A stretch of DNA of 64,000 nt from Rugalucina vietnamica (Eukaryota > Mollusca > Bivalvia > Lucinida > Lucinidae). The notes under the pieces are model-generated. The model was not told the origin of the DNA and searched no databases. It saw nothing but the letters and a program-made list of their open reading frames with translations. This document shows positions 1-64,000 of the stretch, piece by piece. The stretch spans positions 26,669,456 to 26,733,455 of the forward strand of contig OZ024875.1 of assembly GCA_964017185.1 (NCBI GenBank), written 5' to 3'. The position numbers and the translations under genes are program-made. The first letter of the stretch is position 1, and every line of letters begins with the position of its first letter.

Positions 1-642
1 AGCCTAGGGTGTCTATATCCAACATAACTTTAACAACCACATAAAGCAATCGATCTGTGAGCAAACAGACTAGAAAATCCAGTGAAAGAGTTCTGCTTAT
101 CATTCCAATTAAAATGGTAATCAGCCTCTTTAAACAAATAAGTCTCTTATCAAACAAACCAATAAAGCACGCAAGTTCCAGCAAGTTGTTATATCAATAT
201 TCTGCTGCATGCAGCCAGCTCAGGCCAAAAATAAAAATTTGTTTGTTTGCCCTCTCCCTACCTACTCACCTAAAATAGGGCCTACCCGAAAAATTTTATT
301 GCCCTTTCAATTTTTTTTTTTTTTTTTTTTTTTTTAATGGTTCTGTCAGAAGATAAATTGTTTTCCCTAGAAAGTAATGAGTTTTCATTTAAACCATGAC
401 CCTCCTCACCAATTGGATATTTTGTTCTTATGTTCAAGCACTACAAAACATAAAATGCAACTGTAACTGTGAGTAGCTTTGACAAAATTGTAGCTAATTC
501 CTTTGACCAAAAATAACATAATACAGTGGTTCATAAAAAAAAAATAAAAAAAATAAAAAAATAAAATCCTACCTACCTACCCAACTTTTCTAGACAGGGT
601 AGGGAGAGGGCAAACAGAAATAATTTTAAATGTGGCCTCAGT

Positions 643-682
<40 letters not shown>

Positions 683-1486
683 CAACATTAAATGAGATAT
701 GGCATGAGAAAACCTGTCCTTTGGTTTCTGTCCATGTCCGAGACAAACCAACCAGTATACAGTCATATAGAAAAAGGATAGAAGTTGAATCAAAAGGGAC
801 ATTGTACTGTCCATATAATGAAAACAAAGGCGCTCATCAGCTGTGCAGTTACTTCTTTGTTTTGACATATGCAGAAAGCCATTTTTTCCATGGTGCTGCT
901 CAAATGGTGATGGTGATCAAGAGTCAAGACTCACTTCCATCCTTGAAAATGCCTTGTTTCACATCACGCTTGTATTTCTCATTTATTTCCATATAGTTAA
1001 CACACATGAATCTTGTAAATAATGATTTGCAACAGAGTACATGGAATACTCAGTCTGCAGTTCTGGCAGAGCAGAAAGGCAGTGAACAGCACTGTTTGCA
1101 TGTGATTAGGCTGTGACTGGCTGGGGAAGCCGCTGCCACTGATTTTGTTATGTTTGTGTGATACAGAATAAGACTTATTTTCTCACAATGGTGTTAAAAA
1201 CCTCCATCGTATTAATGGCCAAAAAGCTGTCAACATTGTCAGTTGACAGACAACTTTCATGTGAAATCTCAGTGTAGCAGAACAGAAACATTTATACAAA
1301 GCCAGACCTTGGATTGAGACACTGAGAATAGTGCAGTCCAGAGTTACCAGTGATAATGATAAAACATGAATGCTAGGGTGACATTTCAGCAGCACTGCCA
1401 TCTATGTCAGTTTCAAGGGCAAAAGCTACAAATGTCTGACAGACCGACAATAATATGTGGCTTGCAGTGCTCCAGCTAGGATTTAA
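1..1486. other. Repeat-rich stretch without recognised genes
   Basis: GTTTGCCCTCTCCCTACC at 241-260 is inverted at 598-617, with poly(T) runs at 309-335 and 645-678, so a small inverted-repeat unit covers about 230-680. The short ORFs have no recognisable motif. Confidence 0.4.
702..868. mobile_element. Partial TGAGCC-type element
   Basis: The matching parts are GGCATGAGAAAACC, GTCCGAGACAAACCA, TAGTACAAT-like sequence and AAACAAAGGCGCTCATCAGC. The element breaks off within the hairpin, and the left flank is poly(T). Confidence 0.5.
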
Positions 1487-2001
1487 CCTTTAGCATGCTG
1501 TAGGCGACTGCGGTCGACCGTGGAATACCTATCTGTGCCAACTAGAGGCGACTGCGGTCGACAAGAAAAACCGCTTTCAAATTTCCCGCACTTTTCGCCC
1601 ACTGCCTACTTATGAATATTAATGAGCGATGCCCAGACAGTTGCGCATGAAAACAACATGGCGGCTTGTGGTTTTGGGACCGATTTGTCGGCCGATTTTG
1701 ATCGGATTTTCGTTATTTTTGCATTAGAAATGCATTTTCAGCGCTTTTTTCGCTGGTAAATGGAAAATTGGGTGCATTTACACCCAAAATATGACATCGT
1801 AACGGTACGTATGATGAATTTTTACGCTAGAAATCGGCGTAACAAAGACTTCCGAAACCGAAAGTAGATTTGTTTACTGCGTTTGTTGAATTTATTCAGC
1901 TGTTTTTATGGCTCAAAAATTAAGAAAACACGGAAAAAAATTGAAAAAAACGTCAGTGGGCTGCGATATCGATTTCACTATATTGCTCAGCATGCTAAAG
2001 G
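1487..2001. mobile_element. TTAA-flanked piggyBac-like TIR element (515 bp)
   Basis: CCTTTAGCATGCTG at the left and CAGCATGCTAAAGG at the right are perfect inverted repeats, flanked on both sides by TTAA, the piggyBac target duplication. AGGCGACTGCGGTCGAC occurs twice near the left end. No transposase, so non-autonomous. Confidence 0.85.
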
Positions 2002-2004
2002 TTA

Positions 2005-2150
2005 AAAAGGGCAGGGCTGACTGGTTTTGAAAAGGGCACTTTCTAAATTCAGTGCGTGGCAAGACACAAAAAGGGCACTTTCGGCGTGCGGCAACGAGCA
2101 AAAAGGGCACTTTTTAGTTCATGAAATACTTAAAATCCAAAAAGGGTTGA
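2005..2150. repeat. AAAAAGGGCACTTT-type short tandem motif
   Basis: The motif AAAAAGGGCACTTT recurs about three times at irregular spacing. Related AAAAGGGCAACAGGGCG sequence occurs at 4310-4365, on the other side of the composite repeat, suggesting that the composite repeat inserted into an older repeat. Confidence 0.45.
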
Positions 2151-2221
2151 AGAAGTTAACCATGCAGTTATAAGACTGCAACTAGAGCTGCACTGCTGGT
2201 TACTCCAGCCTTCAAAGCTAA

Positions 2222-4232
2222 AAACCAGAGGACCAATGGTCCTGTAAACGCTCACCTGAGACCTGAGATATATACAAGTACATGTACCAACAAACCTGAT
2301 AGACTAGAATGGTACAATGCATGTATATAACCCTAGGGCAGGGTCAGAATAACTCCTGGAGTCAATGTCTTTTTCAAATCATAAAATTCAGTCCATTTGC
2401 CAATTAACTGCAAGTTTTGTCCTTCAAATGACATTTAAACAATTTTCTCCATTCAAATGCATGGGCGATCTAAGTTGACCTTGCCATGAAATAAGTCAAG
2501 GTCATCCCAGTGTCATGATTTATACAAATTTTGTAGACCTCCATTCCTTAATGCTTCATGCCAAGTTTCAAAATCATAGGCCTTCTGGTTCTGAAGAAGA
2601 TTTTTTAAAATTTTTTGCTATTTATAGCCATGGTGGCCATCTTGGTCATGTGACCTTGACCATTTATATAAACTTTCATGTCCTCTTCCTAAGGATACTC
2701 CACATAAAGTTTCGCTTTGATTGGCTAAGCAGTTTCTGAGAAAAAGCTGTTTGAAGATTATGGTCATCTACATGTATATAGCTCCGGGGCAGAGGCAGAC
2801 AACCCCTGGGCCTAAAATATTTTCATAAGCATAAATCTTCTGTCCATTGCTCATTCCTAGCAAGTTTTCTGCCATTACATGACACTTTCCTATTTCTCCC
2901 ATTCAAATGCATGGGCGACCTAAGTTGACCTTGCCGTAAAATAGGTCAAGGTCATCCCAGGGTCCTGATTTATATAAACTTTTTAGAGCTCCATTCCCAG
3001 ATGCTTCATACCAAGTTTCAAAATCATAGGCCTTTCTGGTTCTGAAGAAGAAGATTTTTAAATGTTTTTGCTATTTATAGCCATGGCGGCTATCTTGGTC
3101 ATGTGACCTTGACCATTTATATAAACTTTCATTCCCTCTTCCTAAGGAAGCTCCACAAAAAGTTTGGCTTTGATTGGCCTAGCGGTTTCAGAGAAGAAGA
3201 TGTTTCAATATTATGGTCATATACATGTATATAGCCCTGGGGCAGGGGCAGACAACCCCCTGGGCCCAAAATATTTTCATAAACATAAATCTTCTGTCCG
3301 CTTGCTGATTTCTAGCAAGTTTTCTAACATTTAATTACATTTTCCTATTTTTTCCCATTCAAATGCATGGGAGACCTAAATTGACCTTGCCGTAAAATAG
3401 GTCATGGTCATCCCAGGGTCATGATTTATATAAACTTTGTAGAGCTCCATTCCCAGATGCTTCACACCAAGTTTCAAAATCATAGGCCTTCTGGTTCTGA
3501 AGAAGAAGATTTTTAAACGTTTTTGCTATTTATAGCCATGGTGGCCATCTTGGTCATGTGACCTTGACCATTTATATAAACTTTCATTCCCCCTTCCCAA
3601 GGATGCTCCACATGAAGTTTGGCTTTGATTGGCCTAGCAGTTTCAGAGAAGAAGATGTTTGAATATTGTGGTCATATACATGTATATAGCCCCGGGGCAG
3701 GGGCAGACAACCCCCCAGGGGCTAAAATTTTCCATTAAGATTAATCTTCTGTCCATTTGCCTATTCCCAGTTAGTCTTACCCATTAAATAGCACTTTACC
3801 ATTTTTTCCCATTCAAATGCATTGGCAACCTAAGTTGACCTTGCCGTAAAATAGGTCAAGGTCATCCCAGGGTTATGATTTATATAAACTATGATGGGCC
3901 TGCGTCCCCGATGCTACATACCAAGTTTCGTGGAAATCGGCCTACTGGTTCTGGAGAAGAAGATTTTTAAAGGTTTTTGCTATTTATAGCCATGGCGGCC
4001 ATCTTGGTCATGTGACCTGGACCACTTATATAAACTTTCGTTCCCCCTTCCTAAGGATGCTCCACATGAAGTTTGGCTTTGATTGGCCATGCGGTTTCAG
4101 AGGAGAAGATCTTTGAAATTGTGAACGACGGACGACGACGGACGACGACGGACGACGCCGGACGACGGACGACGGACGCCGGAGCATGGGTATACTATAA
4201 GCTCACCTGTGAGCCTTCGGCTCAGGTGAGCT
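2222..4232 (+). mobile_element. Composite repeat with ~455-bp tandem units (copy 1)
   Basis: It begins AAACCAGAGGACCAATGGTC (itself palindromic) followed by GCTCACCTGAG, and ends in the hairpin GCTCACCTGTGAGCC-TTCGGCTCAGGTGAGCT, so the ends are inverted to one another. Four internal units repeat every ~446-456 bp (TTGACCTTGCC at 2478, 2926, 3381, 3837). Each has TGACCTTGCCGTAAAATAGG, TCAAGGTCA and GGCGGCCATCTTGGTCATGT. A GGACGACG run precedes the 3' hairpin. No ORF. The superfamily is unclear. Confidence 0.8.
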
Positions 4233-5590
4233 AAAAAAGTATCTTTCTTAATTTTTGTCAGATTTTTATGATCTTTTTACCAAATTAAAGGACTGCAGGG
4301 TGCAAACTTCATGAAAAAGAGCACAACAGGGCGCTGGAAAAGGGCAACAGGGCGATGTGCCCTGCTAATTTATTATAGTTGAAGCACTGGGCTTATATAC
4401 CAAAGCAGCAGACGGTGTCTGTAATAAAAAGCACTGCATTGGTTATGAATTTATGTTAATTTTAAATGTCTCAGACTCACCAACAGCAATGGCCATATAA
4501 AGACAGAGACTGTGACTGAGATTAACATCATTCTTACAACATAATCTCAAAGACTGGAAATGCACTCATGCACCCAGTCTACAAGGCGCATGGCTTAACC
4601 ATTATTCCACAAAGAGACATGTGCACAGACAGCTTCATGTCTATAGTTTGGGCCGACGACTTGGTTACATAGTAAACCAAAAAAAACAGATTTGTGTTAA
4701 GAATATTTGATACTCACTGGTCAGTGTGTAAATACACTGTTTTAGAAATTGGGGAAAAGACACCAAACCCAATTTGGACATCTGCTTATATTAGGAAAGA
4801 AACCAAAAAGACAAGTGATCAGTCATGAATAAATAGATAACCATTACTAGAGAAAGCAGAATAAATCAATGAACAAATCAATTCAATAACAGAAGTCAGG
4901 AATTCTTGGGCCATCTTTTCTATGGCAAGAAAGATAATTGAACCCCTTTTTTTGAGAGAGGTCTGATTTTGTTATTAGCAGCCTGAACTGATACCAAACT
5001 AGACTAACATCTATTTGATTACTAAAATAACATCTATTTGGTTACATTAGACTGCATTTATTGATGATACAGTACATTTCTCCACATGCAATACATATTT
5101 CATTCCTGTTGAGGGAACCAGCATCTGTACAGGCTGATCAGCAGTGTCTGTTCTAGTTTTAAAAGTATCTTAGCATTGACTCTTGAAAATGTATCTGCGA
5201 CCGAGAAGGCTGCTTGTCTGACCACGTCTAAATCACTTCTCCCAACGTGCGGATACATTGTTTCCTTAAATGCTTTAAAATCCAAGATGTAAGCAAGCTT
5301 TTAGGCATTTAGATTTGCAAGCTTTTAGAAATCCTGGAACTTGCTATGTATATATGTGTCATTGTCTTTCTGTAGCTTAATTTTCAATTTTCAGAGAAAC
5401 TCCACAAACTTGTAATTACTTCTAGAGAAAACACTATAATTTGACTTCCTTTTCAGAACATGAACATAATTACAGAACTGAATCAAATAGATAGTAATGA
5501 CTTAGAAACCAAGAACTAGTTATTGAGGTCGAATCAGAGCATACATATTGTGGATTTCCTAGCAAACCATTGTCCTTAATGAGGTACATT
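4233..5590. other. Stretch with one possible minus-strand exon
   Basis: The frame at 5100-5285 (minus) reads YPHVGRSDLDVVRQAAFSVA then DTFSRVNAKILLKL, which looks protein-like and faintly HEAT-repeat-like, with possible acceptors near 5263-5272. No partner exon was found. The rest shows nothing recognisable. Confidence 0.25.
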
Positions 5591-5787
5591 TGAGCCGCCT
5601 TATGGGAAAAAACAACAATCTGCATAGGCGAAAACAAAGAAAGCTGATCAGCGGCTCGGATAGAACAATTCCTCTTCTACATAAATCTGAAATTTCAAGC
5701 TTCTAGCTCTTTTCTGTGCTTGTATAGGCCAGTTTGTGTCGGACCTGATCCGAAACCACATTGCTGGTTTTACCACTAGGCGGCTCA
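5591..5787. mobile_element. TGAGCC-type TIR element
   Basis: A copy of the same family with TGAGCCGCC start and GGCGGCTCA end, ~197 bp. It lacks part of the internal hairpin. Flanking ATT on both sides may be a 3-bp target duplication, but other copies do not confirm this. Confidence 0.75.
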
Positions 5788-6302
5788 ATTTTAATACACT
5801 ACATCCCTCCATGACTGTACAAGGTTCAATAGAAAAATGACTTGAAACTTGCAATTTCAGGTTAACAAAGAAATGAAATATATATATAGGCGAAATAACA
5901 ATATGTGGCAGCACAACTAAACTGCTTCTTTTTTATTTTTCATACAATCATGAATACCATACAAAAAGCAGGTTTTTATGCTGTACAGCACAAACTACCA
6001 GCAGCTTAACAAGGATTACACAGGCTGATCTATCCTCTTGGTTGTTTCCCCTTCTATATAATTATGACCTTAGCTGTTGGTGGGACGTTAAACCCAAACT
6101 CAACCAACCAGACTGACTATCAGATTCATGACTATGGTATATGATGCATAATTATTCTCCTTGCCTCCCTGATATTCATTAGGTCAGGCGTAGTGAGGAT
6201 GAATGGATTTTCCATCACTCTGATAGACAGACCATATCATTATTGAAGTCAGTAACAGACATCAAATCTATAAAGTCTACAAACACCAGAATTTTAACAT
6301 GA

Positions 6303-6520
6303 TCCTGTGCGTGAGAAAATCAACAATTTGGAGTTCCGAACGGGTCTGACACAAACCAGCCTCTACAGTCACAGAAGCAGGCTAGATTCTTGAAATTTTG
6401 GATTTAAGAAGAGGTGGAGTTGTATCTGTGTAGCGAAAACAGCTTCGCGGTTACAGCGAAGCTGGTCTGCGCCGTTGTTTTCGTATATGCAAATTGTTGG
6501 TTTTCTGATGTGGCGGCTCA
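6303..6520. mobile_element. TGAGCC-type TIR element
   Basis: A copy recognised by GTGAGAAAATCAACAATTTG, the internal AGCTTCGCGGTTACAGCGAA hairpin and the GGCGGCTCA end. The first bases of the left terminus have diverged. Confidence 0.7.
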
Positions 6521-6702
6521 TAAGATACACAAATGTATAGCTTCCTGATGTAATCATGGAAATGTACAGGAATTTCTAGCCATATTGGTTGGTGAGCATA
6601 AACATCTGATCAATATGGCTTTATTAAGTATCCCTGAATAAAGAATTTATGGCACCAACACTGTCACTGAAGCCTTAATATTGTACTAGAAACACCACAC
6701 TT

Positions 6703-7457
6703 AAGTCCAATTCGCATGCGCCAAAAATACACACGTGTAAATATACTCCGGTGTGCAAATTTTACTCGGGGTAAGTAAATGGCGCATGCGAACGTAAATA
6801 CACACCGGAGTATATTTACATATGGGTAAATTTACTCTGGGTCTGACCAGATGCAAATTTTATTTTTACAAATACACACGTGTAAATTTACTATAATGTC
6901 CCATGCGAACGCAAAGTAAAATTTACCCATGAGTATTTTTATTTCTAGTCAATATTCTGCTTTTAGATAACGAATTTTCTCATTTTTTGTTCCTAACTGA
7001 TTATATGATAGTTGCTGAAACTGTGGACATTGTTGCTAAATAAGAGTTTATTGCCATTCATAACATTTTAGATCATATTGAGTGCAAACAGCCACACTAT
7101 TTCTTCATCATTCTTGGTGAGGATTCTTGGGGCATTTTAACAGGAATTCCTTGTGAAAGGATGAAAAAAGGGAACTTAACTGCTAAGGTTAAGCCTGACC
7201 ATTACATGATTCCCCTCTGCTGCCAAAGTCTACATGAACACCTTGAAGCAGCCTCTTCTTGTTTTGCAAATACAGAAAACTTAAATGAACAGGTTTTAAT
7301 CCAGAAATGATAAATTTACCTACAAAAATACTCCTGGCGATAAAACCCATGCGAACGCAATTTAAATTTACTCTCAGGTTGATTTGCACACCGGAGTATA
7401 AATACACACCGGAGTATATTTACACGCGTGTATTTTTTGCGCATGCGAATTGGACTT
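6703..7457. mobile_element. TIR element with GTCCAATTCGC ends (755 bp)
   Basis: AAGTCCAATTCGCATGCGC at the left is perfectly inverted at the right. Subterminal ACACCGGAGTATATTTACA and GTAAATTTACC motifs recur in both orientations. No transposase. The target duplication is not clear. Confidence 0.8.
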
Positions 7458-7466
7458 TACACAATA

Positions 7467-7700
7467 TGAGCCGCGACACCAGAAAACCAGTCTTCGGGGT
7501 TTCTGACCAGGTCTGACACAAACCAGCATGGTCACAGAAGCAGGCTAGAACTTGAAATTTCGGATTTAGGAAGAAGACAAATTGTACTATCCAAGTCGCG
7601 AAAACAAAGGCGCTGATAAGCTTTGCAGTTACTCCGAAGCTGATCTGCGCCTTTGTTTTCGCATAGGCAAAAAACCCCGGTTTTCTCACAATGCGGCTCA
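7467..7700. mobile_element. TGAGCC-type TIR element
   Basis: A ~234-bp copy with TGAGCCGCG and GCGGCTCA ends, flanked by TA on both sides. Its hairpin has changed to AGCTTTGCAGTTACTCCGAA but remains partly self-complementary. It starts 9 bp after the preceding GTCCAATTCGC element. Confidence 0.75.
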
Positions 7701-7703
7701 TAT

Positions 7704-8075
7704 ATTGCTCAGTATATCAAAATTTAGAAAAATAAAAATATTCTAGGGCTGCAGATGCCACTTCCTCTCTCCATCCTCCTCAATCCTCGAAACAAAACCT
7801 TGAATATCTTTCATTCTTAAGGATGAATTTCAGAGTCCTGAATCTGGATTTTTTGCATACCTGCATCTGAGCAAGACCTAGCAACTAAAGGTTGATTGGT
7901 TGATTTGGTGTTTTATGTCCCACTCAATAGCGATGGACATGCAAACACAGTGACAGGCTTGCCAGGGATTTTTTCGGAGTGTCTTAGGGTCCGAAATAAG
8001 GCCCCATTCCCAATGAAATGTGGGTGATATTTTTCCCAATCTAGAAAAAAAAAGTTCCCAATCGCACAGCTCTGT
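7704..8075. other. Short unassigned stretch with SINE tail sequence
   Basis: GGTTGATTGGTTGATTTGGT and TTTATGTCCCACTCAATAGC resemble degraded SINE tails. From 7936 the sequence is the left copy of the duplicated segment. Confidence 0.35.
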
Positions 8076-8339
8076 AAACCAGAGGACTAATGCTCACCTG
8101 ATCTGGACAGCTTTACTTGCGTTAGAACAAAGAGCCAATGGGGGAGTTTGAAGGTTTAGTAGTAAGTCTATGGAGACTATAGACCCCCGTGGTGTGGTCA
8201 AATTTGACCCAAGGGGCATGGATGGCACAATTTATGTAGAGGACCATTAGCCATTGCCACATACCAAACATCAAAGCCTTGGGCCCAGTGATTTCAGAGA
8301 AGATTTTTCTCTTATTTTTTTCTCCATTAAATTGTATAT

Positions 8340-8353
8340 GTTGCCATGGCAAC
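8340..8353. promoter_or_regulatory. X-box-like palindrome in the composite repeat
   Basis: GTTGCCATGGCAAC is an exact RFX-type X-box palindrome. It recurs in the duplicated segment at 9554-9567. Activity is unknown. Confidence 0.4.
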
Positions 8354-9553
8354 CAGAGTTCCAGTCCGATCTGCCAAGAAACAACATGCAAGCTTTCCTA
8401 CTGCCCGGTGATGCTGTGTGTGTAATGTGATCAAGATCCGCATAAGAGCTTTGGAAATATTGGTGTTTGACTGTTTCCTATAGGCTATAGCAAGTCTATG
8501 GAGACTATCAACCCCCAGGACGTGGCCAACTTTGACCCCAGGGGCATGATTGACACAATTTATCATGGGGACTACCAAACATTGCTACAATTTACAAACA
8601 AAATCTAGAACTGAACTTACTGAAGCTCTGGGATTTGTGGTTTCAGAGAAGAAGATTTTTTTAGTTTTCCCCATCGTAAGCTATGGGAGATTGACACCCC
8701 CAGGGCGTAGTCAATTTGGGCCCCAGGGGCATGGTTGGCACGATTTATAATGGGGACTACCAAACATCGCTACATACAAAATATAGAAGCTCTGGGTCTT
8801 CTGGTTTCAGAGAAGATTTTTTTTAGATTTTTCCCATAGTAAGTCTATGGAGACTATCGACCCCCGGGGCGTGGCCAAATTTGACCGCAGGGGCATGATT
8901 GGCACAATTAATAATGGGAACTACCAAACATGGCTGTGTGTACTAAATATCGAAGTTATTCTGTTTCATAATGTTTGTAAAACAGAACCTTTTCCTAGCA
9001 CACTGCCTCACCAAGAAGCTGGATATTTATATACTTAGCAACCAATAAATCATTAGATCATCCAAGATAATATTGTTTACAGTCTTTGTAGAATATCAGA
9101 GTGAACAAACAAGTTGAGAAACGGAACTAGAATTGAATAGTGTAAACTTCATACATGCAAACACAGTGACAGGCTTGCCAGGGATTTTTTCGGAGTGTCA
9201 AAGGGGCCGAAATAAGGCCCCATTCTCAATGAAATGTGGGTGATATTTTTCCCAATCTAGAAAAAAAGTTCCCAATCACACAGCTCTGCAAACCAGAGGA
9301 CTAATGCTCACCTGATCTGGACAGCTTTACTTGCGTTAGAACAAAGAGCCAATGGGGGAGTTTGAAGGTTTAGTAGTAAGTCTATGGAGACTATAAACCC
9401 CCGTGGTGTGGTCAAATTTGACCCAAGGGGCATGGATGGCACAATTTATGTAGAGGACCATTAGCCATTGCCACATACCAAACATCAAAGCTGTGGGCCC
9501 AGTGATTTCAGAGAAGATTTTTCTCTTATTTTTTTCTCCATTAAATTGTATAT

Positions 9554-9567
9554 GTTGCCATGGCAAC
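9554..9567. promoter_or_regulatory. Second X-box-like palindrome in the composite repeat
   Basis: An exact GTTGCCATGGCAAC, the duplicate of the site at 8340. Confidence 0.4.
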
Positions 9568-10544
9568 CAGAGTTCCAGTCCGATCTGCCAAGAAACAACA
9601 TGCAAGCTTTCCTACTGCCCGGTGATGCTGTGTGTGTAATGTGATCAAGATCCGCATAAGAGCTTTGGAAATATTGGTGTCTGAATGTTTCCTATAGCAA
9701 GTCTATGGAGACTATCAACCCCCAGGGCGTGGCCAACTTTGACCCCAGGGGCATGATTGACACAATTTATCATGGGGACTACACAATTTATCATGGGGAC
9801 TACCAAACATTGCTACAATTTACAAACAAAATCTAGAACTGAACTTACTGAAGCTCTGGAATTTGTGGTTTCAGAGAAGAAGATTTTTTTAGTTTTCCCC
9901 ATCATAAGCTATGGGAGATTGACACTCCAAGGGCGTAGTCAATTTGGGCCCCAGGGGCATGGTTGGCAAGATTTATAATGGGGACTACCAAACATTGCTA
10001 CATACAAAATATAGAAGCTCTGGTTACAGAGAAGATTTTTTTTAGATTTTTCCCATAGTAAGTCTATGGAGACTATCGACCCCCAAGGCATGGCCAAATT
10101 TGACCGCAGGGGCATGATTGGCACAATTAATAATGGGAACTACCAAACATGGCTGTGTGTACAAAGATCGAAGCTTTGGGCCTTCTGGTTTCAGAGAAGA
10201 AATTTTTTATTTTTTCCCAATGTAAGTCTATATGTGAGTTATCTGTTTCCATGGAAACAACAATTTTGATACAATCTGCTCCAAAACCTAATGCAGTCAA
10301 TCCCCTAACCCAATGATGGTTCACATATAATTTGACCAAGATCGGCCCACTAGCTTCAGAAATATTCTTCTTTGAAATTGTGGACGGACGACGGACGGAC
10401 GATGGATGCCTGCCTATTCTATAAGCTCAACTGTGAGCCTTTGGCTCAGGTGAGCTAATAATTTTCAACAGTTACAATCCATACATTGTTATATTCCATA
10501 TATGCTGTTTGATTTGATATTTAACATTGATAATAAGGTATTAA

Positions 10545-11071
10545 AGGGAAACATTACTATTTAATTCCCGCATATGATTTTCATGAAACTTCCTATGCTT
10601 CAAGATAATTGTATCCTTGGACTAAAATCGAAATAAAAATGGAGAGTCACCGGTCTCGTTTCCATGGTATCAGAACTTTTTGAATGTTTCTCGTGCATTT
10701 CAGGAAACCGCACTCGTAGCGGACATGTGTTTTGATATATATGTTATTACTACAAAAACAATTTAAACACAGGATGAGTGTTATTTTCTTACATTTTGAT
10801 ACTATTTGCTCTTAAACTGAGGAGATAACGAGCAAAATTAACTTTCCAGCCATCTTTTCAAACCTGCAAAAAGTACGTATTTTTGCGATATCTCCTAAAC
10901 TGCGCATATGATTTTGATTAAATTACACCAACAGATAGGAAATGTGGTAACCATTTAAAAGTTCAAATAAAAAATGGGGGTCACCGGATTGCGTTGGAAG
11001 ATATAGAGAAAAAACGTTCAATATTCCCGTTGCGCAAACAGTGTGCTCATAAACAATAGTAATGTTTACCC
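10545..11071. mobile_element. TTAA-flanked TIR element (527 bp)
   Basis: The left end AGGGAAACATTACTATT and right end AATAGTAATGTTTACCC are inverted with one base difference, and TTAA lies on both sides. The inside is A+T-rich, without an ORF. This is a second TTAA element, unrelated in sequence to that at 1487. Confidence 0.75.
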
Positions 11072-11210
11072 TTAATAATGATTCAAATTAAACCACTATA
11101 TCAGTGGAAAATATCAACTTTGAATATCATGAACAAAATTTTCCCAATTTCAGGGCTTGCATCCCTAATTTTCCCACCAAAATTGCCGCCCCCCCCCCCC
11201 CCCCCACAAC

Positions 11211-14200
11211 AAAACCAGAGGACCAATGGTCCTGTAAACCCTCACTTGAGACATGAGATATATACATGTACCAATAAACATGTTAGACTAGAATGGTACA
11301 ATGCATGTATATAACCCTAGGGCAGGGTCAGAATAACTCCTGGAGTCAATGTCTTTTTCAAAATATAAAAATTCAGTCCATTTGCCAATTAACTGCAAGT
11401 TTTGTCCTTCAAATGACATTTTAACAATTTTCCCCATTCAAATGCATGGGCAATCTAAGTTCAAGTAAGTTGACCTTGCCGTGAAATAGGTCAAGGTCAT
11501 CCTTGTGTCATGATTTATACAAATTTTGTAGACCTCAAAATTTTGTAGACCTCAAATTTTGTAGACCTTAATGCTTCATGCCAAGTTTCAAAATCATAGG
11601 CCTTCTGGTTCTGAAGAAGATTGTTAAAAAATTTTGCTATTTATAGCCATGGCGGCCATCTTGGTCATGTGACCATGACCATTTATATAAACTTTCATTT
11701 CCTCTTCCTAAGGATGCTCCACATAAAGTTTGGCTTTGATTGGCTAGGCAGTTTCTGAGAAAAAGCTGTTTGAATATTATGGTCATATACATGTATATAG
11801 CTCCGGGGCAGGGGCAGACAACCACTGGGCCTAAAATATTTTCATAAGCATAAATCTTCTGTCCATTTGCTCATTCCTAGCAAGTTTTCTGCCATTACAT
11901 GACATTTTCCTATTTTTTCCCATTCAAATGCATAGGCCACCTAAGTTGACCTTGCTGTAAAATAGGTCAAGGTCATCCTAGGGTCATGATTTATATAAAT
12001 TTTGTAGAGCTCCATTCCCAGATGCTTCATACCAAGTTTCAAAATCATAGGCCTTCTGGTTCTGAAGAAGAGATTTTTAAACGTTTTTGCTAATCATAGC
12101 CATGGCGGCCATCTTGGTCATGTGACCTTGACCATTTATACAAACTTTCATCCCCTCTTCCTAAGGATGCTCCACAAAAAGTTTGGCTTTAATTGGCCTA
12201 GCGGTTTCAGAGAAGAAGATGTTTCAATATTATGGTCATATACATGTATATAGCCCCGGGGCAGGGGCAGACAACCCCCAGGGCCCAAAATATTTTCTTA
12301 AACGGGTCCTTCTTAGTTAAACTGCAACACCACTAGTGGAAATTTGGATGCAATAAAAATAACTTTTCAAAAGTGGGTGGGGTCAAATAGACAGTTGCAA
12401 ATGAAAAAGGATATGTTGAAATGACAAAATAAACAATTTTAGAGAATTATCTGGTCGTTTTCTATATTTTTTTTAATTTTCTTTTTCCAAAAAAGCCAAA
12501 TTTTCGGACGTTTTTTGTGACAAAAATTAGCACGAATTTTTAAGCATCAAAAATAGACTACCTTAGTACGCTTTTTCTGTATTCTTTTATTGTTAAACTG
12601 TAAACAATGAACTGATCTGTTATTTTAGCAATGATAATTTTGCTATTATATCTTCCTTGAAACTTACGAGGAGTTTGAAATATGCTGATCGGACGTTATG
12701 CTGTCGGTCAAAAAAAACATGTATTTTTACCGTTTTTCATCTCCTTAATCATGCTGCTTTTTCTTGCATTTGATATTGTAAGTTGTGTTTAAACACTCTT
12801 CCTTGCAATGTAATATGTCATTTGCAACGGGAAAGCAATACTAACTTTGCAAAAACGAACTACATAACTTACAATGAGTGTCGGTCATAATATTACGTAC
12901 TTAACTTCTCCCGTTAAATCGTCCTTGGGGCCGAAAATAGTGATGCGCAAATGTTGTGCATATACATGTACGTAATAAAACTGTGTACTACGTCATCGGT
13001 TTTTGAGGCATTCATTCCTTGCCGTTTGTTGCAAAACAAAAGTGCAATACCATCGGTCACATGTTTTATTGGAATTTACGTCCGTATCGAGTTTCATTTT
13101 TAATCACTACAACAGTTTGGTGACAAACTGCCCAGGGATGGCTGTTCATGCGTGCTTTTGTGAATTTTGTACTAAATGGGTATGTTTACATGTTCTCGAT
13201 GTCAGTTTGATTAAAAAATAAACGGATGTCATTAGATGACAATTACGAGATGATTCTCACGCATCAACTGTTACGTCCGAAACACAATGGTTGAGTTCGG
13301 TAGCGTTATAAACGGACAAGGATTCAGTCTTACCTTTGAATCAAATGCTTAACGTTTTTGAAGGTTATTGTTTCGACGATCAGGCAGACATCTCTATAAT
13401 GTCATTATTTGTTGGCTGCTTTCATTTGGACGTTGTATTTGACACTGCAAGGGTGTGTTGGGGACGTTGTTGTTGACAAGTTATGTAACGTCCATACCGA
13501 GATTAAATATATTCTGCATTCACACCAGAGATGATCATATTGTTAACAATGTATCCCTTAAAACAGTTGCAGTTTCTTACTTAGAGGGCGACTATCAGCT
13601 AATAGTTGCATAATGATGAAATGAGAAAGAAATGTTGCGGATGTTACTGCTTGACAGGTTGAATGGATGTAATTTTGACAATTATGTGCCAAAATGTCAT
13701 TGCTAAAAACAGCAATATATTGCAGCTGGATGCACACCAGATATTCACAACCTATGCTTTATAATTCCAAAATAGCTTTGGACATTGTATAATTTGTATT
13801 TATGAAAAACCCTTCTCTTGACACATTCAGCAAAAATCATTTAAGTTCGTGTTTTGGGTGACTTCCGTAACACTAGAACAAAACCTTATTTGCATATGAA
13901 ATTCTTGTATGGCAAAGAAAACTATGCTTTGAATTTATGAATATGTTTGGGAGTTACATACTCAAACAAAGAATGGAGTGTTTGTATAATGTTTACAGAT
14001 AATTTTCAGCACTTTGACATGTCAATGTAACATCCGTAACGATAAGTGACTGCTGAAGAAAATGTAAAAAACTGTGCTTACTTATGCAAGAACTATCTTT
14101 TTATGACAGATTTAGGCAAGATGAATAACTGCCCAATATTTCTAGGTAGAAATTGTTGCAAAAAAGTAGATTTTCAATTTTTGTATAAATGTCCAGAAAT

Positions 14201-15147
14201 GTTGCAGATTATCTCAGAAGGACCCATACATAAATCTTCTGTCCATTTGCTCATTTCTAGCAAGTTTTCTGCCATTTAATTACATTTTCCTATTTTTTCC
14301 CATTCCAATGCATGGGAGACCTAAGTTGATCTTGCCGTAAAATAGGTCAAGGTCATCCCACGGTCATGATTTATATAAACTTTGTAGAGCTCCATTTACA
14401 GATGCTTCACACTAAGTTTCAAAATCATAGGCCTTCTGGTTCTGAAGAAGATTAAAATTTTAAACGTTTTTGCAATTTATAGCCATGGCGGCCATCTTGG
14501 TCATGTGACCTTGACCATTTATATAAACTTTCATTCCCCCTTCCCAAGGATGCTCCATATGAAGTTTGGCTTTGATTGGCTTAGCGGTTTCAGAGAAGAA
14601 GATGTTTGGATATTATGGTCATATACATGTATATAGCCCCGGGGCAGGGGCAGGCAACCCCCCCAGGGGCTAAAATTTTCCATTAACATTAATCTTCTGT
14701 CCACTTGCCTATTCCCAGTAAGTTTTACCCATTAAATAGCATTTTACCATTTTTCCCATTCAAATGCATTGGGGACCTAAGTTGACCTTGCCGTAAAATA
14801 GGTCAAGGTCATCCTAGGGTCATGATTTATATAAAATATAATGGGCCCGCGTCCCCGATGCTACATACCAGGTTTCGTGGAAATCGGCACACTGGTTCTA
14901 AAGAAGAAGATTTTTAAAGGTTTTTGCTATTTATAGCCATGGTGGCCATCTTGGTCATGTGACCTGGACCATTTATATATACTTTCGTTCCCCCTTCATA
15001 AGGATACTGCACATGAAGTTTGGCTATGATTGGCCAAGCAGTTTCAGAGGAGAAGATCTTTGAAATTGTAGACAGACAACAACGGACGGACGAAGGAGCA
15101 TGGCCATCCTATAAGCTCACCTTGTGAGCCTTCGGCTCAGGTGAGCT
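11211..15147 (+). mobile_element. Composite repeat with ~455-bp units (copy 2), interrupted
   Basis: It starts AAACCAGAGGACCAATGGTC and ends at the GTGAGCCTTCGGCTCAGGTG hairpin. Two units precede and two follow an inserted element at 12304-14225. The next copy starts exactly where this one ends. Confidence 0.78.
12304..14225. mobile_element. TIR element (1.9 kb) inserted in composite copy 2
   Basis: GGGTCCTTCT at the left and AGAAGGACCC at the right are inverted, and the composite repeat resumes on both sides at the matching place (AAAATATTTTC / ATAAATCTTCTG). The inside has several ACGTCC-containing motifs and only short ORFs. The target duplication is not clear. Confidence 0.7.
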
Positions 15148-17993
15148 AAACCAGAGGACCAATGGTCCTGTAAACGCTCACCTGAGTCTGCTGCATATAC
15201 CAATAAACATGTTTGAATATTATGGTATTTAACCCCAGTGCAGGGGCAGATGAAGCCCTTGGGCTTTTTTCAGAATAATCAATATTCTGTCCATTTGCCA
15301 ATTTCTTGCTGGCTTTTCCCTTCAAATGACATTTTAACAGTTTTTCCCATTCAAATGCATGGGCAACCCATGTTGACCTTGCCATAAACTTGGTCAAGGT
15401 CATCACAGGGTCATGATTTATATACACATTGTAGTACTTTAGCCATGGATGCTTCACGCCAAGTTTCATTGAAATGAATCTATTGGTTTCAGAGAAGAAG
15501 ATATTTGAAGGGTTTTTACCATATATGGGCATGGCGGCCATCTTGGTCATGTGACCTAGATTATTAATATATACATTGGTTCCCCCATCCTATAGATGCC
15601 TCACATAAAATTTGGCTTCAATTGGCCAAGTGGTTTCAAAGGAGAAGATGTTTGAATATTATGGTAATATACATGTATATTGCCCCGGGGTGTGGGCATA
15701 TGAGCCCTTAGGTCAATTTTTTTTTTTCAGAATCATTAATATTTAGTCCTACTACCCATTTCCTGCAAGATTTTCACCTCAAATGACTTTTTAAAAGTTT
15801 TACCCATTCCAATGCATTGGCGACCCATGTTGACCTTGTCGTGAAATAGATCAAGGTCACCACAGGGTCATGATTTATATATACATTGTAGTACTTCAGC
15901 CATTGATGCTTCATGCCAAGTTTCTTTGAAATCGGTCCACCAGATTCGGAGAAGAAGATTTTTGAAGGGTTTTTACCATATATGGGCATGGCAGCCATCT
16001 TGGTCATGTGAACTAGATAATTTATATACATTAATTCCCCCATTCCATAGATGCTTCACATAAAATTTGGCTTTGATTCGCCAAGCGGTTTCAGAGGAGA
16101 AGAATGTTTGAATATTATGGTAATATACATGTATATTGCCCCAGAGTGGGGGCAGATGAGCCCCTGGGGTCCAAATTTTTTTCAAAATCATTAATATTCA
16201 GTCCTACTGCCCATTTCCTGCAAGACTTTCACTTTAGGCCACACCAAATAAATTAGTAGATGCTCATCCAATTTTTATGAAAAAATGGGGCGGGTGGGAG
16301 GTTTTTATTTTTTATTTTTTATTTTTCACACCTTCAGTCGATATTGTCAAACACCTACCAGTTTTGCATGTCAAATGGAAATAAATGAGTATAATCAAAA
16401 ACGTGTTGTTGTTTATTAACACCAGTTGTTTTGTTACTGCAAGAAATACAGAAATGACTAGGTTTTGGACTAGATTTGCTAATTAAATCTGGACTGAATT
16501 ACAGTAAATGAAATAAGCAATGACTAGATGGTCTATGGCTTTCAAGATACTAACTATTCTGGACAGCATAAAATATGCCAAAGTAAGCAATATCTTTCCA
16601 CAGAGGAACATACTGAGAATGAATTACCAACAGTAAAGATCCTGATCAGACTGCTAGCCTAGAAGCAGACTGATTTGGACCTGCACTCATCCTGAGATAC
16701 CTGTCCAAAAATTTAGTTTCTGCTGTCCAATGTTCCATTCCTGAACTCGTCAAAGAGATCGTTTTCACAGGCCCTTTTCACCCCATACCAGTCTTTGATG
16801 ATACTACAGCCTTTGCGAATACGCAGTAGCACAAACATGCCTACTTGGTTAGATTTCTAGGTGAATTGTGCCTCAAAACTCGCAAAAATTTGCACAAAAA
16901 CTGAAAAAGGCAAGTCTACTTTCATTTTCAAGTTTGCTCACATGGACGCTTTATGATTGCAAGCATCTTCCGGTTTTGATGGTTTCGGGTCGTTTCGACC
17001 CTGGTCCATTGCAACACCCCAAAAAGATTTTTTTTTTTCCAAATAAAAAAGTTCGGGGCGGGGGATTTTTCGGGGGGCGGGCGGGGATGAGCATCTACTA
17101 ATTTATTTGGTGTGGCCTTAAATGACATTTTAAAAGTTTTCCCTATTCAAATGCATTGGCGACCTATGTTGACCTTGCCTTAAAAAAAGGTCAAGGTCAT
17201 CACAGGGTCATGATTTATATACACATTGTAGTACTTGAGCCATCAATGCTTCATGCCAAGTTTCTTTGAAATCGATCCACCGGTTCTGGAGAAGAAGATT
17301 TTTGAAGAGTTTATACCATATATGGGCATTGCAACCAACTTGGTCATGTGACCTGGATTATTTATATACATATTGATTACCCCTTCACATTGATGCTTCA
17401 CATAAAATTTGGCTTTGATTGGCCAAGCGGTTTCAGAGGAGATGATGTTTGAATAATATACATGTATATTGCCCCGGGGTGGGGGCATATGAGCCCCTGA
17501 GGTCCATTTTTTTTTCAGAATCATTAATATTCAGTCTTACTGCTCATTTCCTGCAAGACTTTCACTTTAAATGACTTTAAATGACATTTTAAAAGTTTAC
17601 CCCATTCAAATGCATTGGCGACCTATGTTGACCTTGCCGTAAAATAGGTCAAGGTCATCACAGGGTCATGATTTATATATACATTGTAGTGCTTGAGCCA
17701 TCGATGCTTCATGCCAAGTTTCGTTGGAATCAGTCCACCGGTTTTGGAGAAGAAGATTTTTGAAGCGTTTTTACCATATATGGGCATGGCGGCCATCTTG
17801 GTCATGTGACCTGGATTTCTTATATATACATTGGTTCCCCCTTCCTATAGATGCTTCATATAAAATTTGGCTTTGGTTGGCCAAGCGGTTTCAGAGAAGA
17901 AGATCTTTGAAATTGTGGACGGACGGACGGACGGACGCCGGATCATGGCCATCCTATAAGCTCACCTTGTGAGCCTAACGGCTCAGGTGAGCT
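15148..17993 (+). mobile_element. Composite repeat with ~455-bp units (copy 3), interrupted
   Basis: It begins directly at the end of copy 2. Units have their TTGACCTTG at 15374, 15828, 17168 and 17628. They end with a GGACGGACGGACGGACG run and the hairpin CCTTGTGAGCC-TAACGGCTCAGG. An inserted element occupies 16237-17117. Confidence 0.78.
16237..17117. mobile_element. PIF/Harbinger-like TIR element (881 bp) with TTA duplication
   Basis: 33-bp perfect inverted ends start GGCCACACCAAATAAATTAG. TTA flanks both sides, and removing the element with one TTA restores the ACTTTAAATGAC seen in other units, so the boundaries are certain. A TWA duplication and GGCC start fit PIF/Harbinger. No transposase. 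Confidence 0.88.
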
Positions 17994-17998
17994 AAAAA

Positions 17999-18357
17999 GG
18001 ACCAATGGTCCTGTATTAGTGTAAATGCTCTCCTGGGATCTACCAATAAACATATTTGAATATTATGGTATTTAGCCCTAATGTCGGATGGATGAATCCC
18101 TGGTTTCATTTTTTTCAGAATAATCAATATGCCAATTTCCTGCAAGTTTTTTTCCTTCAAATAACATTTCCACAGCTTTACCTCATTCAAATGCATAGGC
18201 AAACTATGTTGACCTTGCCGTAAAATTGGTCAAGGTCATCACAGGGTTATGATTTATTGACAAATTGTCATATTATAGTCCCTGATGCTACATGCCAAGT
18301 TTCCTTAGAACTGGTTCAACGGTTGTAGAGATTTTTTTTAAGGGTTTTTACCATACA
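17999..18357 (+). mobile_element. Truncated composite repeat (copy 4)
   Basis: Begins at AGGACCAATGGTCCTGTA right after copy 3 and stops within the first unit, where unrelated CAGGGGTCCAGC sequence begins. Confidence 0.6.
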
Positions 18358-19936
18358 TGCAGGGGTCCAGCATAAAAAATCGCCAAAAGTTGTCAGATTT
18401 CACCATATGTAACAGTAACATTGAAAGAGAAGTCGACTTAGCCCTATTTTTTCAGATTTCAAAACTTTACTTTCCATTTTGATCACAGTGATTCACTTGT
18501 TCGATTGTCTACCAAGAAAGGATTTCCGACAATGGTTGATATTCATGCGAACAAGCATCGATATAGGGCATAACAACACTCATCTTTCTTGATTTTAAGC
18601 TTAAAATCTACCGAGCCAAGTGATCTGACAAGTTTAAACTTTTGACAAAAACTTTGTAAAATACAATAACCAGAGGACCAATGGTCCTGTAAACGCTCAC
18701 CTGAGTCTGCTGCATATACCAATAAACATGTTTGAATATTATGGTATTTAACCCCAGTGCAGGGGCAGATGAAGCCCTTGGGCCGTTTTCTTTTTTCAGA
18801 ATAATCAATATTCTGTCCATTTGCCAATTTCTTGCTGGCTTTTCCCTTCAAATGACATTTTAACAGTTTTTCCCATTCAAATGCATGGGCAACCCATGTT
18901 GACCTTGCCATAAACTTGGTCAAGGTCATCACAGGGTCATGATTTATATATACATTGTAGTACTTTAGCCATGGATGCTTCACGCCAAGTTTCATTTAAA
19001 TCAATCTATTGGTTTCAGAGAAGAAGATATTTGAAGGGTTTTTACCATATATGGGCATGGCCGCCATCTTGGTCATGTGACCTAGATTATTAATATACAA
19101 ATTGGTTCCCCCATCCTATAGATGCTTCACATAAAATTTGGCTTCAATTGGCCAAGTGGTTTCAGAGGAGAAGATGTTTGAATATTATGGTAATATACAT
19201 GTATATTGCCCCAGGGTGTGGGCACACGAGCCCTTAGGTCCAATTTTTTTTCAGAATCATTAATATTTAGTCCTACTACCCATTTCCTGCAAGATTTTCA
19301 CCTCAAATGACTTTTTAAAAGTTTTCCCCATTCCAATGCATTGGCGACCTATGTTGACCTTGTCGTAAAATAGATCAAGGTCACCACAGGGTCATGATTT
19401 ATATACACATTGTAGTACTTCAGCCATTGGTACTTCATGCCAAGTTTCTTTGAAATCGGTCCGCCAGATTCGGAGAAGAAGATTTTTGAAGGGTTTTTAC
19501 CATATATGGGCATGGCAGCCATCTTGGTCATGTGAACTAGATAATTTATATATACATTAATTCCCCCATTCCATAGATGCTTCACATAAAGTTTGGCTTT
19601 GATTCGCCATGCGGTTTCAGAGGAGAAGATGTTTGAATATTATGGTAATATACATGTATATTGCCCCGGGGTGGGGGCAGATGAGCCCCTGGGGTCCAAT
19701 TTTTTTCAGAATCATTAATATACCATCCTACTGCCCATTTCCAGCAAGACATTCACTTTAAATGACATTTTAAAAGTTTCCCCTATTCAAATGCATTGGC
19801 GACGTATGTTGACCTTGCTGTTAAGAAAAGGTGAAGGTCATCACAGGGTCATGATTTATATACACATTGTAGTGCTTGAGCCATCGATGCTTCATGCCAA
19901 GTTTCTTTGAAATTGATCCACCGGTCCTGGAGAAGA

Positions 19937-21955
19937 CAGAGATCTCGAGGACGCCAGAATCGGAGTCCCGGGACGAGAAAACTCGTGCCCGTACGCATAA
20001 TTCTGCCAAGAGATGATTCCCGGGACGCAAGATTTTTTCGCCGTGAGACGTCCCAAAATTCCCATCTTTACCTTGGTTTTGTTGTTTATTAGCTCCAAGA
20101 ATCAATTATCTCCAATCAAGATAGGGATTACTCAAATTAACGGTGTTGTCCCAATGCAAATTAGACATGCTATAAAGTTTCACGCCTCCGGCGTCTGATC
20201 TATGTGACAGTCACGTTCAAAACACGTGTCTTTGTCTAAACATGTTACGGTTGATCGGTCAACTACAATAAAACAATTTACTTCTTCAACAGTCATAAAA
20301 TCTTGTGAAAACCTAGCGATTTTCATTTAAAAATCAATTGAACAACATAAACAATTAAAAAAAGCAAAAATTTTATACTTTTGGACCGATTTTTGAAATG
20401 TCATATTAGTTTTCGCGACTTTAGAATTTTGAAAAAAATCGTGATTATTTGTTAGTTCTTGTTGCCTCTAAATCATAATCAGGGTTCGAAGTGCCCATCT
20501 CTCCCCGGGTTTACCCATGGGTTTTACCCGGGTAAACCCGGGTTGGGCTTTAAGCCTTATTTTGAAAAAGTGGGTACTTAGTGGGTCCTCACTATTTTTG
20601 ATGTTCACATTTGTGTATTTTACAGTAATTTGACAGACAAAAAAAATTTTTTTTCTTTAAAAACATATTATACTTCCTACTAAAGTGTACTTTATATTAC
20701 ATCCTCTAAAATTCCATGACACCATCAATTTTGAATATTAGTAGGAGCTAATGATAGTTTTAGAACTGTACTTCAATGAAAGCTAGCAATGAAAGTATAT
20801 CATCAATCAGTCTCTCACATTTAATAGACAATTGCTTTAATCCTTTGTGTTTTCACCTAATTATTGCTCTAGGAAGTGTTGATAACACTTTTATAACAAT
20901 ACCCCATATGACACCTATTTAGGCACTGCTAAAATGAGGTGTTAACTAATTGTTTGGTATGTTTGTTCTAAATTTATGTCACATAGTTGACTGCCTTGTA
21001 TGTCTAGCTGTAATGACATCTGGCATGGTAGTTAAATGATGAATTATAGGTAAAATGTGACTTACCTAGATTTATCTGATTATTTTTATGGCACTAGAAA
21101 TATCTTTCACCATTCTCTTATCATAAGTCTGTCACAGACCAAGTCTTTCTTCTGTGCATGTCGATCAGCCATTTAGTAACAACAACAAAAAAAAACTCAA
21201 CGAGAAGTTAAAACCTCAGTATCTTTTCAATTTTGTCTAATCGTCAAACACCCCTAATGCAATTTTGCCAGCTTGGTTAGATAGCTGATTGTTCTTTTGG
21301 GATTGCTTCACACAAACCAAATAGGTTGTTCAAATGAGATAAATTTAAATGTCTTGTTACTTGTACATTCATTTGTAAAATGCCTTACTATCTTGCTCAG
21401 TACTCGAGTATCATCATTAGATATAAAGATCATAAAATTTCTAATACTGGTCACTACCCGCTACCCAGTGGGTATACGGGTTTACCCGCAGAAACCCACT
21501 GGGTTGGGTTTTATGGTTTAATACCCGGGTTTTTCGAACCCTGATCATAATTTGTAAGTAAAACTTTGTTTAAAGTGATCAAAAGAGGTTAAGTGTCCAA
21601 AATTTAGTAATTAAGATGCAAGCCAATCTTATAATTCTTACCAAATTGACAGTAGGAAATCCAGCCTTTGAGGGGTCACCCCTCATTGACATCCCAAACT
21701 CATTATTGAACAGGCGAAAGTAAATGATTTTCACCTAACATTATATGATAGACAGATGTAACAGAAAGGCTTTGTCTACAAAAGGAGCTAATTTTGGAGT
21801 GCATTACACACATTTCTTGGTTTTACCTAGTCGAGTAAAAATTAGGATTGTTATTGAGTTTCTATAGTGGGACTCCTAAATTTTGTCTGGGACTCCTACT
21901 TTTTCTTTTGGAGGAGTCCCGGACTCCTGTTTTCAAAATCCTAGTGAGATCCCTG
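19937..21955. mobile_element. Inserted TIR element with CAGRGATCTC ends
   Basis: The left end CAGAGATCTC and right end GAGATCCCTG are inverted with one mismatch, and the composite unit resumes on both sides (CTGGAGAAGA / GAAGATTTTTGAAGG). CAG/CTG ends are hAT-like, but an 8-bp duplication is not evident. A second element lies inside it. Confidence 0.6.
20480..21543. mobile_element. hAT-like TIR element (1064 bp) with 8-bp duplication
   Basis: CAGGGTTCGAA and TTCGAACCCTG are inverted ends flanked by ATCATAAT on both sides, an 8-bp duplication as hAT elements make. GGGTTTACCCATGGGTTTAC and GGGTTGGG motifs mark both subterminal regions. No transposase. It lies within the element at 19937-21955. 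Confidence 0.87.
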
Positions 21956-22790
21956 GAAGATTTTTGAAGGGTTTTTACCATATATGGGCATTGCAGCCAT
22001 CTTCGTCATGTGACCTGGATTATTTATATACACATTGATTACCCCTTCCTATTGATGCTTCACATAAAATTTGGCTTTGATTGGCCAAGCGGTTTCAGAG
22101 ATGATGATGTTTGAATATTATGGTAATATACATGTGTATTGCCTCTGGGTGGGGGCATATGAGCCCCTGGGGTCCAATTTTTTTCAGAATCATTAATATT
22201 CAGTCTTACTGCCCATTTCTTGCACTTTAAATGACATTTTAAAAGTTTTCCCCATTCAAATGCATTGGCGACCTATGTTGACCTTGCCGTAAAATAGGTC
22301 AAGGTCATCACAGGGTCATGATTTATATATACATTGTAGTGCTTGAGCCATCAACGCTTCGTGCCAAGTTTCGTTGAAATCAGTCCACCAGTTCTGGAGA
22401 AGAAGATTTTTGAAGGGTTTTTACCATATATGGGCATGGCGGCCATCTTGGTCATGTGACCTGGATTTCTTATATACACATTGGTTCCCCCTTCCTATAG
22501 ATGCTTCATATAAAATTTGGCTTTGGTTGGCCAAGCGGTTTCAGAGAAGAAGATCTTTGAAATTGTGGACGGACGACGGCGGACGGATCATGGCCATCCT
22601 ATAAGCTCACCTTGTGAGCCTAACGGCTCAGGTGAGCTAAAAACTGCTACCAATGACCCATTACGTGAGAGCCTTGGTCGGGGCAATGCCAAACAAACAG
22701 TTTCTTAGGCCCGAGACAGTGTTGCCTTCCATATGAACTGAGACTCTCTTTTAAAATAATAATAATGATGACTTTATTTATAGAGGATGC

Positions 22791-23154
22791 CAGGGGTCCT
22801 GCTGGCCTTGAAAAATAGGGAGAAATCACTTCTCCCTCCAAGAAAGTTAGGGAGAAGTTTTGGAACCTAGGGAGAAGTGACAAATAAAGCGACCTATGAT
22901 ACGGAATTGGATTATTTCCACTAAAATAAAATCCTTGATTTGAAATGTTTGAAGTGTTGACAGGTAGGGATAAAGTTCTAGTTGATTGCACAAGACTTCG
23001 TTTGATGATACATTTTTTGCTTGCACAAGTAGAGCTTTTAAAAAAGTTGCAGAAATTGCAGGCGAAGTTTTAGTAGCCCTTGGGGCTCCCCAGGGCGATT
23101 CCTGGGCTCCTAGGGCGAAGTTTTTCGCCATAGAGCCCAGTAACTGGACCCCTG
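22791..23154. mobile_element. hAT-like MITE (364 bp) with 8-bp duplication
   Basis: CAGGGGTCC and GGACCCCTG are inverted ends, flanked on both sides by GAGGATGC. Subterminal GGGAGAAG motifs at the left are not matched at the right. Confidence 0.85.
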
Positions 23155-23162
23155 GAGGATGC

Positions 23163-24499
23163 TCAGTTGGACTAATCCAATCTTCCCTGAGGTCCTCTCT
23201 TCAACAAAATATATACAAATTATATTGCTGAAGGGGACTTAAATTTGATAATCATTTCAGTGCCTTTCAGATCTCGACCCCACTCGAGGGTCAAGAACGC
23301 GTATTAGGGAAATCGCCTATTTTTTCTGGTCAGACAGAATCTTGTTGGGTCAGACAGAAAATCCGACTCTGTCTGACCGAGTGTCCTGCAAGGTTTCACA
23401 AACTTTGGCGAACACTGCAATGCTTGTCCGATTGTTTGTCATTTTCAGTAATCTCCGTCTTGTCCAGAAAATCCAGAAAATATTTTCTTCTTGTCGGGAT
23501 CTGTCTTCTGGACGTCAAAGATCATGCATCAATACATGGAAGCTTTTGTATTTGAATTTTAGGTGAACCCCGCGAAACTGAAGTCACTTTTGCCACATGG
23601 GTATATAACAACATGGCCACACAAATGCGGTAGTCACAAACTATTGACATATGTCTTGTAATTTTCATCATAACAGGGTTGCAGGGGAAGAGTTTTGGAA
23701 GTTGTTGAGGTAGAATAAATTTAAAGTATTGCTCATGACTTTTGTGTGTTTGCTATTTTCTGTTTACATAAGGGCCGTGATACAGGAGCAAGCCAGTATA
23801 ATTAAACAGTAAAATTTCTTGCATGCGTAATCATGGTAATATTCTGTTTCAGTTTGAAACAAATCATTGAAATGGATAATATCCATCAACTTAAAATGTA
23901 CCAATTTTCTAAACATTTAACATTTAAAAACCGATTTTCCTGTCATGCGGATTAGCGGCATTGTCCGCACGACGTTAGTGCCGACAACTAGAGATTATCA
24001 CATGGGCATTTTGGTTATTGCCCGCAGTATCAACCCGAGACTCCATTATCAAGCCCGAGAGCTTTAGCTCAAGGGCTGATATTGGTCAATGGTTGATACT
24101 AAGGGCAATGCCCAAAATGTCCATGTTATAATCTGTTTATCACATCTTCCAAATCTTCTATTCAGCGCCACAAAAAAAGACGTAACGTCATTTAAACTGA
24201 CTCACATTTTTCTTGGTGTGACACCGTCGCATGCGGGCATGATAACCCAATACCGCGAGGTCAAATACTAAGAAGAGAAAATACAGAGTGCCTCTATAGC
24301 CGTTGTAGCTTATACGGAATTCTCGCTGTTTAAAATACATGGTTTCCTGTTATCAGCCCGCCCGTGCCGATAACCACAGGGCAGGAATCACATTATCACA
24401 TATTCAAACTTGAGGTTATCGCTGGAAATATAAGCTTAAGTATGTGATAAGCAGAATTAGCCGGCACGACCATCATGCGGATAGACCCTGCGGATAGCC
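23163..24499. other. Unassigned intergenic stretch
   Basis: No gene recognised. It contains GGTCAGACAGAATC repeats at 23328-23375. An imperfect inverted repeat at 23992-24134 is built on GATTATCACATGGGCATTTTGG and its partner CCAAAATGTCCATG. The right part is probably the body of the SINE at 24500. Confidence 0.4.
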
Positions 24500-24590
24500 A
24501 GTGTCATCGCCAGTGGGGTTCGAACCTACATGGCAGAGGTAATGGCAGAGGTATATAGCTAGTCAGAATCCATATGCACTACCGACATTG
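24500..24590 (-). mobile_element. tRNA-derived SINE head
   Basis: On the minus strand, GTCGGTAGTGCATATGGATT (A-box-like) is followed about 50 bp later by a B box, GGTTCGAACCC. The body may extend left to about 23940. It lies in the presumed intron after the small basic exon. Confidence 0.55.
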
Positions 24591-24636
24591 AAACACAAAA
24601 CAATAAATGACACAAACAAATTTACAAGTGACTTAC

Positions 24637-24826
24637 GAGCCCCGTTTCTTTTCATCTGTTTTGAATCGTGGTTTGGCTTTTGAACGTTTCTTACGAGCTT
24701 GAATGGCCAATGCTGTAAACAGAACAAAATGACATTTAGATAACCTATCTGCATAAGCAATCACACATCATTCTGGACAGCAGAAAGAAATTTGCGGTCA
24801 CCTTTGCGAGGAATTTTTGAGCTCAT
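24637..24826 (-). CDS. Possible 5' end of a gene for a small basic protein (two exons)
   Basis: An ATG at 24826 starts a 25-nt exon (to 24802) followed by a GTGACC donor. A CAG acceptor at 24713 opens a 76-nt exon (24712-24637) ending in a perfect GTAAGT donor. The phases fit and give MSSKIPRKALAIQARKKRSK followed by ~13 more mostly basic residues, a nuclear or nucleolar style. Upstream is a GC-rich CCGCATGCGCAA resembling an NRF1 site and a CATTATGGGAA motif, as in housekeeping promoters. I do not recognise the protein and found no further exon to the left, where repeats dominate. It may be a real gene start, or a fragment left after repeat invasion. Confidence 0.45.
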
Positions 24827-24862
24827 TCTGAAAGTTTATCCACCATTCATTTGTAGAATTTC

Positions 24863-24872
24863 CGCATGCGCA
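24863..24872. promoter_or_regulatory. NRF1-like palindrome upstream of the small-protein start
   Basis: CGCATGCGCA lies about 40 bp upstream of the candidate ATG at 24826. The NRF1 consensus is close to YGCGCATGCGCR. The same core also occurs in the TIR of the element at 6703-7457, so it could be repeat-derived. Confidence 0.35.
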
Positions 24873-24970
24873 AGGTTGCTAAGTTGCATTATGGGAAATA
24901 AGACATCCGTCTACAGTGCACGTGCAAAAGTGCTACATTAGATTGCCAAGCCGTTTCGATCAACACTTCG

Positions 24971-25180
24971 TCATATTTGCCACAATACATGAGTGTGAAG
25001 GTCCCAAACTGAGCTTCCATATTCCAAGACCGGCCGCACCAGTCCTTTATAAGCTGCTTCTTTCACATCTGGGGGACAAGAATACAAATTTCTCCTTAAG
25101 AATCCGAGAGTTCTGTTAGCCTTTGTACAGACATTGGAAATATGAGTATTCCATTTCAAATCATTTGTGATAGTTACACC
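24971..25180 (-). pseudogene. CR1/jockey-like LINE reverse transcriptase, downstream part
   Basis: The minus-strand frame reads LGVTITNDLKWNTHISNVCT, KANRTLGFLRRNL and LVRPVLEYGSSVWD, the thumb-side part of non-LTR reverse transcriptases. It continues, without missing residues, the fragment at 30270-30506, from which it is separated by a 5.1-kb insertion. The frame decays after SSVWD. Confidence 0.8.
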
Positions 25181-25619
25181 TAGTTGCGAAACCTCACTCC
25201 ACTACGTTGACATTTGATTTGAAACGCTTGTGTTCACCAGAGTGGCACTTGATTAGTGCCAAGCTTATGGAACCATTAATTAATTAACTGAAATTATATT
25301 GGCTTATGTATGTTAAAATCAAATTTAAGAAAACTTACTTTGAAAAAAAAAAAAAAAAAAAAGGAATAAATAAAAATAAATTTTGAAAATGTGTTTCTTT
25401 TTGCTAATCTCAGCATGAATTATCTGTGACATGTACATCGTAAAACAACGAAATGGTATGGCGATTTTAAACTTACGAATTATTAATACTGTTTTTTTTT
25501 ATTTTCTAAGTCAAGAAACATGCCTTGTAAGCCATGTTTGTAACCAGGTTATATGAAAACTTATCTAGAATAAGTTATTTGAGTAAAACATTCTATTTAG
25601 GGCAACGGTAATATTTTAT

Positions 25620-25700
25620 GGGCCGAAATGGTCATGGGCCGAAATGGTTATGGGCCGATATTGTCATGGGCCGAAATGGTTATGGGCCGAAATGACCAGT
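25620..25700. repeat. Array of ~16-bp units ATGGGCCGAAATGGTC
   Basis: About five tandem units with small variations lie just left of the inverted arm at 25770. The unit shares GGCCGAA with the arrays at 27.0-28.1 and 31.6-32.6 kb. Confidence 0.75.
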
Positions 25701-25769
25701 TACCCGTTCGGGCTGTATGACACATTCGGAATGCTTTTGTGTAAACATGCATGGAGATTGTAAATAACA

Positions 25770-25860
25770 CACGGTAGGTAACCAAAACGGATCCTTTCAG
25801 AGGAAATATGCGTTTCCCGTTCCTTTCGGAGGAAGGGACGGTTCCTTTCAGAGGAAATTG
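25770..25860 (+). repeat. Left long inverted arm of the 5.1-kb insertion
   Basis: Carries ACACGGTAGGTAACCAAAAC followed by GGATCCTTTCAGAGGAAAT; the inverted copy is at 30155-30245. Motifs of the GGATCCTTTCRGAGG type also occur at 28770-28855 and 29740-29790. Confidence 0.8.
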
Positions 25861-26698
25861 GTAGACGAAGACTTTTAAACGCTAGAAACATAATCAACCG
25901 TTGGGTGATATCCTCAGATAAATAGTCCACGTAATGCACAACAAAATGAATTTGGTAGCTGAAGCGAAAATTCGCAATGTGCTTCTTTGTTTTCGCCGTT
26001 TTAAATGAAATAAGTACCATTCTTTAAGAATGCGACAGTACAGGCTGCACTCAAAACGGCTGTGTATAAAACCTGTAACCGAACCAAACCGAACCGAACC
26101 TACGGAAATTACCGAACATATCCGGCCGAACCTACGGAAATTATCGAACACCCGGACCGGACCTATGGCAATTATGATCTTTCGATACCGGGAATTAATT
26201 GCATTACCTGTTAAAATGACCAAAATTTTGAAGTTCAAGCACTTACTTCACTATTTACAAAGGGCTTTATGTAATTTTACCGCTAAGTTAAGCTTAATGA
26301 AAGATCATAAAGGTTGTTTGTTTATTTATTTGTTTGTTTTTTAAGTATCTATATTATAATGGCGTATTTTCTTTTCCTTTCCTATTGTAATGGTGCGGTT
26401 GTATTTAATACTTCAAAGATTACTAAGAGCAAAGTCTTTCTATACACAGTGAACCCCTGCTGTGATGCATGACCACCTTCACTGAATAGCTGATGATAAT
26501 CCTTCTGTATCCAATTACTGTTAATAAACGCAGGTGTCACTTTCATAATCATGTCTTTATCACGATAAAGACTGTCTTTCACGCCCTCGTCAAACATAGC
26601 TAATTATCGGATTGATATCGCGATTATTATTCTTTTAATTGATTCTATATGTCAATTAAGTTTAACAAACAATCCAAATAACAAAATCATACAAATTT

Positions 26699-26703
<5 letters not shown>

Positions 26704-26759
<56 letters not shown>
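26704..26759. repeat. Poly(A) run of 56 bases
   Basis: An uninterrupted A run inside the 5.1-kb insertion. No retroposon body could be matched to it on the left. Confidence 0.95.
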
Positions 26760-26761
<2 letters not shown>

Positions 26762-26834
26762 TTTATGAAACACTATGCCCCCAACAGATACGTCACTTTC
26801 AAGATGCAACCGAAAAATGAAAAATTATAATTCA

Positions 26835-28095
26835 TATAACCTGTTAACCGAACTGGGTCCGAACTTGTTAGCCGAGCTGTGTCCGAAATGTAAACCAAAC
26901 TGAGGCCGAACATGTTTACCTAACTGGGGCCGAACCTGTAAACCGAACTGGGGCCGAACCTGTTGACAGGTTCGGCCCCAGTTCGGTAAACATGTTCGGC
27001 CCCAGTTCGGTTAACAGGTTCGGTAACAGTTCGGCCTCAGTTCGGCTAATAGGTTCGGTTTACACGTTCGGACCCAGTTCGGCTAACCGGTTTGGTTAGC
27101 AGGTTCGGCCACAGTTTGGCTAGCAGGTTCGGCCACGGTTCGGTAAGCAGGTTCGGCCAAAGTTCGGTTAGCAGGTTCGGCCACAGTTCGGTTAGCAGGT
27201 TCTGTCATAGTTAGGTCAGCAGGTTCGGCCACAGTTCGGCTAGTTCGGCCACAGTTCGATTAGCTGGTTCGGTCACAGTTCGGTAAGCAGGTTCGGCCAC
27301 AGTTCGGTTAGCAGGTTTGGCCACAGTTCCGTTAGCAGGTTCGGCCACAGTTCCGTTAGCAGGTTCGGCCACAGTTTGGTTAACAGGTTCGGTGCCAGTT
27401 CGGTGAAAGTGTTCGGCCCAAGATCGACTAATAGGTTCGGTCCCAGTTCGGCTAGTTCGGCCACAGTTTGGTTAGCAGGTTCGGCCACAGTTCAATTAGC
27501 AGGTTCGGCCAAAGTTCGGTTGGCAGGTTCGGCCACAGTTCGGTTAGCAGGTTCGGCCACAGTTCGGTTAGCAGGTTCGGCTACAGTTCGGTTAGCAGGT
27601 TCGGCCACAGTTCGGTTAGCAGGTTCGGCCACAGTTCGGTTAGCAGGTTCGGTCACAGTTCGGTTAGCAGGTTCGGTCACAGTTCGGCTAGCAGGTTCGG
27701 CCACAGTTCGGTTAGCAGGTTCGGCCACAGTTCGGTTAGCAGGTTCGGCCACAGTTCAGTTAACAAGTTCGGTGCCAGTTCGGTGAAAGTGTTCGGCCCA
27801 AGATCGGCTAACAGGTTTGGTCCCAGTTCGGCTAGTTCGGCCACAGTTCGGTTAGCATGTTCGGTCACAGTTCGGTTAGCAGGTTCGGCCACAGTTCGGT
27901 TAGCAGGTTAGGCCACAGTTCGGTTAGCAGGTTCGGTCACAGTTCGGTCAGCAGGTTCGGCCACAGTTCGGTTAGCAGGTTCGGTGCCAGTTCGGTGAAA
28001 GTGTTCGGCCCAAGTTCGGCTAACAGGTTCGGTCCCAGTTCGGCTAACACGTTACAGGTTCAGCCTCAGTTCGGTTTATATGTTCGGACCCAGTT
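26835..28095. repeat. 24-bp minisatellite with orientation switch
   Basis: Tandem copies of about GGTTCGGCCACAGTTCGGTT AGCA fill 1.25 kb. At about 26962 (CCTGTTGACAGG) the orientation flips, the left 120 bp reading as the reverse complement. Four higher-order blocks are marked by GGTGCCAGTTCGGTGAAAGT. The long ORFs here are repeat artefacts. Confidence 0.93.
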
Positions 28096-28178
28096 ATTTA
28101 TTTATTTTATTTTATTTTATTTTATTTTATTTTATTTTATTTTATTTTATTTTATTTTATTTATTTATTTATTTATTG
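28095..28178. repeat. (TTTTA)n and (TTTA)n microsatellite
   Basis: A run of TTTTA pentamers followed by TTTA tetramers directly after the minisatellite. Confidence 0.95.
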
Positions 28179-28609
28179 CCGTATTTAGCCGTATACAGTT
28201 TGAATTCCCGAGCTGTCCACGTTTTTCACATGAGATCTTGCAAATAAGAAACTAGTTGCATGAAAATTTGTCTAATGACCCGGAAAATCAATTCACTTAT
28301 GGTCCGTCATTCATTTAAAGAACGTATTTTGTATTTTGATTTTCTTGCTTTGTGTTTATCGGTTTCGTATCAAGTACTCCTTGCGATTATATATAGGCCC
28401 TAAGAATCGCTCTTCCATACATCTACCTCTTATTTTTCCAAATTAAACCGGTATTGATGCTAAATCTCGGTATCGATATATCGGCATTTTCCGTAGGTTC
28501 GGCCCGGAACGTACGGTAATTCCCGTAGGTTCGGTCGGGTAAGTTCGGTAATTTCCGTAGGTTCGGTTTGGTCTGGTTCGGTTACAGGTTTTATACATAA
28601 CCACTCAAA

Positions 28610-30150
28610 ACCGCTTTTTTAATCTCAAATGAAGATATTTGCAACGAAATTCTTCGAAATACAATATGAAATATATTTTTTTGTACTACCACACAGTAAA
28701 ACTCAATCAAAATACACTAATTCGCTCACAAAAAGTAAAATATTAACCATCACCAGAAAGTCATGTAGAAACGGATCCTTTCGGAGCACACCTGAAGTTG
28801 TAATTTTTGGGCACCGGCTGTGATCAGAGTATCTGGCACCGGATCCTTTGGGAGAAATTTTACCACTAAAGCATATCTTAATGGCATATTCACTAGCTAT
28901 TCTTTTCTGTAAGATCTTTTATAGCCACTGATACCGTCATTCCATTCAAGTTGCCGCAAAATCCTAAATGCGCCAATCAAGGAGAAAACAAATCATTTGT
29001 GTGTAGACACCTACAATCCAGCAATACCGTCCAGTGGGCCCCTAAGGCATGCTCCACGAAAGGCTTGATCAAAAACATGAAATGGTAGAATTACTTCCTT
29101 GTGTACCGAAAAATAAACATTTAAGGGGCTGTGCGTTTAGTCTTATTGCCATGTTTTCTATTTGCACTCTCTAGCAAACCTGCACTTCGTGACCTCGCTC
29201 CTTTAGTTGCATTTAAACAAAAGTCGAACTGATTGTGGATTTTGTAACTTTACCTGTAGCTGCATTATTTTCGTGTTAATCGTGTTTTTTTTTTATTATT
29301 ATTTTAGCAGCAGCTAAAAACTTCCAGTAAAAACATTAAATAGCCTACAAAACTAGTAAAATCAAACGATTTTCGGCTTTGAGTCGCTAATTCTACTATT
29401 GTTTCCCCTGATCCATTTATAGACATATGCAGTTCCTGGACCTTCTTTACTTACTTCCTGTCCTTAAAGTTTACAAATAAAAACTCGTTTGTTACAATGC
29501 GGAATGCTTACGTATTAAAAAGAATTTGGAGTAATGAAAATATCATAAAGTGTTCTTTTTTCCGACCTTATTTTTGACAAACTAGCAGAAACACTCTTAA
29601 TTTTACACGTCTAAGTTATTTACAGTGCATACGTGTAGTACCAAACATTTTGTTACCCGTCATCATTTTCGTGATTGAAAGAACAGTAACTCTGAAGTGG
29701 TATCATCATGTGAAGGTAATGCATGTAAGCACATTTCCTCCTGAAGGATCCATAGCCTCAGCTCCGAAAGGATCCTGTGCCCGTCTCCCTGAGGAACCGT
29801 TTCCACCAACAGAAGTTGTTTTTCACGTTTATTTATCAAGTACAAGTATATTACCACTTTATTCATTTAATTTCAGATTGGCAAATACAATATCTAGGGA
29901 CAAGAAGTGCTAAAACGTTTTGATCAATGACATTTTCCCAAAAATTCAAGGGTTTTCACCTGCCTGTCGTCACAAAATGCAGTTCTCGGCCAACATTTTT
30001 ATCTCGTAAACAATTACGAAATGGTTGTGCACATAAAGAAAGCGCTGAGATTGTACCTTGATTACAACGTCATTACGTGCGCACACGTTTTGTACTTATT
30101 GTTCGCGATAAAACCTCAAAAATCGTTTCTCTAAACACAACGACGACGAT
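28610..30150. other. Unassigned interior of the 5.1-kb insertion
   Basis: A+T-rich, no recognisable gene. GGATCCTTT-type motifs at 28770-28855 and 29740-29790 repeat those of the inverted arms. Confidence 0.4.
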
Positions 30151-30154
30151 ATTG

Positions 30155-30245
30155 ACGATTTCCTCTGAAAGGAACCGTCCCTTCATCCTAAAGGAACCGA
30201 CAACGCACATTTCCTCTGAAAGGATCCGTTTTGGTTACCTACCGT
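30155..30245 (-). repeat. Right long inverted arm of the 5.1-kb insertion
   Basis: The inverted counterpart of 25770-25860, ending GGATCCGTTTTGGTTACCTA just before CCGTGT. Differences are few and scattered. Confidence 0.8.
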
Positions 30246-30269
30246 GTAACAGCTGAAGGTCTGAGTCTA

Positions 30270-30506
30270 AGTTACACCCAGGTATTTTATGCTTTCAACG
30301 TTTTCCAGTACAGTGCCCTCAAGGGTGTAGTTAGCCTGTATCTTACTAGACCGTTTATTTGTCAGCTGCATCATGTTGCATTTGACGGGTTGAAATCTCA
30401 TTCCCCATTTCCTAGCCCAACTGCCTAAACGATCAATGTCTCTCTGAAGTTTCAATGTATCCTCTTCATTCTTTAGAGATATTGTATGGCCGGACAGACT
30501 CAGCAA
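30270..30506 (-). pseudogene. CR1/jockey-like LINE reverse transcriptase, upstream part
   Basis: The minus-strand frame contains DIDRLGSWARKWGMRFQPVK and ENVESIKYLGVT, typical of non-LTR reverse transcriptases just after the catalytic core. It breaks at LGVT, where the second part (24971-25180) takes up with LGVTITNDLKW. AGTTACACC is present at both breaks. Confidence 0.8.
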
Positions 30507-30519
30507 ATCTGGGTCATCA

Positions 30520-31060
30520 TTGAGTCAGACGGAGGGTCAGATTTTGATAGATATCATGAATGACCACGGTTTGGAACAATTAGTCAATTTCCCCACCAGA
30601 GAAAGAAATACTTTGGACTTAATTTTGACCTCTCTTCCTGGTCAGTTTGCAGACATTCATTACCCGGATAAGCTCATTGATCATGACATTGTTTCTGGCA
30701 CTTTGAAAATTGCTATCCCCCCAATAAAGAAACCTAGGAGAAAAGTGTATTGTTATCAGAAAGGTGATTATGAATCTATGAGAGCAGAAACACTTAAATT
30801 TGCAAAGGAAAGATAAGTCAACGGTTACTCAGATACTCGGTCGGTCCATCTCATTACATCGCTTATTCAGGAATCGGCAGATAAACATATCCCCTCAAAA
30901 ACTAGTCGCTCAGTTTCCTCTGTCCCTTGGATAGCACCTGAAATAAGGAGGAAGATTCGCAGAAAAAATGTAACTCATGCAAAAGCTTGGAACAATTTCT
31001 ATCTTCTGATACTGAGTCGATCAATTTCTGATCATCACCTCAGGTGTGGGGTGGGTGGCT
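30520..31060 (+). pseudogene. LINE endonuclease-domain fragment
   Basis: The plus-strand frame has DIMNDHGLEQLVNFPTRERN, TLDLILTSLPGQ and LIDHDIVSGTL, matching the end of the APE-type endonuclase domain (FPTR..NTLDLI and DHD blocks). It stops at 30815 but LINE-like sequence continues. It lies head to head with the reverse-transcriptase fragment ending at 30506. Confidence 0.75.
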
Positions 31061-31229
31061 AAATTTAAAATTTAGTCAAGGGGAAAAAAATTGGGGTGGG
31101 CCATTAAAGCTATTTATAAGATATAGATAGAGGCATACTAAAACGCATGCCTCTGGGCCTATGTTTAAATAGAAGCCTTAGTCTTAAGAAGGGAGACTAT
31201 TCCAAACCGGAATAGTTCTGGGGAAAAAT

Positions 31230-31590
31230 GAGTTTTTCAGGGCATTACTATAGGCAAATTGTCTTGTATACTGTGATTCATGCGATGCCCGAGTTCGCCT
31301 TAGGTTGGGTGCCGGGGTCAGGTATTGTCTTTATCAAGAGACACTGTACCGGAGTGTATCTTGTAGAAGAAGGTTCAGGAGGACCTCTCTCTGCGGGACT
31401 GCATGGATGGCTACTCAAGCTCGTCAAGCATATCACCGACGCTACTGGAGTTCCTCCATCTCCTGCAGGTCCACCTGGCGGCAGTTTTCTGCACCTTCTC
31501 CACCTTAGGAGTCTGAATTTCATTATAGAGATGCCAAATAGGAGCTGCATACTCAAGTTGAGGACGAACCAATGTTTTGAACCGCGGTTA
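31230..31590 (-). pseudogene. LINE reverse transcriptase C-terminal fragment
   Basis: The minus strand reads FKTLVRPQLEYAAPIWHLYN then VEKVQKTAARWTCRRWRNSS and SVGDMLDELE before a stop, the end of a CR1/jockey-type reverse transcriptase. It is from a different copy than that at 24971-30506. It abuts the AAAGTGAC-flanked element on its right. Confidence 0.8.
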
Positions 31591-31954
31591 GGGGAAAGTG
31601 ACGAATCCGGGTCGTTTCGGCCCTGGGTCGTTTCGGCCTAGGTCGTTTCGGCCAATTTGGGGGTCGTTTCGGCCTTGGTAGGTGGGTCGTTTCGGCCAAT
31701 TTTCTTGGTGAGTCGATTCGGCCCTGAGTCGTTTCGGCCAAAGTTTATGGAGATCTTCTGGTAAGTAACTCAAAGATAAATTGATCTTCTGCAGTACATG
31801 CGTTTTCGTGGAGTATGCATGTGAGATATTTTGAAAGTATTGTAGTCACAGTTCCAGCCTCACATATTCTTTGTGTCTCGGAAAAAATCCCATTGACATT
31901 TAATGATTAGTATTGGTGATAGAAAGGATTGATAGGGTTGAGCGAATGATAGAC

Positions 31955-31957
<3 letters not shown>

Positions 31958-32026
<69 letters not shown>
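31958..32026. repeat. (GATA)n microsatellite
   Basis: About 17 tandem GATA units. Confidence 0.97.
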
Positions 32027-32133
32027 GTGAAAACTCGTGTCTGTAATCAGCAATGCTAATCCATGGTGATTGATTATCTATGTACTCAATTAAAGTGTGA
32101 AAACGTGTGCTTGTCAATTTAATTTAAGTCTAC

Positions 32134-32235
32134 GCATGTGAAAACCAACAGTTTTGGAGTCCGACCAGGTTAATCACAAACCAGCCTGTACAGTCATAAA
32201 AGCAGGCCAGAGTCTTGATGAGTTCGAGATGAGAA
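32134..32235. mobile_element. Partial TGAGCC-type element
   Basis: Only the part from CATGTGAAAACCAACAGTTT to GCAGGCCAGAGTCTTGA remains. It lies inside the AAAGTGAC-flanked element at 31603-32615. Confidence 0.5.
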
Positions 32236-32623
32236 AATATAAGGAATCTTATGAAATTAAACCGTTTGTGCTTTTTTGTTTTATAATGATTATTCATGAC
32301 GCCATAGAAATGACCATTGTAGTTTCTCTATTGTTTTAATGGAATAAAGATGCATTTTTTCACCCTATAATAGACCCAAGTACCCTTGCAAGACTGGCTG
32401 CATGGAAACTAGCCTCGTATAACATACACATCTAGCATAAAGTATATTTTAACGTATATAAGGATTGAATAAAATCAAGGCCGAAACGACTCACCAGAAT
32501 TGGCCGAAACGACCCAGGGCCGAATCGACTCAGGCCGAAACGACCCAGGCCGAAATGACCCACAGCCGAAACGACTCAAGGCCGAAACGACTCACGACCG
32601 AAACGACTCGTTACCAAAGTGAC

Positions 32624-33547
32624 TATGGTAAATAATCGAACTCGCTTATACAGTAATGCTCTAAAATTATTTCCGACTTTGAAATGTCGCTTAGACATAA
32701 GACATACAAAAATTCAGAAATGATAAGATCATGAAGATATTTTATGACTACGGCAAGGGGGGAAGAGTGGTGAGAGCCATGAGAGATAGATGGGCTATTT
32801 GTGCCTCCAGGCAAAGCTGACAACACAACGACCGAAACCTGCATGATTACTGTCAACAGCTTAAACCATAGCCCGAGTCTGCCCAAGAAAGGTTTTGTTA
32901 ACGTTCCAGTCAACAGCTATGGTCATGTCGGGACGTTGCCTCCATTTTATGGAACTTTTACCCAAAATTAGGATGTCATGGCATGCAAAAAGTGATTCAA
33001 ATAAAACCACCCAACTAAGCCAGTTTAACTTGAACCACTTTCTAGACCTGAGCGAGTAACCAGATGGTCAGTCAGTAGCGTATAAACTTTGCCTGGAAGC
33101 ACAAGCGGCACATCTACACATATTTCTTTATGCCCAATGGACGGGGCCACCAGGAATCTGAATCTGAATAGTTTACCGGTGACACGCCAAATGACATTAT
33201 TTCAGGGGTTCGAGTGACTGTAAGGCTAAGGTAGTGATATCATTTCAAGAGTGAAGCGAACTTGGACACACAATCATCTGACATTTCAGCAGTAGAAAAC
33301 AAAGAGTCAGGGAGGTCATTCCAGTCCCTGATAGTCCGGGGAAAGAAACTACATTTATAGTCCTCTATACTAGCGGGTGGGAGCTGAAATGCCTTGGAGT
33401 GACTATTTCTGCAACACCTAGACTTGGGGATAATGTCATCTGTGTGTATTCTGTAGGAAAAGTGGGTTAGTCAAACCATACATAAACACATCCTTATTGA
33501 AGTATATGCTGGGTGTCATGAAATCCATATATGCTGGGTCCGATAAA
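32624..33547. other. Unassigned stretch
   Basis: Besides the SINE tail at 32885, CATTCCAGTCCCTGATAGTC and nearby sequence may be diverged LINE. No supportable gene. Confidence 0.35.
32885..32945 (-). mobile_element. SINE 3'-tail fragment
   Basis: The minus strand reads CGTCCCGACATGACCATAGC then TGTTGACTGGAACGTTAAC. The same tail lies in the opposite orientation at 33548-33660. Confidence 0.5.
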
Positions 33548-33660
33548 ATTGAGACAACGTCCCGACATGACCATAGCTGTTGACTGTAACGTAAAGCAGT
33601 AAATCAATCAATCAATCGATCGATCGACGAACGAACGAACAAGCGAACGAACGAACAAAC
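33548..33660 (+). mobile_element. SINE 3'-tail fragment with tetranucleotide tail
   Basis: CGTCCCGACATGACCATAGC, then TGTTGACTGTAACG, then (AATC)n, (GATC)n and (GAAC)n repeats and an A-run. The tail type is common in retroposons. Confidence 0.55.
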
Positions 33661-33812
33661 CAAAAAAAAAAAAAAAAACATACTCGAGGATTGGCAGCTT
33701 CAGATACCTAATTTCTTGTATTTCGTTTCGGCAATGAGTTATCTGAACTCAATTTGTGTTCAATTTGTCTCGTACCTTTGTGTTTTACGTTATTTTGTAA
33801 AAGAATAAGGTA

Positions 33813-34730
33813 CGTGGGTGATCCAATAAAGAATGGGACTTTTTGAATTATTTCTATGTGAATAGTATTTTCATGTTGGGAGCAAATTATTATTGTTGCT
33901 CAATATAATGTGACCCCAATTCACTGCTAAAATTTTACATCTAAACAACAACCTGCCGTTGCCTAGCAACGAGAGAATATTAGTAAACAGTCCATGGCCA
34001 CGTGGGTAATATGTACCTAAATTTGGTTGCCATGGCAAATGGTTGCAACAAAAATCAACTAATGACACACTGTAGTTTAGACCATGCATTGCTGGTTTTA
34101 TGTGCTGCAAATATCACAACTTTAAACAGGGTGAGTATTTTTGCGAGAAAAGATGGGTTTTGTTTGCGAAAAAGTACAATGAAATTTGGGGGTGGGGATA
34201 TATTTCATAGCCTGAGTATAAAGGACATAATAAATTGTTATGAACATTGAAATTATCAGTTACAGTGCAAATATTACAAATGAATTACATGTACAAAAGA
34301 GACAACCGACCTTTTAGATTTATGTTGCCTAGCAACCACAGAACTCAGAAAATGCTCTAAGTCAGAATTCATAGAGTAGAATGGTTGCTAGGCAACCACC
34401 TCTCGATCACTAACGCTACATCCAAATTGATTGTAGAAAAACATTTCATAGATGATGTTTAACACAGACAATACTCAAGTATGATCAGTTATCTTTTTCA
34501 AAATGTGTGGCATAGCTCCATTTTAATAGGTAATATTAGTTCAAAGGACAGATCGTGGCCATAGATACTACACAAGTAGTTCTCAAGTAACCATAGCAAC
34601 CAAAGTTGTTGAGCAAATCTGATAAAAAGGGCTCTATAGAGAGATCAGGTGTGTATCTAGTAAATGAAAGTTCAGTCAGTAGGGTTTATGAAATAGGAGA
34701 AAAGTCCCATTCATTATTGGATCACCCTCG
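33813..34730. mobile_element. Mariner-like TIR element (918 bp)
   Basis: About 31-bp inverted ends, CGTGGGTGATCCAATAAAGA at the left and the inverse of CGAGGGTGATCCAATAATGA at the right, are flanked by TA on both sides, as in Tc1/mariner. No transposase. The inside holds four X-box-like palindromes of the type GTTGCC(T/A)(A/T)GCAAC. Confidence 0.85.
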
Positions 34731-35298
34731 TAAGTAGGCAAATTGACTGTTTTCAATCAAAACTTTATATGCTTTGCTGTCTATAATGTACTGGGAGAGT
34801 GAGATGTTGTTCGTTTGTCTTCCTATTATTCTGTTTATTTGCTTGTTCTGGTTTTGTTCTATTTGCTTGTATATTGCACATTGTATATTGATATCATGTA
34901 CTTTGTGCTCTGTTACATGGAGGAAATAAAGAATATATACGAGGGGCGTTCGGAAAGTTCGAATAATTGTTTGATCATTCACATAATATTCATAGTAAAA
35001 CAAAAAGAAGCATACCGTTTCTAACTTCAACTTGTCCTGTATGAATTCTGTGAAAACCAAGGTGATGCACTGAGACATAATAAAAATATGTTCATTACAA
35101 AAAGTTGCGGTATGGGTACCCGGAGCACGCCAACGTCAACGTTGCGACAACGTCAAACATCATTTTAATCCAGTTGGCGATGATCACATTCTCAGCATAA
35201 ACACCAACAATATCTACGCATTTCGTGTATCTGAACATTCTTTTGTAATAAGTTTTCTTAATCAGTATCAGTATTTGGCGATACATCTCCCCGAGTCT

Positions 35299-35575
35299 CA
35301 TTACGAAAACTTGCCCATGCAATAAACAGAGATTTTTTTAGCTTTAAAAATTGAACATTTTCAGCTGAAAAAGTTTGATATTTTTCTTATTTTTGCTCAA
35401 AACATAGATTGTGGGTACACGTTAGAACCGCCTCGCCGAGGCGGTTCTAACGAGTACCCACAATCTATGTTTTGGAGCAAAAATAAGAAAAATAGGTATA
35501 CCCCTGCATACCCCAGTTTACCTATATAAAAGTGGGGTTTGAGGGGGTATACTTTGCACGGACATATATGATTTT
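35299..35575. mobile_element. Hairpin-rich TIR element, copy 1
   Basis: The end ATTACGAAAACTTGCCCATG resembles the other end in inverted form (compare the copy at 38272). The centre (35381-35495) is a nearly perfect ~57-bp-stem hairpin around AGAACCGCCTCGCCGAGGCG. No ORF. Confidence 0.75.
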
Positions 35576-35579
35576 AAAG

Positions 35580-36335
35580 GAGTGTAACCTTTTAACATTT
35601 TTCAATAATCCACTAGCTATGACTAAAAGGCACTTAAATGATCTTAAAAAGTGTTTGCAGTCAAAATTTGTCAGATATTGGGGGGTTAGAACTGCATAAA
35701 AGTGATAAGTTAAGGACATACAGGGAATTTAAATCAATATTTGAGTTTGAAAAATATCTTAAACATGTTTCCAATTACTCTGATCGTAGCAATTTGGCTC
35801 GCTTTAGAACAAGTAGTCATAAATTACGCATCGAGTATGGTAGATATACTATCCCAAAGACTCCCATTGCAGAGAGACTTTGCACACAATGCTCACTGAA
35901 TGCAGTGGAAGACGAGGGTCACTTTTTAATGACATGTCCCAAGTATGTTTCTCAAAGGGCTCAGATTACTAAACATTTGAATAGTAATAAGAACATTGTT
36001 TCTCAGACTTATATGTCTAAATTTAACTGGCTTTTGAGTAATGAAGACCCTGTCATATGTAAAGATATTGCCTGCTTCATAACGGTGTGCTTTTCCCTTA
36101 GATCATAATGTTGCCTTATAGTCATGTTATTATTATGATTGTAGTTGAATGGACTGTGGTTGTCTCCCATGGATTACAAAATGTACTTTATTATTCTAGT
36201 CTTCTGTATTGTTATTTTGCTGTTCATCATTGTTTTTGTTTGTTTGTTTTTTCATTCTCTCTTGTTCACTTTCAATTTATGATGTCCTTTAAGGATTTTC
36301 TAATAAAGATATTGTATCTTGTATCTTGTATATTC
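35580..36335 (+). pseudogene. 5'-truncated LINE, C-terminal end and 3' tail
   Basis: An open frame (35638-36108) reads DKLRTYREFK, NLARFRTSSHKLRIEYGRY and RLCTQCSLNAVEDEGHFLMT CP, the Cys/His end typical of many CR1/L2-like LINEs. A TAATAAAGATATTG tail with TTGTATC repeats marks the 3' end. The element is 5'-truncated. Confidence 0.8.
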
Positions 36336-37214
36336 TGATGTTTTGCTCATATTCTCCGCTGCGGAATCTTCCAATTTTTCGCAATTCTTAATGGAACACA
36401 ATGCCACTGCTGGTTAGTTAATTGCCATCAGTTGCTTTAATTCCATTCTTCAAACATGAGAATCATTTGTACATAAATGCTGGACTACATTATTCAAAAA
36501 TTTCCAGTTTATTTGACCATCTTAAGTATTTCTAAGGGTGTTTTATGAAGAAAATACAAAAGTTTAAAAAAAAATTGTGCAACGCAACGACACAGTTTGA
36601 CGTCATGGTTTCCCCATACAATTCTTGAAATAAAGGGCCATAACGTTTTAGCGGAACTTCAAATTGATTTTAAATTTTCAGGAAACAATGTCATGTTGTT
36701 GAAATATTACGAGGCGATTCCGTGCTTTTCTGGCGATGAGCAAACAGTTAGAAGAGATGTTTATTTCTTTAAGATTTCGTTTTGAAAAAGGATAGTTTTA
36801 GGACTGCTCCGGGTACCGATGATGACGTTGCCACGACAACCTGTATTTTTAGTTTCTATGCTCACTTTTCTTTCTTTTTTCTGTCAACAATTAAGAAGAT
36901 GTGGAAGTTCACGCACACCAACTTTCCAGTAAAATGGATGAAAATTATGAGAGGTATAACACAATTACACGAACTTTCTGAACAACCTACGTACATTCTC
37001 AGAGGAGACATACCTGCAACCGCTCAGAAGCGGTTAACACGTATTCACCCCTAATTCTTCCAATGCTAACTGACTTGAATTTATGTTTTGGTAGAACGTG
37101 TGGACCCAGAGCCGAAATACACGGTCATCTGTACTAAGCGGACTGGCTCTGGATCCGCTTCATCTATTGAATCATATATGATAGGAGGTAAACGAAATTG
37201 GAGTAGAATGTATG

Positions 37215-37430
37215 CCTATAAATGCAGTTTAACATCCCACAACGAGTTGAGTGATGTTGGGACGGAGCGGAGCCACCGCTTCATGAGTATTAACCAGTAC
37301 ACATGTAGTACTTAGGGTAGTTAATGTGTCTTGCTCAAGGGGGTACGATTTCGACATCGGCGGGGTTAACACCCTCGACCTCTTATGAGCTGGACACTCT
37401 ATAACCACAAGGCCACCGCGTTTCCGGATC
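37215..37430 (-). mobile_element. tRNA-derived SINE
   Basis: On the minus strand CGCGGTGGCCTTGTGGTTAT resembles an A box. GGTCGAGGGTGTTAACCCC is a degraded B-box region, and CTTGAGCAAGACACATTAAC is the body shared with the SINE at 42871. Confidence 0.7.
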
Positions 37431-37584
37431 TGGAGTATTGAACATGTATGTAATGGGACAATCGTGACGGCAAAATGAGAAGTTGATAAAGTGAAAAAAA
37501 AAATAAAAAAAAAAAAAAAAAAATAAAAGCTTCTACACCCAGTATTTTATAGTGAGAAGTTCCAGACTTGGTCGAACTTAATTA

Positions 37585-37800
37585 GAGGCGTTTCGAGAGA
37601 AAACCGGAATTTGGCCTATTGCAACAACAAAGAACTGCGAAGCTGATCAGCGCATTTGTTTTCGCTACACGGATAGTACACTTCCTCCTCTACTTATATC
37701 CCAAATTTCAAGCTTCTAACTTTTTTCTGTGACTGTACAGGCCGGTTTGTGTCGGACCTGGTCGGAACCCAGAAGACCGGTTTTCTCGCGTCGCTGCTCA
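37585..37800. mobile_element. Diverged TGAGCC-type TIR element
   Basis: Internal sequence (AAATTTCAAGCTTCTAACTT, GGTTTGTGTCGGACCTGGTC) matches the family. Both termini are degraded, so this is an old copy. Confidence 0.65.
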
Positions 37801-38271
37801 GACATGTATTGTCCGTTGCATATGGTCTTACTAAGAAGTGAGAATTTTTTTAATAGTTGTACGATTTATTTGGAAATCGTTTCATGTGTACAATAATAAT
37901 ATACATAATATACATTATTTTATATACAATATCAACAAAACATAACATGTAAGAGTGAAAACAGAAAGAGCGAAAACAGACAAGACATCAGACAACCTAC
38001 GGCGAGGTAAATAAAGTTCTTGTTCTTCTTGTTCAATGTACTGGACCAAACTAATTATCCTATGAATGATGGCCACCAAAACGACGCAGATTCTTTTTCA
38101 TTTGGAGTTTTTTTTCTGGGCTAAGCTTCTCTCTTTTAAGAAATCATTTGGTTAACAGGTTGAAATATGTTGCTAAAACAATAGCAAATGCGAATCATTC
38201 AATAATATTCAATTTATACAACAACCATGATACCTCTATTCAAAATAGCATCGTTTTCGCTTAAAGAATAC

Positions 38272-38598
38272 AGCATCACGAAAACATGTCCATGTAATGC
38301 ATACCCCCTTGAACCCCACTTTTATAGCAAAATTGGGTTATGCAGGGTTATACCTATTTTTCTTATTGTTGCTCCAAAACATAGATTATGGGTACTCGTT
38401 AGAACCGCCTCAGCGCCGCTGATGGCGGTTTTAACGTGTACCTACAATCTCTGCCAGAGAAAAAAAAATGATATTTTTCTTATTTTTGCCGGCTTAAAAC
38501 GGTTTTAAGCCGGCAAAAATAAGAAATTATCATTTTTTTCAGCTTAAAACGCTCAAAAGTATCTGTTTATTGCATGGGCAAGTTTTCGTAATGAGAGC
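38272..38598. mobile_element. Hairpin-rich TIR element, copy 2 (inverted)
   Basis: Reads opposite to copy 1: CATCACGAAAACATGTCCAT at the left, GGCAAGTTTTCGTAATG at the right. It has the AGAACCGCC...GGCGGTT hairpin plus a second perfect hairpin at about 38478-38522 (TTTTTGCCGGCTTAAAAC and inverse). It lies about 300 bp beyond gene A's stop codon. Confidence 0.75.
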
Positions 38599-38800
38599 GA
38601 CAGCAGAGGTGAAAATGTGCACTACACATGTAGCTTAACAAGTGCAATAGTCTGAATAAGTGAACGAGATAGGAGTGATTTTTGGTGGTATGAAATAATG
38701 GACAAATTTAACTCATTCCTTCAAAATCATATTAGTGTGTGGGTCCTCATTTATAGGCTTCAAAAGTGTGAAGCGCTCATTAAATGTCTTCAGTTTAGAA

Positions 38801-38806
38801 TTTATT
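38801..38806 (-). terminator. Poly(A) signal candidate of gene A
   Basis: AATAAA on the minus strand, about 90 bp after the stop codon at 38893. It is the first canonical signal downstream and would give a short 3' UTR. Confidence 0.5.
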
Positions 38807-38892
38807 TAGATTTATAGTCACGTCTAAAGAGCACTTTCTTTTAGTCAACACCAAAAACGAGCCCTGTCTCGCCTAATGTAATAATCATACAA

Positions 38893-41800
38893 TTAGTTCT
38901 TAGTTGAATAAGTTCCAAAATTTTGATACAAATATGGAGGGTACTGTAAATGTCTGTAATTATGTGAAATGTACTGGTTGGGAGACATCACTAGCGAATG
39001 CGACGTCGTTGAAGCCGTTTGTTGCATTCCCTGTGCGGTCAGCTGATTATTGTTCTGCATCTGATTGGCTGGCTGTAATCTAGACATGTTCTGATTGGTT
39101 GGATTGTTGTTGGGAGATCCTGGGTAGTTGAAGAATCCCGGCATTCCCTGAGTAGGCGATGACGTCATGAACGGCGCAGTTGGCATGAATCCGTATGGCG
39201 TCATTTGTGGTGGCAGGACTGGCGACATGGACATGAAGTGGCTGTAAGGATTGTTCATGTTGTCGTTCACACGGCGACGCCATCTTGCTCTCTTATTCTG
39301 GAACCAGATCTGAAACACAAAACAACAGCATAATGAAAAATATGAGTCATGGCGGAGAGCAGAAGAGCAGAAACGCACTGACACCAAAATGTTGGAAATA
39401 GCTAAATTTTACAATTGTGGAGAGAAACTATCATCTCAATACAGAACCAGTATTGAAACAGAAACCTTACAGATGGCTTCATAAACATATCATTGGATAC
39501 TCTGGTCGCAGTTGAATTTAGACTAAATTTCATCGTCGACATGGCATTGCGTTAGAAGTCAACCTACGATTATGGCATAGCACAGTGAATTGCTCTAAAC
39601 AGCTTAATAAATGAGCCGTCTCGTGAGAAAACGAACAATGTGGTTTCCGAACAGGTCCGACACAAATCAGGCTGTACAGTCACAGAAGCAGGCTAGACGC
39701 TTGAAATTTCGGATTTAAGAAGAAGATGAAGTGTACTATCCGTGTAGCGAAACCAAAGGCGGTGATCAGCTTCGCGGTTACCGCGAAGCTGATCTGCGTC
39801 TTTGTTTTCGCATATGCAGATTGTTGGTTTTCCCCATGAGGCGGCTCAAATATTCCAGTTGTTCATACCTTTAGTTTGTTTTCCGGGATCCCGAGATCTA
39901 AACTCAGCTGCTCCATCATGTCAGCGTCAGGGTAGGGGTTCTCGTGAAACTGTCGCTCCAGTACCTTCACCTGATCCGGTCTGTAGTTCGTCCGGGCCTT
40001 CTTCTTCACTGGTCCTCCCTCGGGCTCCGGGCTCGTGGTAGACCCACAGACTGAGCCGGGAGATGACGCGCTGCTAGTTGGTGATGGTTTACCGTCGGTG
40101 GACTGCGGGGAGGCTGACCCCCGGGTCGAGATAGAGGAGTCAGTGTTGTTGGGTGCATCACAGCTCCTCAGCAAATCATGGTTCTCGTTTTCTACATCGA
40201 TTAGGTCATCAGAAACTGTGAAAGAAAAACAGTGTAAAAAGGGCTTAGTTACAGGTAATTATACTGAACAAAACTGAAAATGCTACACAGTACACGTATT
40301 CTTACAAATGTTAATCTCAAATTTGATTTTATTGTAAAATACATATAAACATTTCATTCTTTGACTACGGCTTGTTGCATTTTGATTCGTTTCTTTCATG
40401 TCATTTCAGTATCACGTGCAGTAGAAGTCACCAAAAATGGGCGCAGGAAATTAGCTTGTCAAGTGGGGGTTCACGATCTGTAGAAAATGCATGATCAGTT
40501 TTCGGACCCCTTACTTGTCATTAGTTGTCAAAATGCATGTAGCAAGGTTCTGTTTGCTTTCACTGTATCAAATCGAAGCCCAAGTTATAGCCATATAATG
40601 ATATTCTTAAGTGAGTTTGCAATGAATGAAAAACAGAAATTCAAGTTGGAATATAAGTGCCGCGTTTTCACTTTTGTTCTGTATAGAATATACAAATTCA
40701 TATGAGAGAACAAGCTAAAAAATAGTATACCCGAAACATTTTTTCGGAACATTTATATACATGTAAAGGTAAATGTATGCAATGATCAGGAAACGGCACA
40801 ATCAGAAAGAAAGCCTCACTCCAAAAACCGAGATGGGGAAAAAACTGAATTGACAATCGGGTACTTATATTGAGAAAACATATCGTAAGCCGAGTGAGCA
40901 GCTATTTTCCAATTGCCAGCCTCTCAGTTATCCCGAAGGCTTAAACCGATTTCCACGTACCTAACCTCGTCCTAAAACCGAAATGAATAGATGAACCTGT
41001 CTAGTTTGACACAGATTATTTTATTTTCCGCGGCCAGAAATTTAAACTTTGAAATGATCTAACATATTGAATGGCCGTAAAACCCAAATTCACCAAAATA
41101 ATGTGCTTACCGTCAGATGTTGTAGAGTTGTTTCCTTTGGGTGTACTGAAGAGCTCCTGTCGACTTTTACAAATGTAGTGTCCAAGATAATTGACCGCAC
41201 GTGGGCTAGTCCGACCAGCGTTATCGACGTTGTCGGCGAGGAGCTTCGTCACGTTGTGTGTGACACTGCCGGTCCCGGGTAGCACAGGAGAGAGAAACAG
41301 GGATCGAACCTCCTGGTTGTCCTTCCTGACAGGTTGAACTATAGCTGACGTCTTCCTGGGTATGGCGTTGTCATTGAAGCTGAAGATGGGACGGTCTTGA
41401 AGAGGGTGCCTGTCCACCGCAGAATGCATGTTCTAAAGGAATAAAACAAATGAAAGCGTTTTTAGCGTCTTTTAGCACACAGCGCAGGATATTTAATCAA
41501 ACAATGAATCATCTTTGATACATGTAGGCCTACGATAGAAACGAATTTTCAGAGCAGCGAGCAACGGTGTTACCCAGATTTTACTTGAATGCAGGAATGC
41601 AAAGTGAATAAAACTTTGTTCCAGTTGTCTCAAACATTTGCTTAAAAATAAGGTTCATTTTTCCAAGTTTCGATTATCTTATTAAACTTACATAGAGCAG
41701 ATATTTTTTTTTATTCTTTTCATTTTTATATTTTAGAAAGCATTTTTCAGGTAATGAGTTTGAAAATGGCAAAATTGCTAATTCAAAACTGTACGGTGCT

Positions 41801-42005
41801 GAAGTCGTTTCTATAATCATTTAATCTAAATGTCAAATCTCGATTTTCTTGAACATGATTTATTTATTTATTTATTCATTTATTTATTTCAGATGCTTAA
41901 TATAAAAGACGATTTAGAATGACATAGTTAACATTTCAATTTCAATCGTTTCCTATTATCAAGAAACTGAGCAAATAAAGTAAATGGACTTACCGTGTTT
42001 TGCAT
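38893..42005 (-). CDS. PRD-type homeobox gene A (four coding exons, 365 aa)
   Basis: A predicted nuclear DNA-binding transcription factor. Coding exons read 42005..41994, 41432..41111, 40215..39869 and 39309..38893; every junction is GT-AG and the phases (0, 1, 0) keep one frame. The homeodomain is about residues 182-241, with Y8, L16, F20, W48, F49, Q50, N51 and R53 in the expected places; K52 is less usual. The intron between residues 46 and 47 is typical of PRD-class homeoboxes. No paired domain is seen. The region before the homeodomain is Ser/Pro-rich; the C-terminus is rich in Met, Pro, Asn and Gln. A short FSFNDNAI stretch near residues 20-27 is only weakly eh1-like. Helix I loosely recalls NOBOX, but orthology is unproven. 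Gene B at 47194-51893 is a divergently transcribed paralogue. The internal Met at 41429 is an alternative start. The homeobox call is secure; the family is not. Confidence 0.93.
39612..39848. mobile_element. TGAGCC-type TIR element (MITE) in gene A intron 3
   Basis: A full-length ~237-bp copy of the commonest short element of the window. It starts TGAGCCGTCTCGTGAGAAAA and ends with the inverted ATGAGGCGGCTCA. Inside is a hairpin with a TCAGCTTCGCGGTTACCGCG core. It lies 20 bp from the end of gene A exon 3. No ORF. Confidence 0.85.
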
Positions 42006-42095
42006 CGTTGCAGCAGTATCCGTTAACGTCCAAAGAATCGTTTAGCACTATGAAACAAAGAAGTGATTATATGCCCAAACTTCGGGTAATTTTTC

Positions 42096-42103
42096 CTTAT
42101 ATA
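42096..42103 (-). promoter_or_regulatory. TATA box of homeobox gene A
   Basis: TATATAAG reads on the minus strand about 90 bp upstream of the proposed ATG at 42005. A transcription start near 42070 and a ~65-bp 5' UTR are inferred from the usual ~30-bp spacing. The position matches the TATA box of gene B. Confidence 0.7.
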
Positions 42104-42200
42104 GTGACAAAGAATCTGACACTTCTTGAGTTATTCGTTGTTTTATTTCTCCATGTCAGACGGACACACAAACACACAAGAGCCTTTTAAGTGCAATTAA

Positions 42201-42217
42201 ATGATTTGATCTCACTT
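42201..42217 (-). promoter_or_regulatory. Shared promoter element, copy upstream of gene A
   Basis: AAGTGAGATCAAATCAT lies about 100 bp upstream of the gene A TATA box. The promoter of gene B has the same 17-mer with one difference at a similar distance. The adjoining minus-strand sequence contains CAATTAATTGATTGATT, rich in homeodomain-type TAAT/ATTA cores. The binding factor is unknown. Confidence 0.6.
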
Positions 42218-42858
42218 AATCAATCAATTAATTGGTGTTTGCGCGCAAGTTGATCAAACCGTTAAACGTTTTATTCTTATTCTTCGATTGGTCAATTGGC
42301 AACTTAACGGCGCGCATTTGCACGTGCTACCTGTCCGTCACGGGTGATGAGATAATCCGATCAAATGATCAACGATCACTTTCAGTTTCTTGACAGTGAC
42401 ACTGATTTTGTTTGTAACGTTTGGTGTGTCGTCATCATTGCCTCACAATGAAGGTCGTTTAGGGACATTGTTCACCAATGAGGCTGTTTCTTATTTTGCC
42501 AAGTATCTCACAATTTGAGTCTAAATTGACATTAACCATGTTTTCAGTCCATGAAAATAATAAACTTGAATGGGTGAACGAACGGACGGACAAGTTGACA
42601 AACGGACAAACATGATACATTGATAAGAAAGGTCGTAATTACAAAATACTACATGTACTTTCATAAACGGAACTACACTGCCCCCCCCCCCCCCTGAAAA
42701 ATCTATTTAAGTAATGTTGACGTAGTTTTAAAGATAATGATTAAACTGTATGATCCACAGAACCATGTTGTCTCAGCAATGTGTCATTCTTCTGAAGATA
42801 TACCGATCCGGGAATCGAAAGACACTATACGCTTTTCTTGTCTGCTCTGAGGCCTAGC
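42218..42858. other. Distal upstream region of gene A
   Basis: No gene. CAATCAATTAATTGG (42221-42235), two GATTGG/CCAAT-type boxes near 42286 and GCGCGC stretches suggest regulatory DNA up to about 42330. A C-run at 42681-42694 may mark a degenerate repeat. Confidence 0.4.
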
Positions 42859-42870
42859 TTTTTCTGCGTG

Positions 42871-43055
42871 GGGAGCGCGGTGGCGTAGTGGTAGAGCGTC
42901 GGACTCCGAATCAAGAGTTCCTGGTTTCTATCCCTACAGGCGTCACCGTGTTGTGTCCTTGAGCAAGACACATTAACTCCCTACAGTGTTGGTTAAACCC
43001 TGGAAGAGTTGGCTCCACCACGACATGACTGAAAAATTGTTGACAATAAAAACAA
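42871..43055 (+). mobile_element. Complete tRNA-derived SINE (185 bp) with 12-bp duplication
   Basis: The head GCGGTGGCGTAGTGGTAGAG is tRNA-like with an A box; CCTGGTTTCTATCCC is a degraded B box. The body has CCTTGAGCAAGACACATTAA and the 3' end GACATGACTGAAAAATTGTT. TTTTTCTGCGTG flanks both sides (42859-42870, 43056-43067). It is in the intergenic space between the homeobox genes. Confidence 0.88.
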
Positions 43056-43184
43056 TTTTTCTGCGTGAAACAAAAATCAAAGGTCTTTTTTTTTCGGCTA
43101 TTACGCTAACAGAATGTGGTGCGGGGCCGATGTTTTTGTTCTGCTGTTCTGCTATTCTGAGACTACGACATAGCTTCTGAAGGC

Positions 43185-43400
43185 TGAACCGCGTCATGAG
43201 AACCCGATTTATACCTATGCGAAAACAAAGACGCAGATCAGCTGTGCTGTAACTGCACAATGCCTTTGTTTACGCTACATGGATAGTACAATTATTCTTT
43301 TTCGTAAATCCAAAATTTCAAGCTTCTAGCCTGCTTCTGTGACAGCACAAACAGGTTTGTGTCGAAACACCGAAAACTGCTTTTCTGACGTCGTGTCTCA
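43185..43400. mobile_element. Diverged TGAGCC-type TIR element
   Basis: A copy starting near TGAACCGCGTCATGAGAA and ending TTCTGACGTCGTGTCTCA, with the shared AAATTTCAAGCTTCTAGCCT interior. It sits between a SINE and a TTAA-flanked element. Confidence 0.65.
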
Positions 43401-43786
43401 ACTCACAACGGTGGTTAAAGGGGTGCTCACACCATGTAGCGTATAGCGCCAACGTATGCCGACGTGCGAGACATTTTGTCTTAATACGTTGGTGTACGTT
43501 GCATACGTCCGGCATAAGTTATGCATAAATCCAAGAACGTTAACTATCAGTTACTTATAAATACCTTCACATACTTTGTCATCACCAAAGCCCACCTGGA
43601 CGTTTGTTTAGCGTATGAGAAGCGTATGCATAACGCACTACCTACCTAGGAGCAGCGTACTCGGAACGTACGTACGTGCGAAGAACGTACTCAGCGTATG
43701 CGCAACTTACGCGTATTTGATATATATAAATATGGAAGGAATAAGGATTGTTATGATTAAATAGCCACACGGAAGCATCAAAATAG

Positions 43787-43870
43787 AAGAAGAAGAAGAA
43801 GAAGAAGAAGAAGAAGAAGAAGAAGAAGAAGAAGAAAAAGAAGAAGAAGAAGAAGATGAAGCAGAAGAAG
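43787..43870. repeat. (GAA)n microsatellite
   Basis: About 25 GAA units with a few interruptions. Confidence 0.97.
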
Positions 43871-44615
43871 AAACGTTTATTCAAATTCCAAATAATATAC
43901 TCGGCCAAAAACAATATGCACTATTGTGTGTATGGCTATATTGTATTTACTGTTATATCATCGCTTGTTCAGAGAATATTTTTTGTAAGAACTGGATGCC
44001 TTAGATGCTCATATTCAATGGCCCTCTATAAAATTGTCGACATATAAAGTGCCAAAGAATTGTTCACCGTTTCCAAATATGCTTATTACCACATTGAATA
44101 TCAAAGGTAACTGAAAATTTAAGCATATCCACAATATGCCGGCTTTTTTCAGTCACTAAAAATACATGTACTAACGACAAACAAAATTACTGGCAGTGGC
44201 AATTTGTTTGTTTCGATTCTGGTATGCATGGTACATGTAGCTGAGTCACTAAAATGTCAGTATGAATAAGCACGATCCCGCTACGGTTGCGCTACGAATT
44301 AGGCCACGCCCAATAACCACCACGATTCGCCACGAATGTTTTAAACAGTTTAAAACTTCCGTAGCGCTACTGTGGAGTTTCCCGAATCATCACGATTCAT
44401 CAAGATTCACCACGATTTACCACGGTTTTACTACAAATCACCACGGTACACGAAGATTTTTTTTTTAATCGTGGCGAATCGTAGCGGCACCGTAGCCAAA
44501 AAATCGTGAATGTGTAAACAGGCCTTTATATATATGCGAGTTTTCAGCCCCAGTCAATATTTGTTATTGCTCATGATTTTGTAACTTTTGTTAAAAACGA
44601 TATACTACGTAATAA

Positions 44616-44769
44616 TGGTTGGTTGGTTGACTGGGGTTTAACGTCCCACCAACAGCTAAGGACGGAGACGGGACCTCGGTTCATCCGACGGACTGGAGAA
44701 GCCCGGGATCGAACCTGCGACCCCTGGATTACAAGGCGAGTGACATAACCACTGCACCACGGAGGCTTC
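44616..44769 (-). mobile_element. Complete tRNA-derived SINE (154 bp) with 13-bp duplication
   Basis: On the minus strand, GTGGTGCAGTGGTTATGTCA (A box) and GCAGGTTCGATCCCG (B box) are both clear. The tail GTTGGTGGGACGTTAAACCC ends in CAACC repeats. TACTACGTAATAA and TACTAAGTAATAA flank it. Tail fragments of the same SINE are at 6070-6115 and 45790-45840. Confidence 0.9.
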
Positions 44770-45580
44770 TACTAAGTAATAAGAGACGACAAAATGCACC
44801 CTAGCTTCTACTAAGTAATAAGAGACGACAAAATGCACCCTAAGAATCAGATGTGTAAATTTCTTAAGTCATTTTTATTTATTTATTTTTCACTTTGTTT
44901 GACTCACCTTTTCCGACGAACGTCGATTTCGTTTCGAGTTCGTAAGAAGCACCCTGTTTGGAATACGTCATACGTGCGTTGTACATATATACGCTCCTTA
45001 TAAGTCACGAACGTTATATGCTAACACTGGGCGTACGCTGTTATAAGTCATGGTATACCAGGGAGTACGTTATGAATAAGCTACTCATACGTTAGACATA
45101 CGTTCCGAGCGTTAAGCATACGCTTTGTATAAGTTAAGAGAGAGCATTTCCCGTTTTTTAAACATAGAATGTACAGCGTAGAACAACGTACAACAACGTA
45201 CTGGATAATTTTTCATACGCTGCTCATACGTTGGCTAATACGTTGTGGTGTGCGCAGGCCTTAAGATATTGTTCCGCAATTGCACGCAGTAGGAACATGA
45301 AGAAATAAATGACTCAGTATACGATTGTGTCTGTTCTGCCGACCCAGTGAACAATTTAAAGCCATATCGTGACGTAGCGGCAGCTTCATGCATCAGAGGT
45401 AATGTGTCTTGCTCGTGGATATAGTGGTGTTGGGATTCGAGTCCAACGTTCATCTATGCCATTGTCCCCCACTACCCACCCCATTATATGGAAATGAGCA
45501 GAAACCTTGGCAGATGTTTAAAAAAATATGCATTCTATGGTGTAAGTTGAAACCTGGCACATATATCCTGAACTTAGTTT

Positions 45581-46336
45581 CCCAGGGGGGGGGGGTACTC
45601 TCATTTTTTGTGGATACATAGGCGAGGCCCCAGCTTCTACCCCCAAACCCAAAAAATTACTGAGATTTGCTGACCACCCCAAAAAAATACCAGTCCTATC
45701 AGGCATACCCAAAAAAATACTTGAACTTTTAGCTTACCCCAAAAAATTACATGTACATGTATTCGTCTTTTTTATGTTTATCACATCCATATGATCTAAG
45801 CTGTTGGTGGGACGTTAAATCCCAAATCAACCAACCAACAGAACACGTCACAATACAGTTAATATATGTAGGAACTAGGAAGTAAATACCAAGTTGGGTA
45901 AAATTTAAAGATTCTATTTATTCTCAAAGTGTAAGTCTTATGATGGTTTTGATTCCATTTGATTTGCAATCCAAACAACATCGTCATGATCAAGTTTCCA
46001 AAATTTCACCGAGACCAGACATAAGGCATGGTCGCAAACAAAATTGAATCTTAAGGCCTTGTAAAACATAAGTGTAAGCCACTCTTATCTTTATAGAAAT
46101 AAAGAGATTTCCCAAGAAATGTGCAAAACCCAAAAAATTACTTAGAATTATAGATGACCCCAAAAAAATAATTCAGAAAAGGCATGACCCCAAAAAAATA
46201 TCCATAAAAAGCTCACTACCCTAAAAAATAACTAGTTTTTCTGAAAACCCAAAAAAATACGGAAATTCAAAATTTTGACCCCAAAAAAGTCAGCCTCGCC
46301 TATGTATACAGAAAATTTCAGAGTACCCCCCCTGGG
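45581..46336. mobile_element. hAT-like element (756 bp) with CCCCAAAAAAATAC arrays
   Basis: CCCAGGGGGG at the left, CCCCCCTGGG at the right, and CTTAGTTT on both sides as an 8-bp duplication. Both flanks of the interior carry about ten copies of CCCCAAAAAA(A/T)TAC in the same orientation, a subterminal array such as transposases can bind. A SINE tail fragment (45790-45840) lies inside. Confidence 0.85.
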
Positions 46337-46344
46337 CTTAGTTT

Positions 46345-46583
46345 CAGCTTGTCTATTTCTGTAAATGATCAGCTGTATCAAAAATGTGTAGTTTTATTCA
46401 AAAATTATGATGGCATCAAAAATGATCACCATAATGAAATAAAAATGTTATTGTGTGCATTTTGAAGCTGTATATATCCTTTAGGTTGAAAGACTAATGC
46501 TTGAACCGATGTTGCTGAAAAGTGAACTTGTGGCGTTTGGGTTGGTAGATCTAATAAAGATAAAGATATTTTTGTTGTTGTTG

Positions 46584-46628
<45 letters not shown>

Positions 46629-46997
46629 GAGGCTTAACAATTTTTCAGTCATGTCGGGACGGAATTTTGATGACACAACAGGAACATTAGCATTATGCGA
46701 AAGTTCAAGATAAACAATATTTTTAGCTTGAATACTTTTGGAAGGAAACAAAATGTAGATCTACAAATGTGAAAATACAAGAAATAAGAAAGAAAAAGAA
46801 GAAAATGAATGCTTCTCGAAATGTCACTCGTTTCACGGTCGTTAATTATTCAATCGTCTCAATCATCAAATAATTGTACAAACAAACACAAACATTTTGG
46901 CACGCGCGATAGTTCACATGCGACAAAGGTATTGCAGAAAATAATAGACATGGTAAATAGCCAATTAAACAATAATCAATGTCTTGATTGGCTATCA
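46345..46997. other. Distal upstream region of gene B
   Basis: Apart from the microsatellite and SINE tail no repeat or gene is recognised. 46850-46995 is rich in TAAT, ATTA, CAAT and GATTGG cores and probably belongs to the gene B promoter. Confidence 0.4.
46584..46628. repeat. (GT)n microsatellite next to a SINE tail
   Basis: About 22 GT units. On the minus strand they follow GACATGACTGAAAAATTGTT, the 3' end of the SINE type at 42871. Confidence 0.95.
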
Positions 46998-47014
46998 AAG
47001 TGAGATGAAATCAT
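46998..47014 (+). promoter_or_regulatory. Shared promoter element, copy upstream of gene B
   Basis: AAGTGAGATGAAATCAT lies about 92 bp upstream of the gene B TATA box and differs by one base from the gene A copy. It overlaps a TCF-like ATCAAAG, and a CCAAT-type GATTGG sits just upstream. The proposed role as a regulatory site is inferred from conservation between the paralogues. Confidence 0.6.
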
Positions 47015-47105
47015 CAAACTTTACTGATGCCAGGCAACTTTCTTTGACATGAAGAAAAATGAGAAGTGAAGCAGCGAGAAATATCAAAAACTCGGATTTT
47101 CGTAC

Positions 47106-47112
47106 TATAAAG
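47106..47112 (+). promoter_or_regulatory. TATA box of homeobox gene B
   Basis: TATAAAG lies 88 bp upstream of the proposed ATG at 47194, so transcription would start near 47136. The spacing mirrors gene A, which supports both four-codon first exons. Confidence 0.7.
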
Positions 47113-47193
47113 CAAGCTTTTCACCAAAAGTTTTGACATTGAACTTGTTTCGTTCTAAAACAAAGTCATAAACAAGAAAAGAAAGAAATCAGA

Positions 47194-50100
47194 ATGCAAG
47201 AAAAGGTACATATTTTTTATTATTATTATTTTTATAAGAATCTTAATTTTTTTTTTTTAACTTAAGATAGAAATACCCATTGCTATCATTAATTATGAAA
47301 TTATGAAACTTTAGCAAACTGATCTTTTTTAACTGTTGGTTATTGCACGTGAGGCATATTTATTTTGTTGTTTTTCGACTACATGGATCCTGGTTTAGCT
47401 CTTCATGTTGGACCCATCTGGAAACTGTACTTTGTCTTATTCGACAAATGAACACTCATCTTTGTAGATAAAATTACGACTTATTTTGGATTCAGTTGCC
47501 TGCATCTGTTTTTGTAAAGACCGTGAATTGCATGTCATCTTCTTTGTTCTTAACCAAGGTGCTCAAAGAGGTATTTACATATCTCTGAAATAAATTCCAT
47601 TTCCGCTTCATTTCGCTAACTTTTCTTTCTTTTTATTCTCAAGAAATTCAGCCCAGATAGCATCAGAATCCCGCCTCCCTGGCAACACCATGGTTATCAT
47701 CCTGATGACACATGGTCGGCACACGTGCTAGCACCGATAGAGAAAGAGAACCGACCCCTCAAGCCAATCTGTCTCACACCTATACTACCAAGAACCAAGA
47801 ATGGGCTGCACGGAACCAGCTTCACCTCACCCGACTCCCTTCCCGGCCAGCCAGTACAGACCAGCACCCCCGTACAGGCAGGATGTCGTACCAGACTACC
47901 AGGAGCGCAGATGAACTCGGAACTCTCGGCATTTAGACCATGCAAACGCATAGAGACAGAAAATACGCAAACAGGTAAATACTTTGTTACAGAAAATGAT
48001 AAGATACGCGTCCATTAAAAACGAATGTCAGATTATTTGTTTTACAAAGCACAGGGCCACTGCATGAGAAAACCAACAATTTGCATAGGAGAAAACAAAG
48101 GCGCAGATCAGCTTCGCAGTAACTGCGAAGCTTATCAGCGTCTTTGTTTTCGCTGCTCGGATAGTACAATCCTTCTTCTTCAAATGTGCCAACATTTGAC
48201 CACAGATACTTGGGGTTACTGTTTAGATTTTTCAAAAAGCTAATACTTGTATTTTGTTTTTAAAAAAAACTTATACTTATATTTTTTTTCTTCATTTAGC
48301 TTTTCTGCATTAGTCCTGACCTTAAACAATCAGAAAAACATGTCTAGAATACATAAAAAGCATTAGAAATACTGATAAGCAATCACTAATGTAAAGAAAA
48401 ACTTTACATTAGTGATTGCTTATCAGTATTTCTAATGCTTTTTATGTATTCTAGACATGTTTTTCTGATTGTTTAAGGTCAGGACTAATGCAGAAAAGCT
48501 AAATGAAGAAAAAAAATATAAGTATAAGTTTTTTTAAAAAAAAAAAATACAAGTATTAGCTTTTTGAAAAATCTAAACAGTAACCCCAAGTATCTGTGCA
48601 TTTGACATTTCGGAACTTCCGGTTTTTATTTTGTTGAATATCTCGTAAACGGTTGCAGATATTTTCCTAATATTTTATATTTGGATACATATTGATAATA
48701 TGCATTGAATGAGCCATGAAAATTGTCAATCTAAGGAATTTCATTTTTTCACCCCATTTTCTGCACTTTTTCAGAAAATTTTAGTTGTCAGTAAAATTTA
48801 GTGGGTGGGGTAGAACTTGCATATTATACATTTTCAAATAAATTGCACTAGTTCTATGTTTATTTTAGCAGCACTATATGTGTACATTGTCTTCTAAGTC
48901 AGTCTTTCTGTATTTGGTGTGCTAGTTTTAAATTTTTGGGTGGTTTTATGAAATGGGCTTTAAGAAATAAAACTGCCGAAAAAAGGCTGAAAATGGCGAT
49001 TTTCAAGTGATTGGTTCTCTCTTATATTTACACTACCATATATATTTATTTCTTTTATTCGAACAATATTACCAAGTTCTACGTTGTGTGAAAATACAAG
49101 AAACGGTTTGAATCTAAAAATATGGGTTTGGCACATTTTAAAATATTGATTTTTTTCGACTTTTCAAATATGGGGGTAGGGTTGGAAAACGACTTGTAAA
49201 ATTTTGTCATCCACTTCAAGTTGCAAATTTTTCTATGCTTTTGGTCCAAAATAGTCTGCATTACGTAAATATTATGACTTTTGAAAGCTTTCTGGGTGTA
49301 TTTTTGTTCAAGACGGGTATGTTTCAAAGAATTAAAAATTAAATTAATTTGACTAAATTTTAAACATGGTGTTCAGAGGTCTCATTCACAGGCCTGTAGC
49401 TTGAAAAAATGCACACTACCCTATACTTATTTTGTTTTCAAATGTCTTGTATTGTATTTTGGAATCAAGAAAGAGTGGTTAGAAAAAAAGTTTGAATACT
49501 TTTTCATTGGAAGCGAACATCCTTAAATCCAAACATTTCAAGCTTCTAGCCAACCTCTTTGACAGAACAGGCCGGTTTGTAGCAATGTTCGAAGCAATGT
49601 TCCGTTTGTCCCCGCTGTTCATCATCTGCGACTGGTTCCTTAGGCTTGAATAGTGTACTTCTTGATTTTAAAAGTACGTTCCATGACCATTTTCATATTG
49701 GGGAGATACAAGATATGCATATATCTGATGAGGTATTCATTGAACAATCTCTTATATGAAAATGTCATCAAAATGTCTATAAAAAACTTTTTTCCATGTC
49801 AGCACAGGTTTTAAATTATGTTTGATCACAGAACAACCAAATTTTATAAAGGACTGGCACAAATGTTCATGTTGATTAAAATTTCTTGGATACAGGATAT
49901 ACAAGTGAGACTGGCTTACGATATTCCAAAATGATTTTATATGTACTACAGGTGTTTTTTTTTTTTTTTTTTCATTTGCATTGACGTCAGTATTTTCTGT
50001 GATGCATAACTCTGAGAGTTTGAAAATATCTATTTCATATATAAATTTCAGACAACACCCATTATGTTGACGAGGTGCCGACTCAATCTACAAAACCGGC

Positions 50101-51893
50101 ATCACCTGCATCACAAGGGACTAATACGGCACCATCGGTATACTACAGGTCTAGTCCAGAAACTTCCCCATCATGTTCTGAGCGGAAAGATGCTTCTCCA
50201 GAGTCGGGATATTCTTCCAGCACTAGCAGAGACAAGGGTTCCCCGGGGTCCATCTCTGACCCGAGGTCTAGTCCGGGGTCCGTCTCTGACCCGAGGTCTA
50301 GTCCGGGGTCCGTCTCTGACCCGAGGTCAAGCCCGGAGCAAGATAGCCAGACTACAAAGAAACTACGACGAGCAACTTACAAACCTGAACAGATAACGAC
50401 GCTAGAAAGTGAGTTTCAATTGAACCCCTACCCAGATGCAGAAAGATTAGAAGAGCTAAGCAGGGAAATCCGCATACCAGAGAGCAAACTTAGGGTGAGT
50501 AGCATTTCAAAGCATTTTCTTATCCTTCACTTTTCGAAACCAGTTTTCTGTGAAGCTTTGCTTAATGTTTGAGTAAAAATTCAGAGATTTACAATCGTGT
50601 ATTAGCGTTGAAGTAGCTTTCGCAGATGAGTAGACCGTCGAAGCGACTCGAACTGATGCTGTAATAGGTGCTTTAAATTTCTGACATTTCTCACAAAGAA
50701 TAAAATAAAGATAGAGATATTACATGCATTTCGACAGCAAAAGGCCAAACGTCCAACAAACAAGCTGATTTGCAAAGATCTTTGTGGCTCGGGAATATGT
50801 ATAACAAAAAATTCTAGCTTCTAGTTTATCATGTTTATACCCATATGTTTCCATATATTTTCGTTGTCTGAAAATTGCTCTTCAATGTCAATACTCCTGT
50901 TGCAAAACAAACAAACAATCAGACAAAAATGTGTACAATAAGCAATGCAAAATATCTTCTAGTTTTAGCTCTTATGTTATTGTCAAGATGATGCTTAATT
51001 GAGCCGCCACATGGGAAAACCAACAATCTACCTAGGCGAAAACAAAGGCGCAGATCAGCTTCGCGGTAACCGCGAAGCTGATCAGCGCCTTTGTTATCGC
51101 CACTCGGATAGTACAATTACTCCTCTACTTAACTCCAAAATTTCAAGCTTCTAGCTCTTTTCTGTGACTGTACAGGTCGGTTTGTGTCGGACCTGGTCGG
51201 AAACCACATTGTTGGTTTTCCCACGAGACGGCTCAATTATTAATACTTATCCAATTTCAGATCTGGTTCCAGAACAAGAGAGCAAGATGGCGTCGCCGTG
51301 TGAACAACAACAAGAACAACCCGTACAATTACTCCGCGCCTTCCGTTTCCGCTGTTCCAGCTATGGCACCATCGCCCTACGGAATGGTGCAACAGACACC
51401 ATACATGATACCGCATCCGTCTAACATGATGCATCCGTCCTTCAACATGATGCAGCAGACACAGCCTACAATACTGCAGGCACATTACTTGATGCAACAG
51501 ACATCGAACATGGTGAATCCGTCATATAACACAATGCAGCGCTCACCAGACATTATGCAGCCAGACATGATGTACCCGTTTACGTCAGCGCAGATGACAC
51601 AAAAAGTGCTACACACACCACAACTTACAGCAAACATTTCACCACCAATGATGCGACCGGCCAATCAAACACAGACACAGTTTATGCCATCACAACAGAA
51701 TAACTCTGGGTTAGTGAAAACTAAAGACATCTTCAGGCCATACAATGACCCGCCCGTACAGAGCCAGGGTAATTTTAGAGTGTCAGATTCGTATCCGTCG
51801 ACAACAGCGTCTCAACTGTTAACGGTGGAAATTCCTTCGTATGGTTTGGGTATGCCCTTTTCACAGTTCTCTCAAACACCAAATATGTACTGA
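47194..51893 (+). CDS. PRD-type homeobox gene B, paralogue of gene A (four coding exons, 472 aa)
   Basis: A predicted nuclear transcription factor. Coding exons are 47194..47205, 47644..47974, 50052..50494 and 51261..51893, all GT-AG, with phases 0, 1, 0 as in gene A. The homeodomain is about residues 217-276, again with Y8, W48, Q50, N51, K52 and R53 and an intron after residue 46. Exon 4 starts with the same 13 residues as in gene A (IWFQNKRARWRRR). Exon 2 aligns with gene A through KENRP..KPICLTPILPRT against KDNQE..RSLFLSPVLPGT, supporting the frame. Just before the homeodomain a 10-residue unit (GSVSDPRSSP-like) occurs three times. The long C-terminus is Met/Pro/Gln/Asn-rich. The first exon (MQEK) was chosen by analogy with gene A (MQNT), and a TATA box lies about 85 bp upstream. 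Intron 2 holds a giant palindrome, and intron 3 a short TIR element next to the acceptor. Confidence 0.92.
48055..48180. mobile_element. Truncated TGAGCC-type TIR element in gene B intron 2
   Basis: Contains the left end (CATGAGAAAACCAACAATTT) and the full AGCTTCGCAGTAACTGCGAA hairpin, then breaks off at about 48180. The giant palindrome begins some 20 bp later. Confidence 0.7.
48201..48598. repeat. Near-perfect ~400-bp palindrome in gene B intron 2
   Basis: The left arm 48201-48396 and right arm 48402-48598 are inverted copies around a 5-base AAAAA centre. I see only a substitution and length changes in homopolymer runs. The arms contain no recognisable gene. Transcribed in the pre-mRNA they would fold into a ~195-bp double-stranded stem. 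A fold-back assembly artefact is possible. Confidence 0.9.
49520..49605. mobile_element. Partial TGAGCC-type element in gene B intron 2
   Basis: A fragment matching the family interior (CATTTCAAGCTTCTAGCC, ACAGGCCGGTTTGT). Both ends are missing. Confidence 0.45.
50246..50335 (+). repeat. In-frame 30-bp tandem triplication in gene B exon 3
   Basis: Three nearly identical 30-bp units, each encoding about GS(I/V)SDPRSSP, lie just before the homeodomain. Gene A lacks them. They probably arose by replication slippage and may vary in copy number. Confidence 0.85.
51000..51235. mobile_element. TGAGCC-type TIR element (MITE) in gene B intron 3
   Basis: A full-length ~236-bp copy with TGAGCCGCC and GGCTCA ends and the internal CGCGGTAACCGCG hairpin. 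It ends 25 bp before exon 4, so the branch point for the homeodomain-completing exon must lie in or beside the element. Confidence 0.85.
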
Positions 51894-53317
51894 CCATTAT
51901 AACAGTAGAGGATATGGACTATCATTTTCTTCTATAGTATAGGCAGACTGATTCTGTGCGCGCGATTATTCAGGATTTTCTTTCTTCAGCTGGGTGCAGT
52001 TTGAAGATTTCTCATTTCTTACAGCGAAACTCATGAATATTTTCATATTTGATATACATGTACATGTCTTTGTTATAATTAATCAATGCATGCCATTATT
52101 TAACACTGGTGAGAAGGCTTGTGGAAATACTCAAAAGGACATAAGATCACAGAAGTAAACCTAAAATTAAGGTCGACACTGTACTCTACTGACATAGAAA
52201 AAAACGTACGTATTTAAAAGCCTTATTTCTTGTCAAGACGCGTGTTTTTCCACGAGCTTTCTCATGTTGTTAAGATTTGTTATTAAACTGGTTTCAAAGC
52301 CAAATAAAAACTAAAACCAAGCGGTTTATCTTCTTCTTGCGGTCGCAAAATCTTGAGACCACTGCATTTATTACAAACATTCAATTACATGTACATATTC
52401 AGAGATCCAACTCAAGAAGAAGTCCACTGAAAGACACAACAAATAGTCCAAGGGGAAACAATTGCTCACAATAGACCGATTCCCAAATATTAGTCCCATT
52501 CATACACACCGAAGAATAACGAACTCCACGAAGTCTCTGGTCCGCAGTCAAGGATCTCGGAAGAAAATATAGGGTTTTCGCCCAAAGTTTGGGTGTTTCT
52601 GGCAGCTTCTGTGTTAATCTTATAGAAAAAATGTTGCATTCTCCGTAAAATAAAAGTTTTGTTTAATGCAACAACATGGCGGAAACCTTTTGATGTTACA
52701 TACCTGCAGCATAAATCTGTGCCAAAGGGGGAGGGGGTCAGATCTTTTCGAAAAATTATTTTGTCAGAAAACAACTTGTTTGCCACAGAATATCAAGAAA
52801 ATACTACAATATGCTTATTGCAACCTAAAATAGTGGGTAAAAACTATTTATGGACTAATAACTGGTACATTATGTTTATCAGATTTATAATTCCAAATAA
52901 CACTGCCCATCACTTTTGCAAAAACCTGTATCTTAAATATACTATGCAAAAATATTAAGCAACTTTTACTTTGAACAGTGACTCCATATGGTTTGTAGAC
53001 ATTAGGGAAGTTCTTCTGTCAGAGCCTTGCATGTATCGAATTAAGGTAAGACCAATAGTTGTGTGTTGCTAATGTAACGTTAGGTTTTAAGTCCACGGAC
53101 GCACATCTCAAATACAACATAAACCGTCAAAAATTGAGAAACATATTTTGCACAGTATATTTGTATGCATTAATGTGTTTACCTATTAAAATAGGACAGA
53201 TAGTCTGTTCATTCATGTAGAACATACATATGCAGTATATTTCCATAGCCTTGGTACATTACAAATAATAGAGCTGAGCCCGCTTATCGGTTTTTGGGCT
53301 TTTTGACAGCCTTCCCC
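51894..53317. other. Gene B 3' UTR and unassigned intergenic stretch
   Basis: The gene B 3' UTR probably ends shortly after 52308. Beyond it nothing is recognised; the 98-aa minus-strand frame at 52490-52786 has no known motif. Confidence 0.4.
52303..52308 (+). terminator. Poly(A) signal candidate of gene B
   Basis: AATAAA about 410 bp after the stop codon at 51893, in an A+T-rich tract. It is the first canonical signal noticed downstream. Confidence 0.45.
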
Positions 53318-53413
53318 CCCTTGCCCAAACATGACATTTAGATATAATATGTCCTTTACAAAAACACAGTTGTGTTCAAAATATTTTGATTGGGCAAGGG
53401 GGGGGGGGGGAAC
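53318..53413. repeat. Short inverted repeat with C/G runs
   Basis: CCTTCCCCCCCTTGCCCAA and TTGGGCAAGGGGGGGGGGGG flank a 60-bp spacer, making a small hairpin-forming unit. Confidence 0.6.
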
Positions 53414-53702
53414 GTGGACTTATAAAAAGTTTCCTATTTCCTATATGCTCCTATATGAGATTCAAAGATTTTGTCCAATTTTTAAAGTAGTCATTTCTTG
53501 ACTTACACACAACATTACATGTAAATACAACAGAAACTTACTTTTCGACTGTAATAAACTTCATTTAAGTGCCTGGAACTTGAGATTTTGAAGATTTCTT
53601 GGGCAATCTCACTAAAGAAATCTTCCGAGATCCTTTTAGTAAGTCCTCTAGGCGTTACGACTATGTACACCGGTTAGCTTCACATAATGTCGCGTTATCA
53701 TT

Positions 53703-53916
53703 TGAGCCGCCTCATGGGAAAACCAACAATCTGCATAGGCGAAAACAAAGACGCAGATCAGCTTCGCGCCTTTGTTTTCGTTACTAGGATAGTACAATTC
53801 CTCTACTTTCTAAATCCAAAATTTCAAGCCTCTAACCATCTTCTGTGACTGTAAAGCCTGGTTTGTGTCCGACCTGTTCGGAAACCACATTGTTGGTTTT
53901 CCCACGAGGTGGCTCA
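53703..53916. mobile_element. TGAGCC-type TIR element at the end of the zinc-finger gene
   Basis: A ~214-bp copy whose internal hairpin is shortened. Read on the minus strand, its first three bases (TGA of TGAGCC) are the stop codon of the zinc-finger ORF. Confidence 0.85.
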
Positions 53917-55311
53917 TATTTTGTTGTGAACACGCATATGGGTTCTGAGAGTGTCTTTCCGTGCAAATGATTTCCCACAGGTTTCACAGCTGTGTTGTTT
54001 AACCCCAGTATGTGTAAGCAGATGCGATGTAAGAGTACTTTTCTGTGTGAACGAATCTCCGCAAGTCATACATTTATATGGTTTTTCTCCGGTGTGTACA
54101 AGCTTATGTGATGAAAGGTGACTTGAGTATGTAAATGATTTGCCACAAGTTACACATGAGTAGGGTCTATCTCCACTATGAATACGCATATGTGCTTTCA
54201 GATTACACAGTCTACTGAACGATTTTTCACAAGTTTTACATTTAAATGGTCTTTCTCCTGTGTGAACACGTTTATGATCTGTCAGAGAGCAGTTATGTCT
54301 AAAGGAGACGCCACAAGTCTCACACCTATAGGGTTTATCTCCCTTGTGTATAAGCATATGCTTTGTTAGATGCGATAGCTCCCTGAATAACTTTCCACAA
54401 GTTCCACATTTATATTGCTTTTCTCCACTGTGTATAAGCATATGCTTTGTAAGAGTGCTTTTGTGTGTGAACGACTTTTTACATATACCACATGCATGCG
54501 ATTTATTTCCTATGTGAATCAGAATATGCGATTTAAGATAAGTTTTTTGTGCGAATGTTTTCCCACACGTGTCACATTTATGAGGTTTATCTCCAATGTG
54601 AATGTGTAAATGCTTTTTAAGATCGCCTTTGAATGTGAATAATTTTCCACAAAGCTCACAATTATATGGTTTGTCGCCAATGTGAATAAGTTCATGTTGT
54701 TTTAGACTGTCTTTTGTATTAAATGATTTACCACAATTTTTGCAATATGATTTGTCTCCAACGTGAATCAGCATATGTTTTGTGACATGACTTTTCTGTT
54801 TAAATGACGAGCAACAAAGGTCACATGAATATGGTCTGCTGTTACTGTGAATAATCATGTGTGCTAACAGAATTTTTTTTAGTGCAAACGATTTTCCACA
54901 CGTTTTACATGTGTGTGGTTTATCTCCGGTGTGAATGAGCATATGCTGTGTTAGATAGCTTAGACTGACAAACGATTTTTCACAAATTGCACAACTATGT
55001 GGTTCATCTCCAGTATGAGCAAGCATATGGGTGTTAAGCGTTTCTTTAGTCTTGTAAGATTTCTCACACATTCCACAACTATAACGCTTATCACTAATAT
55101 GGAAAAGCATATGTTTTTTAAGATAACTGTGACGCGAGAAAAATTTCCCACATATTTTGCAACCATTTTTTTCAAGCTCCATGTGTGCGAGAGTTTCACA
55201 AATATAGGATTTTCGCCAGTGTGAATAACAATACGCCTCTAATGAACAATATTTCACCAAGTCCCCAAGTGTGTATACAGTCTCTGATCTGTGTAAATTT
55301 TCTAGAACTTA
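53914..55311 (-). CDS. C2H2 zinc-finger protein with 15 tandem fingers
   Basis: A predicted nuclear nucleic-acid-binding protein, most likely a transcriptional regulator. The open frame runs from a stop at about 55311 to TGA at 53916. Fifteen Kruppel-type fingers (CX2CX12HX3H) follow one another with TGEKP-like linkers, several written (I/T)GDKP. Upstream of finger 1 is a cysteine/histidine-containing stretch around CSLEAYCYSHWRKSYICETL that looks like eroded finger sequence. No ATG occurs before MELEKNGC at about 55182, so translation starts there or an upstream exon supplies the start; possible acceptors lie near 55285-55310. No KRAB, BTB or SCAN domain is visible. The stop codon comes from the inserted element at 53703-53916, so the original C-terminus may have been longer. 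Confidence 0.88.
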
Positions 55312-56692
55312 CAACTTACACAACTGTAGAACAATATTCAAATAGCACAGCAGTATAGCATTTATGACAATTTTCCTTAAAATACTTTTTATTGTATTGA
55401 TCAAATGAAATGGTCCAGTAAATAGATCCTAGTTAATTTCTAATAAAATATTGTCCCAACACAAAAAACACCGATTCAAATTCCAACATCGAACATACTG
55501 TATATACAAACTTAGTCAGAGACTGATGTTTACCGTTAGGAATTCAATACTAGATTGTTGAATCCATATTATATTCATATTGGTCTTGGGTATAATTCGG
55601 CAAATAGGTTTCTGTATGGGCGTTACCTCCTGAATAAAAATAACGTTATTACTATATTGGGTACGGTCTACTTTTCATCTAGGTAAAAGCTAAAGGTATA
55701 AATAAAGTTGAAAGATACAACCTACATGTTTTCCGTTAGAAAGTAAGAATGAAACTAGTTTGTCTAATTCACTGGATTGAACAAAATACAGGTAGCTGAT
55801 CTCTAACGGTAAATATGTGACAGCCGACCACGCCCAGATATGAATATTATTCTTTCATAATTTAAAAATAAAATTACAAATCATTAACCATGGTTCCTTG
55901 TGAAACAAGGAGATAGGTGGTGCTCCAGGCGACTCGCCATTTTAAGACTTTGAATGTCCAAGCGGTTTCAGAGAAGATGATCTTTGAAACTGGTAGACTT
56001 CGGATGGCAGACCATGGGTATTCTACAAGTTGGCTTCTTTAAAAAGAAACCAATGAAAAGGTCAGCAGCGAGATATTCCCTTTTGCTCTAAATTTCAGTG
56101 CTGTTGATTCTCTGGTTCGTAATTAATTTCGATTCTCATACATTTCAGTTTCGTTTCCTATACATGAATGTCGTTTCTTGTAATGAAGCTTGACCAGTGT
56201 GTGTATCTGTTGCTCAAGGCAATGACAAAATTTTTTGATGTTATGGAATCAAAGCCGATACTAAAGGGAACCCGATTACAATCAATATGTCGATTTGTAG
56301 AAAACCATTTTGCAGTGCAGTCAATTTGTGACAGAGTTCTGAATTTTGACCTGCAGCCACACTACCAGAAACAGACCCATAGTGCGATGTGATGGACTAA
56401 TAGTCAGCCATATAGAGTTTCTGTAGTTTCTGTACCCCTCGTCAGGGTATATACGATGTAATCCTAGATGCGCTATGATAAGCAGTCACCACGATCGAGA
56501 TTGCTCGCTAGACATTTACCGCTATTTGACGGGGAGTGTCAACAATTGATAAATTAAATTGATTGTGGTGAACTGTCTAGTCCCTATAGACGGGTTCACT
56601 AGTTTTTAGTAAGCGCTTTATGTGACAAAACGCGTAATTGAGGGAGAGCAGTCGATCATGGGTACAATTTTCTTCATATTCAAAGTAAACAC
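55312..56692. other. Unassigned stretch upstream of the zinc-finger ORF
   Basis: Should hold the promoter and any 5' exons of the zinc-finger gene, but none can be defined. 55955-56050 (GCGGTTTCAGAGAAGATGAT, then a GGATGG... and GGGTATTCTACAAG match) is a decayed 3' end of the composite repeat. Confidence 0.35.
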
Positions 56693-56913
56693 TGGACAGA
56701 AGTATTTTCAATGGTTTATGCTAAATTGCTGTAATGGAACGTTGCGTTAGGAACGTAATGTAAACTTAACGTTTTTATAACGTGACTGTTCCGTTGCTAG
56801 GATTTTTTTAGATATTCGCCATTACCCACAGAACGTCATGTAGCATTGTTATTAAAATTGAATATTGGAACTCATATCGTTTTATTTCCATAACCGGGAA
56901 AATCGTCAGAACA
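56693..56913 (+). repeat. 5' LTR of the BEL/Pao-type element
   Basis: 221 bp, TGGACAGAAGT...CGTCAGAACA. Identical to the 3' LTR, and preceded by AACAC. Confidence 0.93.
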
Positions 56914-56974
56914 TCTGGTAGCAGAGCGAGGTTTCAAACAGTTCATAGAGACAGAAGCTCGAAGAGAATCAGAA

Positions 56975-58867
56975 ATGACATCGCCAAAATTTGAAGACAT
57001 TTATAGACGCCATTCCTCTATCGACGTCGCCATGCATGAAGCAGAGTTAAGAAAGGACGGAGCAAAGGCGAAGGCGAACTTTACACGATCGCGCAATACT
57101 TTGTTGTTGTTAGCTCAATTTCAGGACTTGCAGAATCATAGAGGAGTGCTGGATGCTTGTCTCAACATGGATACTTGTATGGAAAACGCGATGGGAGTTT
57201 TATCCAAATGCGCATCGTTTTATATCGACAATAAGCTGTTGCAAGAAGGCATCTGTATTGTTCGTGAAATGGAAAAAATAGAGACAGATTTTTATGCAGC
57301 ATACGAGATTGCATGGGCGTATCTCGACTCTCGGTTTTCATCAAATCAGACAGTAAACAAGGTAGGAAATTTGGATCAAATACACACCAGTGAATCTATT
57401 CCTAGGACAGTTAACTGCATTTCGCCCCACCCGTCTGGCCAGGCAATTCAAACAAAAATACACACCAGAATAAAACCGGGATGTGAACCCGTCGAACACA
57501 GCACAACGAAGCATTGTGATACAGCGGAGCAGTATCGACCACAAAATAATGACAACCGAAAGTCACCAAATCAAAACATAGCACATTGTCTGACAGATAG
57601 CTGCGCGACCCCTAGCATTGGTCATGACTTGTGGATGCAACTCGAACGAGTAAAGATCCCAATATTTTCAGGAGACAAAAGAAATTATCCTAGATGGAAA
57701 GCTGCTTTTCAGGCATGCATAGATAATGCACCAGTTACGCCAGAATATAAAATGCTACAGTTACGGCAATACGTTTCTGGAGAGGCACTTAAAGTAATAG
57801 AAAACTTAGGACACTCGTCATTCGCATATGAGGCTGCCAAGGACCGTTTGGAAAGAAAGTATGGCGGCAAGCGCCGCAAAGTAGCAATTTTCCTGGAAGA
57901 TTTGGAGCGGTTCAAACAGATACGATCAGACAGCGCCGAAGAACTAGAACAATTCGCGGACTTGTTAGATTTGGCAGTAATTAATCTCAAAGAAGCAGGT
58001 GAACATCAAGATCTTGGAGACGGTTCCATGTATCTACAACTACAAAGAAAATTGCCACAGTCTCTACTGGCGAGATACCACCGCTGGGTTTTTGAAAACG
58101 ACGTGACGGCATCGGTAATAGCATTAAAGACATGGGTAACCGAAGAATCCCGTTTTCAGACAATCGCTTCTGAGACAGTCCATGGATTAACTAGCCGAGC
58201 CGGTAGTAATTTGTCAACTCCATCGACACCAAATAGTGCCGAACAGAGAACATTTTTTATAAACCAAAGAATAAGTCATCCCCTGCTGATACAATCATGC
58301 CAGCTATGTAAGGAGCAACACAGAATATGGGAATGTCAGGCGTTTTTACATAAAGAAGTATCGGAACGCTGGAATATAGCGAAACGATTCCAGCTTTGCT
58401 ATCGCTGCCTAGCAGAAGGACATGAGGGAAAATCATGCCGTAGAACAAGACGATGTGGTAAGGATGGCTGCCATAAGATACACCACAGACTGCTTCATGT
58501 GACAACGTGTATGTCGGAGGTGTCCGAACAAAAAATGAGAAGTCACACGGAACAGTCTCAGGAACGTCTAGGGCCAGTGTCAACATGCTCGGATCGCCTC
58601 ACCTTCGAAACGGAGGGGAACCGAATAACAGAACATGGTAATTACTTTGCCAGCACATATTTAACCGGTGGTCATATGAATAGTTATTACATGAGCCACG
58701 ATTCGAGCTCAGAGCAACGGGATAATTTAACACAAAACCCCAGACCTGGAATTACTATCGAGGGACAAACACTATCGAAAATAGGTAGAGGACAGCTAAA
58801 ATGGGAAACACCGAGGCCGAAAAGACGTTCGTTTGACATGGAGGGGGAAGTAGTACTCGCCAATTGA
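56975..58867 (+). CDS. BEL/Pao-type Gag protein (630 aa)
   Basis: The only ORF of the LTR element; it would form the particle that packages retroelement RNA. Residues ~225-400 resemble the DUF1759 domain of BEL/Pao Gag (IPIFSGDKRNYPRWKAAF, then LERKYGGKRRKVA). Residues ~441-500 carry Cys/His knuckles: a CX2CX3HX4C and a CX2CX4HX4C (CYRCLAEGHEGKSC), followed by a Cys/His-rich tail (CGKDGCHKIHHRLLH). The ATG lies 61 bp after the LTR, just downstream of the primer-binding site. In autonomous elements protease and polymerase would follow; here the frame ends at 58867. The frame is intact, consistent with the identical LTRs. Confidence 0.88.
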   Translation: MTSPKFEDIYRRHSSIDVAMHEAELRKDGAKAKANFTRSRNTLLLLAQFQDLQNHRGVLDACLNMDTCMENAMGVLSKCASFYIDNKLLQEGICIVREMEKIETDFYAAYEIAWAYLDSRFSSNQTVNKVGNLDQIHTSESIPRTVNCISPHPSGQAIQTKIHTRIKPGCEPVEHSTTKHCDTAEQYRPQNNDNRKSPNQNIAHCLTDSCATPSIGHDLWMQLERVKIPIFSGDKRNYPRWKAAFQACIDNAPVTPEYKMLQLRQYVSGEALKVIENLGHSSFAYEAAKDRLERKYGGKRRKVAIFLEDLERFKQIRSDSAEELEQFADLLDLAVINLKEAGEHQDLGDGSMYLQLQRKLPQSLLARYHRWVFENDVTASVIALKTWVTEESRFQTIASETVHGLTSRAGSNLSTPSTPNSAEQRTFFINQRISHPLLIQSCQLCKEQHRIWECQAFLHKEVSERWNIAKRFQLCYRCLAEGHEGKSCRRTRRCGKDGCHKIHHRLLHVTTCMSEVSEQKMRSHTEQSQERLGPVSTCSDRLTFETEGNRITEHGNYFASTYLTGGHMNSYYMSHDSSSEQRDNLTQNPRPGITIEGQTLSKIGRGQLKWETPRPKRRSFDMEGEVVLAN

Positions 58868-59172
58868 TAACATTGTGAGTGTGTGACCAGTCACATGGAT
58901 TATCAAATAGGCATGCCGAGAACTTTGCTAAAATGATTTGCATAGACCTTTTATATTTACCGGCATCGGTTAATTTGTTTTAAATAACACAGCAGTTAAG
59001 AGGGTAGCATTGTACCCAATTCATATTATATTGTAGCATCACTTTTGTCATCGATCATCAGGTTATCAAAATTGTTAAAACCTAATATCTTTTAAGTGTG
59101 TGCAATGCGTCAAACAAACGGCAAATAAGCATGAAAATGGTCAAAATGATAAGTATTTTGAGGAGGGGAAAA

Positions 59173-59393
59173 TGGACAGAAGTATTTTCAATGGTTTATG
59201 CTAAATTGCTGTAATGGAACGTTGCGTTAGGAACGTAATGTAAACTTAACGTTTTTATAACGTGACTGTTCCGTTGCTAGGATTTTTTTAGATATTCGCC
59301 ATTACCCACAGAACGTCATGTAGCATTGTTATTAAAATTGAATATTGGAACTCATATCGTTTTATTTCCATAACCGGGAAAATCGTCAGAACA
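59173..59393 (+). repeat. 3' LTR of the BEL/Pao-type element
   Basis: 221 bp, identical to the 5' LTR, preceded by a polypurine tract and followed by AACAC. Confidence 0.93.
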
Positions 59394-59826
59394 AACACTG
59401 TGGAAAAGGTCCTGAGGGACCTTTCCAATAAGTTCACAAAGTGAACTTGGAGCTCGGTTGCGCTTAAAGAAAGATGCGGATAAGCTGAGTGGTGACCACA
59501 CACATGTAGCATCTGCTGTTCTTTAAGGTAGCACCCAGAGCATAATTCATTGTTTTAATACAAGACCTTTGATTGTATTGATGATACGTTTTTGTCTTAA
59601 CTTGAATGTTTATGTACAGGAAAAAGGATAAGAAAGTGTCTACGTATATACGATACATTGATGGACACAAGTCAAAATATTAGTTTCTTGCAGAAAGCAT
59701 AGAAAATCATAATTTATAATACATATTGTTATTATGACTCATAAAAAGATAATTCTATACCTGAATATTCAGCTGAAGAAGGCATATTGCGTGTTCTTAT
59801 CTAATAAGATGCAGCCCGGTGCAATT

Positions 59827-59905
59827 TTTATTTTAACGTGATTTTATGAAGATCAACTTGTAAATTCTTATTTTTTTCCAGACAGCGAAGAGCTAATATT
59901 TTATT
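59827..59905 (-). terminator. Poly(A) signal candidates of the GPCR gene
   Basis: AATAAA reads on the minus strand near 59899 and near 59828, 160-230 bp after the stop codon and beyond an (AAT)n tract. Either could serve. Confidence 0.35.
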
Positions 59906-59961
59906 TTCCAGAATTTAATCTTATATCAATATAAAATCCGTTATCAAACAACAACAACATC

Positions 59962-59962
<1 letters not shown>

Positions 59963-60019
<57 letters not shown>
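59963..60019. repeat. (AAT)n microsatellite downstream of the GPCR
   Basis: About 19 AAT units. Confidence 0.97.
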
Positions 60020-60021
<2 letters not shown>

Positions 60022-60057
60022 CAATGTGTACACTGTATTTATATGCATAACTTAAAT

Positions 60058-63000
60058 TCAATCTGGTTGTGTATGTGTTTGTTGAGTGTTGGTAGTTATT
60101 CTGTTGGATATTTTCTCCTTGACAAGTCTATATATCCGCCGATTACAAACAAATGCGATCATTATAAACACCCCTTGTCCAGCATTAAGCAGGATAAACT
60201 GATATTCTAAAACATCATTCTTTATCAAAAGGTGGAGATACCCGATTAACCAAGTTAATCCAGTAAGTGTCGAAAGACGAACATAAATTCCAAAATAATT
60301 TCTTTCGTGGCCTAACTTAGCTGCATTTACTCTGTTTTGGCCTATTCTGATAACCACATAACCGAAAAGCACAAAGTTAGTGATAATAGTGAGCAAAGAT
60401 GGGATGATAAAAGTGATCAACTGCATACGGGTACTGGACAAGTAACAGATAATCCCGCCATAGCCGAAGTCCTGACCATTGCTGAGTAAAACTGAAGCAA
60501 TCATGTTGATAACGACAAACAATACAGAGGCCACGAATATGTAGAGAAGTCGTTTTATGACGCCCTTCCATAGAAAGTCGGTCGACAACTTATGAATATT
60601 TTTGAAGATTCGGAACATATCGTAAGAACATACATTCATAGCAAACATTACTGAAAGCCAGAGAAAGTGACAAACTGCACCAATTACAACACACGACCAA
60701 ACGGGTCCATCTGTTTGACCCGCTCCAAACTGGTAACTTGTCTGGGCTAACAACAGAGTCACACACAAAACGATTGTGTTGATGCAAGGTTGCGAATGCA
60801 ATTCGGTCAAAGAAACATAAATTATAATGGTAACCAACAGACACACAACTGAAAGACAAACACACACTAACGCAAACATTTCTTTCGCCCCTTTTGCTAG
60901 TTCAATTTTTGCTGTGCTTCTTATCGGCATCGCATCATAGATTCTTTTATAATCCGAGACGCAAAGAAAAAGACGACTGGGCCCATATTTAAATTCCCAG
61001 GCATTGAAAATTTGATATAGAAACGATTCATTAATAATCAAGAATCCGTTTCTGATTTCAAACTGCAAATCTCTGTGTCTAAGTTCAATAAATGGACAAA
61101 CATCTAGCTTGCTAAAAGGGAGGGATCCCAAACACCTAAACCAGGGCAATCCTAATATACGGTTTACAATAGACACTCGTTCAAGGATATCATACGAAAT
61201 CGTATTATCGTTTGGGATCCGTACAGTCCTCACAGACGTATCGTCAAACAGAGCTAAACTATATGAAACGATTTCAGAACCAAATGTTACGTTGTGATCG
61301 TTTACGTCTATCACTAAACTCTTGTCTTCGAAAGTGCCTATTATTTTAGAGAAAATATCTATCCTTTCACGATCGAGAAAATAGAACTTTGTCTGGAACA
61401 TCAGGTAAACTTGGTCCATCTCGGATGAGGGTTGTTTTGCAAAAAGAAAGAACTCTTCCAAAAGGTCGTTCAGATCTTTGAGCAACGCTCGCATCTCTAG
61501 TTGAAGCTCTCGCTGGAACTCGCTGTTTGTCACGTCATCAAAATGGAAGGATATTTTGTCTGACACGGGTGTAAGATTGAAAAATATCGTAATGCAGTTT
61601 CCATTATCGTGTGATACATTATAAGAACGACATTGTCCGTCTTCAAGGTGAGATCTACTGTCGCAGAGTATATCTCGACATTTCATCTAGAAATGGAAAT
61701 AAAAGGCATTTAACCCTCAAGTTAACAGTGAAATCACGAGGCACTCGTCTTACTGGCATGCGTTTGTATTTGATTGACATTGGATTTATATGGGCGTATA
61801 ACGACACTGGTCTGCAATTCCTGTATTTCTGATCACCTTGTGCAGGACAGAAATCAAAGTTACCATCAATTCACTGAGTTATACCTAAGGCATATCCTGT
61901 GGAAGCAGTAGGATTTGCAGTAGGCATTACGAAAACTTACCCATGCAATATACAGAGATTTTTAAAGTTGGAAAAATGAAAATTTTCAGTAGAAAATTTT
62001 GTTACTGAAAATTTTGATATTTTCCTTATTTTTGCTCAAAATATAGATTTGTGGGTACACCGCCGAGGTGGTTCTAATGAGTACCCACAATCTATGTTTA
62101 GGAGCAAAAATAAGAAATTGGTATAATCCCTGCATACCCCAGCTTTGCTACATAAAAGTGGGGTTCAATGGGGTATACATTACAATTTACAGGAACATGC
62201 TTTCCTGATGTTTGTCCGCATGTTATGTAATTTCATTAAAATATATTTAATTTATAATTAGAAATCGACGAGATTTTGTTACGTGACCGAATGTCCAAAG
62301 TATGTAAGAAAAAAAAACCCAGTTCTTCGAAATAATCATTGGCATGACGTATTGGAACTCTTAGAAATGTACACCAGTATTTTCTTACCAGTTTTCTATC
62401 TTCAAACTGTGTAGCTTTACATGCCAGGTCTGCAGTACCAGTTGCCTTGGTATTGATAGCACTCAAGTCTAGGATGGCTGCAAAAGGCGGAACATATGAT
62501 GCTCCGGCCCCTTGATTTGGGTCGCGACATTCCCACTCTTCGCTGGGCAAGATACCGTTTGTATTACATAACCAGCAGAAGTAATTCTTGTATGTTGTGT
62601 TAAAAGCATCAACATAAGAGTTACACGCCTTATCAACAGTTTCATTGTACTGCATCCAAAGTCCCGTAACATTACACTCTGAAATTGTGTAAAATTGTTC
62701 GGTACAAGGTTCAGTGTACGTTTTAAAACTCCCGCCTCCACCATAAGGGCTTCTGAAGAATATATTACACCTGTCCTCTTTAATCTTTTGTAGCAAATTT
62801 TCTGCTGATGGAAACGGATACATAGGCTCGTAACAAAAGATTTCCAATCGCCAGGTAATCGGACGCATTTCATCGCTTATGCCGTTGCAGTTAGCACAAA
62901 ATCTGTTGCGATAATGTTTTCCATGGTAGTAAACAGGGACAAGGAAGTCAATCGTGCCACCTGATTCAGGATTTTCGCAGAGTTCTCTTTCTTCGTCGGT

Positions 63001-63754
63001 TGCGGCTAACTCACAATTTGTTACCATCCAAACCGCACCGTCATCGACAGCAGTTGTAAAGTCTGTGTCCAACGTACTCCTCAGATACTGGGGCTTTACA
63101 CACCCATATCTGAATAAAAAACGATCGCTTTGTTTATTTGTTGCACTCTGCTCTGGTTTATCAACGTTTCTTTCGACCATGTTCCATAACAGTTAAGAGG
63201 GATGCATTTAAGCATTTAAGCTTTAACGCGACATGTCTCTCTAATTCTTGTATTATTCTTGCTGATATGGTCTGACACGGTCTGGCACAATCTCTTTCTT
63301 CTTAATATTGCCACTGCGTTCAAATGATATATGTTTTGATTTTTATTTCCGACGGAACAACGCTCTTTTTAGGTCAACTTGTTATAACTGAAAGTTGTCT
63401 TCTTATAGACTATTTATTTAATTTGTAAATGACTCTTCACCCCGTTACCCACGTCCCTTACCTGCTACTCTCTGTGGAATCCCGCGCATGCCTAAGAGTG
63501 AAATATTCCGTTAAACAACATGAGCCATACTCTACACAGTTTGGTCCGCAGTCGCAAAAACCACAGCACGTTGTAGGACGCTCTGAGGAAGGTCGAGATG
63601 CAAGCGTTCCACATGTGGTACTTCTGCTTGGACATATTGTGCTCGCGGTTTTTTGGAGATCGGGTAATTTGTCAGCATCTGTACTAAACATATATTTGCT
63701 TAGCAAACTATATTGGAGCAAACAGAACAGGTGCAATAATTTTGAATAGGACAT
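60058..63754 (-). CDS. Secretin/adhesion/methuselah-type GPCR (three coding exons, 880 aa)
   Basis: A predicted plasma-membrane receptor; ligand unknown. Coding exons are 63754..63462, 63109..62389 and 61686..60058, all GT-AG, phases 2 and 0. Residues 1-22 (SKLLHLFCLLQYSLL core) look like a signal peptide. Residues ~63-80 form a compact cysteine module, CCGFCDCGPNCVEYGSCC, like somatomedin-B-type modules of invertebrate GPCRs. The exon 2 ectodomain has paired-cysteine motifs (NRFCANCNG, YFCWLCN) and several N-glycosylation sequons. Seven hydrophobic segments span residues ~608-852, with LTGLTWLIGYL in TM6 typical of family B receptors. I see no GPS cleavage motif. The 5' UTR exon would lie upstream of the acceptor at 63762, outside what I can define. 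Intron 2 contains a hairpin-rich TIR element. Orthology within the large lophotrochozoan family is not resolvable. Confidence 0.88.
61922..62215. mobile_element. Hairpin-rich TIR element, copy 3, in GPCR intron 2
   Basis: Same family: CATTACGAAAACTTACCCAT at the left, the ATAGATTTGTGGGTACACCG hairpin half and its inverse. The top of the hairpin has lost about ten bases but still pairs. Confidence 0.75.
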
Positions 63755-64000
63755 GACTGGTCTGTAAAGAAAAACAAAAAGATGAATTAGTGTATGATAC
63801 TGTATATGCATGTAGCCACAGGACATGACCAACATATCCTTTGGCATAATATAAATATCAGTGAAGTTGTAGGTATAGTGTTTCTAGATTTTATCAAGAC
63901 CTTTAACCATGCCAATCACAAATTAAAGTCTGTTTCGTAGTGTGTGATAATGGTTTTTCGCAGATATTTTTTAACTGTTCAAATGTAGAAGAAATATTTT

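Follow-up and report, generated by a model that had tools for sequence, protein, structure and literature searches.

Paps et al. (2015) described lophotrochozoan-specific PRD clades I-VI, and among the novel homeobox genes of the oyster, expression peaks early or late (PMC5322547). In mammals, the ETCHbox genes show lineage-specific gain and loss, and two of them, TPRX1 and TPRX2, have undergone repeated gene conversion, mainly in the homeobox region (PMC8208926). Some duplicated SPILE (spiralian TALE) genes are expressed in particular early blastomeres of the mussel (PMC8524836). The two genes described here, A and B, are like the SPILE genes in being homeobox duplicates in a bivalve; SPILE genes are spiralian-restricted and differ in belonging to the TALE class and in having known embryonic expression (PMC8524836). 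We found neither this pair nor its codon mosaic described in the accessible parts of the literature searched, which took in few subscription papers and included PMC5322547, PMC6118893, PMC8208926, PMC7566022, and PMC8524836.

The pair lies in a 64,000-nt window of the Rugalucina vietnamica genome, the window being the whole stretch of DNA that was analysed. Gene A (minus strand, 42005-38893) and gene B (plus strand, 47194-51893) are arranged head to head, with 5.2 kb between their start codons (Table 1). The model of each gene has four coding exons, introns in phases 0-1-0, GT/AG splice sites, and a last intron after homeodomain residue 46; reading frames are open over 366 codons in A and 473 in B, stop codons included. 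The original prediction of a divergent homeobox pair ~5.2 kb apart with this exon layout was checked base by base and is correct. Given the head-to-head layout, the stretch between the start codons is possibly a regulatory region common to both genes. The weakest part of the model is exon 1 of A, a prediction from an in-frame ATG, a donor site, and the MQxx start of some relatives; of the three in-frame ATG-plus-donor candidates within 6 kb upstream of exon 2, it is the only one with an MQ start. Relatives begin with MQEK in Mytilus (P0016 and P0037-P0040) and with MQVK or MQIK in scallops, and others differ.

Table 1. Features of the A/B locus (positions are those of the window)
Feature	Position	Strand	Remarks
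A putative coding exon 1 (MQNT)	41994..42005	-	donor GTAAGT, located by scan
A exon 2	41111..41432	-	RKTSAIVQP and SPVLPGTGSVTHN motifs
A exon 3	39869..40215	-	homeodomain residues 1-46
A exon 4	38893..39309	-	homeodomain residues 47-60 and C-terminal part, including stop
A arm of 73-nt stretch (93% identical, inverted, to B)	39243..39315	-	exon 4 start
Intergenic stretch between A and B start codons	42006..47193	.	head-to-head layout
B putative coding exon 1 (MQEK)	47194..47205	+	same first four residues as Mytilus P0016, P0037-P0040
B exon 2	47644..47974	+	EKENRPLKPICLTPILPRT motif
B exon 3	50052..50494	+	homeodomain residues 1-46
B exon 4	51261..51893	+	homeodomain residues 47-60 and C-terminal part, including stop
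B arm of 73-nt stretch	51255..51327	+	exon 4 start

Repeats and other open frames were also recorded in the window. Intron 3 of both genes contains a copy of a short repeat (39604-39852 and 50996-51243, 87% alike) that is dispersed and has a palindromic core, and further copies are found near 43253 and 48056. The intron 3 copies look like separate insertions of one common element; one old transposon insertion shared by the two introns was rejected because the offsets differ (16 nt past exon 3 of A, 17 nt before exon 4 of B). Intron 2 of B has a near-perfect inverted repeat (48252-48546; 145-nt arms, 99%, 5-nt spacer). A long C2H2 zinc-finger open frame adjoins B (53914-55308, minus strand). 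Other frames include one with DUF1759 (56894-58864), which we take to be a domain of BEL/Pao-type retroelements, a secretin-type seven-transmembrane receptor frame (60061-61686, minus strand), and a long frame with no Pfam match (62239-63192). A repetitive stretch at 27244-28255 has long overlapping open frames made of FGHSSVSR-like units, and an Rfam search over the whole window gave no match.

Pfam identified a homeodomain (PF00046) in A (E = 3.8e-21) and B (E = 1.1e-18, 67 bits) and no paired domain in either. With a PRD-type homeodomain, no paired box, and an intron between residues 46 and 47, both genes are PRD-like. An intron at this position is common in the PRD class and not exclusive to it, and many PRD-type homeodomain exons of the same genome stop at the same place. 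Among single-domain relatives with solved structures, Pax6 and goosecoid score best for both genes, together with aristaless for A; higher scores for DUX4 and an engrailed fusion come from summing two domains. The A and B homeodomains are identical at 37 of 60 residues, with 23/46 before the intron and 14/14 after it. Exon 4 had been predicted to start identically in both genes, which was confirmed, with an identical run of 15 residues (IWFQNKRARWRRRVN) in place of the 13 first proposed. None of 2000 shuffles aligned as well as A and B did in exon 2, or in exon 4 from homeodomain residue 60 onward; likeness in exon 3 upstream of the homeodomain is weak (34/2000 shuffles as good). This pre-homeodomain part of exon 3 in B includes a 30-bp coding repeat in about three copies (50243-50336, SSPGSVSDPR).

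We searched the source genome (1.09 Gb, 47 contigs) with the homeodomain of A and obtained 84 matches (E up to 1), of which A ranked first and B third by E-value. The match ahead of B was a full-length ordinary homeodomain with 35% identity. The two B exons had 47% and 83% identity, the other matches had 26-46%, and no third close copy was found with this query, family-level identity being confined to the exons of A and B. A third, B-like copy in this genome is unlikely. A homeodomain scan of the genome gave at least 138 matches (150 scored candidates of 220). From the same genome, 18 PRD-type homeodomains were given presumptive names (Shox, Otp, Otx, and others) by sequence likeness, and six more were left without a name.

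Proteins related to the pair were identified across bivalves. A protein search with A returned 30 matches, comprising 22 from named bivalves, one from Haliotis, five without a species name (one of which, P0029, is engrailed-like), and two mosquito engrailed proteins. The bivalves were Mercenaria, Ruditapes, Mactra, Mya, Sinanodonta, Potamilus, Pinctada, Saccostrea, Mytilus, Dreissena, and Solemya. The same search with B returned only five matches, and a 13-row profile returned 39, of which 10 are rows of the profile itself: 30 from named bivalves, one from Lottia, three without a species name, and one each from amphioxus, a fungus, a fish, an insect, and a rotifer. Public names for the family proteins conflict (orthopedia-like, DLL-1-like, ISX-like, and pituitary homeobox-like). 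A PVLPGT-like motif is present in A, B, and eight relatives among the returned proteins, plus one mosquito engrailed. In a full-length tree of A, B, and 31 proteins, single-genus groups with 97 to 100% bootstrap were formed by two of three Mercenaria copies, four from Mya, five from Dreissena, three from Solemya, and three of four Mytilus rows (from three species). Because copies group by genus, the family has expanded repeatedly in bivalves, apparently through independent expansions in these five sampled genera besides the source lineage. Several copies from one species, seemingly on the same contig, suggest that some are in gene clusters.

A homeodomain tree was constructed from 67 rows and 60 columns using 35 of the 50 returned proteins and 24 of 60 loci from the source genome. 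Close copies, fragments, and engrailed, fish, fungal, and rotifer proteins were left out, and the human reference rows were HESX1, NOBOX, ISX, PROP1, PAX3, and PAX6. The 35 family rows, including A and B, were separated from 31 other rows of PRD type (24 from the source genome, six human, and one insect) with 98/91 support. With residues 1-46 only, this split had 99/77, and 99/87 without amphioxus and HESX1, and it was present in 100% of 200 bootstrap trees for each tree. Beyond it, the 60 columns resolve little, and the bootstrap had not stabilised. One divergent exon for a PRD-type homeodomain, located 5.5 Mb from the pair on its contig (L041, G000:C7:32191330), falls on the canonical side of the 67-row tree. 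HESX1, NOBOX, and other canonical PRD families were considered for the pair, and the trees are against them; when B is taken alone, neither NOBOX (p 0.462) nor HESX1 (p 0.076) is rejected by AU tests.

These placements support the predicted paralogous PRD-type pair and its divergence, as does the genome search. By the trees, A is a firm member of the family and B a well-supported one. Every family row that has a species name comes from a bivalve or one of two gastropods, save for the amphioxus protein (P0044), which groups on the side of the family in the 67-row tree; the family without it has 81/88 support. We retain the predicted single family apart from canonical PRD, NOBOX, and HESX1 sequences, and the claim that it is lophotrochozoan-only is weakened because of the amphioxus protein. 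A and B belong to one PRD-like family of many bivalves and two gastropods, and possibly of amphioxus too. P0044, which adjoins the family and is annotated as Pax-6-like, has no paired domain listed; it is possibly an Aprd gene.

Several results bear on whether A and B are sister genes. A, B, and P0019, a sequence without a species name, form a group in the 67-row tree (96/87). In the full-length tree, both genes group with heterodont clams (96/97) and outside a Mactra-Ruditapes-Mercenaria-Mya-Dreissena group (84/94, not starred). A sister relation is likely on this evidence and is open to doubt because one of the two trees built on 46 columns groups B with Saccostrea (96/85) and not with A. 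B may instead be an older paralog, its orthologs having been lost, or having escaped detection, in most clams; the pair would then be the remnant of an ancestral tandem cluster. Residues 1-46 of the B homeodomain are nearest to Saccostrea (59%, compared with 50% to A), those of A are nearest to P0019 (82%), and AU tests on the homeodomain data rejected none of five alternative groupings (p 0.076 to 0.599), including B with oysters (p 0.51) and B outside the family (p 0.377). However, B is nested with heterodonts when full-length proteins are used, and the two Saccostrea proteins lack its exon 2 motifs. The KENxxxK motif in exon 2 of B, which is KDNxxxR in A, was otherwise present in only five of the 50 returned proteins, four of them heterodont (P0001-P0004) and one without a species name (P0009). 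We consider the older-paralog placement unlikely, and the inverted duplication originally proposed for A and B is supported.

The two genes differ in rate. End branches are 0.59 for B and 0.02 for A in the 67-row tree and 1.73 and 0.37 in the full-length tree; by this measure, A is the conserved member and B the fast one. The description of both as fast-evolving consequently applies mainly to B, whereas A has kept motifs common to other bivalves. The long branch of B could also be produced by a decaying pseudogene, but 472 codons are open over four exons with GT/AG sites, the homeodomain scores as a good Pfam match, and likeness to A is kept in exon 2 and the C-terminal part. The pseudogene explanation is very improbable and was set aside on the intact four-exon frame.

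Codon comparisons revealed a mosaic that the original prediction had missed: strong divergence in exon 3 vs near-identity at the codon level at the start of exon 4. At identical degenerate residues, the same codon is used at 8/23 positions in the exon 3 part of the homeodomain and at 11/12 positions in residues 47-60 (Fisher p 0.0016), and at the exon 4 start the codons match for five arginines, with three kinds of codon among them. Likeness begins at the splice acceptor and fades after ~23 codons, and the adjoining intron is unlike. As a control, we compared residues 47-59 over 66 pairs of 12 other PRD-type genes from the same genome, most of which have the same splice position. These had 194 of 593 codons in common (33%), and the best pair reached 0.78; A and B share 10/11, like two near-identical duplicate pairs (10/11 and 11/11). 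Exon 3 therefore looks near saturation and the exon 4 start does not. By these counts, A-B codons in the exon 3 part of the homeodomain are as unlike as in unrelated genes.

Short gene conversion would best explain the exon 4 start, and the main rival is selection on the DNA itself, for example on a splicing enhancer by the acceptor. Selection on nucleotides would fit a tract of only 73 nt that starts at the acceptor beside an unlike intron. However, only a third of such codons are common to the control genes despite their mostly shared splice position, and codon bias alone would hardly produce agreement among arginine codons of three kinds. We regard nucleotide-level selection in place of conversion as possible but doubtful. 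Our tentative reading, at somewhat less than even odds in its full form, is that most of each gene drifted to near saturation while short conversion between the mirror-image copies kept the base-reading end alike, so that one DNA-reading specificity was held and the remainder could change, in a family that expanded independently in bivalve lineages.

As a whole, the locus is best explained as an inverted-duplicate pair of a molluscan PRD-like family whose products would bind similar DNA sites and whose exon 4 starts have been kept alike, a reading to which we assign a probability of roughly 0.77. A and B would have arisen by inverted duplication within a family repeatedly duplicated in bivalves, and from their domain both are predicted to be sequence-specific transcription factors with glutamine at homeodomain position 50. 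Residues R5, I47, Q50, N51, and A54, which we take to be base contacts, are the same in A and B, so the two proteins are predicted to read very similar TAAT-type sites. Four of these residues (47, 50, 51, and 54) are encoded by the exon 4 start, which conversion between the copies or selection on nucleotides may have kept alike. The divergence of B would lie mainly in regions that decide partners and regulation, leaving the two factors with differing partner or activation regions.

The described systems resemble this pair in part. Like A and B, the clades of Paps et al. include mollusc PRD-class homeodomains outside canonical families, with no paired domain save in one oyster case (PMC5322547). 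The SPQQVRS motif of clade VI resembles the (S/T)P(S/Q)QVQ(A/T) of the A/B family, and assignment to that clade would be a guess (PMC5322547). By analogy with such systems, expression of A and B in the early embryo is possible. TPRX1 and TPRX2 of placental mammals are likewise fast PRD-class duplicates, but the ETCHbox genes derive from CRX and are mammal-only, and their conversion spans a longer 5' region, whereas in A and B it would not reach beyond the start of the last exon (PMC8208926). If the conversion reading is true, the pair is a small natural system for testing how regulators retain a single DNA-binding specificity after duplication as their other parts diverge. This fast-changing homeobox family, found in many bivalves, is a molluscan parallel to the mammalian ETCHbox genes.
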